Shown: one piece after another, positions 1 through 57,030 of the stretch | How the letters are laid out: the number at the start of each line of letters is the position of its first letter | Numbering within the stretch: position 1 is the stretch's first letter | Assembly: GCA_013388835.1 (NCBI GenBank) | Contig: JACAEL010000023.1 | Span: 1-57,030 of the forward strand | Length of the DNA stretch: 57,030 nucleotides | Reading direction: 5' to 3' | DNA from: Candidatus Thorarchaeota archaeon | Lineage (GTDB): Archaea; Asgardarchaeota; Thorarchaeia; Thorarchaeales; Thorarchaeaceae | Program-made: the position numbers and the translations under genes | The notes under the pieces: generated by a model | Told to the model about the DNA's origin: nothing | Databases searched by the model: none | What the model saw: the letters and a program-made list of their open reading frames with translations, nothing else

Positions 1-18
1 CACAATCCTCGCTATGTC

Positions 19-280
19 GTCGCAGAAACAGATCCCATATTGCGGGGATTGAAACCATTCTCTCATTGTGCAGGCGCAGAGAGAGCAAGAATGTCGCAGA
101 AACAGATCCCATATTGCGGGGATTGAAACTGAAGAGGAGGAAGAATAATGCTATTAGGTATATTTGGCGTCGCAGAAACAGATCCCATATTGCGGGGATT
201 GAAACACACTGTCTCTTGTCATCTATCCGCCCCCTATCAACGCGTCGCAGAAACAGATCCCATATTGCGGGGATTAAGTC
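19..280 (+). CRISPR. CRISPR array A, 3' end (four repeats, three spacers)
   Basis: Four 37-bp repeats start at 19, 93, 169 and 244, separated by spacers of 37, 39 and 38 bp. The repeat begins GTCGCAGAAACAGATCCC and ends GGGGATTGAAAC. ATCCC and GGGAT can pair as a 5-bp stem around an 8-nt loop, and the ATTGAAAC tail is the usual crRNA 5' handle source of archaeal type I/III systems. The fourth repeat is degenerate at its 3' end (GGATTAAGTC), which marks the leader-distal end, so the leader and probably more units lie left of the window. No cas genes are in the window, so the subtype cannot be assigned. Confidence 0.95.
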
Positions 281-611
281 ATGGCTGGACGAGTGGATGT
301 GGTTGGTCCCCTCCCCGTCCACACATTGGGCGCCTCATTACCATATGGATGCTGGGTCAGCTGGTTTGCGGCTTATTAGCTGGTGTCCGTCCTGCGTCGG
401 CCTTACGAGTTCATTGATGGCCTTCTATGCGTGCTTGGCGTCCCATGTGTCCGACTTGGAGTAACGCTCTGAAACTATAACTGCGGACGCGCTCGTTCTC
501 GTTACCGGCTTTGTGATCTGGGGATGGCATGGTTCGATACTGCAGACACGCTGGTTCTTTTGACGAGAGGATTACAAGGGGAGGACGACGTGCCTGGAGT
601 GCAAGTAAGGC
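244..611 (+). repeat. Copy A of a duplicated CRISPR-end/HEPN-upstream segment
   Basis: From the terminal repeat of array A through about 330 bp of flank, this segment aligns almost without gaps to 1449-1883. Shared blocks include GGTCCCCTCCCCGTCCACAC, CATTGATGGCCTTCTATG and GTGTCCGACTTGGAGTA. The duplication covers the end repeat, a non-coding flank and the first ~25 codons of a HEPN gene. Copy A is the decayed copy: its HEPN start is lost. Copy B has about 67 bp extra just before the HEPN start. Confidence 0.85.
537..611 (+). pseudogene. HEPN toxin gene, 5' remnant
   Basis: Base-by-base comparison with the intact HEPN gene at 1809 shows the same codons in the same order: CTG, then a codon for Gln or Arg, ACA, TGG TTC TTT, CGA GAG GAT TAC, AGG ACG ACG TGC. 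Here the start is ATA (537-539) instead of ATG, the AGG codon at 561-563 is TGA, and one codon is missing before AGG ACG ACG. A TAA follows close behind, and similarity is lost after about 611. This is a dead, truncated copy and not a gene. Confidence 0.75.
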
Positions 612-885
612 GGCTTCCGGTGTCTGTATTAGCGTTAGTCAGACAATGCGTTCGTCGAACCGAAGAGCGATGCCGTCATCAATGTTCGGGGTCATGTCGG
701 GTACGGCCGGCTGATGAGGGATTACGGGTGGGGCCCTCAGGAGTAGAAGATGCGATATCAGTACGGCGCGCGGCTTCTTCAGCAGGGCCCCCGTTCAGTG
801 AGTCTGCCGCACAATTCAGGTCTAGGTCCTGTTCTGTGCAAACCTTAATACTGAAGTGCCTGACAACAAGCCTGGGTTGCGGTAC

Positions 886-1215
886 ATGGGAACCTACATA
901 GAGGAGATATACACCCCATATGGGCCGGATGAGGTACGGGCACGCCTCAACAGGTGGAAAGACGCTGAAGGCAAGGGATTCAAGCTTGTCCGGTCGGACG
1001 CCCGTATGATTGAGATCAAACACAGGACAATCCACTTCATACTCACACTGTTTGATAGCAAGGTCCGTGTGGAGGCTTGGGTAGGGGATCTTACGAAATA
1101 CTCGATATCACCAAGTGCTCTAGTCGGAGGAATGGCTAGGAGAAGGGGATGGAGATATTATCAGACCCTGAAGTCAGTTCTCTCTGCTGGAGTGGAGCCC
1201 GGGTCGCTCATGTGA
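886..1215 (+). CDS. Hypothetical protein
   Basis: A 109-residue protein from ATG 886, or 119 residues from GTG 856 in the same frame. I prefer 886 because a TATA-like TTAATA at 845-850 would place transcription start close to 875. The protein is charged and soluble-looking, with a central beta-rich stretch (IKHRTIHFILTLFD, VRVEAWVGD) and a basic helix (MARRRGWRYYQTLKSVL) near the C-terminus. There is no signal peptide or membrane segment. I do not recognise the family. It lies alone between the two CRISPR array remnants and is better coding sequence than the overlapping frames. Confidence 0.55.
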   Translation: MGTYIEEIYTPYGPDEVRARLNRWKDAEGKGFKLVRSDARMIEIKHRTIHFILTLFDSKVRVEAWVGDLTKYSISPSALVGGMARRRGWRYYQTLKSVLSAGVEPGSLM

Positions 1216-1373
1216 CACACCTGTGTTCTTGGTCCTTCACCACACAGCCGCCCCCGTCGCGCTAGCACTGCAGAGCCAGTTCATAGGCCATCTCCTCAAG
1301 ACTCTTCATCACACCTGCGTCTACGAGTCCCCTTTCGAGCGGCTTCCTCCCGAGACACTCTCAGTCTTCTTCG

Positions 1374-1485
1374 GTCGCAGAAGCACATCCCATATTGCGG
1401 GGATTGGAACCCAGAGATTCGGGTCGTGGATGGTGGTATCTCATGTGAGTCGCAGAAGCACATCCCATATTGCGGGGATTGAGAC
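1374..1485 (+). CRISPR. CRISPR array B (two repeats, one spacer)
   Basis: Two 37-bp repeats at 1374-1410 and 1449-1485 flank a 38-bp spacer. They match array A except for shared changes: GAAGCACATCCC replaces GAAACAGATCCC in both. The 3' tails are GGATTGGAAC and GGATTGAGAC, so both depart from GATTGAAAC. The flank after the second repeat is paralogous to that of array A. About 160 bp upstream (1216-1373) shows no AT-rich leader, so this looks like a leaderless residual array end. Confidence 0.9.
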
Positions 1486-1883
1486 ATGGCTGAACCGTGG
1501 GTGTTGTTGGTCCCCTCCCCGTCCACACGTTGGGCGCCTCATTGCCATGTAGGTGCTGGGTCAGCTGGTCTGTGGCTTATCAGCTGGCGTCCGTTCTGCA
1601 CTGGCCTCACGATTTCATTGATGGCCTTCTATGTGTGTCTGGCGTTTCATGTGTCCGACTTGGAGTAGCGCTCCTAAGCTGGAACTGCGGGCGCGCTTGT
1701 TCTCGTCACCGGCCTTGTGACTTGGGGATGGCATGGTCCGATACTGAAGACAGGTTTCGGGCGGCCGCCAGCCTGCCTTGCCTTGTCACGCAGAGATAGG
1801 ATGGTCCGATGCTGCGGACAGATTGGTTCTTTAGGCGAGAGGATTACCAGCGGGTGAGGACGACGTGCTTGCAGAGTGACAGG
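1449..1883 (+). repeat. Copy B of the duplicated CRISPR-end/HEPN-upstream segment
   Basis: Paralogous to 244-611 and starting with the terminal repeat of array B. This copy leads into an intact HEPN gene. Just upstream of that gene, ATGGTCCGATACTG (1733) and ATGGTCCGATGCTG (1801) form a direct repeat offset by 68 bp. This explains most of the extra length relative to copy A and has duplicated the region around the HEPN start. Confidence 0.8.
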
Positions 1884-2240
1884 TGGATTGTCAGGTCGCT
1901 CAAGTTTCGAGAATTGGCGCGGAGGTCATACGAAGAAGGCAGTCATGATTTTGCAAGCTTCTTCGCTCAGCAGGCTGTCGAGTTCTATGTGAAAGGTCTT
2001 CTGATTCGACGGATTGGGGCGAAGGTGTATTCCCACTCGCTTGTGGTGCTGATTGACACTCTTGCGGAGTCGGGTGTTTCTGTGCCGTCGTCGGTGAGGG
2101 ACTGCATTGAGAGGCTTGGGGAGCACTACATACAGGCTCGCTATCCGGATGCACGGATGACGGACTATAGTCAGTCGGAAGCCAGAGAAGCTCTTCGATG
2201 CATGGAGGTGACATTGGATTTCCTTGCCACGGTTGGTTAG
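1809..2240 (+). CDS. HEPN-domain toxin (HepT-like)
   Basis: A 143-residue HEPN protein of the PF05168 type, probably the ribonuclease toxin of a HEPN/MNT pair. Visible hallmarks are the helix with ASFFAQQAVEFYVKGLL (about residues 48-65), the conserved HSL at about 76, and HYIQARYPDAR at about 106-116, the usual Y...RYPD block. The canonical R-x4-6-H spacing of other HEPN RNases is not obvious, so catalytic activity is uncertain. Start ATG 1809 fits the paralogous remnant at 537. The gene overlaps the MNT gene by 17 bp, so the two are translationally coupled. In related pairs the MNT partner AMPylates a tyrosine of the HEPN protein; the HYIQARYP tyrosine is a candidate here (inference). Confidence 0.88.
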   Translation: MLRTDWFFRREDYQRVRTTCLQSDRWIVRSLKFRELARRSYEEGSHDFASFFAQQAVEFYVKGLLIRRIGAKVYSHSLVVLIDTLAESGVSVPSSVRDCIERLGEHYIQARYPDARMTDYSQSEAREALRCMEVTLDFLATVG

Positions 2241-2658
2241 GTCGCTCGTCGAGAGGGAAGGGCGGCTCACCGAAGGTTTCGAGGACTTTGTGTGCAGTCT
2301 TGGTAAGACGCCGGGGATAAGGTCAGCGGCGGTGCTCTATGGCTCTCGGGCTGATGGTACCGCTAGTCTGCTGAGTGACTTTGACTTGTTGTGGATAGTT
2401 GAAGGTGAACCCGACCGTGACGCTATCCGGAGAGAGGCAGTTCGGCGCGGTGTTGACCTCTTCTTGGTCACCGTCAGCGAGCTGAATAACGCACTTGAGA
2501 ATCACAACAGCATAGTCTTGGATGCGCTGACTCGCGGCCGGGTCCTGTTTGACACATTGGACATGATACCATCTCTCAAGGAGCAGGTCCGACGACTGAT
2601 TGAGGCGCATGGACTTGTAAGGACCGAGGTTGGATGGACCAGCGTTATTCGCCAGTGA
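2224..2658 (+). CDS. MNT-type nucleotidyltransferase antitoxin (MntA-like)
   Basis: A minimal nucleotidyltransferase of 144 residues. The catalytic motif GS-x10-D-x-D is present (GSRADGTASLLSDFDL, about residues 41-56), with the third strand region in VDLFLVTVSEL. It starts with TTG at 2224 inside the end of the HEPN gene; there is no in-frame ATG before the motif. Role by family knowledge: it uses ATP to AMPylate and neutralise the HEPN toxin. The C-terminal ~35 residues (SLKEQVRRLIEAHGLVRTEVGW) extend beyond the shortest family members. Confidence 0.85.
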   Translation: MPRLVRSLVEREGRLTEGFEDFVCSLGKTPGIRSAAVLYGSRADGTASLLSDFDLLWIVEGEPDRDAIRREAVRRGVDLFLVTVSELNNALENHNSIVLDALTRGRVLFDTLDMIPSLKEQVRRLIEAHGLVRTEVGWTSVIRQ

Positions 2659-2947
2659 TGCTGTCTGAATGCCTACTGCGTGTTGATCACCCCAATGGTG
2701 CCACAGGCGATGATGGTGAACCGCACTTGAGGCTGCAATGTCCGCTCACCATGACACTCTTTGTCCTTGGGTCATGCATCTCGTGCTCGAATCTGCTGAG
2801 CACATCAGCCAGTCACGCGGTCTTTGGAGTCGTGTCTGTCTCCAGCCTCACTTGCGAGTCTTCCTGAAATTGTGTGTGAGTGCCATCTTCTCAAGAAGAA
2901 ACGGATGAGTGTCGCTTATAGCCTCTTGCAGCAGAGAGAGGAATGCA

Positions 2948-4051
2948 ATGTGGCGCATTCTTCGACCTGACTCATCGAGGGTCTGGAAAAACCCCGAGGT
3001 GACTAGGCGTCTCTCTCGCTACAGCGGAATCATAAACGGTCGGTATTATGCCAAGTATCTCTTGACACGGGGCGTTCCTGTTTCAATCGATCTGGACACG
3101 TCGGAAGGGGAGCTCTGGGTGGAACACGACAGGCTTTCGCGGGACTTCAGAAGCGTTCTGTCCGCGGCCGACAGTGCAGGCTCGAACACATCCCCGCTCG
3201 AGACCGAAGAGCCGAGCTTTCTGTCGCTCAAATCCGAGCTTGCCCGGAGAATCCTGAGTTCCTGTCACTTCTGCGAGCGCAAGTGTGGAACAGACCGGAC
3301 GCGCGACGAGAGGGGTTGGTGCAAGCTGGGCGAGGATTCCCGCGTGTCTTCCGCTTTCCTCCACACAGGCGAGGAGGCCCCCCTCATACCCAGCGGTACC
3401 ATCTTCTTCGCCTCATGTTGCTTCGGCTGCGTCTTCTGCCAAAACGCGGACATCTCTACCAACCCGCGGTCGGGGCGCCTCGTCACCCCCGCCCAGCTGG
3501 CCGAAGTTGCCGAGTCGTTGCACGCCGAGGGCGCCATCAACATCAACTATGTTGGCGGCGACCCAATACCCAACACCCATACGATTCTGGCCTCCATGCT
3601 CCATCAGCGCGCGAACGTCACGCAGCTATGGAATTCCAACCTCTACTGCTCGGAGGACACCATGCGCATGTTAGGGGAGGTGATTGACGTGTGGCTTCCG
3701 GACTTCAAGTACGGGAACGATGAGTGTGCCGAGCGTCTTTCGGGTGTGAAGAGATACTTCGAGGTCGTCTCAAGGAACCACCTGTTGGCATATCAGTCAG
3801 GCGAGGTCATCATCCGACACCTAGTCATGCCTAACCACATCGAGTGCTGCACGTTCCCCATACTAGAGTGGGTGGCGAAGAACATGCCTGAGTGCATGGT
3901 GAACATCATGGGCCAGTACCGACCTGAACACAGAGTCCTGTCCCGCTCAAGGGACTACCCTGACATTGCGCGGCGCGTCAGCAGCGAGGAGATGAGAATG
4001 GCCTACGAGCGTGCTACCGAGTTGGGTGTCTGCTGGGAACCGGTCAGTTAA
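2948..4051 (+). CDS. Radical SAM protein, COG1313 (PflX-like) family
   Basis: A 367-residue protein from ATG 2948, which has GAGAGG a few bases upstream; GTG 2909 would add 13 residues. Two cysteine clusters are visible. SCHFCERKCGTDRT with a later Cys (about 106, 109, 113, 125) is the N-terminal motif of COG1313. CCFGCVFCQN (C157, C161, C164) is the radical SAM C-x3-C-x2-C site for a 4Fe-4S cluster. GGDPIPN (usually GGxP) and VWLPDFKYG follow as in PFL-activase homologues. Roughly 100 N-terminal residues precede the first cluster. The family is annotated as pyruvate-formate-lyase-activase-like, but its substrate is unknown. No MEMO1, AMMECR1 or glycyl-radical enzyme gene is nearby. Confidence 0.9.
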   Translation: MWRILRPDSSRVWKNPEVTRRLSRYSGIINGRYYAKYLLTRGVPVSIDLDTSEGELWVEHDRLSRDFRSVLSAADSAGSNTSPLETEEPSFLSLKSELARRILSSCHFCERKCGTDRTRDERGWCKLGEDSRVSSAFLHTGEEAPLIPSGTIFFASCCFGCVFCQNADISTNPRSGRLVTPAQLAEVAESLHAEGAININYVGGDPIPNTHTILASMLHQRANVTQLWNSNLYCSEDTMRMLGEVIDVWLPDFKYGNDECAERLSGVKRYFEVVSRNHLLAYQSGEVIIRHLVMPNHIECCTFPILEWVAKNMPECMVNIMGQYRPEHRVLSRSRDYPDIARRVSSEEMRMAYERATELGVCWEPVS

Positions 4052-4600
4052 AACACAAGCTGTTCGCGTCCGGGTACATCTCTGGTCCCCGTAAGTGAGG
4101 ACTGACTCACCATCACCGCACGGCGATGTGAGACCTGCAGTCTCTCTTCAATCAGTCTCAGTCCCATCACATGAGGTCTCCTTCTGCGGTCTGTTCTTAT
4201 ACTTGAGAGAGGGCCATCTTGCTAGTATGTTTCAATTCTCGCAATACTCGTGATCCTGCCAGAGGCCGGTCACGGTACAGGCCAAATGGCCGCGGCTGGT
4301 GGCTAGTCCAGAAGCGCCAACCAATCTACCTGATCTCCCAGTATGAACAGGTGCCGTTACGCATCTTCGTGTCCCGGTGGTAGTCACACCAGACATAGCT
4401 GGACGAGACCATGGTGCCATCGGGTTTCCTTGACCTTGCATGAGCACATTCACCACATACTTTCGCCATGTCTATCCCACGTATGCAGTTTTCCTGGTGT
4501 CATATGAATCTTCCATGTTTCATTATCACGAGTCCCAGCCTAGTGGAGCACAATTCGCAATGTTCTAATGCACAGGTCTGCTCTCCTCATCTGACCAATC
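4052..4600. other. Intergenic, no gene recognised
   Basis: About 550 bp between the radical SAM gene and hypC. The only long frame is a minus-strand run at 4232-4456 whose composition does not look coding. No clear TATA box was found close to hypC and no RNA structure was recognised. Confidence 0.5.
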
Positions 4601-4846
4601 ATGTGCCTAGCAGTGCCCGGACTCGTGGCATCACTTGACGGAGACTTCGCAGAGGTGGACTTTGGGGGAGTCAAGAAGCGGGTCTGTGTTGCGCTTCTTC
4701 CGGATGTCAGGGAGGGCGAGTACGTCATAGTCCACACGGGATATGCGATTGAGAAGCTTCGGCGCGACGAGGCGGAGAAGACACTGGAGCTGTTCAGACA
4801 GATGGCCGAGATGACAGACGAACCTCCGTCTGACAATCAAGACTGA
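4601..4846 (+). CDS. hypC: Hydrogenase maturation chaperone HypC/HupF
   Basis: An 81-residue protein beginning MCLAVPG, the invariant HypC N-terminus. Cys2, exposed after removal of Met, is the residue that binds the iron of the Fe(CN)2CO group and the hydrogenase large subunit. The following small beta-barrel (DGDFAEVDFGGVKKRV, GEYVIVHTGYAIEKL) is complete, and the length matches the family. It works with HypD in the cytoplasm during NiFe-hydrogenase maturation. No hypA, B, D, E or F and no hydrogenase subunits are in the window, so here it is an orphan. The CRISPR-like repeat begins only 32 bp after its stop and may be cotranscribed. Confidence 0.95.
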   Translation: MCLAVPGLVASLDGDFAEVDFGGVKKRVCVALLPDVREGEYVIVHTGYAIEKLRRDEAEKTLELFRQMAEMTDEPPSDNQD

Positions 4847-4878
4847 CCGTGGTCATGGGACTTCGAATGAGCCATCTG

Positions 4879-4913
4879 GTCGCAGAAACATCCCATATTG
4901 CGAAAACTGAAAC
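4879..4913 (+). CRISPR. Solitary degenerate CRISPR repeat
   Basis: A single 35-bp relative of the array A repeat. It matches GTCGCAGAAACA, lacks the next two bases, continues TCCCATATTGCG, then reads AAAACTGAAAC where arrays have GGGGATTGAAAC. The hairpin-forming G run is lost but the GAAAC end is kept. No second repeat follows within 120 bp. It sits between hypC and the MNT-HEPN pair and could be an array relic or the handle of a crRNA-like regulatory RNA. Confidence 0.8.
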
Positions 4914-4954
4914 GGTGGCAGGCGTACTACCGAGCTCCCGTGTGTATCGACCAA

Positions 4955-4991
4955 CCAATCTCTAGGAATGCCTGGATTGGTCAGCCTTTTT
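4955..4991 (+). terminator. Hairpin plus T5 run between the CRISPR-like repeat and MNT
   Basis: CCAATC (4955-4960) pairs perfectly with GATTGG (4975-4980). AGG (4964-4966) pairs with CCT (4971-4973) inside, around an AATG loop. TTTTT follows at 4987-4991. This would end or process a short RNA carrying the repeat at 4879 plus a spacer-like segment, and would separate it from the MNT gene at 5035. Function is inferred from the structure only. Confidence 0.45.
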
Positions 4992-5034
4992 ACCACCGAA
5001 GGTAACGTATTGCTGCCAGAGAATGTGATCCACG

Positions 5035-5379
5035 ATGCTTCAGGATATTGAGGCAGCCCGAAGGAGAAATGAGAAGAGCCTTCGCGCAGCACTTGAGCGT
5101 CTGTTAGCTTACTTCAGACAGTTAGGAGCAGAGCGTGTGGTCCTCTTTGGCTCTCTGGCAAGTGGGAAGGTGAATGAGTGGAGCGATATCGACCTGCTGG
5201 TGGTGATGCCTTCGGACAGACCGGGGAAGGAATGGCGCAGGACCATCAGTGGAGAGGTGGAGCGACCGGTAGCTCTCGACCTGCTCGTATTCACCAGTTC
5301 AGAGTTGGACGAGAATCTCCCTGCGAGTTCCTTGCTCAGAGAAATCATGGCAAATGGAGTTGTGCTCTATGAGAAATGA
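5035..5379 (+). CDS. MNT-type nucleotidyltransferase antitoxin (MntA-like)
   Basis: A 114-residue minimal nucleotidyltransferase, the usual size for the family. GS-x10-D-x-D is present (GSLASGKVNEWSDIDLLVV, about residues 42-60), and the third acidic position lies in the RPVALDLLVFTSSEL strand. It is expected to AMPylate its HEPN partner and is the first gene of the pair, the reverse of the order at 1809-2658. ATG 5035 lies 43 bp after the T5 run. The HEPN gene starts inside its last codons, so translation is coupled. Confidence 0.9.
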   Translation: MLQDIEAARRRNEKSLRAALERLLAYFRQLGAERVVLFGSLASGKVNEWSDIDLLVVMPSDRPGKEWRRTISGEVERPVALDLLVFTSSELDENLPASSLLREIMANGVVLYEK

Positions 5380-5782
5380 CATCAGCGAGGCTGCCAGATG
5401 GCTGGCACAGGCTGAGGACGAACTCCGCGACGCTCGTCTTCTTGCGGATCAGTGTCGGTTCTATCTGGCTCTGTATCTGTCCCAACAGAGCGCTGAGAGG
5501 GCATTGAAGGCGTTTCTTTACAGCAGGGGTATTGGACCTCTCCTGACGCATTCTGTCGCACTGCTCATCGAAACCGCAGCGCAACTCGATAGTGCATTCA
5601 GCAGAGTTGCGAGGGCGAAGCGTCTCGACGACTACTACATCCCAACACGCTATCCAAACGGACTGCCCGGAGGCATCCCCTCCCGCTACTTCGATGATGC
5701 CGAGGAGGTAGAGGAGGCAATTGGAATGAGCGAGAGCATTATGGCACTGGTCAAGGAGCGGACCGAAGAGTCCAGCCATTAA
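5369..5782 (+). CDS. HEPN-domain toxin (HepT-like)
   Basis: A 137-residue PF05168-type HEPN protein from ATG 5369, with GGAG about 9 bases upstream; ATG 5354 would add five residues. Features in order are DISEAARWLAQAEDELRDA, the FYLALYLSQQSAERALKAFL helix, THSVALLIE, and DDYYIPTRYP with the conserved RYP block and tyrosines that could be AMPylated. It overlaps the MNT gene by 11 bp. It is probably the toxin of the module. It is clearly diverged from the HEPN at 1809, so the two pairs are not a recent duplication. Confidence 0.9.
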   Translation: MRNDISEAARWLAQAEDELRDARLLADQCRFYLALYLSQQSAERALKAFLYSRGIGPLLTHSVALLIETAAQLDSAFSRVARAKRLDDYYIPTRYPNGLPGGIPSRYFDDAEEVEEAIGMSESIMALVKERTEESSH

Positions 5783-5885
5783 CTCTGGTAAAATGAAGTG
5801 TCCCATTGTCATATGCGCGAGTACGCGGTACTCTCCAGTGGTGCACTTGATTGAGCAACGTTTTTGAGGACTCGTCCTGACGACC

Positions 5886-6752
5886 ATGTCCACCGAGATG
5901 GTCGAGACACTGGAGTCCGTGATGAGAGAGATACGGTCTCGCATCAATGTGGAGGACGATGCCGTAGCAGTCCCTACGGCCGAGATTGAGGCTCTGAAAC
6001 GGCACACAGTAGTAGTCATGCCTGCCGGTGGCAAGGGAGATCGGATTCGCTCCGAGACTCAGAATGAGGGCATCAACAAGGTCATGATCTGCGTCGGGGG
6101 TGGTCAGAGCATGATTGAGCGGACTGTGTGCGAGTACTCTGCCGCTGGTGTCCGACACTTCGTGGTCCTCACAGGATTCTTGGCAGACAAGGTCGAAGCA
6201 CATCTTGGAGATGGTTCACGGTTTGGTGTGGAGATCAAGTACTCATCAGACCCTGACGGACGCAAGGTAGGAAATGCAGGAGCGATACTCAATGCGCTCA
6301 ACAACGGGACAATTGACAGCAGGATGACAGCAATAGTCCACAATCCTGACGACATGATTGTGGGACTGAAGCGACCATGTGCCGATGTCTTTCTTGAGGG
6401 ACATCTCAGGGCTAGGAAAAGGGGATGCATAGCCACCTTTATTGTCGTACCAGCGACTCCCTACTCATACTCGGGCATGATAATCCAAAAGGGACGCATA
6501 ACAGACATCGTCAAGTACCCGATGATTGCAGTCCCGGCTCACACTGGTATCACGGTGTTCGACCCTCCGGTCTACGACTACTTCCGTCGGCTCGTGTCGC
6601 TCGAGGTGGAGTCGTCATTTGAGAACGTGGTCGCGCCAGCGATTGCCAGAGATGGACTGCTCTATGCTCTTAACATCCCACCAGAGAGCTGGATTCCAGT
6701 CAACGACCGGAAGGGAATCGAGGCGGCCAGAAGAGCCCTTGGATGCGCGTAA
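5886..6752 (+). CDS. Sugar-phosphate nucleotidylyltransferase
   Basis: A 288-residue NTP_transferase-family enzyme. The nucleotide-binding signature lies at about residues 45-66 (VMPAGGKGDRI, then a T and the NK of GINKVMI); the family is known for GG-x-G-x-R-(x)n-T-x-x-x-x-K. HNPDDMIVG stands where the metal-binding Asp of the product loop is expected. It should join a sugar 1-phosphate to an NTP to feed the glycan locus that begins here. Which sugar and nucleotide cannot be read from sequence; the family includes mannose-1-P guanylyl- and glucose-1-P thymidylyltransferases. About 40 residues precede the Rossmann core. It is the first gene after the toxin-antitoxin region. Confidence 0.85.
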   Translation: MSTEMVETLESVMREIRSRINVEDDAVAVPTAEIEALKRHTVVVMPAGGKGDRIRSETQNEGINKVMICVGGGQSMIERTVCEYSAAGVRHFVVLTGFLADKVEAHLGDGSRFGVEIKYSSDPDGRKVGNAGAILNALNNGTIDSRMTAIVHNPDDMIVGLKRPCADVFLEGHLRARKRGCIATFIVVPATPYSYSGMIIQKGRITDIVKYPMIAVPAHTGITVFDPPVYDYFRRLVSLEVESSFENVVAPAIARDGLLYALNIPPESWIPVNDRKGIEAARRALGCA

Positions 6753-6833
6753 GTGTCTGCCTGTCGTCGCTAGCAAGATGTAGCTCTCCGATACTCTTAA
6801 CTCTCCCTGTGCCGGCGGGTGAGAAAGTCGCCC

Positions 6834-7553
6834 ATGCGGGGTCAACCAAAGATGCGGACCGTAATCATCCCCACCATCAATGAAGAAGAGAACATTGGTC
6901 GGATTATTGAGGCGGTCTATCGGTACATGGGTGATGAAGTGGCGGTACTGGTCATTGACGACAATAGCAGCGACGGCACACATGCTTTAGTTCAGTCCGC
7001 AGCAGTCCGGCATCCTCTGGTGCGTCTGGTTGTGCGAAGGAATGAGAGAGGTCTCGGGACGGCGATAAGAAGAGGAGCTCAGGAGGCGGCCGAAGGGCCA
7101 GTCGTGGTAATGGATGCAGACTTCTCCCACGATGTGACGAAGCTCCCGATGCTCTTTGCCGGAATTGAAGAGGGCTACGACGTCGTGGTTGGGTCGAGGT
7201 ATATGCCGGGTGGCAAGACCGTGGGATGGCCTGCTCACAGGATTCTTGTCAGCCGGGGTGCGATGCTCATTGCGAAACTACTTCTCGGTGCGCCACTGAA
7301 GGACTCTATGAGCAACTATGCTGCATTCAGGTCCGGCAAGATTCTTGTCCGTGGGGTCCATCACTCTGGTTACAAGTACCTGCTTGAGGTGCTCGCAACC
7401 GTGCCCGGTCTGCGCGTAAAGGAAGTGCCCATAGTCTTTAGAGACCGTACACGCGGAAGTAGCAAACTCGGAGGCAAGACGATTCTGCTGTATCTGTCAC
7501 TGGTGTTAAAGCTGTTCGCACGCAAACAGAGAGTGCATGTCCGGTTGTCCTGA
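6834..7553 (+). CDS. GT2 glycosyltransferase, dolichol-phosphate mannosyltransferase-like
   Basis: A 239-residue GT-A enzyme of the DPM1 kind. Motifs are VIIPTINEEENIG at the N-terminus, VIDDNSSDGT for nucleotide binding, VMDADFSHD as the metal-binding DxD, and FRDRTRGSSKLGG near the end. It is expected to move mannose or another hexose from a nucleotide sugar onto a polyprenyl phosphate at the inner membrane face, supplying the GT-C enzymes. ATG 6834 has GGTGAG about 10 bases upstream; GTG 6819 and ATG 6852 are alternatives. The C-terminus has one hydrophobic stretch but no extra membrane domain. The next gene starts right at its stop. Confidence 0.9.
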   Translation: MRGQPKMRTVIIPTINEEENIGRIIEAVYRYMGDEVAVLVIDDNSSDGTHALVQSAAVRHPLVRLVVRRNERGLGTAIRRGAQEAAEGPVVVMDADFSHDVTKLPMLFAGIEEGYDVVVGSRYMPGGKTVGWPAHRILVSRGAMLIAKLLLGAPLKDSMSNYAAFRSGKILVRGVHHSGYKYLLEVLATVPGLRVKEVPIVFRDRTRGSSKLGGKTILLYLSLVLKLFARKQRVHVRLS

Positions 7554-7554
7554 A

Positions 7555-9642
7555 ATGAGATGGTCACCAATGAGTGTGAAGTTGAACAGACATGTCCTTG
7601 TGGCAGACTGCCTGATTGTCCTGTCGCTGACTATGAATATCGCTCTGATTCTACTCATGCGCTTCTTTGGCTCTCTCATGTACCAGTTCTTTCTGGTATT
7701 CTATGCATGGGCCGCAGTCTACATCCTCTTCATTGCAGCCCTCATCAACAGGCAACGCTTTCCTGCCAATACTGCCACCTGGCCACGGTTCATAGTGTGT
7801 GTCGCTATAGTGTCGGTCGTCGCGACTAGACTGGTGTTCATAGGGATGGAGCACCAGATCTCTCTGGATGCGAGGTGGTACATGGACTTCGGTATGTTCA
7901 TGAGGACAGGCAATGTGCCTTACTTCGACTTCTACTTTCCATACCCTCCTGTCTTCGCCTACGTGATACTTGTCACCACAACCCTATGGAACAGTGTGAT
8001 GGCTTTTCGACTCCTTGCAACTGGTATGGATGTCATTGTTGCACTCCTACTGACTCGTATTGCTCGTCACCATGTGGGGCCTTCTTGGTCTCTCGTCGTA
8101 GCGCTCGCATACGCGTTCCTTCCAATGTCAATCATCGAGTCTGGATGGAACGGTCACTTCGAACCGCTGGTGAATGTATTCGTCCTCTCTTCGGTCTGGT
8201 TCATCATGAACGGACGCTATCGTTGGGCAGGTGTGTCGATTGGGGTTGCGGTCGCGACGAAGTTCTACCCTGCCTTTCTGTATCCGATACTCCTCTTTCG
8301 AAGTCCCAGCCGGACAGAGAAGATACAATTGACAGTCTGCGCATTGGTATCCGGGTTGCTGTCACTCATACCGGTGCTGGTAGTGCACTTGGTCTGGCCG
8401 GGTCCATCGTCGGTGAACGGCTCCTCCAGCACTGGTCAGTTGCCCACCCCCATGATGACCCTTATTAGAACGCTAACAGGGCTCCTGTCTTCCTCTGGGC
8501 TAGTCAATGCTCTTGCCATACTCTTGATAGCGGCCATGTCCATCATGATGTTCAGGGAGATGCAGACCGATGACGATGAGGGCAGGAATAGGCGGTTCAA
8601 CTGGACCGCCCTTGCACTTGGTGCACTCTTGATCATTCTCGGACTGGCCGCGGCCATATACCCGCTCAGCTTGGAGTCTCGCATGGTCTACTGGCGATAT
8701 CCCGCGGATGTGGGCATCGTACGGGGAATCACAACCGTATCCTTGGGCAGTCTAGTCGCTCATGAGGCCTATCAGAACCTTCGAAATCGGTCTTCTAGAC
8801 CTGTCTCACGGGAGTCCATGTTCTTCTTGGCGTGTGGTACCATACTACTGCTTGCCTCAATGTTGCGCGATGTCTTCTACGGATGGTATCTGCTGTGGTC
8901 ACTTCCTCTGTTCCTAGTCCTGAAGAACCGGAAGCTTGGCCTGACCCTTGTCTTGTGTCTGCTCTTGGTCTATCCTTGCTTCACCCATGACAACTTTGCA
9001 GGATTGGGTTTCGACGAGCCACGCATCTGGAGCGACGACCCTGTAAGCTCCTATGGATGGACCGGGAACGTGTCAGGCGTTCCATCCCTTAACACCAGCC
9101 TAGTGACATATGGTGTGCTCACGACCAACGACACGACTCGCTTCTGGTTCGACACAACTTCCTTGAAGTCCAGTGAAGTGGAGAATCTCTCGATAGAACT
9201 CGTCAGGCAGGTCCAGATACCTCTCGATGTCACAACCGAGTTCGTTGCGCTCATAGCAGCAAGCTGGAACCCTACCTTTGGGCCATGCTCGTTTCTGACT
9301 CTCAACTACACCGGGACTGATGGCACGGGAAAGGCAGTCAACGGTTCCATAATCTCAACAACGAACATATTTACAAACCTGACACACATCCTGTGGCGTC
9401 ATGCCTTTGTGGCTGATTATCCTAGTCTGGTCAATGGCACAATAACCGAGTTGCGGTTGGTGATGCATCCTCAGAAGGCAGTGGGTGCCAGCTACTCTAT
9501 CGACTTCTTCTATACGACCACCGGCGGACCTCTCAGCCCCGTCTTCTTCGTTTCTGCACCGATGCTATTGGCAGCCAGCTTGGTCGCCTATGTGGTTCTC
9601 AGACGGGAGTTCAACATTGGCCTGGGTCCTGAACACGGTTGA
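7555..9642 (+). CDS. GT-C-like integral membrane glycosyltransferase
   Basis: About 695 residues from ATG 7555, two bases after the previous stop; ATG 7537 and 7570 also fit. The first ~475 residues hold around a dozen membrane segments. After the first ones comes an extracytoplasmic loop with SLDARWYMDFGMFMRTG and YFPYPP, placed like the acidic catalytic loop of GT-C mannosyltransferases that use polyprenyl-phosphate sugars. Residues ~480-660 form a predicted outside beta-rich domain with many N-x-S/T sequons (NVSG, NTSL, NDTT, NLSI, NYTG, NGSI, NLTH). One membrane segment closes the protein. The DPM1-like gene just upstream is a natural donor source. Exact linkage unknown. Confidence 0.8.
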   Translation: MRWSPMSVKLNRHVLVADCLIVLSLTMNIALILLMRFFGSLMYQFFLVFYAWAAVYILFIAALINRQRFPANTATWPRFIVCVAIVSVVATRLVFIGMEHQISLDARWYMDFGMFMRTGNVPYFDFYFPYPPVFAYVILVTTTLWNSVMAFRLLATGMDVIVALLLTRIARHHVGPSWSLVVALAYAFLPMSIIESGWNGHFEPLVNVFVLSSVWFIMNGRYRWAGVSIGVAVATKFYPAFLYPILLFRSPSRTEKIQLTVCALVSGLLSLIPVLVVHLVWPGPSSVNGSSSTGQLPTPMMTLIRTLTGLLSSSGLVNALAILLIAAMSIMMFREMQTDDDEGRNRRFNWTALALGALLIILGLAAAIYPLSLESRMVYWRYPADVGIVRGITTVSLGSLVAHEAYQNLRNRSSRPVSRESMFFLACGTILLLASMLRDVFYGWYLLWSLPLFLVLKNRKLGLTLVLCLLLVYPCFTHDNFAGLGFDEPRIWSDDPVSSYGWTGNVSGVPSLNTSLVTYGVLTTNDTTRFWFDTTSLKSSEVENLSIELVRQVQIPLDVTTEFVALIAASWNPTFGPCSFLTLNYTGTDGTGKAVNGSIISTTNIFTNLTHILWRHAFVADYPSLVNGTITELRLVMHPQKAVGASYSIDFFYTTTGGPLSPVFFVSAPMLLAASLVAYVVLRREFNIGLGPEHG

Positions 9643-9742
9643 GTCTTGTATAGACTAGCACACATACGGTTCTATGAGGCCCGGACGCCCGTGGACACAG
9701 GGTGCAGGTTGCAATCGAACACACACTGAACGCTGCACAGGC

Positions 9743-9748
9743 TTATAT
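9743..9748 (+). promoter_or_regulatory. TATA-like box for the GT4 gene
   Basis: GCTTATATTG gives a good archaeal TATA box. Transcription would begin about 25 bp on, near 9770, just before the TTG at 9782. This is why the earlier in-frame start at 9674 is rejected. Confidence 0.45.
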
Positions 9749-9781
9749 TGCCGCCTTCCTGAGGTCTCGCTGGTTTTCGCG

Positions 9782-11062
9782 TTGAATCCAAGAGAGACCT
9801 CACGTCTTAGTCGTGTGCTCGTCTTTGCTGAACATTTCCCACCATTCTTGGGGTCTGACCGTACGGTGTTCGAACTGTCAAGCCGTCTTGCGGACAGGGG
9901 TATCAGGGTCCACTATGTGACTACTCAGCCCCTACGGTATCTCCTCGGAGCTAGGCCTCCTGATTGGTCGTACAAGGAGAACTGGACCAAGGGGCCACCA
10001 AAGATACACAGACTGATAAGCGCAGAGTATCTTCTTGTGGGTCCACGGGTGGAGCGGCTGTGGCGTCGATTCGTTCCGCTCGCTTATCTCCTGACCGTCG
10101 TCTTGTTCATAATGAGGTCTCTATGGACTGCTGCCCACTTCAAGCCAGATGTCATGATAGGAGTGCATGCTACGCCCATCGTCGGTCTTGTTGCAGCGGC
10201 TACCTCCCGCATGACGATGTGCCCGCTGCTCATGGGCTGCCCTGACTGGATGACCGCTTACGCTGCGGGACTGAAAAGCAGCAGTATTAGTTCGATTGGT
10301 CCTGTGTTTCTTCAGAAGATTGAGACTGCCCTCTATCGCGTGTCTGACCGGGTGTTTGCATCGACACATTTCCTGAAGAGATTACTAGTAAGCCATGGAG
10401 TGCGTGGGTCGCGAATCACTGTCATTCCGAATGGTGTCGACACAACCATCTTTCATCCTGAAGTGGACACCTCGGCAGTCCGTGAAAAGTACCGTTTACA
10501 TGATACGTGTGTGGTTCTATTTGCAGGTCATCTAGAAATATGGGCCGGTCTGTCTCTGATAATCGACTTGGCCCAGAGACTCGATCACGAGGGTATGAGG
10601 GCTACCATCCTCCTTGTCGGCACTGGTGACTATGTTTCAGACCTCTTCGCCAAGCTTGTGAAACAGAACCTCGGCCACATGGTAATCCACGCAGGCCTTC
10701 AGCCCTATTCGAGTATGCCCGCTTTCGTAGCTGCCTCTGACATCGCACTGTGCATTTTTCCTGATACACCTCTCTCACATGCTGCTTCACCTCTCAAGCT
10801 CTTCGAGTACATGGGGGGCGGTAAGGCCATTGTTGCAACCCGGGTGGCGGGGACTCAGGAGGTGGTGGATGACACGCATGCAGTCCTCGTTCCTCCCCGG
10901 TCAATCTCGGCAGTCTGCGATGCCGTGGTCCGCCTCTGTGGTGACCCGCGGCTGAGGACTGAACTGGGGTCGCGGGCGAGAGCTCTTGCAATTGAGAGGC
11001 ATGACTGGAACCATCTCTCCCATCTTTTCATGAGGGAATGCGAGAGAGTGCTAAGACATTGA
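9782..11062 (+). CDS. GT4-family glycosyltransferase
   Basis: A two-domain GT-B enzyme of 426 residues. The reading frame stays open back to 9674, but those residues look non-coding and a TATA box lies inside them, so I choose TTG 9782. The N-terminal domain starts VLVFAEHFPPFLGSDR. The C-terminal domain has VIPNGVDTTIFHP and VVLFAGHLE, and ends in the donor-site block SPLKLFEYMGGGKAIVATRVAG, where the usual E-x7-E appears in the WbuB-like S-P-x-K-x-x-E form. It should add a sugar from a nucleotide donor in the cytoplasm. A hydrophobic segment at about 125-145 suggests membrane association. Confidence 0.88.
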   Translation: MNPRETSRLSRVLVFAEHFPPFLGSDRTVFELSSRLADRGIRVHYVTTQPLRYLLGARPPDWSYKENWTKGPPKIHRLISAEYLLVGPRVERLWRRFVPLAYLLTVVLFIMRSLWTAAHFKPDVMIGVHATPIVGLVAAATSRMTMCPLLMGCPDWMTAYAAGLKSSSISSIGPVFLQKIETALYRVSDRVFASTHFLKRLLVSHGVRGSRITVIPNGVDTTIFHPEVDTSAVREKYRLHDTCVVLFAGHLEIWAGLSLIIDLAQRLDHEGMRATILLVGTGDYVSDLFAKLVKQNLGHMVIHAGLQPYSSMPAFVAASDIALCIFPDTPLSHAASPLKLFEYMGGGKAIVATRVAGTQEVVDDTHAVLVPPRSISAVCDAVVRLCGDPRLRTELGSRARALAIERHDWNHLSHLFMRECERVLRH

Positions 11063-11090
11063 GAGACCTTTTGTGTAGGAGGCCGCGTCA

Positions 11091-12335
11091 ATGCCATCTG
11101 CGATGTTACTGAGGGTTGCAATACTGTCTCCGCTTCCTCCGCAGAAGACTGGAGAGTCGCCTTACACCGAGCGGTTGATCCGAAGTCTGCTCGAAACAGA
11201 ACGAGTCCGCATTCTTGCCATAGCTGGGCCAGACACATATGGGTTGCAGGACAACTCGGGACGCCTTGAGAGCGCTCTGGTCTGGCGTGGCCAAGACATC
11301 TTCTATCCAATACGGTTGCTCGGACTGCTAAAGCGTTGGCGTCCACACCTTCTGCATGTGCAGTTCGGGCCGCATGGTCAGGTCTACGGCGGCATGTACG
11401 GCGAGTGGATGCTGTTTCTGCTCCTTCTCTGCAGGTTGATCGGCATACCCACGACAATGACCCTTCACAGCACATTCATGCCGAATCAGGTGCTGAGTCG
11501 CATGAGTGTGTCCCACGGCAAGGGGGTAGTTGCACGCTTGGCGGTAATCCTATTCAGGATGTATATGCGTCTTCTTGATTGGAGCACCTCTTCAATCCAG
11601 CTCAGCACTGCCAAGATCGACTCGACACTCAGAAGGAGGTTCATTCAGGAGTTTGGACTGGCGCAAGAAAAGGTGTTGGAGATTCCTCATCCATGCAGAA
11701 CAGATGTGACACCCATGGAGAGAGATGAGGCGCTCAAGAGCCTGCTACTGTCCGGCCGGGACGTGATTCTTGTCTTTGGCTTCATTCGGAGAGGGAAGGG
11801 CATCGAGGTCGCAATTCGTGCCATGCCCGCTGTGGCGCGTGCTCACCCCAATGCGCTTCTGCTCATCGCGGGCTCTGCGATTGACATGGACGGACAGAAA
11901 TACCTCGTGCAACTGAAAGCACTGGTTCGTGAGCTGCATCTTGAGACTCATGTTCGTTTCGACACTCTCTTCATCCCTGAGGAGTCTGTGCGTGCCTACT
12001 TCTGCGGATCTCAGGTCTTACTGCTGCCCTATGTCGAGAGTGTTGGTGCTAGCGGACCAATGCACAACCAGGCGGCGTTTGGGGTCCCAATGGTTGCCTC
12101 GGACGCCGGATTGCACATGTCCGAGTCTCTAGGCGGAAACATCATCCTATTCAGGACTGGGGACTCGGATGACTTGGCCAGCAAGCTGATCTCCGCTCTA
12201 GATTGCAGGACGCATACGATAGAACTGGGGCGAAGAATCAGAGCGTATGCCCTTCGTGAGGGATGGGATGTGGCCGCGAGAAGAACACTGAGCAACTATG
12301 CGAAGACACTGCCTCTCTTGAAGTCGATCCGATGA
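11091..12335 (+). CDS. GT4-family glycosyltransferase
   Basis: A 414-residue GT-B enzyme. AGGAGG at 11077-11082, eight bases before ATG 11091, is a strong ribosome-binding site and fixes the start. The N-terminal domain opens RVAILSPLPPQKTGESPYT. HVQFGPHG and TLHST are acceptor-domain motifs of GT4 members. The donor half has VILVFGFIRRGKGIEVAI and LPYVESVGASGPMHNQAAFG, a variant of the E-x7-E region in which the second acidic residue is not obvious. It follows the previous GT4 by 28 bp in the same direction and precedes a flippase, as in an assembly operon. Confidence 0.87.
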   Translation: MPSAMLLRVAILSPLPPQKTGESPYTERLIRSLLETERVRILAIAGPDTYGLQDNSGRLESALVWRGQDIFYPIRLLGLLKRWRPHLLHVQFGPHGQVYGGMYGEWMLFLLLLCRLIGIPTTMTLHSTFMPNQVLSRMSVSHGKGVVARLAVILFRMYMRLLDWSTSSIQLSTAKIDSTLRRRFIQEFGLAQEKVLEIPHPCRTDVTPMERDEALKSLLLSGRDVILVFGFIRRGKGIEVAIRAMPAVARAHPNALLLIAGSAIDMDGQKYLVQLKALVRELHLETHVRFDTLFIPEESVRAYFCGSQVLLLPYVESVGASGPMHNQAAFGVPMVASDAGLHMSESLGGNIILFRTGDSDDLASKLISALDCRTHTIELGRRIRAYALREGWDVAARRTLSNYAKTLPLLKSIR

Positions 12336-12404
12336 GATGTCTGTGGTTAGGGCAGGTTCAAAAGTCCCTCCTGCTCTGTCTGTGCTGATAAGCAGTTTGT
12401 TGGG

Positions 12405-13925
12405 ATGAGAATGCAGTCGACCGCTGTCATAGCACGAGGCACAACTCTGCTTCTCGTCCAGTCGCTCTTCTCTGGCTCTTTCAGACTCGTCAATGTCATG
12501 CTGTTGACACGTCTTCTGCCACAGACGGAAGTAGGTCGCATCGCAGTGCTGGCCATCATCTATGGCTATATGCAATTCATGGGGGCGGCCGGGCTCAATC
12601 ATGCAATGCCTCGTTTCGTGCCCGAACTGGAGAAGGCTGGCGGCAGAGCCCTTCGTTCGCTCTTCGCTGCTTCAGTCTTGGTGATAGTCTTCGCATCAGC
12701 GCTGCTACTGGTCGCATTCTCCGCTCTCTCTCCTGCTCTGGTGTCCAGCGGCCTGCTTGATTCAAACCTGGTTTTTCTTCTGTATTGTATCGCGCCGCTG
12801 TCTTCGCTGGGTGTCTTCTCCGACTCCTTCCTGCTTGCAAGGTATTCCGTCAGACCTCTGGCGATAGGACGGCTAGTCTTCGACACGATGCGGATGGCTC
12901 TCACCGTTATCTTGGTAATCCTTGGCATGGGAGTGGTCGGCGTGCTCCTCGGTTGGTTGGCGGCTGAGTTGTCGGGCCTTGCGGTATTCGTTCCATTCAG
13001 CCTGCGGTCGCTACCTTCCAACGAAGGCATACTGAGACTGCGTCCTGTGCTCGCCTTTGCTCTGCCAAGCCTACTCTTTCAGACAATAGACGTCACCATA
13101 CAGAACACGGACCGCATGGTTCTGCTTCAACTCACAGACCTTGCCTCTCTTGGAGTCTACGACGTGATACTGGGTATGCTCTTCATGCTCAGTTTTGTTG
13201 CTCTGTCTCTATCCGTTTCTCTCTATCCCGTCTTGACACGACTCGAGATTGGCAACACCGCTGGGATGCATGAGGCCCCTGTTGTCTCTGCTCCTGCCAG
13301 TCTCCTGATACGATATGTGCTGCTCATTCTCCTGCCAGTTTCCATAGTCCTCTCCATGAACGCAGAACGGACCCTGAGTCTAGTCTTTGGCACAAGCTAC
13401 TCGTCCTTTCCCGGTGCTTCGCTCTCCTTCGGACTGGTGGTTGTGTTCTACTCTCTGTGGGGCGTGACATATGCTCTCCACACCATCTTGAGGTCAATGG
13501 ACGAGTCTCACTTCTTCTGGTCGGTCGGTCTAGCGGTCATTGGGGTCGAACTACTTGTCTGCTGGTCGCTCGTACAGTGGCTAGGTCTGCTGGGTGCTGC
13601 CGTTACAAGGTGTGTCTATATCTCCATCTTGTTGTCAACGGCCCTCACCAGGCTCAAGAGACGGGGTGTGGCTCTCCAGGGACGGCTTGGTACCACAGTG
13701 TCACGTGTTGTGCCCGCATCACTGGTAGCGGGGGCGGCATTCTATGTTCTCTCTCCTGACACCCTGCTATCCGCTGCACTGACACTCTCGCTTGCCCTTC
13801 TTCTATGCTATGCACTACTCATACTTACCAAAGAGCCCATCCCCCTTGACTTTGTCATTGCACGTCACATACTGCCCAAGAAACTTCACCGTTTCTTGAA
13901 TTACATTGAAACCAGACAGTGCTAG
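12405..13925 (+). CDS. MOP-superfamily polysaccharide flippase (Wzx-like)
   Basis: A 506-residue protein of about 14 hydrophobic segments. The N-terminus carries the PST/Wzx pattern: LVQSLFSGSFRLVNVMLLTRLLPQTEVGRIA, then a helix pair with MPRFVPELEKAGGRALRSL. The role is to turn lipid-linked oligosaccharide from the inner to the outer leaflet. It lies just downstream of two GT4 genes on the same strand and ends with TAG. It is one of three flippases in this locus and shows no extra domain. Confidence 0.9.
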   Translation: MRMQSTAVIARGTTLLLVQSLFSGSFRLVNVMLLTRLLPQTEVGRIAVLAIIYGYMQFMGAAGLNHAMPRFVPELEKAGGRALRSLFAASVLVIVFASALLLVAFSALSPALVSSGLLDSNLVFLLYCIAPLSSLGVFSDSFLLARYSVRPLAIGRLVFDTMRMALTVILVILGMGVVGVLLGWLAAELSGLAVFVPFSLRSLPSNEGILRLRPVLAFALPSLLFQTIDVTIQNTDRMVLLQLTDLASLGVYDVILGMLFMLSFVALSLSVSLYPVLTRLEIGNTAGMHEAPVVSAPASLLIRYVLLILLPVSIVLSMNAERTLSLVFGTSYSSFPGASLSFGLVVVFYSLWGVTYALHTILRSMDESHFFWSVGLAVIGVELLVCWSLVQWLGLLGAAVTRCVYISILLSTALTRLKRRGVALQGRLGTTVSRVVPASLVAGAAFYVLSPDTLLSAALTLSLALLLCYALLILTKEPIPLDFVIARHILPKKLHRFLNYIETRQC

Positions 13926-13982
13926 ATTCTCACGGCGTCCTGTCGAGTACAAATCTGTGGCTTCGCTTGATGCATCAACTGG

Positions 13983-13990
13983 TTTATAAT
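13983..13990 (+). promoter_or_regulatory. TATA box for the dehydratase-like gene
   Basis: GGTTTATAATCC lies about 45 bp upstream of ATG 14034. Transcription would start near 14012, leaving a short leader. It indicates a separate transcript for the interrupted dehydratase gene, downstream of the flippase. Confidence 0.5.
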
Positions 13991-14033
13991 CCGAGCACTA
14001 TCAACGAGTGGACTACTTGGGGCAGAAAGCACA

Positions 14034-15317
14034 ATGACTGAACTGAGCGAGACCCTCAGAAGTGACTACGAGGAATCTCGCGTGTTTGTCACGGGAGCCT
14101 CGGGCTTCGTCGGAGCCTACCTGATTGACCATCTGATTGGACTGGGTGCCCATGTCTACGGGCTTGACCGCAGAAAGTCCCGCGGAACTGACATTGCAAG
14201 ACGAGTTATGGGTTCGGGGTCCGACCAACTACGCTTTGTAACAGGCGACCTGACAGACATCTCAAGTCTCGCTTCAGCAATTGATCAGTCCGAACCTGAT
14301 TACGTCTTCCACTTGGGCGCGCAGTCGTTTGTGCCGGAGTCGTTCATCAATCCGATTGTCACACTTGATGTAAATGCGATGGGAACTGCCAATCTGCTTG
14401 AGGCCATTCGTCAGAAGGCTGTGTCCCCTACGGTGGTGTTTGCTGGCTCAAGTGAAGAGTACGGTCTTGTCTTCTTCTCTGAGAAACAGTGCCAGCAAGT
14501 CACCAAGAAGTACGGCGAGGTGTTTCCGCCCCCAACCACCATCCCAGAGGTTCCCATTCAAGAGACGAACCCTCTCCGTCCAATATCCCCATATGCAGTC
14601 AGCAAGGTCGCGTCAGACCACCTGATGCGCAACTACCATGTCACCTACGGTCTGAGAACCGTTGTGAGCCGCGCCTTCAACCACGAAGGCGCTGGACGGG
14701 GCGACCAGTTCGTCACCTCATCAATAACGAAACAGGTCGTCAGTATTCTCTATAACGAGACAAGAGTTATTCGGATTGGAGATGTCACATCGTTCAGAGA
14801 CTGGAGTCACGTTCTGGACATCATCTTCGGCTACTTGACACTCGGCGCAAGAGGAAAGCCGGGTGCAGTCTACAATCAGGGTTCTGAACGAACGAATTCC
14901 GTCTTGTCCTATCTGCTCCTGTCACTCTAGATGGTCCAGCTGAAACCGGTCTCGTTGAGACCTATTAGCGGAGATGGTCAGATTCAGAACCCTTCGTCCA
15001 TGGAAACTGTACGATACTGCGGGCTGGATATGCAACAGACAGCAGTGGACCAAATGATTCTGGATGGGAGTTTCTCTATTGGGCTTGAGAATCACGGACT
15101 CGAGATTCAGACTCCAAAGGGTGTTGTCAGGGTTGAGTTCTGTCCCGAGTTATTCCGACCATCCGATGTGCCAATGCTACTCTCTTGCACATCGAGAATC
15201 CAGGAACTGGGTTACAGGACACACCACAGCCTGAGAAACATAATCCGTGACCAGGTCAACTACTACCTTGACCGCAAGAATCGGGCACCCTCGGCTGACT
15301 GGGCTTGCTATCGTTGA
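14034..15317 (+). pseudogene. GDP-mannose 4,6-dehydratase-like gene split by an in-frame TAG
   Basis: One open frame of about 427 codons is interrupted by TAG at 14928-14930. The first part (298 aa) has the Rossmann motif VTGASGFVGAYL, the dinucleotide-site FHLGAQSFV, SSEEYG, and the catalytic YAVSK of SDR dehydratases, and breaks off right after YNQGSERTNSVLSYLL. The second part continues in the same frame and supplies the expected C-terminal block FRPSDVPMLL...SRIQELGY, the counterpart of RP-x-E-V-x-x-L...LGW in this family. No ribosome-binding site precedes ATG 14931. TAG is an ordinary stop elsewhere in the window (HEPN 2240, flippase 13925, epimerase 29977), so recoding is unlikely. A recent nonsense mutation, a sequence error, or readthrough remain possible. 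Confidence 0.75.
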
Positions 15318-15450
15318 CTCCTTCGCGAGCTGTCCTGTGTCGGCTTCTGGCAGCTGACATCCACAATGCCAACACTGTACTGGCGGAACTGCTCGCAGTC
15401 CAGCTGAGATTCTCTGCTTCCAGAGATGACTTGAATCGACACTCTCAATC

Positions 15451-18051
15451 CTAACCCCTTTCCCAGATGGATATCGACTCTATCAGCGTGTAACCGCCGG
15501 GGCTTCCCTCAATCTTTATGCGGATGTCTCCAATTGTTACACTGCCGACACTGCAATAGTAGACTTGGTCCTCGAGTCTCATGGCGCATCTGAGGAGTTC
15601 TCCCCTGTCGTCCCAGAGCTCGACAGATGTCACTCTTGATGAGATGTTCATGAGCTGCATGAGAATGAATCCTGTACCGATTGACATACCCAGCCCCCCT
15701 TCTCCAATCCAGTGTGTGTTTGTGTAGTCAGACTGGGTTCCAATCTGAAGCTGAGGGGTTCCATTGACATTGACGATGCTTCCGCCATTGCTGGCCGTCC
15801 ATCCCTGAGCAAGCATGTCGATTGTTGAAACTCTGGCATAGGTGGCCGAAGTGAATTCGAAGAGCCGAACTCTCTTCCCTGTTTCCGCGTCTTGGGATGT
15901 GGCAACGAGCGTCAGTGACAGTAGAGGATCTGTCATCGTCTTGTCTTTGATAGAACGAAGAGCGGACATGTTGAGCAGGACTGTTGAACCAACCGGCATC
16001 CAATCGTAGTACAGCCACTCAAGAGTCCGCCATTGCATAACCGCATAACTGTCGATGAGCAGGTATCTTGCATTGTATTGTTGTTGAAGATGTGCGATGA
16101 CCTGCGCGGCCTCATGGTCTGGTAGCCCTTGTTTCTCGAAGCCAAACGTCACCGCTTCTCTGCCCGTAACCCACGAGAACTCCCTTGCTCTCTCGACTAA
16201 GAATCTGTCACCATCTGTTGGTACTCCTCGAATCATGTTGTTGAGACTGTGCCATCCGTATCGGTGCTCAATCATGACAAGGTCTATTCCTGCCGGAATT
16301 GGCACGCAGGAGGGCACAAAACTGAGTGCCAGAATTGATAGGATGATTGCAGATCCGAGCTTGGTCCTGTGACGTGGCAGCCGCTTCATCTCGCGAAGCG
16401 TCAGTTCTTGCAGGAACTGGTGAAGCACCAGTCCGAACGGCGCAGAGCCCAGACAGAACATGAATACGATGAAGAGAAAGAAACGGGAGTCGGAGTACAG
16501 GTAGTAGTATTGCAGACTGCCCGTGATGCTAGACAGCACTGTCATTGTTCCAGCAGATGTCAGCAAGCCCGCAAGTAGCAGCACAGCTGTAGTGCGTCTC
16601 AGTGTTGGCACAGTAAGCGCTACTGCTGCGCCCAATATCACAAAGAAACCTGTGTGAAAGAGCAATAAGAAGACGAACTGTGGGGCAACGTCCAGTGGTG
16701 AGGTGTTGAGGACGTTGATGAGTTGACCCACTCCGGGTGAATGGTTTCCAGTGGCCTGTGCGCAGTTTCTCAGGTATGCTGGCCATTGCCAAGCTACTGA
16801 TGAAATGAGTATCCCTCCCAGGAATGCGATGAGTCCTCCAAAGTCATTGCAATCCAGTGCGTTCTTCCTCCTGAGAACGAGCAGTGACACGAAGAGCATG
16901 GACCAGCAGGTGATGAATACTGTAGTGATGGGCTGAAGCACACGGACGGTCAGCACGACCATCATGCACACCTGTAGCAATGCTCCGTTCTGTCTGCTCA
17001 GTCCTGCAAAGTACCAGATCAGCAGTGGAAAGATTAGACAGAGGATATAGAAGGTCGTGTACCAGATCTCGTTGATGAATCCTAATGTCACACCGGTCAC
17101 GAGGAGCCCCGCATTACTCCGTTTCCAAGACTCGCAAGAGACGACAAATGCGAAAGCAGAGAAGAGAAGACTCGTTATCTCGGGTCCATATCCTATGGCA
17201 GAATGGTAAATGAACAGTGGATGCAGTGCGATAACCGACGCAATCCAGTTCTCACAGTCCTTGCCAAAGTGGTTTCGGATGATAGTCGCTGTCGGCAACA
17301 GGAGGAGGGTCCCTGCAATGAGAAGGACAAAGGTCGGACCGCTAACTGACGGAGGCAACAGCAGCCACGAGAATGCAAACAAGAAGACCAATCCCTGATG
17401 ACTTATGTACTCGACTCCATTCCATAGTTCTTTCACAGCGCCATCATTGTGAACTGGCACCATGAAGTGTCCGTTCTGCATCTCTCGCGCATATGAGGAG
17501 TAAAGGGCCGCATCTGGCGCTATCGCGCCTTGAGCAATCACCATCAGTGCAGCTCGCAGTAGTAACCCGACCAAGAGTGCCACATAGAGCCAGTATGAGT
17601 CGCGAATCGTTGGAAGATACGAGATGTGTTCCTGTGCACGATGCCTCTGAAGATGTACCCCTGTTGTCAGCACTACAAGACTGGTCCCAGAAAGCATCCC
17701 GGCGAGTAGAGGTATCTGCAGACCCGTCAATAGTGCTAGGTTCCACAGTACCAGTATTTGAGCAAGAACGACAACCAGACCCATGCAGATGCCCATATCA
17801 CTCCCGCGAAGTCTTGGAGGCAGGTATTGCACCGCCATCGTTCCAGGAATCACGAGCAGCGAAACAAAGCCGAACACGAGCCTTCCGAATGTGGACAGAA
17901 GCCCGCAATCGCAGAGATGGTTGAGGGTGAACAGTGTCGCTGTGATTGCAAAACACTCCATCGAACGCAAAGGTGAAACACGGGCCAGCTTACCTACCAG
18001 AGTGTTCATTGCTGATTGTGGTTCTCTGTTTTCCATCGTACTCACGCTCAC
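15451..18051 (-). CDS. GT-C-like membrane glycosyltransferase with C-terminal beta domain
   Basis: An 866-residue protein. GTG 18051 is the longest start; ATG 18036 has GGTGAG about 10 bases upstream and may be the true one. Around 14 membrane segments fill residues 30-580. The first large outside loop has GAIAPDAALYSSYAREMQNG, the acidic catalytic-loop position of GT-C enzymes. The segment RYGWHSLNNMIRG...RAREFSWV and YLLIDSYAV follow outside. It is paralogous to the protein at 42796-44988 along its length, but adds about 130 C-terminal residues that look like a beta-sandwich, possibly carbohydrate-binding (inference). Its gene points against its neighbours. Confidence 0.78.
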   Translation of the reverse strand: MSVSTMENREPQSAMNTLVGKLARVSPLRSMECFAITATLFTLNHLCDCGLLSTFGRLVFGFVSLLVIPGTMAVQYLPPRLRGSDMGICMGLVVVLAQILVLWNLALLTGLQIPLLAGMLSGTSLVVLTTGVHLQRHRAQEHISYLPTIRDSYWLYVALLVGLLLRAALMVIAQGAIAPDAALYSSYAREMQNGHFMVPVHNDGAVKELWNGVEYISHQGLVFLFAFSWLLLPPSVSGPTFVLLIAGTLLLLPTATIIRNHFGKDCENWIASVIALHPLFIYHSAIGYGPEITSLLFSAFAFVVSCESWKRSNAGLLVTGVTLGFINEIWYTTFYILCLIFPLLIWYFAGLSRQNGALLQVCMMVVLTVRVLQPITTVFITCWSMLFVSLLVLRRKNALDCNDFGGLIAFLGGILISSVAWQWPAYLRNCAQATGNHSPGVGQLINVLNTSPLDVAPQFVFLLLFHTGFFVILGAAVALTVPTLRRTTAVLLLAGLLTSAGTMTVLSSITGSLQYYYLYSDSRFFLFIVFMFCLGSAPFGLVLHQFLQELTLREMKRLPRHRTKLGSAIILSILALSFVPSCVPIPAGIDLVMIEHRYGWHSLNNMIRGVPTDGDRFLVERAREFSWVTGREAVTFGFEKQGLPDHEAAQVIAHLQQQYNARYLLIDSYAVMQWRTLEWLYYDWMPVGSTVLLNMSALRSIKDKTMTDPLLSLTLVATSQDAETGKRVRLFEFTSATYARVSTIDMLAQGWTASNGGSIVNVNGTPQLQIGTQSDYTNTHWIGEGGLGMSIGTGFILMQLMNISSRVTSVELWDDRGELLRCAMRLEDQVYYCSVGSVTIGDIRIKIEGSPGGYTLIESISIWERG

Positions 18052-18365
18052 CTTGCAGCTCTGCCAAGTGTGTCCAAGTTGAGCATGGGGTAGTAGGACA
18101 GGGTCCCGACAGTGGAGGTTCTATCCGACCTACTCATAGTATCGGTCCTGTTCAGTCCGCATACAAGCGCGAAGTCCGCACCCGTCAAGTTCGTCTCGAC
18201 TCTTGCATGCAGCCATACAATCCGCAGAATTGACTGGGCTGTGACTGCAATCATACTCTCGACTCCGTCATCAGTCCACTCGCCCGCTCTGCTGAAGGCC
18301 GGCAGCTGTTGATTGCGAGTAACGCTTAACTGATGCCATAGTCAGCGCATACAGCAACGACACAG

Positions 18366-19514
18366 GTGAAACCCTTGAAAACCCTTGTGCTTGGATTCCA
18401 TGTCTTCCCGCCTCGACTACAGAGTGATGAACTCAATGGGAGAACATGGGCGGCACTCTCGTACTACCTGTCCGAGATTGTGCTTCTGACCCAGTCTTCT
18501 GATGCTCGGTTCCACCGAGACCGTGTAGGCAAGGTGGTCCTATACGAGTCACCCAGAACCACATGGAGAGTACTCGACATTGTCGTTTTCATGGTCACCG
18601 GCGTCTTGCTGGGCCTTGTCTGCATAGTGAGAGGAATCAAGGCCGTAGTGTGCAGCGAGCTTGTCATTTCTGGCCTGGTCGGCTTCATCGTAAGCCGAGT
18701 TGGTCGAATCCCCTTGATTGCTGAAGTCCAAGGCGAGATACTCACAGCCTCGACCCGGTCGTATCCCCTTGAGGGCGTGATACGTGCCATCTCGCGATGG
18801 GTCTGTTTGCGAGCAGACCGCGTCCGGGTCGTGAGTCGAAGAATCTTGGACTCCGCAGTTGCAGCAGGGATTCCGCGCCGCAAGCTGTTTCTGATTCCCA
18901 GCAAGGTCGACACCAGCGTCTTCAAACCCATTAGCAAGAAGGTCGGAGAAGTCGGCCGCGGTCCTCAGCTGCAGTTCATTGCAATCGGCAGCTTGGTTCC
19001 GGTCAAGGGGTTTGACGTCCTCATTCGTGCCTTCAAACTGGTGTTCAGTCAGATTCCCAACGCTAGACTCGAGATAGTCGGTTCGGGAATAGAATTGCGG
19101 AATCTCGAGCGGCTCAGAGACAGTCTTGGTCTCTCTGAGTCAGTCTCGTTCAGGGGACGTGTGAGTCACCTGCAGATACCCGCCCTACTTGACAACTCCG
19201 ATATCTTCGTCTTGTCGTCTCACAGTGAGGGTCTGCCCAGAGTCGTGCTTGAGGCCATGGCGTCAGGTACTCCCGTTGTAGCCACGGCTGTGGGGGGAGT
19301 CCCAGAGGTGGTCAGGCACGAGGTCACTGGTCTCTTGGTACCTCACTGCACTCCCGACGATCTAGCAACTGCAATGATACGAGCAGCCAAAGATAAGAGT
19401 CTGTGCAGAGCGATGTCGGACAATGCCATCCGACTTATCAAGAAGCAATATGACTGGGACCTCATAATCAGAAGGCAGGCATCATTGATTCTGGGGACTG
19501 CTCGTTCTGAATAA
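18366..19514 (+). CDS. GT4-family glycosyltransferase
   Basis: A 382-residue GT-B enzyme starting at GTG 18366. A weak TATA-like CGCTTAACTG lies at 18323-18332. The donor domain shows IPSKVDTSVFKP, FIAIGSLVPVKGFDVLIRAF, and the E-x7-E block in SEGLPRVVLEAMASGTPVV. VFMVTGVLLGLVCIVRGIKA near residue 75 is strongly hydrophobic and suggests membrane association of the acceptor domain. It is a single gene between two minus-strand groups. The sugar added is not predictable. Confidence 0.88.
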   Translation: MKPLKTLVLGFHVFPPRLQSDELNGRTWAALSYYLSEIVLLTQSSDARFHRDRVGKVVLYESPRTTWRVLDIVVFMVTGVLLGLVCIVRGIKAVVCSELVISGLVGFIVSRVGRIPLIAEVQGEILTASTRSYPLEGVIRAISRWVCLRADRVRVVSRRILDSAVAAGIPRRKLFLIPSKVDTSVFKPISKKVGEVGRGPQLQFIAIGSLVPVKGFDVLIRAFKLVFSQIPNARLEIVGSGIELRNLERLRDSLGLSESVSFRGRVSHLQIPALLDNSDIFVLSSHSEGLPRVVLEAMASGTPVVATAVGGVPEVVRHEVTGLLVPHCTPDDLATAMIRAAKDKSLCRAMSDNAIRLIKKQYDWDLIIRRQASLILGTARSE

Positions 19515-19781
19515 TAGAAATGGAAGTGGGACTCTTGTCGCTCGCATAAGGCAGCGCTGCAGCCACTCCTCCAGACCAGTCATAACGCTGCCAAGACAAC
19601 CCCACTTGTCGTGTCTGTGCACTCTGTATATGCAGCCCCGAAACGTGAAACGTTTCCATTGCCACATGAAGACCACAGTGACGTGAGTTCAAGGGCCTGT
19701 GTACGTGTTCTAAGGCGCACCAACCCCTCCTCTGGAAGAGTCACACCGACGCGCCGACATGGTGCACTCCAGTGCTAATGG

Positions 19782-20915
19782 CTAATCTCTTGCCTTCGAG
19801 TACACTTGTAGTAGTGGATTCACTAGGCATTCCCAGCGATAATGCATGGCGGCCTTGTTTCTTGCACCGCTTGAGAGTTTATCTCGAAGCTGTGAATCGT
19901 GGAGCAGTTCTAGTATCGCCTCGGCAAGTTTCCTAGGGTTGTTTGGAGGTACAATCATGCCATCGGAGTTGTGACTAATCACGTCTCGTATTCCTCCGAC
20001 AGCAGTGGCCACCACTGGCTTTCCTGCTGCCATCGCTTCAAGAAGCGCGCAGGGCATACCTTCCGATACTGAGGGGAAGACGACAACCTGTGAGACTGTC
20101 AAGAGTCGTCTGATTTCATCTTGACTCACCGCATTCAGGAATTCGACGGTGGTCAGTCGATACTCAGATGCCATCTTCATGAGTCGTCCAAGTTCGGGAC
20201 CCCTGCCGGCGATTGCAACTCGTATTGGATTGCCACCGTCACGAAGGATCGCTGCCGCAGCAATGAGGTCTTGGAGTCCCTTCTGATGCTTTATGCCACC
20301 GAAGAACAACACATCATACTGCACATTTCTCTCAGACTGAACACTGAAGAACTGTGCAGACACCCCATTGGGTATCCTTGTCCGTTTCTGGGACGGGACC
20401 CCGAGTTGTCCTGCTATCCTCAGCAGGTCGTCGCTGACTACAATCAGGTGGTCAATCCATCGGAGCAGTCCCCGCACTATCCCCCTAAACAGAGCAGGCT
20501 TCGTGCATGTGTTCAAGTCGGAGCCATGACTGGTGGCGACGAGTACGGTCTTTGGTCTTAGCAGTTTGAGGATGATGCCTGCTAGCACTGGATAGTGAAT
20601 CATATGACAATGCACGACATCATAGTGGATGCGCGTGTTCAAGAGAATGTGAGCGAGGAACGAGGCGAATGTGGTCAGATGGAATGTAACGCCACTGAGA
20701 CTGCCCACTGCGATTCTTGGCGGTCTCCGTACAAGTACTCCTTCAACCAGTTCCTTGTCAATCGTAGATGGAATCCGAGCAGTCAGAACAGTCACTCTGA
20801 TGTGTTGTCGTGCAAGTTGCTTTGCTTGATTCAGAACAACTGTTTCAGCGCCCCCCATCATGGGAGGAAACAGGGGTGTAATCAGAAGTACCGAGGTTGG
20901 CTGAAGTCCTGTCAT
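19782..20915 (-). CDS. GT4-family glycosyltransferase
   Basis: A 377-residue GT-B enzyme. N-terminal LLITPLFPPMMGGAETVV has the Pro/Gly-rich acceptor loop typical of family 4. The donor half has RIPNGVSAQFF, VLFFGGIKHQKGLQDLIAA and SEGMPCALLEAMAAGKPVV with a complete E-x7-E. Its ATG overlaps the stop of the upstream GT4 gene as ATGA (20912-20915), so the two are translationally coupled and probably act one after the other on the same glycan. Confidence 0.92.
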   Translation of the reverse strand: MTGLQPTSVLLITPLFPPMMGGAETVVLNQAKQLARQHIRVTVLTARIPSTIDKELVEGVLVRRPPRIAVGSLSGVTFHLTTFASFLAHILLNTRIHYDVVHCHMIHYPVLAGIILKLLRPKTVLVATSHGSDLNTCTKPALFRGIVRGLLRWIDHLIVVSDDLLRIAGQLGVPSQKRTRIPNGVSAQFFSVQSERNVQYDVLFFGGIKHQKGLQDLIAAAAILRDGGNPIRVAIAGRGPELGRLMKMASEYRLTTVEFLNAVSQDEIRRLLTVSQVVVFPSVSEGMPCALLEAMAAGKPVVATAVGGIRDVISHNSDGMIVPPNNPRKLAEAILELLHDSQLRDKLSSGARNKAAMHYRWECLVNPLLQVYSKARD

Positions 20916-22123
20916 CGGAAGTACTCCTCCATCCGACTAGTGGCGCAGGTCTTCCTCGTCTTCTGAGCACTCCTTGTCAGATGCTTGCGGTAGACCTCTT
21001 CCACTCTCTCAGCAGTTCTTTCCCAGCTCACAGTTTCGCCTAGTACCCGTCCGTTCTGGCCAAGCTGCTTTCTCAGGTTGTAATCACTAAGGACTCTCAC
21101 AATGCAATGTGCCAATTCCCTGGTCTGATTTGGCTGAACAAGGAATCCGTTTACTCCATTACGGACAAGCTCCGGAATGCCTCCGACTCTCGTGGCAACC
21201 ACTGGAATGCCCATGCATAGCGCCTCCATCAATGCTGTTGGTCGTCCTTCTCCAACCTCCCTCTTCGTGAATGTCGAAGGCAATACGAACACAGATGCCT
21301 TTGCAAGCTCACGGAACACTCCGCTATGCGATAGGCTTCCCGTGAATGTGACAGCTGCATCCAGCCCAAGTCGCTTGACAAGTAGCTTTAGCTCCGGCAG
21401 GTCCGGGCCGTCTCCTACAACCGTGAGGTGTGCGTCAGGAATCGCATCTACCACTATCCTCATGGCCTCAATGAGGAAGTGTACTCCCTTCACTCCGCGA
21501 AGCCGCCCAACAAAGATGACCTCTCTTGAGCTGTCTCTACGTTTCTGTTCCCACTCACGAACGGACTCCAAATCCACTCCGCTGGAAATGGCACACACTC
21601 TATCAGGGTCCACTCCCATCTCTAGGACTTCTGAAGCTATCGCTTCGCTTGTGCCTATTACTGCATCCACCTTGGCAAGAGGGTTCAAACGACGAGGAAG
21701 TCTCCGAAACCACCTACTTGGGCGAGGGCTTGAGTGAAGTGTGACAACAGTCGTAGAGCCGAGACTGATTCTGAGAAGAACCGCAAAGACCGCGAGCGGA
21801 AACCCTCCGTGGATGTGAACCACATCGAATCTTGTCTTCTTGTGGAGTCTGACGATTAGGCGCATTGCTAGTATGAGGAATAGGGCAATCTTCGCCAGCT
21901 CCAGAAGCCTGCGGGGTGTCTGCATGCTAGCCATTGGGTTCACCTCAAACGGAGTCACCTCATGAGTCTCGAGTCCCTGGTGTCTGGTCAGCCCTCTGAC
22001 CCTGGGCATGACAATCACTACGTCATGTCCGTGCCTCCATTGGGCAGAAGACAAGTAACGAACATGGTTTTCAAGCCCTCCTATCTGGGGGACCATTCGA
22101 AGAGTGACTCGGCAGACACGCAT
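20912..22123 (-). CDS. GT4-family glycosyltransferase
   Basis: A 403-residue GT-B enzyme, first gene of a two-gene minus-strand operon. A GGAGG (read from 22131-22135) seven bases before the ATG fixes the start. N-terminal RMVPQIGGLENHVRYLS and HIHGGFPLAVFAVLLR are acceptor-domain features. The donor domain has SSGVDLESV, VIFVGRLRGVKGVHFLIEAM and GEGRPTALMEALCMGIPVV with both glutamates of E-x7-E. An insert TFTKREV sits just before that motif. Confidence 0.92.
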   Translation of the reverse strand: MRVCRVTLRMVPQIGGLENHVRYLSSAQWRHGHDVVIVMPRVRGLTRHQGLETHEVTPFEVNPMASMQTPRRLLELAKIALFLILAMRLIVRLHKKTRFDVVHIHGGFPLAVFAVLLRISLGSTTVVTLHSSPRPSRWFRRLPRRLNPLAKVDAVIGTSEAIASEVLEMGVDPDRVCAISSGVDLESVREWEQKRRDSSREVIFVGRLRGVKGVHFLIEAMRIVVDAIPDAHLTVVGDGPDLPELKLLVKRLGLDAAVTFTGSLSHSGVFRELAKASVFVLPSTFTKREVGEGRPTALMEALCMGIPVVATRVGGIPELVRNGVNGFLVQPNQTRELAHCIVRVLSDYNLRKQLGQNGRVLGETVSWERTAERVEEVYRKHLTRSAQKTRKTCATSRMEEYFR

Positions 22124-22567
22124 CTGTTAACCTCCAGACTCTCCTGGATGACTGCGGACCACATTCGCCAACGAATCAGCATGCTCCGGTCGTGGGTGAT
22201 TCGAGAGATCAGGACCGCACATCTCTGGTCTTATCTAGTTTGGTGAAGAGGAACCGTCCGTCTTCTGGTTGTTCATCAACCAATCAGTCAAGTATATCAG
22301 AGTATCCCGAGTGATACCTGTCAGATGGACTCTGGTCATCAGACCAACAAGGCAGCGTGAGGCACATCCACTGAGTTCGACCACTAAACCTATCAGGGCA
22401 TGGGTGACAGGAGTGAATAGGCTCTCTTCAAGCCACACCTTTTCTTCTCGATGGCAGAACAGGACTCGAAGGGATAGACCAAGTGAGCCGAATTCACAGT
22501 CGCACACGACTGCAGTCGTGGCGGACAAGACTCTACCGATGAGTGGCAGTGTGAGAGTCGAGTTGGC
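22124..22567. other. Divergent intergenic region
   Basis: About 440 bp between the minus-strand GT4 pair and the plus-strand flippase-GNAT gene. AGTATATCAG at 22291-22300 is a possible TATA box for the plus direction, though it leaves a leader of about 250 bases. GGTCTTATCTAG at 22226-22237 could hold a weak box for the minus direction. No gene or RNA was recognised. Confidence 0.35.
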
Positions 22568-25189
22568 ATGGCCACTTTAGGAGGGGCTTCCAAGTTGACT
22601 CACGGGGTCGACCCGGCAACGCAGTCTGAAGGCACACCATCCCACACGGCAGTGATGGTTAGGGGTGTAATGCTCCTGACCGCAGGGAACATCATGAGCA
22701 TGGTCCTGTCAGTACTTACAGCAGTTGTTCTGTCCTTTCTGATACTGCCGTCGTCATTGGGCATTGCATCTGTCGTCCTTGCCTTCTCAGCCCTTTTCAT
22801 GCAGGTTTCGGACTTTGGGGTCTCGACAGCAGCAGTCAGCCTGAGCAGAAAGCAGTTGCAGCTGGGGCTGCCGGATTCCCAGATGCTGGGTAGCTATATC
22901 CTGCTGAAGATGTCATTGGGGTTCATCTGGACACTGGTGTCGATAGTTGCAGCCACCGTGCTCATCATGTCATGCTCCTTCTGCTACTCGACTGTATTGC
23001 TAATTGCCTGCCTTGCAGTATTCGGCAATGCAGCAGCGACAATGACGAACACCGTAGCATATTCACACTCACGATTTGATGTTGTACTTGTGAACGAGAT
23101 TGTCCGGAAGATAGTCGTGCTAGCGTTCCTCTTGATACTGGGCCAACCGCTACAAGCCGTAGGTTATGTCGGAGGAATCGCTGCTTCTGGTTTCGCTGGC
23201 TGCTGGTTGTCTCTGTCATACTTGCATAAATCTACAAGAGCCCCTTATTCGGCTGGCTTCTCCCTCGCAGTCTTCAGAAGCAACGCAGGAAAGATGGTTC
23301 GGTTTGGATTTCCAATCTTTCTGTCGTCGCTTCTGGAGTACGGTCATTCAACAGTCCCCATATTATTCCTTGTAGTTTTCACTTCTGAAACAGAACTAGG
23401 ACTGTTTGGATTCGCTCAGACGTTGATGGGCTTCATTCTCATGATGACAGTCAGTGTCGCAAATACCTTATTGCCAGTTCTCTCCTCAATTTCGAGTCCA
23501 GTCCAGTTCAGTACTTTGCTATCCAGATCAAATCGCCTAGTCTTGACCTTCAGCACTCCGGCCGCACTCCTAGTCGCTTTCCAAGGCCCCCTGATCATGT
23601 CGGTATTTGGTCCCCAGTATGCTGCCAGTGCCTCGATACTCTATGGGTTCGTTCTTCAGACTGCATTCTTTCCCATATTCCACAATCTCAACTCTGCCAT
23701 TGCAGCTTGGGGAAGGCCACGAATAGCCACCATTAGGTCGTTGATGGTGCTCGTAGTCAACGTAGTGGCGTGCTATCTTCTGGTACCACATCTGGGCGGT
23801 CTTGGTGCCGCCCTTGCATCATCAGTATCACTTGTTACTGGAATCTGGATTGGCGGGTACTTGCTCAATCAGGAGAACCAGCTGTTTGATACTTCATATG
23901 GCGCAGCTGGGAGGGCCGGGGTAGCACTGCTACCAGGACTTGCAGTCTTGTTCATCTTGGAACGCAATCACTGCCCAATTCCCGTTGTTGGACTGGCCTT
24001 CTTGACGGTAGTGGTCACCTATCCCCTAGTTGCGGGAAGGCTCCGACTTATCGGGCATCGTGACTTGGACATAATCGACGAGATGCTTCGCAAGAAATGG
24101 CCCGGAAGAGTGTTGCGGCGTCTGATAGCCGCATACCGTAGATTTCTGCCAACGGATTGGCGATCGGACTCAGTACGGTTCCGTGTCGACCGCAGTGTTC
24201 TGAACCGCATCATCTCAATTGCTGCAAATGGCAGACCATACGGCGAGCAGTTCTTCGTGGCTGATTCCAAAGATGGCTGGAAACATGTCTACATGGGCGG
24301 TTCTGTTGTCGAGAATCCGGCCGCAGTTCGCTCTGGCGAGTGGTGGGTAGTCCGAGGGTCTGAGATTCCGAGTATCATATGTGGGCGCTTGGGTTCATCA
24401 TGTCAGTACGTAGGCGTTCTGTTTTCCTTGGTCAGCACAAAACTCATCAGAGTCTACTCTCTTGGTCTAGCATCTACTAGTAGCTTCAGATGGGTTGTAG
24501 GGACCCACCTGAAGAGAAGTACCGAGTGGACGCATCCTCTTCCAACAGCTGACTCGGCGTCTGTTGTCCATCTGAGTTCAGTTCCTGTCATTGCTGCTCC
24601 AGTTGTCTATGTCATTCCTAGTTGCTTGTGGCACGGCTTCCTCCTCTTGCTTGATGTCCTGCACGGAGTGAAGGGATTGGGAAAGGTCTTCCACAGCAGT
24701 GCAACGACCCCCAAACAGGATGTGGTTCTGCGATGTAAAACAGCGCGTTGTCCGACTGCTATGGAGTCCTTTGCAGACACAGCTTCTTCAATCACTGACA
24801 CAGTGAAACGACTGGAGGAAGCCCGGCGTCTTGTCATTGTGTGTGAGGCATGGATGAAGGGCGTCCGCATTGGTACAGCCAAGGCTGGATATGACACTCT
24901 GACCAATGAGTGGTGGGTTCATGACGTCTATGTGCGGAAAAGGTATCGTCGAATGGGAGTTGGTCGCCGGCTTGTTCAGCTTGTTCTTGCCCGCCTCCAC
25001 ACGAATTGCCTCAAGCGTGTGTTCATTTCCGTGAACGTCAACAACACTGCCGCATATACTCTCTATCGGTCCTTGGGATTCTCCCGTGATACGGAGTGCC
25101 AGCAGTTGGAGTGGTGCTTGAATCTCGAATCAGGCATGACCCCCATCGATAAATCGGTCCGGCGAATCGTCATGAAACTGAATCTGTGA
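22568..25189 (+). CDS. MOP-superfamily flippase fused to a GNAT acetyltransferase
   Basis: One uninterrupted frame of 873 residues. Residues ~25-510 are a Wzx-like flippase with about 14 membrane segments, including LSSLLEYGHSTVPILFLVVF and GLGAALASSVSLVTGIW. Residues ~515-750 are soluble and unassigned (GEWWVVRGSEIPSIICGRLG, VLLSLV-like strands). Residues ~775-865 are a GNAT domain: WWVHDVYVRKRYRRMGVGRRL with the acetyl-CoA loop R-x-x-G-x-G at about 794-799, and NVNNTAAYTLYRSLGF at about 822-838, the classic N-x-x-A-x-x-L-Y...GF. The likely roles are export of a lipid-linked glycan and cytoplasmic acylation of an amino sugar or other group. I know of no standard family with this architecture. 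No frameshift or internal start suggests an artefact. Confidence 0.85.
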   Translation: MATLGGASKLTHGVDPATQSEGTPSHTAVMVRGVMLLTAGNIMSMVLSVLTAVVLSFLILPSSLGIASVVLAFSALFMQVSDFGVSTAAVSLSRKQLQLGLPDSQMLGSYILLKMSLGFIWTLVSIVAATVLIMSCSFCYSTVLLIACLAVFGNAAATMTNTVAYSHSRFDVVLVNEIVRKIVVLAFLLILGQPLQAVGYVGGIAASGFAGCWLSLSYLHKSTRAPYSAGFSLAVFRSNAGKMVRFGFPIFLSSLLEYGHSTVPILFLVVFTSETELGLFGFAQTLMGFILMMTVSVANTLLPVLSSISSPVQFSTLLSRSNRLVLTFSTPAALLVAFQGPLIMSVFGPQYAASASILYGFVLQTAFFPIFHNLNSAIAAWGRPRIATIRSLMVLVVNVVACYLLVPHLGGLGAALASSVSLVTGIWIGGYLLNQENQLFDTSYGAAGRAGVALLPGLAVLFILERNHCPIPVVGLAFLTVVVTYPLVAGRLRLIGHRDLDIIDEMLRKKWPGRVLRRLIAAYRRFLPTDWRSDSVRFRVDRSVLNRIISIAANGRPYGEQFFVADSKDGWKHVYMGGSVVENPAAVRSGEWWVVRGSEIPSIICGRLGSSCQYVGVLFSLVSTKLIRVYSLGLASTSSFRWVVGTHLKRSTEWTHPLPTADSASVVHLSSVPVIAAPVVYVIPSCLWHGFLLLLDVLHGVKGLGKVFHSSATTPKQDVVLRCKTARCPTAMESFADTASSITDTVKRLEEARRLVIVCEAWMKGVRIGTAKAGYDTLTNEWWVHDVYVRKRYRRMGVGRRLVQLVLARLHTNCLKRVFISVNVNNTAAYTLYRSLGFSRDTECQQLEWCLNLESGMTPIDKSVRRIVMKLNL

Positions 25190-25253
25190 CTTTATTTGAC
25201 ACCATCCGGGTGCTGCCCGAGCTGGTGCGCCATGTGCGACAAGTGGCTGCGTA

Positions 25254-26447
25254 CTATGCCGCAATCGCCCTTTGAAAGACGCTCAGATATGTTGTTCCTG
25301 CGGTTTCGAGATTGAACATCTCAAGAGCTCTCTGGCGTACAAGTCGAGCCAGGTCCCCTGCTTCTGGGTACTCACTTAGTTTCACCATCAAGCATGCAAG
25401 CTGATCTTCATCTTTTGGACGGAAGAGCAGATGTTCAAGCTCTGGACCAAACACCTCTCGATTTCCCGGAGTATCAGAAGCAATCACTGGCTTTCCGCAT
25501 GAGAATGCTTCAACGACAACCCGGGGGAATCCCTCAACTGGCGATGGTAGTACAAGTGCATCGGATACTGAAAGGCACTCTGGAAGATGCTGGTTTGGCA
25601 CTGAGCCCACGAATCTGATTACATCCGTCAGACCGAGAGTGTCGGCCATCCTGCGGTACTCCGAAATGCGTCTTGTTTCGGCAGCTGGACTGTGTGGGTG
25701 ACCCCCTACCATAAGGAGGCGAATCCTGGGGTTCTTGTTCCATGCGCTGGCGAACGCTCGAAGCAGGATTGAAACACCCTTCTGCTCGGTGAGTCTACCC
25801 ACATAGATGAACACGAAAGCGTCCTTTGTGTACCCCATCTTCCTTCGCCTCTCGTCACCACTCATGGGTACGAAGAGACTCGTGTCTACATAACCATGCA
25901 CCACACATATCCTATCAATGGGGACTCGCACTAATCTAGCGTAGGTGTACTTCATCTCCTCTGTCCCCGTGATGAGAACTGTGGTATGCCTAAGTGGGAC
26001 GATGAAGAGCAGCCATCTGATTACGTATGCTGCAAGGCTCCTGAATGAGCTTATCATGGTGGGGCCCGCTTTCAACTCCTCTCTTTCGTGTGTGTCCAGA
26101 CCACAATGCCACAACACAGTTCTCCTCGAAGTCAGAAACCCCGCGACGACCGTGGCGAGCAGCACTTTACCGACGATGTGACCATATAGGACACTAATCG
26201 AGTACTGCCTGACCGCTCTCACGATTCCGACCACCATTGTCAATGGTCTTGCCATGCGGAAGCGAGAATGAGGCAGCTTTACCAAGGTGACATTCTTGTG
26301 GACCGCGGACAGACAGAAACATATCAAAGGGGCAATCAAGAAGACCCTCACGCCCCTTCGCGCAAGTTCATTGGCAAGGTCGACAATATGCCTATACGTA
26401 CTGGCATCGCTGTCGACAAGCCGTTCAACAATCAGACCTATACGCAC
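25254..26447 (-). CDS. GT4-family glycosyltransferase
   Basis: A 397-residue GT-B enzyme from GTG 26447, preceded closely by AGGAAGG. Donor-domain motifs are VVHGYVDTSLFVP, FIYVGRLTEQKGVSILLRAF and VEGFPRVVVEAFSCGKPVI with E-x7-E intact. Hydrophobic helices near residues 95-110 and 150-165 suggest a membrane-bound acceptor half. It is the last gene of a three-gene minus-strand operon (deacetylase, FemAB-like, this GT4) with gaps of 20-30 bp. Confidence 0.9.
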   Translation of the reverse strand: MRIGLIVERLVDSDASTYRHIVDLANELARRGVRVFLIAPLICFCLSAVHKNVTLVKLPHSRFRMARPLTMVVGIVRAVRQYSISVLYGHIVGKVLLATVVAGFLTSRRTVLWHCGLDTHEREELKAGPTMISSFRSLAAYVIRWLLFIVPLRHTTVLITGTEEMKYTYARLVRVPIDRICVVHGYVDTSLFVPMSGDERRRKMGYTKDAFVFIYVGRLTEQKGVSILLRAFASAWNKNPRIRLLMVGGHPHSPAAETRRISEYRRMADTLGLTDVIRFVGSVPNQHLPECLSVSDALVLPSPVEGFPRVVVEAFSCGKPVIASDTPGNREVFGPELEHLLFRPKDEDQLACLMVKLSEYPEAGDLARLVRQRALEMFNLETAGTTYLSVFQRAIAA

Positions 26448-26467
26448 ACCTGCCTTCCTCCTGGGCT

Positions 26468-27529
26468 CTAGATTGGACTTAGCCTTTTCACTAATGGACT
26501 CCTCTCAATGATTCTTATGGATGCTGAACCTGCTCTCTGTGGAAGAACGCTTCGTCCCATGACCCTCGTACTAAGTCCAATGAACGTTGTGAATGGCTGA
26601 AGTCTGCAGCCAAAACCCATCTTGAACTGGGTTATTCTGCGCAATCTCGGCTCTTGGAAATCTGCCCCGAACATGTTCAATCTGAGCTGACCGTTCTCAT
26701 GTCCGTACATGATTGCCGCCCACATTATGGCATCCATCGGTCTATACCACTGACTGCTTCTGTCCATGGCGCTTCCCAGGTACCCCACCTCCGCGTCAGT
26801 TATGATGAAAGCGGCTGCTCCAAGGAGTCTTCCATCGGCTCTTGCAGTCACAATGTGTAAGAGGCCTGCGCGGAGTGCAAGTCTATAGGACTGAACATCT
26901 CGCTCTCTCAGTTCTCCATAGTAGCGTCCCTTTAGTGACAGATACTGCTCGAAGCTTTCTGCCGACTGAGAATGGTGGACCTCTACCCCTCTCTTTTCAG
27001 CTTGTCTCACAGCATTCCTAGTCTTCTTGTCGAGTCCCGCCCATAGTTCTTCTTTGGTACGATTCAGCGCCAGCACAGGTGTAACTCTTGCCTTTGGAAC
27101 AAAGCCCAGTTTCAACAAGGTTTCAGTCAGATGTTTATCTGCCGAATGGATGTGCACAGCCCACCCATCAATCTGAACCATGCTCTTGGACTCGGGGCAC
27201 ATTCCAGGGATTCTAGTCACTGCTGCTGCTAAGATGTCGGCAGAACGTTTTGTGTCCTGTTGCGACTTCGGAACAATGAGTGGACTTCCCTCAAGCCCGC
27301 CCAAGACGAACACTCGTCGACACCAGAGGGGTGTGTGGCCTGCCCATATCAGTCTGCCGAAGACCAATGCAGCCGTTCTGCCCTCATGCTCTACTATCAG
27401 TCTGAGTGGGCATGAATTGCTGACTTGTGCGCGACTCTGAATCCAATCATAGTTCGAGGCAATCTCACCCTGACGGCCCATTCTCGCGAGCAAGTTCTCC
27501 CACATGCTGCGGCTTCTACAGACTCTCAT
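26468..27529 (-). CDS. FemAB-like / GNAT-fold acyltransferase
   Basis: A 353-residue protein with the double-GNAT layout of FemAB/FemX relatives. An N-terminal half contains MWENLLARM and GGLEGSPLIV. A middle helix has ELWAGLDKKTRNAVRQAEKRGVEV, matching the basic R-x-x-I/V-R-x-A-x-K-x-G motif of the family. The second half has GRLLGAAAFIITDAEVGYLGSAMD and ends in QFKMGFGCRLQP, where the family has the F-K-x-x-F-G signature. In bacteria these enzymes add amino acids to cell-wall precursors or serve exopolysaccharide loci. Here it sits between a polysaccharide deacetylase and a GT4, so acylation of a deacetylated amino sugar is a reasonable inference. Confidence 0.82.
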   Translation of the reverse strand: MRVCRSRSMWENLLARMGRQGEIASNYDWIQSRAQVSNSCPLRLIVEHEGRTAALVFGRLIWAGHTPLWCRRVFVLGGLEGSPLIVPKSQQDTKRSADILAAAVTRIPGMCPESKSMVQIDGWAVHIHSADKHLTETLLKLGFVPKARVTPVLALNRTKEELWAGLDKKTRNAVRQAEKRGVEVHHSQSAESFEQYLSLKGRYYGELRERDVQSYRLALRAGLLHIVTARADGRLLGAAAFIITDAEVGYLGSAMDRSSQWYRPMDAIMWAAIMYGHENGQLRLNMFGADFQEPRLRRITQFKMGFGCRLQPFTTFIGLSTRVMGRSVLPQRAGSASIRIIERSPLVKRLSPI

Positions 27530-27559
27530 TGATACTGTTTCTGTCAGGGCGGCGACCTC

Positions 27560-28531
27560 CTACAGATGTCCTGTCAGTCTATATCTGAGCGCCAAGATTC
27601 TAGACCCTATCGACCGGACAAGACGGTAGTGCTTCCGAGGAGATCTCCATCCAAGAATACTCCCTAACACGTCTGGTGCATCCAACCAGTACGGTTCAAT
27701 ACTCAGTCCTTTCCACCGGTCCCCCATTTCGGAAACCGAGAAGCTCTCATATTCGTACTCGCTCAGAACCGCAGCGAGCTTATCAAAACGTTCTACAACC
27801 CATCCCCTTATTGACTCGCCGTTTTCAGTCACTGGTTTCCAAGAGTGGGTGGTTACATAGGCAATTACCGGACGGTCCATAACTCTCGACAGGTCACCAA
27901 GATACTTCAGTCCCCGAATCATCGCCTTCTCCGCCGTCTGTCTCTCTCCTGCTTGGTTCGGCCAATAGTTCAGACACAGTCTGTAGTTTGTTACGGGGAT
28001 GACCAATACAGAAGAACTCCCTCTTCTTGTGACATCGTGGGTACTTGGGAAGTACGGAGAGTCGGGCAAGTCGTACCATCTCATGTTCGCGACACGAGAG
28101 TTCTTGACTGGCGAGCAGTCGTAGTCAATCTGCAGTCGCTCCAGTACGTTTATCGTGGAGGTAGTGGTGAAGTACCATCCGGCCCTGAACACTCGTACGC
28201 GGTGTCCTGCATCACAGAGTGAAGACGCACCTGAGGAGATTTCGTCATATCTTACCTTTGAATCAGTAGAGGTGATATGCGAATGCAATCCTATCTCGTA
28301 GCCTTCATCTGACAATGCATCCACTATGCTTGGATATCTCAATGATATCTTCAGATTCGGATCCGCCTGTTCCTGAATGTGAAAGGTCGCTCTGAGGTCC
28401 AGCCTGCGAAACACGTCCGCAAGCAGGGCAGTTCCTTTTTTCAAAGCTGGGTTGTGCGCCGAGGCCACGCAGTTACCGAACCTGAAGGAGTCAAACTCCG
28501 TATCTACGTCCACTACTACCCAAAGAGGCAC
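27560..28531 (-). CDS. Polysaccharide deacetylase-like protein (CE4 fold)
   Basis: A 323-residue protein starting at GTG 28531. The N-terminus VVDVDTEFD supplies the conserved acidic start of the NodB fold. RATFHIQEQADPN is the T-F-F/H strand, and YEIGLHSH gives the metal-binding H-x-x-x-H-like pair region. RAGWYFTTTS is the motif-3 R-x-x-x equivalent, and ending helices follow. There is no signal peptide, so it probably acts in the cytoplasm or at the inner face on a lipid-linked sugar or nucleotide sugar. It is the first gene of the deacetylase-FemAB-GT4 operon. Confidence 0.8.
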   Translation of the reverse strand: MPLWVVVDVDTEFDSFRFGNCVASAHNPALKKGTALLADVFRRLDLRATFHIQEQADPNLKISLRYPSIVDALSDEGYEIGLHSHITSTDSKVRYDEISSGASSLCDAGHRVRVFRAGWYFTTTSTINVLERLQIDYDCSPVKNSRVANMRWYDLPDSPYFPSTHDVTRRGSSSVLVIPVTNYRLCLNYWPNQAGERQTAEKAMIRGLKYLGDLSRVMDRPVIAYVTTHSWKPVTENGESIRGWVVERFDKLAAVLSEYEYESFSVSEMGDRWKGLSIEPYWLDAPDVLGSILGWRSPRKHYRLVRSIGSRILALRYRLTGHL

Positions 28532-28548
28532 ACTACTCAGCTCCGTCG

Positions 28549-28680
28549 ATGGCTGTCCTCCAGTCGCGCATCAACTCACAGTTAATAGTCTTGTTCTACG
28601 GCCGGCCCTGTTGCAGATGTCAGGTCCGGAGTCTGCAGAGGTGCCAGCATTGCCTGACTTGCAACGAGTGCGGACACTGA
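28549..28680 (+). CDS. Possible Cys-rich zinc-ribbon mini-protein
   Basis: A 43-codon frame from ATG 28549 to TGA 28678. Its second half is unusually cysteine-rich: CCRC, then after nine residues CQHC, then CNECGH. This could bind one or two zinc ions. The start lies only 17 bp from the divergent deacetylase start and has no clear ribosome-binding site, which counts against it. The same frame stays open after the TGA to 28935 and includes two further Cys. It may be a small real gene, a fragment, or chance. Confidence 0.3.
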   Translation: MAVLQSRINSQLIVLFYGRPCCRCQVRSLQRCQHCLTCNECGH

Positions 28681-28850
28681 AAGCCACCCCTGTGTCAGTC
28701 TTACCCATACTGCAAGTGGTCATCACCACCTGCGCAACAGAGTTTCCGCGTCCGGTACTTGAGATTCGCTCCACCTTCTGCAGACCACATACTCCGCAGC
28801 TGGACCTCTGCACCAAACCGATTCAACCAGGTGCGGCACCCAGAGAACCC

Positions 28851-28857
28851 TTTTAAG
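28851..28857 (+). promoter_or_regulatory. TATA-like box upstream of the epimerase gene
   Basis: ACCCTTTTAAGACG resembles an archaeal TATA box. Transcription would begin near 28880, about 100 bp ahead of ATG 28982. The rest of 28681-28981 shows no recognisable gene. Confidence 0.3.
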
Positions 28858-28981
28858 ACGACGCCAGTGAAGAGGATGTACGGAAGTCCAACTCAGGACA
28901 CGGGCGCCCTTAGTACGAGTTTCCCGAGACCATGAGTATTGCTCGCTATGGACGGAGTTCCCTGAGAGGTTTTATCAGAAC

Positions 28982-29977
28982 ATGGAACTGGAGTATACGA
29001 CTGCGCTAGTGACCGGGGGTGCCGGGTTTATCGGGTCGCACCTGGTGGATAGACTGCTGGACATTGGTTTGGCTGTGAGAGTTCTCGACGACATGAGCAA
29101 CGGTCACGAAACCAACATTGAGCGTTCCCGTCAGAGAGCAGGATTCGAGCTTGTTGTTGGCGATGTGAGAAGCCAAGAGACGGTTGAAAGCGCGACGAGA
29201 AACATAGATGTGGTGTTTCATGAGGCAGCGAAGGTCAGTGTCATGCACTCTGCAAGAGACCCCCGTCTGTATTTCGACGTGAATGTCATGGGGACCCTGA
29301 ACTTACTTGAGGCCTGCAGAAGGAACGACGTACGAAAGTTCGTTCAAGCATCATCATCGTCTGTGTATGGCAACACGCCTGTCCTGCCCAAGTCGGAAGT
29401 CATGCCCACTTCGCCCATGTCTCCCTATGCAGTAACGAAGCTTACACAAGAAACACTGGCTCTCTCATTCTGTCACACATATGGCCTAAACACAACTGCA
29501 TTGAGATACTTCAATGTCTATGGGCCGCGACAGCGAGGCGGGAGTTATGCGGGGGTCATTTCAATATTCATATCTCGTGCTCTAGCGGGAGATCCCCTAC
29601 CAATAGAGGGTGATGGCATGCAGAGCAGAGACTTCACCTATGTATCTGATGCTGTTCAAGCGAACATACTGGCAGCGGCCAGTGCCATTTCCAAGGGGCG
29701 TGTGTACAATGTGGGGGGAGGAGGTCGAATAACCATCGAGAAGCTCGCAGATGCCGTCATCAGTCATACCCAGTCCAAGTCCACGAAGGTCTTCGGGCCG
29801 CGTCGTCTAGGTGACGTGCAAGACAGCTTGGCGGACTTGAAGCGGATTGAAGCAGAGCTGGGCTACAAGCCTGCTGTGGACATCATGAAGGGACTGGCCG
29901 CCACAATCGCTTGGCAGAGAGAGGCCTCTGCGGTGAAGACACAAGTATCAATCGAATCGCAACCGAGAGGCGCATAG
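28982..29977 (+). CDS. NAD-dependent UDP-glucose 4-epimerase-like protein
   Basis: A 331-residue extended SDR enzyme. ALVTGGAGFIGSHLVDRLL is the NAD-binding motif, VVFHEAAKVSV the second nucleotide-site block, and SSSSVYGN and YAVTKL the catalytic Ser/Tyr/Lys set (S-x24-Y-x3-K). RYFNVYGPRQ and GDGMQSRDFTYVSD are the substrate-side motifs seen in GalE-like 4-epimerases. It should interconvert UDP-sugars at C4, but related 4,6-dehydratases and decarboxylases cannot be fully excluded. It is followed after 3 bp by a GT2 gene. Confidence 0.9.
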   Translation: MELEYTTALVTGGAGFIGSHLVDRLLDIGLAVRVLDDMSNGHETNIERSRQRAGFELVVGDVRSQETVESATRNIDVVFHEAAKVSVMHSARDPRLYFDVNVMGTLNLLEACRRNDVRKFVQASSSSVYGNTPVLPKSEVMPTSPMSPYAVTKLTQETLALSFCHTYGLNTTALRYFNVYGPRQRGGSYAGVISIFISRALAGDPLPIEGDGMQSRDFTYVSDAVQANILAAASAISKGRVYNVGGGGRITIEKLADAVISHTQSKSTKVFGPRRLGDVQDSLADLKRIEAELGYKPAVDIMKGLAATIAWQREASAVKTQVSIESQPRGA

Positions 29978-29980
29978 AGA

Positions 29981-30835
29981 GTGGTCGTCGAGTCAACAGA
30001 AACAACAGATGATTCATCCACGAGTCAGCCGAGCACGGTTCGGACTCATCATATGAAGGAAATGGGGTCAGTGTCTCACTTACCCGCAGCTCGATGCGTG
30101 ATAGTCATCCCTGCATTCAACGAGGAGTCAACCGTAAAGGAGGTTGTGAGCTCAGTCCCTCGGAAGATACCGGGAAGCAGTAGTGTTCATGTTCTGTTGG
30201 TGGATGATGGTTCATCCGATAACACAGCAAGAGAGGCACTGGAAGGCGGAGCTGACAAGATAATCCGGCACAGCAGGAATATGGGTGTTGCGGCAGCAAT
30301 CAAACACGGGATTCAATGTGCTCTACAGATGGGCGCTGACGTAATCTGTATGATTGACTCCGATGGCCAATTCCTCCCATCAGAAATACCCTTGGTGGTG
30401 GCCCCCATCGTTGATGGAACCGCTGATATTGTGATAGGAAGTCGCTTCAGTTCATCGCGTGTGCCTCGGGGAATCTCCTACATCCGGCACTTGGGCAACA
30501 AGATCATAGCCAGAATAATGAGAGCACTCACAATGCGGTCTTTGTCAGATGCAGAAACCGGCTTCAGAGCGATTTCTAGACCAGCAGCGCTTGGCCTCAG
30601 GCTCATAGGGTATTTCACTTTTACACACGATATGCTCCTTGATGTTGCAGCAAGGGGTCTCAGGATGAAAGAGGTGCCCGTACGCGTGACGTACCTTCCG
30701 CATCGACAGTCGAGAGCCGTGAAGAATACGTTCTACTACTCGCTGAGTTTTCTGTCGATAGTACTACTGAAGTCGATACAGCTCTTCTTCCGGTCACTGA
30801 CTGGTGAATTATCACATGCCAGAAGGCGTGGGTGA
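29981..30835 (+). CDS. GT2 glycosyltransferase, polyprenyl-phosphate sugar synthase-like
   Basis: Up to 284 residues from GTG 29981; ATG 30054 would remove a 24-residue low-complexity start and may be the true one. Motifs are CVIVIPAFNEESTVKEVV, LLVDDGSSDNT, MIDSDGQF (DxD plus Q) and SDAETGFRAISR. The C-terminus has one or two hydrophobic segments (FYYSLSFLSIVLLKSIQLFF), typical of membrane-anchored dolichol-phosphate hexosyltransferases. It follows the epimerase closely, suggesting the epimerised UDP-sugar is its donor (inference). Confidence 0.88.
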   Translation: MVVESTETTDDSSTSQPSTVRTHHMKEMGSVSHLPAARCVIVIPAFNEESTVKEVVSSVPRKIPGSSSVHVLLVDDGSSDNTAREALEGGADKIIRHSRNMGVAAAIKHGIQCALQMGADVICMIDSDGQFLPSEIPLVVAPIVDGTADIVIGSRFSSSRVPRGISYIRHLGNKIIARIMRALTMRSLSDAETGFRAISRPAALGLRLIGYFTFTHDMLLDVAARGLRMKEVPVRVTYLPHRQSRAVKNTFYYSLSFLSIVLLKSIQLFFRSLTGELSHARRRG

Positions 30836-30861
30836 GTCAACACCCAAAGTGCGGGCCAGTC

Positions 30862-30866
30862 TTTTT
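30862..30866 (+). terminator. T5 run between convergent genes
   Basis: TTTTT sits 26 bp after the GT2 stop and just before the end of the convergent GT4 gene. Archaeal termination often needs only a T run, so this is a plausible end for the epimerase-GT2 transcript. No hairpin was found. Confidence 0.3.
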
Positions 30867-30871
30867 GACTC

Positions 30872-32197
30872 TCAAGATCGTTGCGTGGCGACTGGTTGGT
30901 TTCTCTTCTTGTGCTTCAGCAGCCCGAGATAGAGCCGCCTGTGGAGTTCAATGTAGCGGCCAGAGACCTGAGTTGCCCGGCTGCGCGCGGCACCTGCCAG
31001 TTCGGCTAGCAAGTGCCGGTTGTCGAGTAGCGAGCGCATGGCTTCCGCAAGTTCGATTGAGCTGCCAGGAGTGACAAGTATGCCGTGAACCCCGTTCTTT
31101 ACAACATTGGGAACGTCTCCCACCGAGGATACGATGACAGGCATTCCTGTGGCCATCGCCTCAAGCACGGCGGCAGGCATTCCCTCTGTCAGTGAAGCCA
31201 ATACCAAGACATGTGCAGCATGGTACACAAGTGGCATCTGTGAGTGGCTGAATCGACCCAAGTAGTGAATCTTGTCTGACTCTTTCTGCGCGGCGAGCAC
31301 CTGTGGAAGGAGCTCTCCCCAACCAGCAATCTGCACCTCAAAATCATCCCGATTGGCTATTGCAGCGATTGCATCAAGAAGAACTCTGACCCCCTTCTCG
31401 TGTTCGAGACGACCCACATATAGGAACTTGATTCTTCCGCCATATGTGCGAGGCATTTCGGGCGGAACGAAGGTGTCCAGGTCGACGAAGTTGGGAGTGT
31501 GAAATACGGGGCCGCGAGTCAAGACCTTAGCCCGACTGACCAACTCCGAGCTAACGCCAAGCACGAACACTGCCCTCGACAGTATCACACTCTTGAGGAA
31601 ACGAAGCAATACAAGGACCAGACGGGCGAGAAGTCCGTTCCCATATCTAATACGTATTACAGACTCTTCTGATCCAGCCAACCAGATGGCGTACTTTACA
31701 CCATCTAGGAGTGCAGCCATGTACGATGGCAGGCCTCCGAGGATGGCATTCTCGCTCCTCACAAAGTCCAGTTCATGCAATCGCTTCAGCTTGCATACAA
31801 AGGTACCCATTCTTGTCAGGTCTGTTAGGAGATGAAACAGGGTGGGAATCAGCGAGGATGTCATGTTGAGTGGGACCGTATAGACAAACATGGAGTCGGT
31901 GAGTCGCTTGCTTAGGAACTGACCCTCACTATTGTAGCCAATGAAGACCACCCTGTCGAATTCCCGTGACAAGCATGTGGCCTCGCTTATTGGCTTTCCG
32001 GGCATCCTATCAAGGTCGTCCAATCTCCACTGGCTCAAGATCCCCATTCTGAGAGGCGCCTTGGCTTCAGACCGTGTCATTGATGAAGCAGCCCCCGTGT
32101 AGCTAATAGGACTTTTCATATGCCCCAGTAGTCTGGTACACTCGCGAGACTCGTCCGAAGACCGGAAGGACTGTGGATGCACTTCATGAGTACCCAC
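30872..32197 (-). CDS. GT4-family glycosyltransferase
   Basis: Up to 441 residues. The first ~50 do not resemble a GT4 domain, and in-frame ATGs at 32119, 32080 and 32047 are alternative starts; the last gives MGILSQWRLDD, close to a normal GT4 N-terminus. The donor domain has TPNFVDLDTFVP, FLYVGRLEHEKGVRVLLDAI and TEGMPAAVLEAMATGMPVI with E-x7-E. A hydrophobic helix (LLARLVLVLLRFLKSVIL) lies in the acceptor half. The gene is convergent with the GT2 gene, with a 36-bp gap. Confidence 0.88.
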   Translation of the reverse strand: MGTHEVHPQSFRSSDESRECTRLLGHMKSPISYTGAASSMTRSEAKAPLRMGILSQWRLDDLDRMPGKPISEATCLSREFDRVVFIGYNSEGQFLSKRLTDSMFVYTVPLNMTSSLIPTLFHLLTDLTRMGTFVCKLKRLHELDFVRSENAILGGLPSYMAALLDGVKYAIWLAGSEESVIRIRYGNGLLARLVLVLLRFLKSVILSRAVFVLGVSSELVSRAKVLTRGPVFHTPNFVDLDTFVPPEMPRTYGGRIKFLYVGRLEHEKGVRVLLDAIAAIANRDDFEVQIAGWGELLPQVLAAQKESDKIHYLGRFSHSQMPLVYHAAHVLVLASLTEGMPAAVLEAMATGMPVIVSSVGDVPNVVKNGVHGILVTPGSSIELAEAMRSLLDNRHLLAELAGAARSRATQVSGRYIELHRRLYLGLLKHKKRNQPVATQRS

Positions 32198-32536
32198 ATG
32201 TGTGTGCCCGGAGTGTCATCATGATGAAGCATTCTCTGTGTTTCTTAGGCTATTGTCTGTTTCACATGCGTGTCACACTACGCCAGTGTTCTGAAGCCCT
32301 ATGCAGGCATTCCATCTTCCATATGCACGGGTCTGTTTCAGGTGCCAACTGCAGTGTGAGGTGAAGCTGCTCTCTTGACTTGATGGAGGGCAATATTTAA
32401 GTCATCTGTCTTGATTCGGATGGAATGATGCTCAGCGGGCTCTCTTCCCGCCAATCAGCCTCTAGTCATTAGAGATGGACTGCGATGTGCTGGGGGCTGC
32501 AGTGGCCGCGCTTTCGAGTAGTAGGGAGATTGTGAC
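32198..32536. other. Intergenic region with a TATA box for the 1378-aa gene
   Basis: About 340 bp. AATATTTAA at 32392-32400 is the clearest TATA element and points to transcription from about 32425 towards the large gene at 32537. Short frames here do not look coding. Confidence 0.4.
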
Positions 32537-35500
32537 TTGATCGCAATACTCGTGATGATTGGGGTTTCTCTCTCAGCATCGGTGAGCCTCGTCTTGGCGT
32601 ACAGACGGGAGCGGACCATCTGTTTCGACCTCACTTGGCTACACAACTGCGGTGGTCTGCTCAAGACTCTGCTTTGGAGCCTCTGTATCGCTGTTTCCCT
32701 GTTCTACATCTCTCCAAATGGGACAAGTTTCACAGAGTGGGGTCACATCGAGTTGCTGCGTCTCCTCTCCACCCCACTATGTCTGAGTCTCGTCCTCTTC
32801 TGGCCGGGGTTCTGTCTCATCAATTCTCTTTCGAGCAGGTGCACAGTTTCCTTTGCAGAACGTGTTGCCCTTTCGGTCATCCTGTCAATCTCTCTACAAC
32901 TGATTCTCACCTGCTCAAGTAGCATCTTGTTCTCTGGCTATGTCGTGTCCTTCGTTCTAGGTGTCACTCTGGCGATGAACTCGGTTGGCGCGGCACTGGC
33001 GACCGTTCATGTATTGTATGAGATGTATAGATTCCGTCGGACAACGTTACCTTCTGCTGGTACGCATATTGTCAATGTGTTGGTCTTCAGAAGCTTGGCC
33101 CTGTTCTTCACTGCAGCATACGCCTTAACCGCCATACTTCTCATACAGATGGGTTTCAGCTACGGACTGCACGGAGACATGCTGAGCCACCATGGGGATG
33201 CACTCAAGCTCCTAGGCCCTAACAGCGCAATCAACCCCTCCGGCTACTATCCCTGGTATTGGTCGTTGCTGGCTCTCCTCTTCAGCATTTCGCCAATCCC
33301 CTCACTGAACACAGTGATTCTGCTGGCTCTTCTTTCCCCGCTCCTATATACCCTTGGGTTCTATGCGGCAGTGGAACGCTTATGGAGAACCCCCCTTCCC
33401 TCGGCACTTTTGACCTACCTGTTTGTCACATCTGGCGGCTTCGAATGGATTGTCTGGTTGGTTCAAGTGGTCGGAGCAGATATGAACCCCACTGTGGCAG
33501 TGTCGTACACAGCTGCGGCGACAATGTATGGAATCATTTACAGTGGTCTGTCCAACTTCTACTACTTCATGCCCATGACGCTAGGTTATCTGGGGCTGTT
33601 TGCCGGCCTCCAAATGACATTCACATTTCTCCGAACAGAATCAGAACATCCGTGGCTGTGTCTATTGCTTGTGCCAATCACCATGGTCCTGCTTCTCTAT
33701 CATGGACCCGAGTTTGTGTACCTAGAGGTCTTCATAGCGTGTGTTTTCCTACTGAAACCTAATGGGACGGGCTTTCTCCACATTCAGGGAGCTGTACTCC
33801 TTGGACTGATTGGTACGCTCCTGCTGGTCCTCCTATCCGGGATGTCTTTTGCCACAATCTATCTATACTCTCTTCTAGGCGCGCTTGGTCTGTTTCTTGG
33901 ACTTCCCTTGATTCTCCTACTATTCAAGCGACTCTCGGTGGCATGGTCAGCCGTCATGAAACAGCTCCCGATATCATTTTCAACATCCCTGAGTCTGTTC
34001 TTGAGGGCAGTGCCACTAGGTGTCTGGGTTTCTGCTGTGTTCTACTTTGCTCTGGATCATCCAAGTTTAATATCAACAATGGCGGGATACTATGAAGTAG
34101 TTCCTTGGTATCTGTATCCGATACGTATGGGCGTACTTCTTCTGATGTTCACGATCGTCATTCTAACGTATGGTGATAGCAATCGAAACTTGAAGATATC
34201 CTTGTTGCCACTGTTTGCGCTTCTTGCCTTTGCCAAGTTGTCGACATACATGAGTTTCAGTCGTATCAGTGCCTACTTGGAAGCACGTTTCTTGACATCG
34301 ATCTCCATGGTCCTCGCCTTTTCGTTATCCACAGTCATAGGACAACACTGTCTGAATAGTTCCAGTCGTAGAACCACTACCGCTCTTGTCTTCACAGTGC
34401 TTCTCCTGAACCCCATGACTCTGTGTCTTCAGGTCTACTATTGGAACGACATGGGGTCCAAGTCTTACACGGCAGTCCCTATCGGTGTTATCGATGGGTT
34501 GCAGTACATACGCGACAACGCGTTGCCCGGTGAAGCCGTTCTCGTCCTCAGACAGAGCTATATCCCTCTTCTTGAAGCCATCACCCCACTTGATGGCGTT
34601 CCTGTCAGCTGGTTGACCTATGGTTCTCTTGCCGGAAGCGCTAGCCTAGCTAACATACGTGATCCTCTTGCGATGTTCATGCTCTTGGCTAGCTACAACG
34701 TCGGTTATGTTCTGAGTGCGCAGTGCGGAAACACGATAGAACCGACATCTGCGATACTTCTGTTTCTACCCTTGCTTCCTAAGGTGTTCGTGAATGACTT
34801 TGTGACTATTTATCGCGTGCCGAGTCTTGGTAATCTTGGTACAGGAAATCACTCAATTACCGACATAGGTGGACGCGGTATCGGGTCTGAGCTGGACTAC
34901 CCTCTCTCTCTCATGGCAGATGGCGACTCGACTTCACTGGAGAACCCTTCATACTGGACGGCGCTTGGTAATGTGACGATTAGTAGTTCGGAAGACTGCC
35001 TTTTTGGCTCGAGTAGTCTGCTGCTTACCACACAGACTAACGGCGTAGCCTATCGGCTACTTCCATCCTTGAATGCGAGCTCAGGATTGATGCTCCGCTT
35101 CTATCTAAAGTGCAATACTTCAGCATCAGTCATGGTTCGGATAGGCAGTTCCAGTTCGGACTTCTTCTACAGCTATGTAGACACAAACGTACCCAGTTTC
35201 AGACTAACATCACTAACAATCGATGAAACGACCTCGATGCGCAGAGCGGGCAATCCAAACCTCAATTCCATAGTCTACCTAGGCCTTCTCGTAATTGGAG
35301 AACCTGGTATAGTCCTGATTGATGGTATGACTATCCGCAAGATTGACACAACAACACCAGCCAACTCAAGTCGACTGGCAAGCCTGTTGTTACCTCTTCT
35401 CGCATCGGGCACTGAATGTCACTATGCCCTTCATCCGGATACTCATACCTCCCACAGTCTTGTTCTGATTGATGACGACACACCCATCAACATGAGTGCG

Positions 35501-36673
35501 CACTTTCATGAATGGCTCAAGGATGGCGGGTCGCTAGTTGTCTTTGGAAACGGTCACGACGGATTCGTATTTGACTATCTCAATCTATCATCCAGTGCCC
35601 ATGTTGACTCCTCCCGCATTCTGAAGATGGGTAACGTGTTAGCGATGCCTTTCACAGTCCGCATTCCGGTCATCGAGTTTGACAACTACAGCATGTATGC
35701 ACCTGTATCCTACTGGTCTGAGAGCCTTGGTAGTGTGCCAGCTGTCCTAACAAAGGTCATTGACAAGGGTCAGATTCACTACATCTCAGTTGACAGCATA
35801 CTGGACAATTGGGCGTCGTGCGATAACAAGACTGCGGTACTTGTCCTTCTGAGTGCTATCGTTTCAGACTTGATTCCCAAAGCCAATGTCAGTCAATGGC
35901 ATTCCCTTTCGGCTCTCAGGAGATATGTAACCCGTGAGCATATTCCGGCCGGATTCTCTCTTGGCAATATCAATCTGCACGGGCCGTTCTCGCTCACGAC
36001 CTCCTATCTATTCTTGGGTGACACAGCCAACATTTCGTTATTGACTATCATTCAACCTGACAACGAAACCAAGTTCGAGAATGTGAGACTAAGACAGCTG
36101 ACGTTGCCTGGAATGGAAGCATGCGTGGTACACTCTGAGGGTCCGGCGCAAGTGATTCACACCGACTACGCCGAAACATCCCTCTTTCTGTCCTCCAGCA
36201 CAGTCACTGTTGTCTTCAACACATCAGACGACAGTCCCGTCTCCTTCGAGTTGTATGATGGCGAGTCTTGTGAGTCCGTCATTCTAACCAATGTTTCATC
36301 CATTGTGATGTCCATTGTTGGGGGCACGGCGTTTGCTGCACGATACCCACACGTGAATGTCCCAGGAGGCATGACTCTGTCGAGGCCCTATATACTTGAA
36401 CAAGTGATCCCGTCACTCACAGCCCGATCCGGCGCAAGCATCAACTTGAGCTGCAACTCAAGTTTCAACTTGCTGTCTCTTGGAAGCCTAGACTACCTAG
36501 CATATCTTGAGATTGAGGAAACACCTGACTACTCCTTCGACTACTGGAGTGAATGGTCGAATGCCGAGTTTCCTATCCAAGAGATATCACCTTGGCTATT
36601 CCCGGTGACTTCGGTCTTCTTGATATCCCTTGGCATAGCTCTCCCAGTCAATCTGCGTAGGAGAAGAAGATAG
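32537..36673 (+). CDS. Very large GT-C-like membrane protein with sequon-rich outside domain
   Basis: A 1378-residue protein starting at TTG 32537, with AGGGAG about 8 bases upstream; ATG 32555 is an alternative. Residues 1-630 carry some 14-16 membrane segments. The loop MGFSYGLHGDMLSHHGDALKLLG and YYPWYWSLLALL resemble the catalytic loop and following motif of STT3/PMT-like GT-C enzymes. LQYIRDNALPGEAVLVL at about 655 is the usual first outside segment. Residues 630-1350 lie outside and hold at least fifteen N-x-S/T sequons. Within them LVLIDDDTPINMSAHFHEWL and GGSLVVFGNG (about 975-1010) resemble a glutamine-amidotransferase-like fold. One membrane segment and RRRRR end the protein. Substrate unknown. 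Confidence 0.75.
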   Translation: MIAILVMIGVSLSASVSLVLAYRRERTICFDLTWLHNCGGLLKTLLWSLCIAVSLFYISPNGTSFTEWGHIELLRLLSTPLCLSLVLFWPGFCLINSLSSRCTVSFAERVALSVILSISLQLILTCSSSILFSGYVVSFVLGVTLAMNSVGAALATVHVLYEMYRFRRTTLPSAGTHIVNVLVFRSLALFFTAAYALTAILLIQMGFSYGLHGDMLSHHGDALKLLGPNSAINPSGYYPWYWSLLALLFSISPIPSLNTVILLALLSPLLYTLGFYAAVERLWRTPLPSALLTYLFVTSGGFEWIVWLVQVVGADMNPTVAVSYTAAATMYGIIYSGLSNFYYFMPMTLGYLGLFAGLQMTFTFLRTESEHPWLCLLLVPITMVLLLYHGPEFVYLEVFIACVFLLKPNGTGFLHIQGAVLLGLIGTLLLVLLSGMSFATIYLYSLLGALGLFLGLPLILLLFKRLSVAWSAVMKQLPISFSTSLSLFLRAVPLGVWVSAVFYFALDHPSLISTMAGYYEVVPWYLYPIRMGVLLLMFTIVILTYGDSNRNLKISLLPLFALLAFAKLSTYMSFSRISAYLEARFLTSISMVLAFSLSTVIGQHCLNSSSRRTTTALVFTVLLLNPMTLCLQVYYWNDMGSKSYTAVPIGVIDGLQYIRDNALPGEAVLVLRQSYIPLLEAITPLDGVPVSWLTYGSLAGSASLANIRDPLAMFMLLASYNVGYVLSAQCGNTIEPTSAILLFLPLLPKVFVNDFVTIYRVPSLGNLGTGNHSITDIGGRGIGSELDYPLSLMADGDSTSLENPSYWTALGNVTISSSEDCLFGSSSLLLTTQTNGVAYRLLPSLNASSGLMLRFYLKCNTSASVMVRIGSSSSDFFYSYVDTNVPSFRLTSLTIDETTSMRRAGNPNLNSIVYLGLLVIGEPGIVLIDGMTIRKIDTTTPANSSRLASLLLPLLASGTECHYALHPDTHTSHSLVLIDDDTPINMSAHFHEWLKDGGSLVVFGNGHDGFVFDYLNLSSSAHVDSSRILKMGNVLAMPFTVRIPVIEFDNYSMYAPVSYWSESLGSVPAVLTKVIDKGQIHYISVDSILDNWASCDNKTAVLVLLSAIVSDLIPKANVSQWHSLSALRRYVTREHIPAGFSLGNINLHGPFSLTTSYLFLGDTANISLLTIIQPDNETKFENVRLRQLTLPGMEACVVHSEGPAQVIHTDYAETSLFLSSSTVTVVFNTSDDSPVSFELYDGESCESVILTNVSSIVMSIVGGTAFAARYPHVNVPGGMTLSRPYILEQVIPSLTARSGASINLSCNSSFNLLSLGSLDYLAYLEIEETPDYSFDYWSEWSNAEFPIQEISPWLFPVTSVFLISLGIALPVNLRRRRR

Positions 36674-37453
36674 CCTGACTCAACTGCCGCATTCTCTGAC
36701 CTCATGGCACTTGTAGGTGAAGGAGAAGTCGCAGCGGTCACGCAGAAGCTAGGCAATTCATGATTTGTCCTGCAAGGTGCTTGTAATGTCCAGCATCGAA
36801 ACAATGAGCTTGAGGCGCTCCGATACTGCCATTGGCCTCAAGGACTATTCCCGGTGCGTTCTTCTCGGAGAGCTGGGAATCCTGTGTATCGCTTTGTCAG
36901 ACTGCGAACTCTCTGAAAGGTCTGTTGCTAGATTCGAGAATGCAAGATGGTTGATTCCATGTACGTGTTGACGTATCGGGTGGTGAGCCAGTATTGAAGT
37001 GAGAGAACTGAACCACGCACTCATCAATGACCTTGCTCTCTGGAGGCTATCTCTACTATTCGCGCTTGCATGTGTGCAAATCACAAGCACGGCGGGAGTC
37101 CCACTAGCTCCTGCAATCCCTCTGTGCTAGACAGGTGTCCAGCGGTGCTTCTTTCATGTTTCTTGGCATGTCCTCCCGTGACTGGATCATGAGAATAGTG
37201 GGATCTCAACACAGAGGTCCTTGAAGACCTGTTCAGCGCTAAGAATGAAGGCGACATTGCTCCTTGTTGAAACCATCTGAGTTCTGTAATCCGGTCTACT
37301 AGTCGGTCTATCGAAAGATGCAGGAGCACACAGCTTCTCCATCAGAGAAGACTCGCAGTCAGCGGCAGAGCGAAGCATCCCTTTGGCCAACTGTGCTCCC
37401 AAGAACGACTCACAATCACTTGCCAGATAGAGACCACTCCCTGACTCACACAG
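36674..37453. other. Intergenic, no gene recognised
   Basis: About 780 bp between the giant membrane protein and the convergent dehydrogenase gene, the longest empty stretch in the window. Several 60-80-codon frames occur on both strands but none has coding-like composition or a credible start. No tRNA, CRISPR repeat or inverted repeat was recognised. It may be a decayed gene. Confidence 0.5.
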
Positions 37454-38797
37454 TCAGTGCTTTGCACCCACCTTTCCCACGCATCGATACTCAAACCCAT
37501 GTTTCATGACCGCCTCTGTGGTGAACACATTTCTCCCGTCCACGATTATTGGAGTCCGCATTACCAATCTAACCTCTTCCAGATTGAGCTTGACATACTC
37601 TTGGTGTTTGGTGACAAGTACCAAGCAATCCGAGCCCCGCGCGGCCTCCGTCAAGTCCTTCATTATCTCTGTTGGGGCCAGTTCCCACTCGGTCACATAC
37701 GGATCATGGAGCCTGATCTTGACGCCCCTTGACTGTAGTGCCAGTACGAGGGGACCGGCAGGAGTGTTTCTCGTGTCGTCTGAGTTCTCAAGATATGCCA
37801 CCCCAAGAACAGTGACGATGGAGTTCCTCATCTCACGTCCTCTTGCCGCCAGTGCGTTTTCGATCAGGTAGGCCATATGAAGCGGCATGTGGTCGTTTAT
37901 CCGCCTTGCCAGCGAGATGAACTCGGGCTCGATCTTCCAGTCTCCGTACTGATAGAGACCGTGTCTGAGGAGCCATGGGTCCTTGGGAAGACAGTGGCCC
38001 CCAACCCCTGCTCCGGGTATGTGCATCATCCTGCTGGGCAGTTCGTTGACGAGGGAGATGACCTCATAGACATCCACGCCCATGCTCTCGCATACCATTG
38101 CCATCTCGTTTGCAAACGCAATGTTCACATCGCGGAATGCGTTCTCAATGGTCTTGGAGATCTCTGCTGTGAGTGCTGTCGTCTTTCTTATCGGTGCCTT
38201 TACAATCCTTGAGTAGAGGTCTGCCGCGCGCTCGGTGCTCTGGGGGTCTACGCCTCCGACCACACGTGGAAGGTTCACAATGTTATGGATGAGCTTACCG
38301 GGCATGACCCTTTCATATGAGAAGACAATGCCGAAGTCCGCGCCGGCAGTGAGTCCAGACTCCTCCTCGATGATTCTCTGCACGACATGCTGAGTAGTGC
38401 CGGGAGCAACCGTCGATTCCACGACCACCAGAGCACCTCTCTTGATTCGTTTCCCTATCTGGTGACAGACCTCGCGCAGAGAGACATACTGTGGGATGTG
38501 CTGTGCGTCCGTGGGAGTCTGCACGTCAATCAGTATGACATCGGCATCACACAAGACGTCGGGATTGTCCGTCACTCTGAACGTGCCCTTGGTATGCACC
38601 CTGTGAAGCAGTTCGTCCAGTCCGGGCTCTACTCCCTTGAAGGGCGACTCCCCGGCGTTCAGAGTGTCAATCTTCCAGCCCGAGCGTTCAGACCGCCGCT
38701 GGAGCCCGGTGACATCATGACCATCCACATCTGCCAGAAGAGCTGCCACTGGGATTCCCACGTATCCCATTCCTATGACGACAATCTTGGTCACCAT
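37454..38797 (-). CDS. UDP-sugar 6-dehydrogenase, UDP-ManNAc dehydrogenase (WecC)-like
   Basis: A 447-residue nucleotide-sugar dehydrogenase. KIVVIGMGYVGIPVAALLA is the NAD site and VVESTVAPGTT the core motif. SYERVMPGKLIHNIVNLPRVVGG marks the UDP-HexNAc subgroup (E-R-x-x-P-G). GAGVGGHCLPKDPWLL carries the catalytic cysteine. The C-terminal domain has AYLENSDDTRNTPA. It oxidises C6 of a UDP-amino sugar in two steps to a uronic acid, giving an acidic sugar for the surface glycan. The length is normal. It is flanked by intergenic regions and followed in the same direction by pyruvate kinase coordinates upstream. Confidence 0.9.
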   Translation of the reverse strand: MVTKIVVIGMGYVGIPVAALLADVDGHDVTGLQRRSERSGWKIDTLNAGESPFKGVEPGLDELLHRVHTKGTFRVTDNPDVLCDADVILIDVQTPTDAQHIPQYVSLREVCHQIGKRIKRGALVVVESTVAPGTTQHVVQRIIEEESGLTAGADFGIVFSYERVMPGKLIHNIVNLPRVVGGVDPQSTERAADLYSRIVKAPIRKTTALTAEISKTIENAFRDVNIAFANEMAMVCESMGVDVYEVISLVNELPSRMMHIPGAGVGGHCLPKDPWLLRHGLYQYGDWKIEPEFISLARRINDHMPLHMAYLIENALAARGREMRNSIVTVLGVAYLENSDDTRNTPAGPLVLALQSRGVKIRLHDPYVTEWELAPTEIMKDLTEAARGSDCLVLVTKHQEYVKLNLEEVRLVMRTPIIVDGRNVFTTEAVMKHGFEYRCVGKVGAKH

Positions 38798-39150
38798 CTC
38801 ACAGTGCTCCTGTGTCTGGGCATCTGGCTTGGTGATTCTGAGAAAAACCTTGTTCTAGGAGACCTACGACGCTGATAGAGGGATGTGAATCAGCACAGAC
38901 AGAGTCGGAGCACTGGTCAACGGTCGAGAGGAACCTTGGTTCCAACGGCTCTGACGCCATGTGCGCCCTCATTATGGCATCACTCTTCAGAATGCGTTCA
39001 GAGTCTATCTTGTAGTCCAACCGGTGTGTCTTGAGCACTCCGGTTGAGTCTGCTGGCCGGTGCAGACAGAGGTGTCTGCATAGGACAGCGAATCATAATG
39101 TGGTCATTCTAGTCTTGCCACGCATTGGACCTACCCGAGTGTGGCTGCGG
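38798..39150. other. Intergenic, no gene recognised
   Basis: About 350 bp between pyruvate kinase and the dehydrogenase gene, both on the minus strand. A 79-codon minus-strand frame (38799-39038) ends where the dehydrogenase starts but has no recognisable motif. AGACAGAGGTGTCT-type short inverted repeats occur near 39065; nothing firm. Confidence 0.4.
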
Positions 39151-40593
39151 TCATGTGGAGTCTTTCAACAGGTCTCTCACATGAAAAACCCCGAGCACAT
39201 TCGTTCTTCCCGGGGTGTACTTTGTACCCGAGGTGAAGACGATGTCCTTGCTGCTGTCAATCAGTCCCTTTGCGCAGACTGCCCTGACAGACTCCTTCAC
39301 GAGGTCGTCGACACTGTCATGTTCCAGGTCGTATCTGACAGGGAAGACGCCCCACAAGAGGCGCATCTTCCTCATGACGGTGGGGTTTCGGGCCACTGCA
39401 TAGATGCTGCAGGGTGGCCTGAACTTCGACAGCCACCTTGCGGTAAAGCCACTTCTTGTAGCCGTGACGATGCTGTCCACCTTTCCGGGGAGTAATGTGA
39501 CTGCCCCATATGCCATGTTGGCAATGACCTCGACTATCATTCGCTTGGGTGAAGTGAGGTCAATTGGGTCTACCGGGGTGATTCTCTTCTCAGCATTCGT
39601 GACTATGCGATTCATCATCCTCACCGCACCCACGGGGTCGAAGCCTGAGGCGGTCTCAGCGCTCAGCATCACAGCATCTGCCCTATCAAAGATGGCATGG
39701 GCGACATCGCTGACCTCCGCCCGCGTTGGCAGTCTCTCGTGGGTCATCGACTCGAGCATGTGTGTCGCCACGATTGTAGGCCTTGCCCAGATGTTCGCCT
39801 TTCTGATGAGGTCTCTCTGCAGCACTGGCACCTGTTCTATGGGCACCTCGATTCCCAGGTCTCCTCTGGCCACCATGATCCCATGGCATTCCTCAAGGAT
39901 GGCGTCGTAGTTGTCAATGGCCAGCCTGTGCTCTATCTTGCATATCAAGTCCGCGTTCTTCGGACCGTTCTCCTTCAGAATCTCATTGACCCTGCGCACC
40001 TCTGCCGCTTCGGTCACGAACGAGAGAGCAACAAAGTCCGGCTCCAGTCCTGCCGCAAAGTCGAGGTCCTTCAGGTCCTTCTCAGTGGGGATGCCGCATG
40101 AGAGCTTGATGCCTGGTACGTTGACTCCCTTTCTGCTTGAGATTGGGCCCCCGTGTGAGACCTTGGTGACAACTTCTGTACCCTGTACCTTCGTCACTGT
40201 GAGTCGCACTATGCCGTCGTTGATAGCAATCATGTCCCCCGGTTTCACATCTCTAACAATGTCCTTGTGCGAGATGGACACCCGCTCAGCATCACCCACA
40301 AAGTCCTCTGTTGACAGGGTGAAAGTGTCACCAGTCTGTAGTGTAGCGGGCTCCCTCATCTCTCCAATACGTATCTTCGGTCCTTGCAGGTCCATCAGGA
40401 TGGCAATGCTCTCGTCTAGTGAGCGGATTGTGTCGAAAGTCTTTCTGTGTGATGCATGGTCATCGTGTGACATGTTGAGTCTGGCCACATCCATGCCCGC
40501 CTCAATCATCCCCGCGAGAATCTCCTTGCTTCTAGAAGCGGGACCAATAGTGCAGACAATCTTCGACCGGGTCCTCTCTGACTTCTCCGTCAT
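39151..40593 (-). CDS. pyk: Pyruvate kinase
   Basis: A 480-residue pyruvate kinase that turns phosphoenolpyruvate and ADP into pyruvate and ATP. KIVCTIGPASRSKE, ARLNMSHDDH and ILMDLQGPKIRIG open the barrel. The B domain follows. The catalytic KIEHRLAIDNYD lysine and VARGDLGIEVP are intact, and RAEVSDVAHAIFDRADAVMLSAETASG completes the active site. The C-terminal domain with ATRSGFTARWLSKFRPP is full length. One oddity is VATHMLESM where most enzymes have ATQMLESM. The promoter lies at 40647-40656. It stands apart from the eno-apgM pair. Confidence 0.97.
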   Translation of the reverse strand: MTEKSERTRSKIVCTIGPASRSKEILAGMIEAGMDVARLNMSHDDHASHRKTFDTIRSLDESIAILMDLQGPKIRIGEMREPATLQTGDTFTLSTEDFVGDAERVSISHKDIVRDVKPGDMIAINDGIVRLTVTKVQGTEVVTKVSHGGPISSRKGVNVPGIKLSCGIPTEKDLKDLDFAAGLEPDFVALSFVTEAAEVRRVNEILKENGPKNADLICKIEHRLAIDNYDAILEECHGIMVARGDLGIEVPIEQVPVLQRDLIRKANIWARPTIVATHMLESMTHERLPTRAEVSDVAHAIFDRADAVMLSAETASGFDPVGAVRMMNRIVTNAEKRITPVDPIDLTSPKRMIVEVIANMAYGAVTLLPGKVDSIVTATRSGFTARWLSKFRPPCSIYAVARNPTVMRKMRLLWGVFPVRYDLEHDSVDDLVKESVRAVCAKGLIDSSKDIVFTSGTKYTPGRTNVLGVFHVRDLLKDST

Positions 40594-40646
40594 TGGTGAT
40601 TTGCCTCTCTGTGACAGAAACAGCGATGGTGCTAATCCTGTGAATG

Positions 40647-40656
40647 AGATATATGC
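40647..40656 (-). promoter_or_regulatory. TATA box for pyk
   Basis: Read on the minus strand this is GCATATATCTC. Transcription would start near 40622, about 30 bp ahead of the pyk ATG at 40593. Spacing and sequence fit a strong archaeal promoter with a short leader. Confidence 0.55.
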
Positions 40657-40844
40657 TCATCGGACACATGAAGACTCAAGCATGCAGATGACCAGAGGTG
40701 TCAGCTACGGTCTCATGGTGTGCGGATACACGATTCGTCCCCGTCCCCGTCATGGAGGACGAACATCCGATGCCTATGCCGAACAGTGGACCATCGATGA
40801 GTGTGGACCTCGGCGTCCGTGTGCTGGCGGTCCTCCGACACATA

Positions 40845-41600
40845 TCACACCGGGGGGCGTATGATGGAATGGAACAGTCTGACCGCGCCGAGTCTCTTCG
40901 CCAGCATGAACAACGCTATCTTGAGCCCTTCTCTCCAGCTGTTCGTGGTACTGCCTGCCATCCTAGCTCTATAGCGAATGGGCGTTTCGGCACAGCGGAG
41001 TCTTCTGATTCGAGCCTCTATCTTGATCTCTGCCGAGAACTCCCAGTGAATCCCCTCGAACTTCATCTTGTCGATACTGTCGCGTCGAATCAACCACATC
41101 CCTGACTGCGAGTCATTGAAGCCAGTGTTGAAGAGGAGATTCATCACCCGTGACAGAACCCTATTGCCCAAGTTGTGAGACCATGTGAATGCACAGTCCT
41201 CATGGACTTGCAGACGGTCCGTGTTGAGGAAGTCCAGATTCAGGGCCTCAAACACCGTGACAGCTCTTGGCAGGATGTCCAGTGGATACGTGAGGTCAGC
41301 GTCCAGTGTCACGATTAGTCTTCCTCTGCATCTCTTGAAGCCAGCGATGTATGCTCGACCGTAGCCTCGTCTTGGTTCGACCACTATGATGGTCCTGTCC
41401 GGGAGCGTTCTCAGGTTCCTAATGGTATCTTCCGTCTCCCCTCGCCGTGGAGTATAGGGTATGACAACTTCGAACTGCTCTCCCACCGCGGTCTCCGCAG
41501 CCTTGGCGGCCTCCCTGACAGTGTCTGCAAGAGCCTCCTCTACCCCGTATGTTGGTATGACGACTGAGAGAAGAATCGGTTTCGTTACATCTTTCGACAT
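40845..41600 (-). CDS. GT2 glycosyltransferase
   Basis: A 251-residue GT-A enzyme. Motifs are LSVVIPTYGVEEALADTV, VVEPRRGYGRAYIAGF, the metal-binding VTLDADLTYPLDILP, and FNDSQSGMWLIRRD, which resembles the acceptor loop of dolichol-phosphate hexosyltransferases. GSTTNSWREGLKIALFM near the C-terminus has the family's G-x-S/T then W/K pattern. No membrane anchor is evident. It lies upstream of pyk in the same direction with a 250-bp gap that contains the pyk promoter, so it is a separate transcript. Confidence 0.88.
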   Translation of the reverse strand: MSKDVTKPILLSVVIPTYGVEEALADTVREAAKAAETAVGEQFEVVIPYTPRRGETEDTIRNLRTLPDRTIIVVEPRRGYGRAYIAGFKRCRGRLIVTLDADLTYPLDILPRAVTVFEALNLDFLNTDRLQVHEDCAFTWSHNLGNRVLSRVMNLLFNTGFNDSQSGMWLIRRDSIDKMKFEGIHWEFSAEIKIEARIRRLRCAETPIRYRARMAGSTTNSWREGLKIALFMLAKRLGAVRLFHSIIRPPV

Positions 41601-42101
41601 GATTCAGCCCAACTAGGCCACATCACCCCACAGTCTACTCATATCCATGTTGCTGTCGCTGCTGGCGACTCGTGCACGAGTCATGCATGTACTACTTGGT
41701 GGAATGGAGTGCGGGGTGACAGCCTTGATGTGACAGAAACCGGACCTACAACTTGACCCATCACACGGTCATCGCATTCCACCACATCCATATGCATCTC
41801 TTCCTGCAGGAGTCTACCTGTTCGCGTTTCTGAGGATTGTCCTGCAGTATCGGCTCATAGCCTCCGGAACACTGCTGGTCTTCGACGGTCGAACGGATGC
41901 GTTCCTCTGGAAGTCATGTGAGTCCCTCTGGCATCAATGATACCGCGGCATTCCTCAAGGACTGCATCGTTACCAATGGCCTGTGTGTGTGCTCTGTCTT
42001 GCATATCAGCTCAGCGTTCTTTGGACTTGGGAACACATTATCTGACAGAACTCGGAAAGTCTTATTTGAAAGGGGAAGTCAGCCTCCCTGAAGTGACGAG
42101 A
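41601..42101. other. Intergenic region holding a pyk relic
   Basis: About 500 bp between the minus-strand GT2 and the plus-strand acyltransferase. The right part is the pyruvate kinase relic described separately. The left part (41601-41920) has no recognisable gene; a weak TATA-like stretch occurs near 41637-41645. Confidence 0.5.
41925..42028 (-). pseudogene. Pyruvate kinase gene fragment
   Basis: This 104-bp stretch aligns with pyk 39863-39966 with few gaps. Shared blocks include GGCATTCCTCAAGGA, TCAATGGCC-like bases and TCTTGCATATCA, and overall identity is roughly three in four. It covers the pyk part encoding the KIEHRLAIDNYDAILEECHG region, in the same orientation. Substitutions and indels break the frame. 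It is a relic of an old duplication or transfer event and sits directly in front of the acyltransferase gene. Confidence 0.75.
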
Positions 42102-42785
42102 ATGAGGAACGATGAGGCGTCTTATCTGAGTGATGCACTGTCCGACATGATAACGCCCGGCAAGGGCCTCTCTCTTGGACAGAAGGCCCACCTGATGAGG
42201 GTGGCCGCATTCGATCCTATCAGAAGCATAGTCAAGAACATGACAGGCATGGCAGGTTACGGAGTCAGACAGCTGTACTACAGGAAGTACCTGCGACGGA
42301 TGGGAGAGGGTTGTATAATAGACCCCTACGTATTCATCGAACCTCCGGACAGAGTATCGATTGGCTCCTTCGTGATGATAGATGCATTCTCTCGACTTGA
42401 GGGGGGCAAGGGAATCAGAATTGGCAATCGATGTCATATAACGTCGGGGTGTGTTCTGAATGGCGGAGGGGGCATATGGATTGGCGACAATGTGGCGATA
42501 GCATCCGGTTCAAAGATCTACAGCGCGACAGACTCTTGGGGCGACGGAAAGAGAATGACCGCAATGGCGCCTCGTGCTGAGAGAGCAGTTGTTGAAGGCA
42601 CGATTCGAATCCATGATGATGCGTTCATCGGACTGAACTCGATAGTACTGCCCGGAGTGACAATCGGGGAGGGTGCGGTAGTTGGCGCAGGTTCAGTCGT
42701 TACGAAGGACATTCCACCCTGGAAGTTCGTAGTGGGTTCCCCTGCAAGGGTCATTCAAGACAGACCGCCTATCAGACTGGAGTGA
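42102..42785 (+). CDS. Hexapeptide-repeat (left-handed beta-helix) acyltransferase
   Basis: A 227-residue protein from ATG 42102. The frame is open further upstream, but that part is antisense to the pyk relic and not genuine coding. After about 60 helical residues come imperfect hexapeptide turns: [95 protein letters not shown]. The last one with [12 protein letters not shown] is the standard ending of sugar O-acetyltransferases. It probably acetylates a sugar in the cytoplasm using acetyl-CoA. The convergent GT-C-like gene ends 10 bp away. Confidence 0.88.
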
Positions 42786-42795
42786 AGGGAAGCGT

Positions 42796-44988
42796 TCAGA
42801 GTGGTGTCCTCGCCATCTCAAACAGGCGTACGCTCCTGCGAGTAGGATCCGCCGAATTCTCACGGTAGACTGTACCACTGACACGATAGACAACAGACTG
42901 ATTTCCCGGACCCGAGGTAGTGACCACACCGAACTCAATCTCCTCTCCCTCTGCGTATTGTGCTGTGAGAAGGGGTCTCAGTACATATATGCGGTCAACA
43001 GTGTACAGGTCTATCAGAAGATAGTCGGCCTCAAACTGAATGCTGAGTCTGGCTATCAGCAGAAGCACTGTTGTCACGTCTGTCGGGACTTCCTGGATGA
43101 CCATGACTACTGAAGTCCGGTTGTGGACCCAAGCGAACTCTCTGGCACGGTCAGCTATGACTCGGGCCCCGGGCGGGATGTCATCCACAATGGTGTCTAG
43201 ACCATACCACCCGTATCTTTGAACTGGGTTGACGTAGGAGAGACCCGTGTATGCTACCAGATACACCGGCGTCAGGTTGACAAACAACAAGATGAGAACG
43301 GTCCTGAGGCGTTTCCTGTCCGGTCTGGATGACCTCAGCTGGGTGGGGAAACCCTTGTCATAAGCAAGTGAGACAAAGCCTCCTGATGCGACGATTGTGA
43401 TCATGAGAACCGGGAAGAGGAAGAATCTCCCACTTGTGAAGAGCTGCTCGAGAATGAGTGGTTCAAACACATGAATGACAGGCAGTGTTCCCAACAATCC
43501 GAGAAGAGTGACGACAGAGAGTGAACGAACTGTATATCTAAGGGTCCTCGAGGTGATGACAATTACGAACAGGGCAAGGACAGGTAGTAGAGAATGAAAC
43601 GCAAGAAAGCACAGAAAGCGCAACATGTACTCTGGACTGATGGGGCTTGTCAGTGAGACAAGAAGGGTTGACGCACCGAAACCCGGAACTGCACCCTCCG
43701 ACTGAAGGTTACTGATTTGAGATGGGATGTGGAGGAACTCCTGACTGACCACAAGAGACAGGAAGAGCGGCCATGACCTGTACCAATCAGGCAAAGACAA
43801 CCCGAGTCTACGGGGTAGGATGAAGAGGGCAAGTACTACCAACCAGACGAAAGCGAATAATGGGACTTCATGAATGACCATCCTTGCCAGTAAAACGCAC
43901 GAGACTGAGACTGCAGAGATGGCCCCCTGTAATCTCTGTTGGGGGCTCATAAGGATAGGACCGACTGCCAGAATCATGCAGGTCACATAGTAGTTCGCGA
44001 ACCAGACGAACTCTATCATTGCTACCAATACACCGAGCAGGAAGAATGTGCCTCGACTGCCGGGTTCGGCTCTCAGTATCAATGCAACCGCGTATGCGAG
44101 GATTGCAAGTGTTGAAATCGAGGGGCCATATCCTACGCTAGAGAAGTAGACCATGGAGGGGGAGATTGCGACTATGCACGCCGCAAACAGTCCAGCTTCT
44201 CTTGAGAGGAAGTGCGCCGCGATTTCAAAGGTGGGAAACACCACCATGCTCCCTAGAATCAGCGTGAGAAGCATCGGCGCGCCGACTGTAGTAGGGAGTA
44301 GCATCATGGAAATGGCGAAGACATACCCTATCCCCTGATGCCAGATCTCATGGGTTGTCGGAGACCTCTGGAAGACACCCTCGTCGTTCAGAAGATTGCT
44401 ATGAAACACTCCTTGTTGGATGGAACGCGCATAGTCCGAATACACGCATGCATCAGGGGCAATAGAGGACGAGCCTAGGAGCATGAACAAGACCCTTGTG
44501 ACTAACGCCAGACAGAAGGCATAGAACAGGTATCTCTCAACTGAGGACCATTGCCTCTTCCAGTAGGATACTGTCGCAATGGATGCGGTCCGGGGAGAAA
44601 CTGCAAGCATGAATCCACCCAGTATCGGGATAGAAACCCCCAAGAACACCCTCAAGGGTACAGTCAGGCCTAGGAAGAGGGAGAGAAGGAACTGGATATG
44701 GACGATGAGAATCGCGACAAGAGTCCCGAGGAGGACCGAGAGACCGGGAATGGACGGAATCGTGTCATGCAGGAGAACCCGGAGCGTGGTACCCGGAATC
44801 AATATGACCGCAAGGAAACCTGCCACTCCGTTGAGTACCAAGAGGACTGGACTACCTGCAGGTGCAGGAATCGTAATGAGTATCCCTACCGTGATGAGAT
44901 GGGCGAAGAAGACGAGGCATCGTCTGAAGTGGACCCAATGTTTCTTCTCGGAGGGCTCGGGTTCCGTGCTCATAGTCCGCACCAGCAT
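42796..44988 (-). CDS. GT-C-like membrane glycosyltransferase
   Basis: A 730-residue protein with about 14-15 membrane segments between residues 20 and 590. It shares colinear blocks with the protein at 15451-18051: SSIAPDACVYSDYARSIQQG in the first outside loop, WHQGIGYVFAISMMLLP, VYFSSVGYGPSISTL, RYGWYGLDTIVDDIPPG, RAREFAWV, YLLIDLYTV and RLFEMART. The acidic loop marks it as a probable polyprenyl-phosphate-sugar-dependent enzyme acting at the outer face. It lacks the extra C-terminal beta domain of its paralogue. Convergent with the acyltransferase. Confidence 0.78.
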   Translation of the reverse strand: MLVRTMSTEPEPSEKKHWVHFRRCLVFFAHLITVGILITIPAPAGSPVLLVLNGVAGFLAVILIPGTTLRVLLHDTIPSIPGLSVLLGTLVAILIVHIQFLLSLFLGLTVPLRVFLGVSIPILGGFMLAVSPRTASIATVSYWKRQWSSVERYLFYAFCLALVTRVLFMLLGSSSIAPDACVYSDYARSIQQGVFHSNLLNDEGVFQRSPTTHEIWHQGIGYVFAISMMLLPTTVGAPMLLTLILGSMVVFPTFEIAAHFLSREAGLFAACIVAISPSMVYFSSVGYGPSISTLAILAYAVALILRAEPGSRGTFFLLGVLVAMIEFVWFANYYVTCMILAVGPILMSPQQRLQGAISAVSVSCVLLARMVIHEVPLFAFVWLVVLALFILPRRLGLSLPDWYRSWPLFLSLVVSQEFLHIPSQISNLQSEGAVPGFGASTLLVSLTSPISPEYMLRFLCFLAFHSLLPVLALFVIVITSRTLRYTVRSLSVVTLLGLLGTLPVIHVFEPLILEQLFTSGRFFLFPVLMITIVASGGFVSLAYDKGFPTQLRSSRPDRKRLRTVLILLFVNLTPVYLVAYTGLSYVNPVQRYGWYGLDTIVDDIPPGARVIADRAREFAWVHNRTSVVMVIQEVPTDVTTVLLLIARLSIQFEADYLLIDLYTVDRIYVLRPLLTAQYAEGEEIEFGVVTTSGPGNQSVVYRVSGTVYRENSADPTRRSVRLFEMARTPL

Positions 44989-45109
44989 ACAGTGAACATC
45001 ATGTGATGTGATTCTGCATCGCTTTCACGGTCGGCGCTTCTGTTTCATGGGTTCTGCAGTTGATGGTCATCTTCAGCTGAGGAAACACACGTCACCCGTT
45101 AGCACTAGA

Positions 45110-45116
45110 CTTATAG
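45110..45116 (+). promoter_or_regulatory. TATA-like box for the flippase gene
   Basis: GACTTATAGTC lies about 90 bp upstream of GTG 45205. Transcription would start near 45140. The flippase, GT-C-like, GT4 and gmd genes downstream run in one direction with short gaps and may share this promoter. Confidence 0.35.
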
Positions 45117-45204
45117 TCATTCCCCATGCCAGACTCAGAAGTATCAGGCGCATGGAAAGTAGAGAGATAGCACTAGGGCACATAGTCTTTCCCTATCAGT
45201 CGAG

Positions 45205-46776
45205 GTGCCCAGTTTCCAAGAGGTGGCGAATCTGCTCACGGATGACCGCTCAAGTCAAGAAGACAGGTCCGGCAGGACCGGCATGGCAGTGGTCAGTGGC
45301 CTCGGTGCTGCCATCAGTATCCTGGTGTATGCTGCGGTGTCGCGGTCGTTCTCTCAGATAGAACTGGGACTCTACCAGGTCTCTGTGACCACAATGAACC
45401 TGTTGCTAATCCTCGGGCTCTTCGGATTCGAGTGGACAATTCCCAGGTTTGTTGCAAAAGCACGTGCTCTTGGTGATGCCTCAATGGCACGAGACGCAAT
45501 AGTGAAGGGACTTGCGTCCACAGCTGCAATCTCGTTGGGAATAAGTGGTGTCCTCCTACTGGCAATCAGTCCTCTCACAATACTGCTCTTCAACAGCACG
45601 AGCATGGGTATTCTTGTCCTCCTGCTTGTGCTGATTGTCCCCATCGGTAACATGGCAACCTCGCTGGGTTCGGTCCTCCAAGGATTTGAGCGCTTCAGAG
45701 TACTGGCAGGTCTGACAATTGGTTCAAGCGTCATCAGGGCGTTCTCGATTCTTGTTCTACTGTATATGGGAGTCTTATCAGTTCTCATTGGTTGGCTTGT
45801 GGGGTTTGTATTCCTCAGCATGGGGTCAGCAATAGCTGTACAGCGAATTGCAGGACGAGTCTTGAGCAACACTGCAGTAGCTGAGTCGGGAATTCCGCTG
45901 ATGGCCCTTCTGACATATGCAGCTCCGCTTGTGGGATATCGTATGTCGAACTACCTGTTGGACTCACTTGATCAGTATCTCGTCCTCGGATTTGTGGGCG
46001 TTGAATCCCTAGGACCGTACAGTGTCACGGTAATGGCAACGTCAACACTGTCTTTCGTATCATACTCGGTTCTGTTCACGATTCTGATTCCGAGACTCAC
46101 AGTTGCAGCGACCAATCTACCAAGCGAGGACTACTGCGCATACGAAACCAGGATTGCACGGGTCTGCTTCCTAGTCCTTGCACCGTTCTTCGTTTCGATG
46201 GTGGCACTCTCCTTCCCCATCACTGAGATTCTGAGCGGCACGCAGTATCTTGGAATCGCACCGGTCCCCACTTCGATTGCAGCGATAGGTCTCGTACTGC
46301 TACCCGTGGTTGTTGTCAAGATGGTCTCACTGGTATCCAGAGGAAGAACACTGCGTCTGTTTGCAGCATTCCTCCTCAGTTTCTCTATAGAGATTGGGTG
46401 TGGTATTCTCCTGATACCGACATGGGGACTTGTCGGTGCCGCATCATCAAGAACACTCTCAATGATTTGCCTGTGTGTCATGTTGGTGCTTCAAGACCGC
46501 GACACGGCAAGCCACTCATCGGCGGTGATACTTCGCAATGTCGCGAGCTGCATACCTACTATCATCTCTCAGTATGTTGTCTATGTATTGTTGGGATACT
46601 CCCTGTCTGGTTTCATCATGGCATTCGTGATAGGCCCTGTAGTATACGTGGCCTGTCTACTGGCCATTGGGGGTGCGACGTTGTCTGATGTCGGAACCGT
46701 ACTCAATCACATCCCAAACGGAGCTCTGCTTAGCAGGCTGCTACTCCCGCGACTGAAACGCCTCACAGAGAAGTGA
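45205..46776 (+). CDS. MOP-superfamily polysaccharide flippase (Wzx-like)
   Basis: A 523-residue protein starting at GTG 45205. After about 25 polar residues it shows 14 hydrophobic segments in the PST/Wzx pattern. MAVVSGLGAAISILVYAAVSRSFSQIELGLYQV opens it, the next pair has FEWTIPRFVAKARALGDASM, and the middle has YRMSNYLLDSLDQYLVLGFVG. It should flip lipid-linked glycan across the membrane. It starts a plus-strand group: flippase, GT-C-like, GT4, gmd, with gaps of at most ~31 bp and one ATGA overlap. Confidence 0.9.
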   Translation: MPSFQEVANLLTDDRSSQEDRSGRTGMAVVSGLGAAISILVYAAVSRSFSQIELGLYQVSVTTMNLLLILGLFGFEWTIPRFVAKARALGDASMARDAIVKGLASTAAISLGISGVLLLAISPLTILLFNSTSMGILVLLLVLIVPIGNMATSLGSVLQGFERFRVLAGLTIGSSVIRAFSILVLLYMGVLSVLIGWLVGFVFLSMGSAIAVQRIAGRVLSNTAVAESGIPLMALLTYAAPLVGYRMSNYLLDSLDQYLVLGFVGVESLGPYSVTVMATSTLSFVSYSVLFTILIPRLTVAATNLPSEDYCAYETRIARVCFLVLAPFFVSMVALSFPITEILSGTQYLGIAPVPTSIAAIGLVLLPVVVVKMVSLVSRGRTLRLFAAFLLSFSIEIGCGILLIPTWGLVGAASSRTLSMICLCVMLVLQDRDTASHSSAVILRNVASCIPTIISQYVVYVLLGYSLSGFIMAFVIGPVVYVACLLAIGGATLSDVGTVLNHIPNGALLSRLLLPRLKRLTEK

Positions 46777-46807
46777 CTAGACTCGTTTCTCATCTCTTGA
46801 GTCTTGC

Positions 46808-49201
46808 TTGGCACAGCAACCCTTTTGTTTGCTGGTCATTTCATGGCCGTCCGGCATTGCATACATCTGGTCCGGCATGACCAAGAAAGACCTACGGTGC
46901 AGACAGATGGAGAGTTTCAACAAACTGGGGCCTGTTGCGCGATGGGTGTTGAGGCCCCCGGCCGTCTGTGGCGTCTCCTCTGCTGCATGGGTTCTGCTGA
47001 TTGTATCAGCACTGTGGCGCTTCAGCGAACTGCTCAATCCGGCGTATAGTTTTCTCTGTGCACCAGACTTCGTGAATCATCTCCAGTCGTCCGATTACTG
47101 GTTCTCGGGCAGATGGTACGATGCAGGATATCCGCCCCTCATACCCGTACTCCTCCGCCCATTTCTATGGTCCGGATTCGAGTTCTTGGTATACAAGGTC
47201 CTTGCAACGAGCTTCATCGCTCTGGTTGGTCTGGAAGTCTACTTTCTCATCAAGCAGTTGACTGCCTCGGACTTCTTCAGTACCCTTGGTTTCTTGGGTA
47301 CATCAATGTCTGGTATGCTCTCGGACCTCATCTCATTTGGAGGAATCATAAGACTCGCAGGAGTCATCTTCGCTCTGGGGTTCGCCATCGCATGGGGACG
47401 GTACCTGGTACAGAAGACAAGTAGAAGGTTCGTCATCGCTTCTGTGATGGTGCTTGGAGTCATGGCGTCGCATCTGTTTGTTGCACTCGTGTTCGGCCTA
47501 TCACTCGTATTGTACTTCTTCGTCGACACCATATGCAATAGAGGAGAATGGTCGAACAATCTAAGGAGGCTGTTCTTCCTCATTCTACCCTCACTCATTG
47601 TCATGCCGTACTACGTGGTGGCCGCAACAAGATTTGGGGGCGGAGAGGCCCAACCGGTCACTGATATTGTTAGCTCGACATCAATGGCATTCAGTCTGCT
47701 AAACGACAATTTCCATGGCCTCACCCTCGTAACAATCCTCGTTACTGCGGCTGCACTACTCGGCATCTTCGTCGAGTCTAAGAGCAGAGGTCAGCAGCGC
47801 TTCATTGCTTGCATGCTTGCTTCTTCAACCTTCTTTCTGACATTCCCATATGCGTTCAGACCGCAGATGCCTCTTCTAGTTGCGTTGATGCCAATCATCA
47901 TTCTGTCGATGAGCCTCCTCTCTTGGTCACTTCCATTGATCTCGGACTTGATAGTGAATCGCACGAGACATGGTGTAGGTCGAGGAGTCAGTCCGCTCAT
48001 CAATTTCATCGCGCCGCTTCTGCTCATCGCACTGATCACGGTGCCAACCATTGCTTTTCAGGGACAAGTTCTCGCATCCTATAGCCCACACGCCCCGCAG
48101 CCCTTCGACATCAACGCGAGCACTTGGCTGGCACATAATCTGGCAGAGAACGAGTCCGTGATCTCAGTGGGATTGTTCAACGGCTATTGGTATGAGTACT
48201 TCAGTCATCGTACCACATACAAATCCGTGATGGGGCAGTGGTGGCGGGCTCAAGACTTCACATTTGAGTCAGAAATCATCAACGGCCGAGATGCTGCAAG
48301 AGTCGTGTCGGGACGATACCTTCTGGAGAGCAAGTCGGCTCAAGTGGCTGTCACTCCGAGCGTGAAGAGCTTTGGCCCCCAGCTGTGGACGAACCTCGGA
48401 GAAATGCACCGGATGCTGTCGTTGGATAGCATTCTTATCCGTGCTGGAAACGCCACTCACAACAGCACGATAGATCTGGTCGGCCTAGACTGGCTCTTTG
48501 TAGAACAGACTGCGACGAGCATGTCATTCGCTGTCCACTCCGAGACCATTGATGCAATCGTGGAGATGCAGCTCGAAGGCTCAGATGTTGAGTGTCGAGT
48601 CTTCTCGTCCAGCTACATGAACATCTCAACCATCAGTATAACTATCCACCCTGTCGGAGCATTCAGCATCGCTTCGGACTCACCGCAGGAGGACGGAATC
48701 GATGTGACCTTGATAGACTCACAGTTCTCACAGTCACATGCGGTTGCGTTCATGCTCACACCGAGTCCGGAACAGAACTCGTGGGTAGTGACCAATGACA
48801 GCATATTCGTGACAGCTTCGACCAACGAAGTGGAGTTGCTCAGCACTCTAAAGGTATCGATGCCAGTCGTCTATCAGAGCGAGATTCAGGGTGGTATCTT
48901 CCATGACACCACAACATCGGACCTTCTCAAGACCGTAGGGGCCATCATAGTCAGAACGCTCCTGCTACCAGAGAAGTACGAGGCATTCATACCATTTGTC
49001 GAGGCGATTCCGACCTTCAATCTTAGCGCAGAGTATCATGATTCTATGGGCAATGCGGTTGTGAGAATCTTCTCAAGGCACTCGCCGTTGCCAACCCCCT
49101 GTCTGCGAATCGCACTGCAGAACACATCGTCGTCATGTTGGTGTCTCCCGACAGTCGACGTCCTCCAAGAACGAAGAATCACCACTAGGTGGGGCACATG
49201 A
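46808..49201 (+). CDS. GT-C-like membrane glycosyltransferase or related membrane protein
   Basis: Up to 797 residues from TTG 46808; ATG 46877 or 46907 is likely closer to the true start, since the first ~25 residues look untidy. About 11-12 membrane segments lie in the first 415 residues. The loop LCAPDFVNHLQSSDYWFSG with WYDAGYPPLIPVLL is placed like a GT-C catalytic loop. NASTWLAHNLAENESVISVG at about 430 begins the outside part, as in STT3-like proteins (NASxWL...). That tail is beta-rich with several N-x-S/T sequons. No WWDYG-type STT3 motif is seen, so oligosaccharyltransferase activity is not claimed. Its stop overlaps the next start. Confidence 0.75.
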   Translation: MAQQPFCLLVISWPSGIAYIWSGMTKKDLRCRQMESFNKLGPVARWVLRPPAVCGVSSAAWVLLIVSALWRFSELLNPAYSFLCAPDFVNHLQSSDYWFSGRWYDAGYPPLIPVLLRPFLWSGFEFLVYKVLATSFIALVGLEVYFLIKQLTASDFFSTLGFLGTSMSGMLSDLISFGGIIRLAGVIFALGFAIAWGRYLVQKTSRRFVIASVMVLGVMASHLFVALVFGLSLVLYFFVDTICNRGEWSNNLRRLFFLILPSLIVMPYYVVAATRFGGGEAQPVTDIVSSTSMAFSLLNDNFHGLTLVTILVTAAALLGIFVESKSRGQQRFIACMLASSTFFLTFPYAFRPQMPLLVALMPIIILSMSLLSWSLPLISDLIVNRTRHGVGRGVSPLINFIAPLLLIALITVPTIAFQGQVLASYSPHAPQPFDINASTWLAHNLAENESVISVGLFNGYWYEYFSHRTTYKSVMGQWWRAQDFTFESEIINGRDAARVVSGRYLLESKSAQVAVTPSVKSFGPQLWTNLGEMHRMLSLDSILIRAGNATHNSTIDLVGLDWLFVEQTATSMSFAVHSETIDAIVEMQLEGSDVECRVFSSSYMNISTISITIHPVGAFSIASDSPQEDGIDVTLIDSQFSQSHAVAFMLTPSPEQNSWVVTNDSIFVTASTNEVELLSTLKVSMPVVYQSEIQGGIFHDTTTSDLLKTVGAIIVRTLLLPEKYEAFIPFVEAIPTFNLSAEYHDSMGNAVVRIFSRHSPLPTPCLRIALQNTSSSCWCLPTVDVLQERRITTRWGT

Positions 49202-50418
49202 GAGTGATTCACATAACCCCGTACTTCCCACCTCATGTGGGAGGGACAGAAACACTTGTGGCAGAGATAGCAAAGTGGCAGGCGCGAATTGGGCATGACG
49301 TCCTCATCTGTACATCCCGATGCCCGAAGAGTGCTCCAGCACATGAGGTCACTACTGATGGAGTAGAGGTAGCAAGGCTGAAAGCACTGGAGGTCTTGGA
49401 ACGGCCGCTTTGCCTCGGGATTGCGCGATTCCTCGGGGAGCAAGAACACCCTGATGTGATCAATCTGTGGACACCGTTCCCTCTGACAGATGTCTTGACC
49501 ATGAGATACGCGCATGGACATGGCATTCCTCTGGTCACAACCTATGTTATGGATGCAATAATGGAGAAGCTGTTCGGGATTGGCCTCTTGGGCGCGGCAG
49601 CCACAAGAGCATACAACACCTTCCAGATTAGACACGTCGTCATGAGGTCGGACCTTGTTGTCACACTCAATCGGACCTATTACAGAAAGAGTCCCTATCT
49701 CTCAAGGTTGCCCGAAGAGATTGTACGTACTGTCCTCCAAGGCACGGACACAGAGAGGTTTCATCCATTCCATGGAACCTATGGTGAACTTGCGGACATC
49801 AGGAACAAAGGCGGAGTGGTGTTCCTTGCACTTGGGAGACTAGTGCCGTACAAGGGCATTCCCTACCTCATTAGAGCATTCAAGAAACTTGCAGACAAGT
49901 ATGACAATGTGCATCTTGCAGTCGCAGGAAGGGGGCAGCTCAAAGACACACTGGTGAGTCTGGTCAGGAGACTGAATCTGACCGAAAGAGTCGCGTTTCT
50001 CGGATTCGTGCCTGACGACGACCTACCCAATCTGATGAACACCGCGGATGTCATCGTGAGCTCAGCTATCAACGACCTCGAGAATGTACCGATAGCGGTA
50101 CTTGATGGCATGGCATGTGGAAAACCGGTGATTGTCACAGATGTGGGTGGCGCAAGAGACCAGGTGAAGGATGGGGTTGTGGGACTGCTGGTCAAGCCTA
50201 AGAGCGTTGATGCATTGTCAAGCGCCATGGAGAGGCTTCTGAGGAATGAAGAAGAACGAAGGGCCTTCGGGGATGCAGCACGGAGATATGCGGAGACCAT
50301 ATCTTGGAAGAAGATTGCAGAGATGGCCCTCTCAGTATATGCGGAAGTCGTTGGTCACCGGGACAAATCACCGGACTCCATAACACGAAGAGAGATGCAG
50401 AGATTGCCAAAGGGGTGA
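49198..50418 (+). CDS. GT4-family glycosyltransferase
   Basis: A 406-residue GT-B enzyme. ATG 49198 overlaps the previous stop (ATGA) and has AGGTGG upstream, so it is preferred over GTG 49189. N-terminal RVIHITPYFPPHVGGTETLV is a classic family-4 acceptor loop. The donor half has VLQGTDTERFHP and VFLALGRLVPYKGIPYLIRAF. The metal-free donor block reads LENVPIAVLDGMACGKPVI, where the second glutamate of E-x7-E is Asp. Coupled translation with the GT-C-like gene suggests the two act on the same glycan. Confidence 0.92.
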   Translation: MRVIHITPYFPPHVGGTETLVAEIAKWQARIGHDVLICTSRCPKSAPAHEVTTDGVEVARLKALEVLERPLCLGIARFLGEQEHPDVINLWTPFPLTDVLTMRYAHGHGIPLVTTYVMDAIMEKLFGIGLLGAAATRAYNTFQIRHVVMRSDLVVTLNRTYYRKSPYLSRLPEEIVRTVLQGTDTERFHPFHGTYGELADIRNKGGVVFLALGRLVPYKGIPYLIRAFKKLADKYDNVHLAVAGRGQLKDTLVSLVRRLNLTERVAFLGFVPDDDLPNLMNTADVIVSSAINDLENVPIAVLDGMACGKPVIVTDVGGARDQVKDGVVGLLVKPKSVDALSSAMERLLRNEEERRAFGDAARRYAETISWKKIAEMALSVYAEVVGHRDKSPDSITRREMQRLPKG

Positions 50419-50425
50419 AAAGGCG

Positions 50426-51475
50426 ACGAAGACAGCACTGGTAACCGGTGTGACAGGGCAGGACGGGGCATACCTATGCAAGCTTCTGCTCGAGAAAGGA
50501 TACAAGGTCTATGGGGTTTATCGTAGACTCTCCACGCCGAATTTCTGGAGACTGAAGAGCCTAGACATACTCGACAAGGTTCGGCTCATTCGTGCAGATC
50601 TGAATGACTCGTCTTCGCTGATGGAAACGGTCCGGACTGCGCAGCCTGATGAGGTATACCATCTTGCCGCTCAGAGTTTCGTGGGGGTTTCCTTCGAGCA
50701 ACCCATCTATACTGCGGAAGTCACAGGCGTAGGGGTCACCAGACTACTAGAAGCCGTCCGGCTGGTGGTCCCTGGTGCCCGATTCTATCAGGCCTCGACC
50801 AGTGAGCAATTCGGTAACAGCGGGAACGCTCTCCTGTCAGAGGAGAGTGCGTTTGCTCCTGCATCTCCTTACGCAGCTGCCAAGCTGTACGGATACTGGA
50901 TGACCAAGATATACAGGCAGGCCTACAACATGCACGCGTCGAATGGTATCCTCTTCAATCACGAGTCGCCGCTTCGTGGACTGGATTTCGTGACTCGTAA
51001 GATAACCGACACAGTTGCGAGAATCCATCACAATCTCACGGGTGAACTCAGACTCGGAAACACAAGCACCATGAGGGACTGGGGATATGCGCCAGAATAC
51101 GTCGAGGCAATGTGGCTCATGACGAACCACGATGAACCTGGCGACTATGTGGTGGCCACCGGAGTTGCGCACTCGGTTCAGGAGTTTGCCGAGGTGGCAT
51201 TTGCGTGTGCCGGCATGGACTGGAAAGACTACCTGAGAATAGACAAAGGACTACTGCGACCCCTGGACGTTCGCGTACTGCGGGGTGACGCGACCCGTTG
51301 CAGAGAGACTCTTGGTTGGGCGCCAAAGACTTCATTCGAACAGCTGGTTGAACTCATGGTCAAGGCAGATATCGACCGCTGGAAGCGTCATCTTGACGGA
51401 GAGGATGTCATCTGGGATGCTCCAACCCACTGTGATAGTCAGCCACTCGATGGGAGCCAAAGTGGGCACTCATGA
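50426..51475 (+). CDS. gmd: GDP-mannose 4,6-dehydratase
   Basis: A 349-residue extended SDR. KTALVTGVTGQDGAYLCKLLL is the NADP site. VYRRLSTPNFWRL, VYHLAAQSFVGVSF, STSEQFGN, YAAAKLYG (catalytic Tyr/Lys) and RPLDVRVLRGD...ETLGWAPKTSF are family hallmarks. It makes GDP-4-keto-6-deoxymannose. The start is unusual: homology requires translation from about 50426, where the codon is ACG, seven bases after GGGGTGA (50412-50418). The first normal start in frame, GTG 50450, would cut the first glycine of the NADP loop. Either ACG is used, or the start has mutated, or there is a base error. It probably feeds the aminotransferase at 51649. Confidence 0.9.
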   Translation, partial: TKTALVTGVTGQDGAYLCKLLLEKGYKVYGVYRRLSTPNFWRLKSLDILDKVRLIRADLNDSSSLMETVRTAQPDEVYHLAAQSFVGVSFEQPIYTAEVTGVGVTRLLEAVRLVVPGARFYQASTSEQFGNSGNALLSEESAFAPASPYAAAKLYGYWMTKIYRQAYNMHASNGILFNHESPLRGLDFVTRKITDTVARIHHNLTGELRLGNTSTMRDWGYAPEYVEAMWLMTNHDEPGDYVVATGVAHSVQEFAEVAFACAGMDWKDYLRIDKGLLRPLDVRVLRGDATRCRETLGWAPKTSFEQLVELMVKADIDRWKRHLDGEDVIWDAPTHCDSQPLDGSQSGHS

Positions 51476-51648
51476 GGATGCGGCCGCTGTCCAGAGGCTG
51501 TGCAGTATTGGATACCACTCGTGATAATCATGTGACTGCATGCAGGAAGGGAGGCCTTCAAGTCCACTCGCATTTCAAGGAAATCTGAGGAGTGGTTCCA
51601 GTGCCTCCTTGTGGGGACGATAGGACTCCTGTGTCCAGCTCTGTCAGA

Positions 51649-52779
51649 TTAGGAATGAGCGGTCTCAGTCCACTCTCTGACTGCCTCGATTACCTGCTGT
51701 TGTTGACTGCGCTGCAGAGTGGTGCCAGATGGCAATGACAGTCCGATTCTCGATATCCTCGATGCAATGGGAGTCAGCTCCACATCTGTATACAGATTAT
51801 GGATTGATGGTTGTTCATTGCACGGAATGAAGAGTGGGCGGGTCTCGATGCCTGCCTTGTCCAGATGTGACGCCAATCTAATCCTCTTGTCCTCGGACTC
51901 GAGAAGAATCGAAAACATCCAGTAGACGTTCTTTGCCCAGGGCTTTGTCATCTGGTAGGAAAGCGTCGGCATCTCATCAAAGGCGATGGAGTAGGCCCGG
52001 GCAATCTCCAGCTTCTTTGCGATGAACTCATCTATCCGGGTCATCTGGGCAAGACCAATCGCCGCTTGGATGTTGGTCATCCTGAAGTTGTAACCAATCA
52101 CTGGATGCCAGTACTTCCTGTCCCTCGGCATTCCGTGATTTCGCAGCATCTCCATTCTCTCTAACAGCTCGTCATCACTTGTAGTGACCATCCCTCCCTC
52201 GCCAGTGGTCACTATCTTGTTTCCATAGAAACTAAAGCATCCAATATCACCAATGCTTCCGACTCTTCGTCCCTTGAACTCAGCTCCATGTGCCTCAGCT
52301 GCATCCTCAATGACATAGAGACCGTGTTTCTCTGCCACCTCTTGAATCAAGTCCATCTGACACGGGTGTCCGTAGAGATGAACCGGCATTATGGCCTTCG
52401 TCTTCTTGGTGATCAACCTCTCAAGCAAGTTGGGGTCCATACACCAGCAGGACTCATCAGAGTCAATGAAGACCGGACGTGCTCCAAGATGAATCACTGT
52501 CGCCGCCGATGCCATGAATGTGAAAGATGGAACGATGACCTCGTCGCCAGGACGCAGGTCGATTGCTGCTAACGCCAGAGAGAGGGCGACTGTGCCGTTG
52601 CAGGTTGACAGCGCGTGCTTTGAACCACAGTGGGCTGCGAAAGTGTCCTGAAACCTCCGGACATAGGGACCAGCACTGGACACCCATCCGGACTCGATTG
52701 CATCACGGACATACTCCAATTCAAGTGGCCCAAGTCTTGGTTCTGCAATGGGAATTGAGTGCGTGTTTTCGCCCCTCAA
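51649..52779 (-). CDS. DegT/DnrJ/EryC1 aminotransferase, perosamine synthase-like
   Basis: A 376-residue PLP enzyme of the sugar-aminotransferase family. Motifs are IPIAEPRLGPLELEYVRDAI, TCNGTVALSLALAAI, DEVIVPSFTFMASA, IEDAAEAHGAEFKGRRVGS, and SFYGNKIVTTGEGGMV, where Lys forms the aldimine. The last two blocks resemble GDP-perosamine synthases, which aminate GDP-4-keto-6-deoxymannose, the product of the convergent gmd gene. The start is TTG 52779 with no ATG nearby. A GATATAGG box just upstream on this strand (52794-52801) would start transcription very close to or inside the first codons, so the true start is uncertain. Confidence 0.88.
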   Translation of the reverse strand: MRGENTHSIPIAEPRLGPLELEYVRDAIESGWVSSAGPYVRRFQDTFAAHCGSKHALSTCNGTVALSLALAAIDLRPGDEVIVPSFTFMASAATVIHLGARPVFIDSDESCWCMDPNLLERLITKKTKAIMPVHLYGHPCQMDLIQEVAEKHGLYVIEDAAEAHGAEFKGRRVGSIGDIGCFSFYGNKIVTTGEGGMVTTSDDELLERMEMLRNHGMPRDRKYWHPVIGYNFRMTNIQAAIGLAQMTRIDEFIAKKLEIARAYSIAFDEMPTLSYQMTKPWAKNVYWMFSILLESEDKRIRLASHLDKAGIETRPLFIPCNEQPSIHNLYTDVELTPIASRISRIGLSLPSGTTLQRSQQQQVIEAVREWTETAHS

Positions 52780-52801
52780 TGGAATTCACACTCCTATATC
52801 G

Positions 52802-53370
52802 GTTCTTACTAGCCCTGAATACGAGAGGAACACCAAACAGACTGTGGTTCTGTTGATAACTGTATCGTACGGATGTGTTTCAAGAAGGCGACGTCTGCGA
52901 TGCATGTAGACAGTCTTGCAAACGCACGCATCGAAGGGATGGGCAACAGTGCTGTGTCTTGGGCGCAGCAAGACTCGCGCGTCCAGTCCAGTCTCGATAC
53001 CATTTGACTGTTGCTGAGTACTGTCCATTGGAGGCGGTCCAAGTCTGCCTCGGTATTGGCACTCAGTCAATCAGGTTTATGGTTGGAAGCGGCCAAGAGG
53101 CTGTTCATCAGTCTTCGCAGTTGTTGCCGACAACGATGTACTTGAGGCAGGCCCAGGGATTCGATTGATGAGAATGGCGAAGCCCAAATACGGAGTTGCG
53201 TATCTCTCCTCCTGAGGACTCCAACGTCCAGAAGCTGTACTCGGTACTTGCACGACTTTGATGACATTGATTCTCCCCCAATCCGAATTCATGGACGACT
53301 ATGGCAACCGTGGTTCACGAACCAGACTGAGACTGGAGACCGTCCATCTCACGCACGCACGGACGGAACA
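52802..53370. other. Intergenic, no gene recognised
   Basis: About 570 bp between the divergent aminotransferase and enolase genes. Frames of 60-97 codons occur on both strands, but their composition is not coding-like. No RNA gene or repeat was recognised. Confidence 0.5.
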
Positions 53371-53371
53371 G

Positions 53372-53379
53372 CATAAATT
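53372..53379 (+). promoter_or_regulatory. TATA box for the eno-apgM operon
   Basis: CAGCATAAATTCATC lies about 55 bp upstream of the enolase start. Transcription would start near 53402, giving a short leader for the two-gene operon. Confidence 0.5.
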
Positions 53380-53429
53380 CATCTTGGTGACTCCCCACTG
53401 CACGGTCCTGCGACCAGCAGTGTCACGAT

Positions 53430-54743
53430 GTGATAGCAATGGTCAGTTTCAAGTCAATCAAGGCTATTGAGATACTGGACTCACGAGGCAACCCGACTCT
53501 CATGACGCGAGTCACCCTCTCCGATGGCAGCTTCGGTGTGACAAAGGTCCCGAGTGGAGCATCCACGGGAACAAACGAGGCCCTTGAACTCCGGGATGGT
53601 GGTAAGCGGTATGGTGGCAAGGGCGTACTCAAGGCAGTGGAGCATGTCAACAACCAGATCGCAGCTGCGATGATGAAGGTCGACCCCCTGTCACAGAGTG
53701 CAGTTGACGAGGCTCTGCTGAAGCTTGACCCGAGCAAGGGGAAGTCGAAGTTGGGCGCCAACGCAGTCCTGTCGGTCTCAATGGCTACTGCAGTCGCTGC
53801 ATCTGCGCACCTGAAGATGGAGCTGTTCGAGTACCTGCGCACTAGGGTGTTGGGTCTTGACAGGCGGTACCTTCTCCCTGTACCGATGTCCAATGTCATC
53901 AACGGAGGCGTTCATGCAGGAAACAGCCTTGCCATTCAGGAGTTCATGATTCTCCCTGTAGGTGCCGATGATATGGTAAGTGCGATTCAGTATCTGAGCG
54001 AGGTGTACCATGCACTTGGCAAGCGGATGATTGCGAAGCACGGCAGGATGGCCAAACATATCGGCGATGAGGGTGGCTACTGTGGCTATGGGCTTAACTC
54101 GACCAGTGACGCCTTCGAGCAGATCATGGGCGCAATTGTGGATGCTGGCTACAGGCCCAAGGAAGATGTCGCTCTCGGGTTTGATGCCGCAGCGAGCAAC
54201 TTCTTCAAGGATGGAAAGTATCAGATTGACGGTCGGTCACTCGACGCAGGAGAACTCGTGGACTTCTACCTTGACCTCGAGAAGACTTTCCCAATCGTGC
54301 TGGTCGAGGACCCGTTCAACGAAGATGCCTTTGATGACTTTGCTGAGTACACTGAGAGAACCCGTACACAGGTGGTCACTGATGACCTGACGGTGTCCAA
54401 CCCGGAGATCGTGCGCAAGGCGATTGGCATGGCGGCGGGCAACTCGCTTCTTCTGAAGGTCAATCAGATTGGCTCTGTCACAGAGGCCATCGAGGCTGCG
54501 AAAGTGGCATATGAGGCGAACTGGGGCGTGGTTGTGAGCCATCGGAGCGGTGAGACCGGTGACTCGTTCATTGCTGACCTCTCGGTGGCTCTGTCGACGG
54601 GACTGATAAAGACGGGAGCCCCGGCGCGCAGTGACCGGGTAGAGAAGTACAACAGGCTCCTGGAGATCCATCACATCCTGAACGAGGAGTACGGGTATCC
54701 CGGTCCACAGTTCAGGAGTGCATGGAGGCGGTTCTGGACATGA
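53430..54743 (+). CDS. eno: Enolase (phosphopyruvate hydratase)
   Basis: A 437-residue enolase from GTG 53430; ATG 53439 is also possible. It dehydrates 2-phosphoglycerate to phosphoenolpyruvate. All key residues are visible: GASTGTNEA with the substrate-loop Ser, GGVHAG and QEFMILP, GDEGGY (acid/base Glu), the three Mg ligands in LGFDAAASNFF, VEDPFNED and VTDDLTVSN, the catalytic Lys in LLKVNQIG, SHRSGET, and IKTGAPARSDRVEKYN. The next gene, apgM, which makes its substrate, starts on its stop codon (ATGA). Confidence 0.98.
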   Translation: MIAMVSFKSIKAIEILDSRGNPTLMTRVTLSDGSFGVTKVPSGASTGTNEALELRDGGKRYGGKGVLKAVEHVNNQIAAAMMKVDPLSQSAVDEALLKLDPSKGKSKLGANAVLSVSMATAVAASAHLKMELFEYLRTRVLGLDRRYLLPVPMSNVINGGVHAGNSLAIQEFMILPVGADDMVSAIQYLSEVYHALGKRMIAKHGRMAKHIGDEGGYCGYGLNSTSDAFEQIMGAIVDAGYRPKEDVALGFDAAASNFFKDGKYQIDGRSLDAGELVDFYLDLEKTFPIVLVEDPFNEDAFDDFAEYTERTRTQVVTDDLTVSNPEIVRKAIGMAAGNSLLLKVNQIGSVTEAIEAAKVAYEANWGVVVSHRSGETGDSFIADLSVALSTGLIKTGAPARSDRVEKYNRLLEIHHILNEEYGYPGPQFRSAWRRFWT

Positions 54744-55981
54744 CTGCCAAGAGGACCGCAGTGCTTGTTGTGATGGATGGTCTCGGAGACCGGCCTGTCA
54801 AGGAACTTGGAGGTCGCACACCACTTCAGGCTGCAAAGAAGCCTAACTTGGACCGGTTGGCGAAGGAGGGCCAGAACGGCCTCATGAATGTGATTGGTCC
54901 GGGCATCATCCCCGGAAGCGACACAGCCCATCTCGCACTCTTCGGCTATGACCCGTTCTCGACCTATCCCGGCAGAGGTCCTCTAGAGGCACTGGGGGCC
55001 GGGCTACCATCAAGACCGGGTGACGTCGCCTTCCGGTCCAACTTCGCCACCGTTGACGCACAGATGGTCGTCTTGGACCGTCGTGCAGGACGTGAGTTCT
55101 CTAAGGAGGAGGGTAAGGCGTTGCAGGACGCGATCGATGGCCTGAAGATTGACGGGTTCACTGTCCACTTCATTCATACCGTTGAGCACAGAGGAGCACT
55201 GGTGCTAGAGGGCCCGGGTCTGTCGGACAAGGTGAGCGATATCGACCCGCACACCGAAGGGAAGAAGGTCCTGACCTGTCAACCACTTGAGCCAGCTGCC
55301 AAGAAGACCGCTGAGGTCATCAACAAGCTTGTACAACTCAGCTATGAGCGTCTCAATGACCTGAAGGTGAACACGGAGCGGAAGAAGAGAGGGGTGTCTC
55401 CTGCAAACGTGTTGCTGCTTCGTGGACCGGGCCAACACAGGGAGGTGCCCACCCTGCAACAGCGCTACGGCATCAGGAGCGCGGTGATTGCAGGTGGTGC
55501 GCTGTACATCGGGACCGCCAAGTACGTGGGAATGGAACACCTCACCGTGACTGGCCAGACGGGGACTATTGACACCAACTTCGAGGGCATTGCTGACAGG
55601 GCTATCAAGGCGGTCGAGTCCGGCTACGACTTCGTGTTCGTCCACATTAAGGCAACAGATAACGCGAGTCACGACCACAACGCTCGACAGAAGATGCTGG
55701 CGGTCGAACGCACAGACGGTCTGATAGGCAGAGTCGTTTCCGCTGTGGGCGGCCGAATCGTGCTTGCTGTCACTGGTGACCACACGACGTCTGTAGAGCT
55801 GGGTGAACATGTGTGCGACCCGGTACCGTTCCTCTTGTGGAGCGACTTCGTCCGACCCGATTCAGTCCGCTCCTTCTCGGAAACTGATGCAGCAGATGGT
55901 GCTCTGCATACGATACGTGGGGTGGATGTCCTACCCCTTCTTCTGGGCTACTCGGGACACATCGACAAGTTCGGTGCGTGA
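54740..55981 (+). CDS. apgM: 2,3-bisphosphoglycerate-independent phosphoglycerate mutase, archaeal type
   Basis: A 413-residue ApgM of the alkaline-phosphatase superfamily. It interconverts 3- and 2-phosphoglycerate. VLVVMDGLGDRPVKELGG holds the first metal Asp. GPGIIPGSDTAHLALFGYDP carries the Ser nucleophile. HIKATDNASHDHN and VTGDHTTSVELGEH give the remaining metal ligands. ATG 54740 overlaps the enolase stop as ATGA and has GGAGG (54724-54728) upstream; ATG 54722 would overlap enolase by 22 bp and lacks such a site. The archaeal form of the enzyme supports an archaeal host. Confidence 0.97.
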   Translation: MTAKRTAVLVVMDGLGDRPVKELGGRTPLQAAKKPNLDRLAKEGQNGLMNVIGPGIIPGSDTAHLALFGYDPFSTYPGRGPLEALGAGLPSRPGDVAFRSNFATVDAQMVVLDRRAGREFSKEEGKALQDAIDGLKIDGFTVHFIHTVEHRGALVLEGPGLSDKVSDIDPHTEGKKVLTCQPLEPAAKKTAEVINKLVQLSYERLNDLKVNTERKKRGVSPANVLLLRGPGQHREVPTLQQRYGIRSAVIAGGALYIGTAKYVGMEHLTVTGQTGTIDTNFEGIADRAIKAVESGYDFVFVHIKATDNASHDHNARQKMLAVERTDGLIGRVVSAVGGRIVLAVTGDHTTSVELGEHVCDPVPFLLWSDFVRPDSVRSFSETDAADGALHTIRGVDVLPLLLGYSGHIDKFGA

Positions 55982-56140
55982 CTCATCTTCAAATGACCGT
56001 TCGTCACTGACCGCACAGAGCCGATTGCAGGAGTGTGACTATATGGGCTTCACCGCACAATTTGACGTGGAGTACGGGGGACGCACGGGGCTGCTGAACA
56101 CGGAGGCACTGGTCATTGGACCTCTAATGGCCTCCATCAC

Positions 56141-56287
56141 ATGGTCCTCTATGCTCACATCCAGCGTCGAGTCGTCTTGGGCATGGCACTGGCAGTACTC
56201 GCCGAACGGTACAGACTGGTCCAGCAACTCCTCCTCTTCCTCAGCAGTGGTCCTCTCTCTCTGGGCGTGCTCTTGATCGTCACATAA
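56141..56287 (+). CDS. Possible small membrane protein
   Basis: A 48-codon frame with a basic start (MVLYAHIQRRVVLG) and two hydrophobic stretches (LGMALAVLAERY, LLLFLSSGPLSLGVLLIVT). It ends 8 bp before the next membrane-protein gene, in another frame. It could be a small gene, or the N-terminal part of the next protein separated by a frameshift. No ribosome-binding site was found; other frames here are also open. Confidence 0.25.
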   Translation: MVLYAHIQRRVVLGMALAVLAERYRLVQQLLLFLSSGPLSLGVLLIVT

Positions 56288-56295
56288 GGCTGTCC

Positions 56296-56943
56296 GTGTT
56301 CGTGCTGCTGTCAGTGATGCGACCAGACCGCGTAGAGCTGGTTTCGTTGCTGGTGCTCATCTCCCTGATGTCTACCCAGTTGATTGTCATCCCCGCACCC
56401 GGATTCGTGCTGCTCGCGCTCTTGTGCAAGTATAAAGACCACAAGTACGCGTTCCTCCTGTTGTCGCTCATTGGTGTCATAAAGGAGGTCATCGGTTTCG
56501 TAGCTCTGATTACGCTCTTTCTCTACGGCAGCCGGTCAAGAGCAGTACTCGGTGGAGTGTTGATGGCGGGCACATATGCTCTTGTGTGGCTCGTGATGGG
56601 CCCGTCCGACGCAGCACCGGGAGGCACACCACTGTTCACGCCATTCTATGTTGTCCAGGTGCTCCAGACCTCTTGGGCAATCTCAGCAGCAGTGTTCACC
56701 GCCGCAATCCTGAGCGCTTTCGTCATGGTCGTTCGGGATCTCAGAGGTGTTGCGGTCCTCATGGTCCTTGTCGCACCTATCTTCTTGTTCGGATTTTTCT
56801 GGGAGCCGCAGCTCTGGTTGCCTGCCATGATCGTCCTGCAGTATCGCGCAAGATGTCTGCAGCCAGGTATGCCTTCAAGAGCATGTACTGAGGAAGATCG
56901 GCATGATTGCACAAGTGGGCTCGGCGTTTCGCCGCAGGGTTAG
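56296..56943 (+). CDS. Predicted small integral membrane protein
   Basis: About 215 residues from GTG 56296; ATG 56317 would give MRPDRVELVSLLVLISLMS. Six or so membrane segments cover residues 12-180: LVSLLVLISLMSTQLIVIP, GFVLLALLC, AFLLLSLIGVIKEVIGFVALITLFLYG, VLMAGTYALVWLVMG, a segment at SAAVFTAAILSAFVMVV, and VLMVLVAPIFLFGFFW. The C-terminal ~35 residues are polar and Cys-containing. I do not recognise the family. It lies downstream of eno-apgM but 310 bp away. Confidence 0.6.
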   Translation: MFVLLSVMRPDRVELVSLLVLISLMSTQLIVIPAPGFVLLALLCKYKDHKYAFLLLSLIGVIKEVIGFVALITLFLYGSRSRAVLGGVLMAGTYALVWLVMGPSDAAPGGTPLFTPFYVVQVLQTSWAISAAVFTAAILSAFVMVVRDLRGVAVLMVLVAPIFLFGFFWEPQLWLPAMIVLQYRARCLQPGMPSRACTEEDRHDCTSGLGVSPQG

Positions 56944-56990
56944 CAGCAGCTGCCCAGAAGTCGGACAATCTTGGACATCACTGCGTGGTG

Positions 56991-56999
56991 CATATATAC
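56991..56999 (+). promoter_or_regulatory. TATA box for a gene beyond the right edge
   Basis: GTGCATATATACCTCC is a textbook archaeal TATA box. Transcription would start near 57023. The palindromic core would also serve the minus strand, but no minus-strand gene begins nearby, so a plus-strand gene outside the window is more likely. Confidence 0.5.
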
Positions 57000-57030
57000 C
57001 TCCGTGCGGGAACTGAGAGCTCGAGGTCGG

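Follow-up and report, generated by a model that had tools for sequence, protein, structure and literature searches.

Wzx/PST flippases, which belong to the MOP superfamily (TC 2.A.66.2), are thought to discriminate among glycans, and how cells ensure that the decoration of a glycan is finished before its export is, to our knowledge, poorly understood. Among GNATs, WecD is an N-acetyltransferase acting on a nucleotide sugar and RimI is a protein N-acetyltransferase, and sequence similarity within the family is a poor predictor of substrate. A flippase and GNAT folds are combined in MprF, the lysyl-/aminoacyl-phosphatidylglycerol synthase-flippase, which has two activities and modifies its phospholipid before flipping it; in RtMprF, a flexible loop following TM14 connects the flippase to tandem GNAT folds (PMC8131360). 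For Asgard archaea, a transporter survey lists PST flippases, and a search of it found no flippase-GNAT fusion (PMC7997004). Our literature text searches likewise found no described family with this architecture, in agreement with the preliminary description of the present locus, which knew of no named family so arranged.

The locus lies in a 57,030-nt stretch of Thorarchaeota DNA (hereafter the window) and consists of a gene (22568..25189, + strand) whose single unbroken frame encodes a predicted 873-aa protein with, according to Pfam, a MOP flippase, an unassigned region and a GNAT domain; four further Pfam families above cut-off agree with the flippase and GNAT assignments. The N-terminal part (residues ~30-525; 22655..24142, + strand) is a MOP-superfamily flippase of the Wzx/PST type by profile and segment count, and glycan translocation is predicted for it. 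PF01943 (Polysacc_synt) matches residues 31-308 with 50.0 bits against a curated cut-off of 28.2 (E 3.8e-13), and PF13440 also matches this part. The hydropathy profile has exactly 14 distinct peaks, all within residues 42-489, a number that fits the 12-14 TM segments expected of a MOP flippase. The 14-segment Wzx-like transporter proposed earlier is thus supported by both profile and hydropathy. Alignment with stand-alone Asgard flippases shows a typical Wzx C-terminus, 'LIGHRDLDIIDEMLRK', and places the end of the flippase at residue ~525, so that the unassigned stretch spans residues ~526-710. The region had been recognized before, at ~235 residues, and its size has to be reduced to ~185.

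The C-terminal domain (residues ~711-873; 24698..25186, + strand) is a GNAT by profile, fold and motifs, for which acyl-CoA-dependent transfer is predicted. PF00583 (Acetyltransf_1) matches residues 752-838 above its curated cut-off (E 4.6e-14) and PF13508 matches the domain as well (E 2.7e-10). An AlphaFold2 model built from 25 sequences, 23 of them added GNATs, has a pLDDT of about 90-97 in the GNAT core, and Foldseek searches of the PDB with this model list only GNATs among 50 matches (best E 1.8e-8). Both motifs reported from the first inspection are intact, namely the acetyl-CoA loop YRRMGVG (R-x-x-G-x-G; residues 793-799; 24944..24964, + strand) and NNTAAYTLYRSLGF, which contains the usual general-acid Tyr (residues 825-838; 25040..25081, + strand). 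No NCBIfam equivalog is assigned above its cut-off. The best curated match is the RimI model TIGR01575 (36.6 bits, below the cut-off of 86.4), the WecD model PRK10975 reaches 12.7 bits for a cut-off of 219, and PDB sequence matches include RimI and N-alpha-acetyltransferases. As the closest named models are mixed and all score far under their cut-offs, no sugar specificity is indicated.

Between the two domains, the middle region (24143..24697, + strand) has neither a Pfam match over cut-off nor a PDB sequence match. Structure prediction of the C-terminal part, confident for the GNAT core, did not extend to this region, where pLDDT is mostly below 50 in both AlphaFold2 models (2-sequence and 25-sequence). 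A strand at residues 536-541 that resembles GNAT beta-1 in the 25-sequence model results from the placement of the extra rows by MAFFT and is no evidence of such a fold. The region contains up to three moderately hydrophobic stretches (residues 617-708) and a GEWW motif (24335-24352).

A second fusion, also in a single frame, is present in Candidatus Thorarchaeota isolate C14-20 (JARGGA010000089.1; JARGGA01), a member of the same family but of another genus. The 407-residue frame runs from the contig edge to a stop codon and spans the end of the flippase, the middle region and the GNAT, with 25-27% identity to the window fusion. The frame begins within the last two membrane segments, and the flippase of this relative is known from its last ~70 residues only, which carry a Wzx-type C-terminus (GAIKKSDVDSIRK). 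Its GNAT keeps both motifs, as FRRQGIG in the CoA loop and NETGINLYQRVGF around the Tyr. The middle region is 24% identical between the two proteins, the GEWW motif is conserved, and no hydrophobic stretch exceeds the 1.5 threshold in the relative's copy. Thus, a predicted single polypeptide with flippase and GNAT recurs in a second genus, where it lies in a conserved glycan cassette.

Such fusions are extremely rare among Asgard genomes. A protein search of 47 genomes of the family found no copies beyond these two, and profiles of the C-terminal part and of the middle region alone found no third copy in 228 Asgard genomes (two of 228). A scan of 84,980 genomes with short peptide patterns, a narrow search as regards organisms other than Asgard archaea, did not return a third copy either, and searches of plasmids and IMG/VR gave no match. 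A stand-alone GNAT gene considered as a truncated third copy has unrelated neighbours, and weak matches to the middle region are attributable to chance, as they lie in wrong genes or broken frames. Among the PF01943 matches listed for the phylum, almost every frame is shorter than 600 aa, and no other flippase listed has a comparable C-terminal extension. Long flippases of ~890-944 aa are nevertheless recurrent in Asgard archaea, with frames of such length in at least 11 genomes. Those of 889-944 aa, the only long frames listed besides the fusion, were considered as its kin and belong to a different family: in all six checked, the extra domain is N-terminal, with a signal peptide, a ~270-residue extracytoplasmic domain, a single TM and then a charged linker preceding Polysacc_synt, and Pfam names the flippase part only.

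The cassette common to both genomes comprises the fusion, two GT4 glycosyltransferases, a FemAB-like transferase, a NodB-like deacetylase and a giant membrane protein. In the window, the GT4 genes (19782..20915 and 25254..26447, both - strand) are 43% and 41% identical to the relative's copies, and one of them lies on the opposite side of the fusion, indicating that cassette order has been rearranged between the two genomes. The FemAB-like acyl/aminoacyltransferase (26468..27529, - strand; PF02388, E 6.9e-11) is 37% identical to its counterpart, and the NodB-like polysaccharide deacetylase (27560..28531, - strand), which matches PF01522 just under cut-off and TIGR03006 below threshold, is 62% identical. 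This FemAB-NodB pair (26468-28531) is kept beside the fusion in both genera. An ortholog of the deacetylase in another genome lies in a cluster without a flippase-GNAT gene. The last member, a 1378-aa multi-spanning membrane protein (32537..36673, + strand; 33% identity), has no Pfam match over cut-off and is probably GT-C-like. The fusion itself is the fastest-changing cassette member (25% identity).

The window also holds many glycosyltransferases and three Wzx-type flippase genes within 57 kb (12405-13925, 22568-25189 and 45205-46776), which suggests that several separate glycan pathways lie side by side. Four large proteins of 730-1378 aa have no Pfam match over cut-off (15451-18051, 32537-36673, 42796-44988 and 46808-49201); at least the products of 15451-18051 and 32537-36673 seem to cross the membrane several times and could represent GT-C-type glycosyltransferases not yet described. 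At 50450-52779, a gene for a Gmd-like GDP-mannose 4,6-dehydratase adjoins a gene for an aminotransferase that has perosamine synthetases as its closest PDB matches (E 6e-102). These genes likely represent a GDP-perosamine-type pathway by which the thorarchaeon could make a 4-amino sugar. Given their distance from the fusion (~25 kb), and given that the relative's genome holds no specific ortholog of the aminotransferase (best 41%), the substrate of the fusion may come from elsewhere.

Our preferred reading, which we hold tentatively and by analogy with MprF, is a 'modify then flip' protein, in which the GNAT would N-acylate a lipid-linked glycan and the attached flippase would export it. Since the membrane segments are even in number, and given the general topology of Wzx proteins, the C-terminal GNAT should lie on the cytosolic face. 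There, it would N-acylate (most likely N-acetylate) the free amine of a sugar residue in a polyprenyl- or dolichyl-linked oligosaccharide, acetyl-CoA (or another acyl-CoA) being the donor expected from the GNAT motif and a lipid-linked glycan being the cargo expected of a Polysacc_synt-family flippase with glycosyltransferase neighbours. The covalently attached flippase would then carry the acylated glycan across the membrane, where a GT-C-like enzyme of the cassette may use it, and the deacetylase of the cassette might free the amine for re-acylation by the GNAT or the FemAB enzyme. In favour of this reading are the domain matches, the motifs and fold of the GNAT, the 14 membrane segments, the recurrence of fusion and cassette in another genus, the precedent of MprF, and the dehydratase and aminotransferase genes, which make a supply of amino sugar plausible. 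Against it count the small number of examples, two, the second of which opens at a contig edge, the mixed, sub-cut-off GNAT models, and the remoteness of the perosamine-type genes. We infer the substrate, the order of the steps, any gating of flipping by acylation and the cytosolic placement. The preliminary interpretation had two parts: that flippase and GNAT form one chain, which holds and recurs in a second genus, and that this chain couples glycan acylation to export, which is partly supported, as it fits the deacetylase, FemAB and glycosyltransferase neighbours and the precedent of MprF, and which we likewise infer. A bolder version, which we consider unlikely, would be a new bifunctional family of Thorarchaeota that evolved independently of MprF, in which the flippase comes with a dedicated glycan acyltransferase as well as a new domain of ~185 residues, such that only correctly acylated lipid-linked glycans are flipped (proofreading or gating).

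Other explanations concern either the integrity of the gene or the activity of its product. The fusion could be an artefact in which a sequencing or assembly error joined neighbouring genes, a suspicion raised by the fact that flippases of other Asgard genomes are stand-alone proteins, mostly of about 420-580 aa. The relative, being of another genus and having a continuous frame through the flippase end, the middle region and the GNAT, makes this extremely improbable. In addition, codon composition is even along the gene (GC3 of 0.55 in the flippase, 0.54 in the middle region and 0.56 in the GNAT), there are no homopolymers of 5 nt or more at 23900-24400, and the remaining two + strand frames across the gene are broken. 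Thus, the gene probably contains no frameshift or assembly join: the missed stop or frameshift near 24100 envisaged in the preliminary description is contradicted, and its reading of 22568-25189 as one continuous polypeptide holds, with exact coordinates and length. A second question is whether the middle region represents a decayed first GNAT fold, which would give a tandem like that of the MprF synthase; the pair might then transfer a group different from acetate, such as an amino acid. The region does occupy the position of GNAT fold 1 of MprF, an EWW stretch is present both there and in a GNAT strand, and aligning the two parts of the window protein brings both EWW into register, with a borderline p of about 0.05 in pairwise shuffles (0.07 for the same comparison within the relative). 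However, profile comparison scored at or below shuffled controls, cross-protein pairings were not significant, the relative's EWW is out of register and AlphaFold2 gives no confident fold, leaving a tandem very unlikely.

The main rival to modify-then-flip is a tethering function, in which the GNAT, like WecD, would acetylate a soluble amino sugar activated by a nucleotide, while the flippase acts separately and the joining merely fixes their stoichiometry or place. The domains and the cassette are equally compatible with such a function, for which GNAT-family nucleotide-sugar N-acetyltransferases such as WecD offer known examples and the 12.7-bit match to the WecD model a faint hint. This match is however far under its cut-off, and a soluble reaction provides no obvious reason for keeping a ~185-residue region in two genera, so that tethering appears a credible but somewhat unlikely explanation. 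Next comes a regulatory role, in which the GNAT would acetylate a protein, be it the attached flippase or one of the cassette enzymes, and thereby control export. Although RimI provides the best curated model and appears with N-alpha-acetyltransferases among the PDB sequence matches, its score is well below cut-off, GNAT similarity says little about substrate and the rest of the cassette is biosynthetic, and we regard regulation as quite unlikely.

Under modify-then-flip, the fusion of a decorating enzyme to a flippase would name a likely partner pair and allow their coupling to be tested, as MprF has done in the case of phospholipids, and it adds to the scant knowledge of Asgard surface glycan pathways. 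Owing to its rarity, the fusion is better seen as an experiment of nature than as a general principle: an unusual and testable architecture, with two known examples and a predicted function.

Compared with described systems, the fusion is a Wzx/PST flippase in its Pfam family, 14 segments, C-terminal signature and placement in a glycosyltransferase cluster, and it differs from its Asgard homologues in that they stop about where its extra ~350 residues start. With GNATs (Acetyltransf_1) of both the sugar type exemplified by WecD and the protein type exemplified by RimI, it has motifs and fold in common, but its GNAT is covalently attached to a flippase and falls under all NCBIfam equivalog cut-offs. 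The neighbouring deacetylase and FemAB enzymes recall the pair associated with XrtA/PEP-CTERM systems (TIGR03006 and TIGR03019), both models being matched weakly, at about one tenth of their cut-offs or less. The fusion is not a member of the MprF family, as neither LPG_synthase domain was found: Pfam gives no match to LPG_synthase_TM or LPG_synthase_C at E values up to 1, nor to LPG_synthase_C with the middle region alone at E values up to 10. The flippase of MprF is LPG_synthase_TM, whereas that of the fusion is MOP/Polysacc_synt; MprF has tandem GNAT folds, whereas the fusion has one recognisable GNAT, with an acetyl-CoA loop; and the cargo, a phospholipid in MprF, would here be a lipid-linked glycan. 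The resemblance is one of plan only: MprF consists of a large multi-spanning flippase (14 numbered TM elements in RtMprF) followed by C-terminal cytosolic GNAT folds (PMC8131360), and the fusion similarly has, within one frame, a flippase followed by a transferase part, presumably on the cytosolic side, and is proposed to modify and then flip its cargo, as MprF does.
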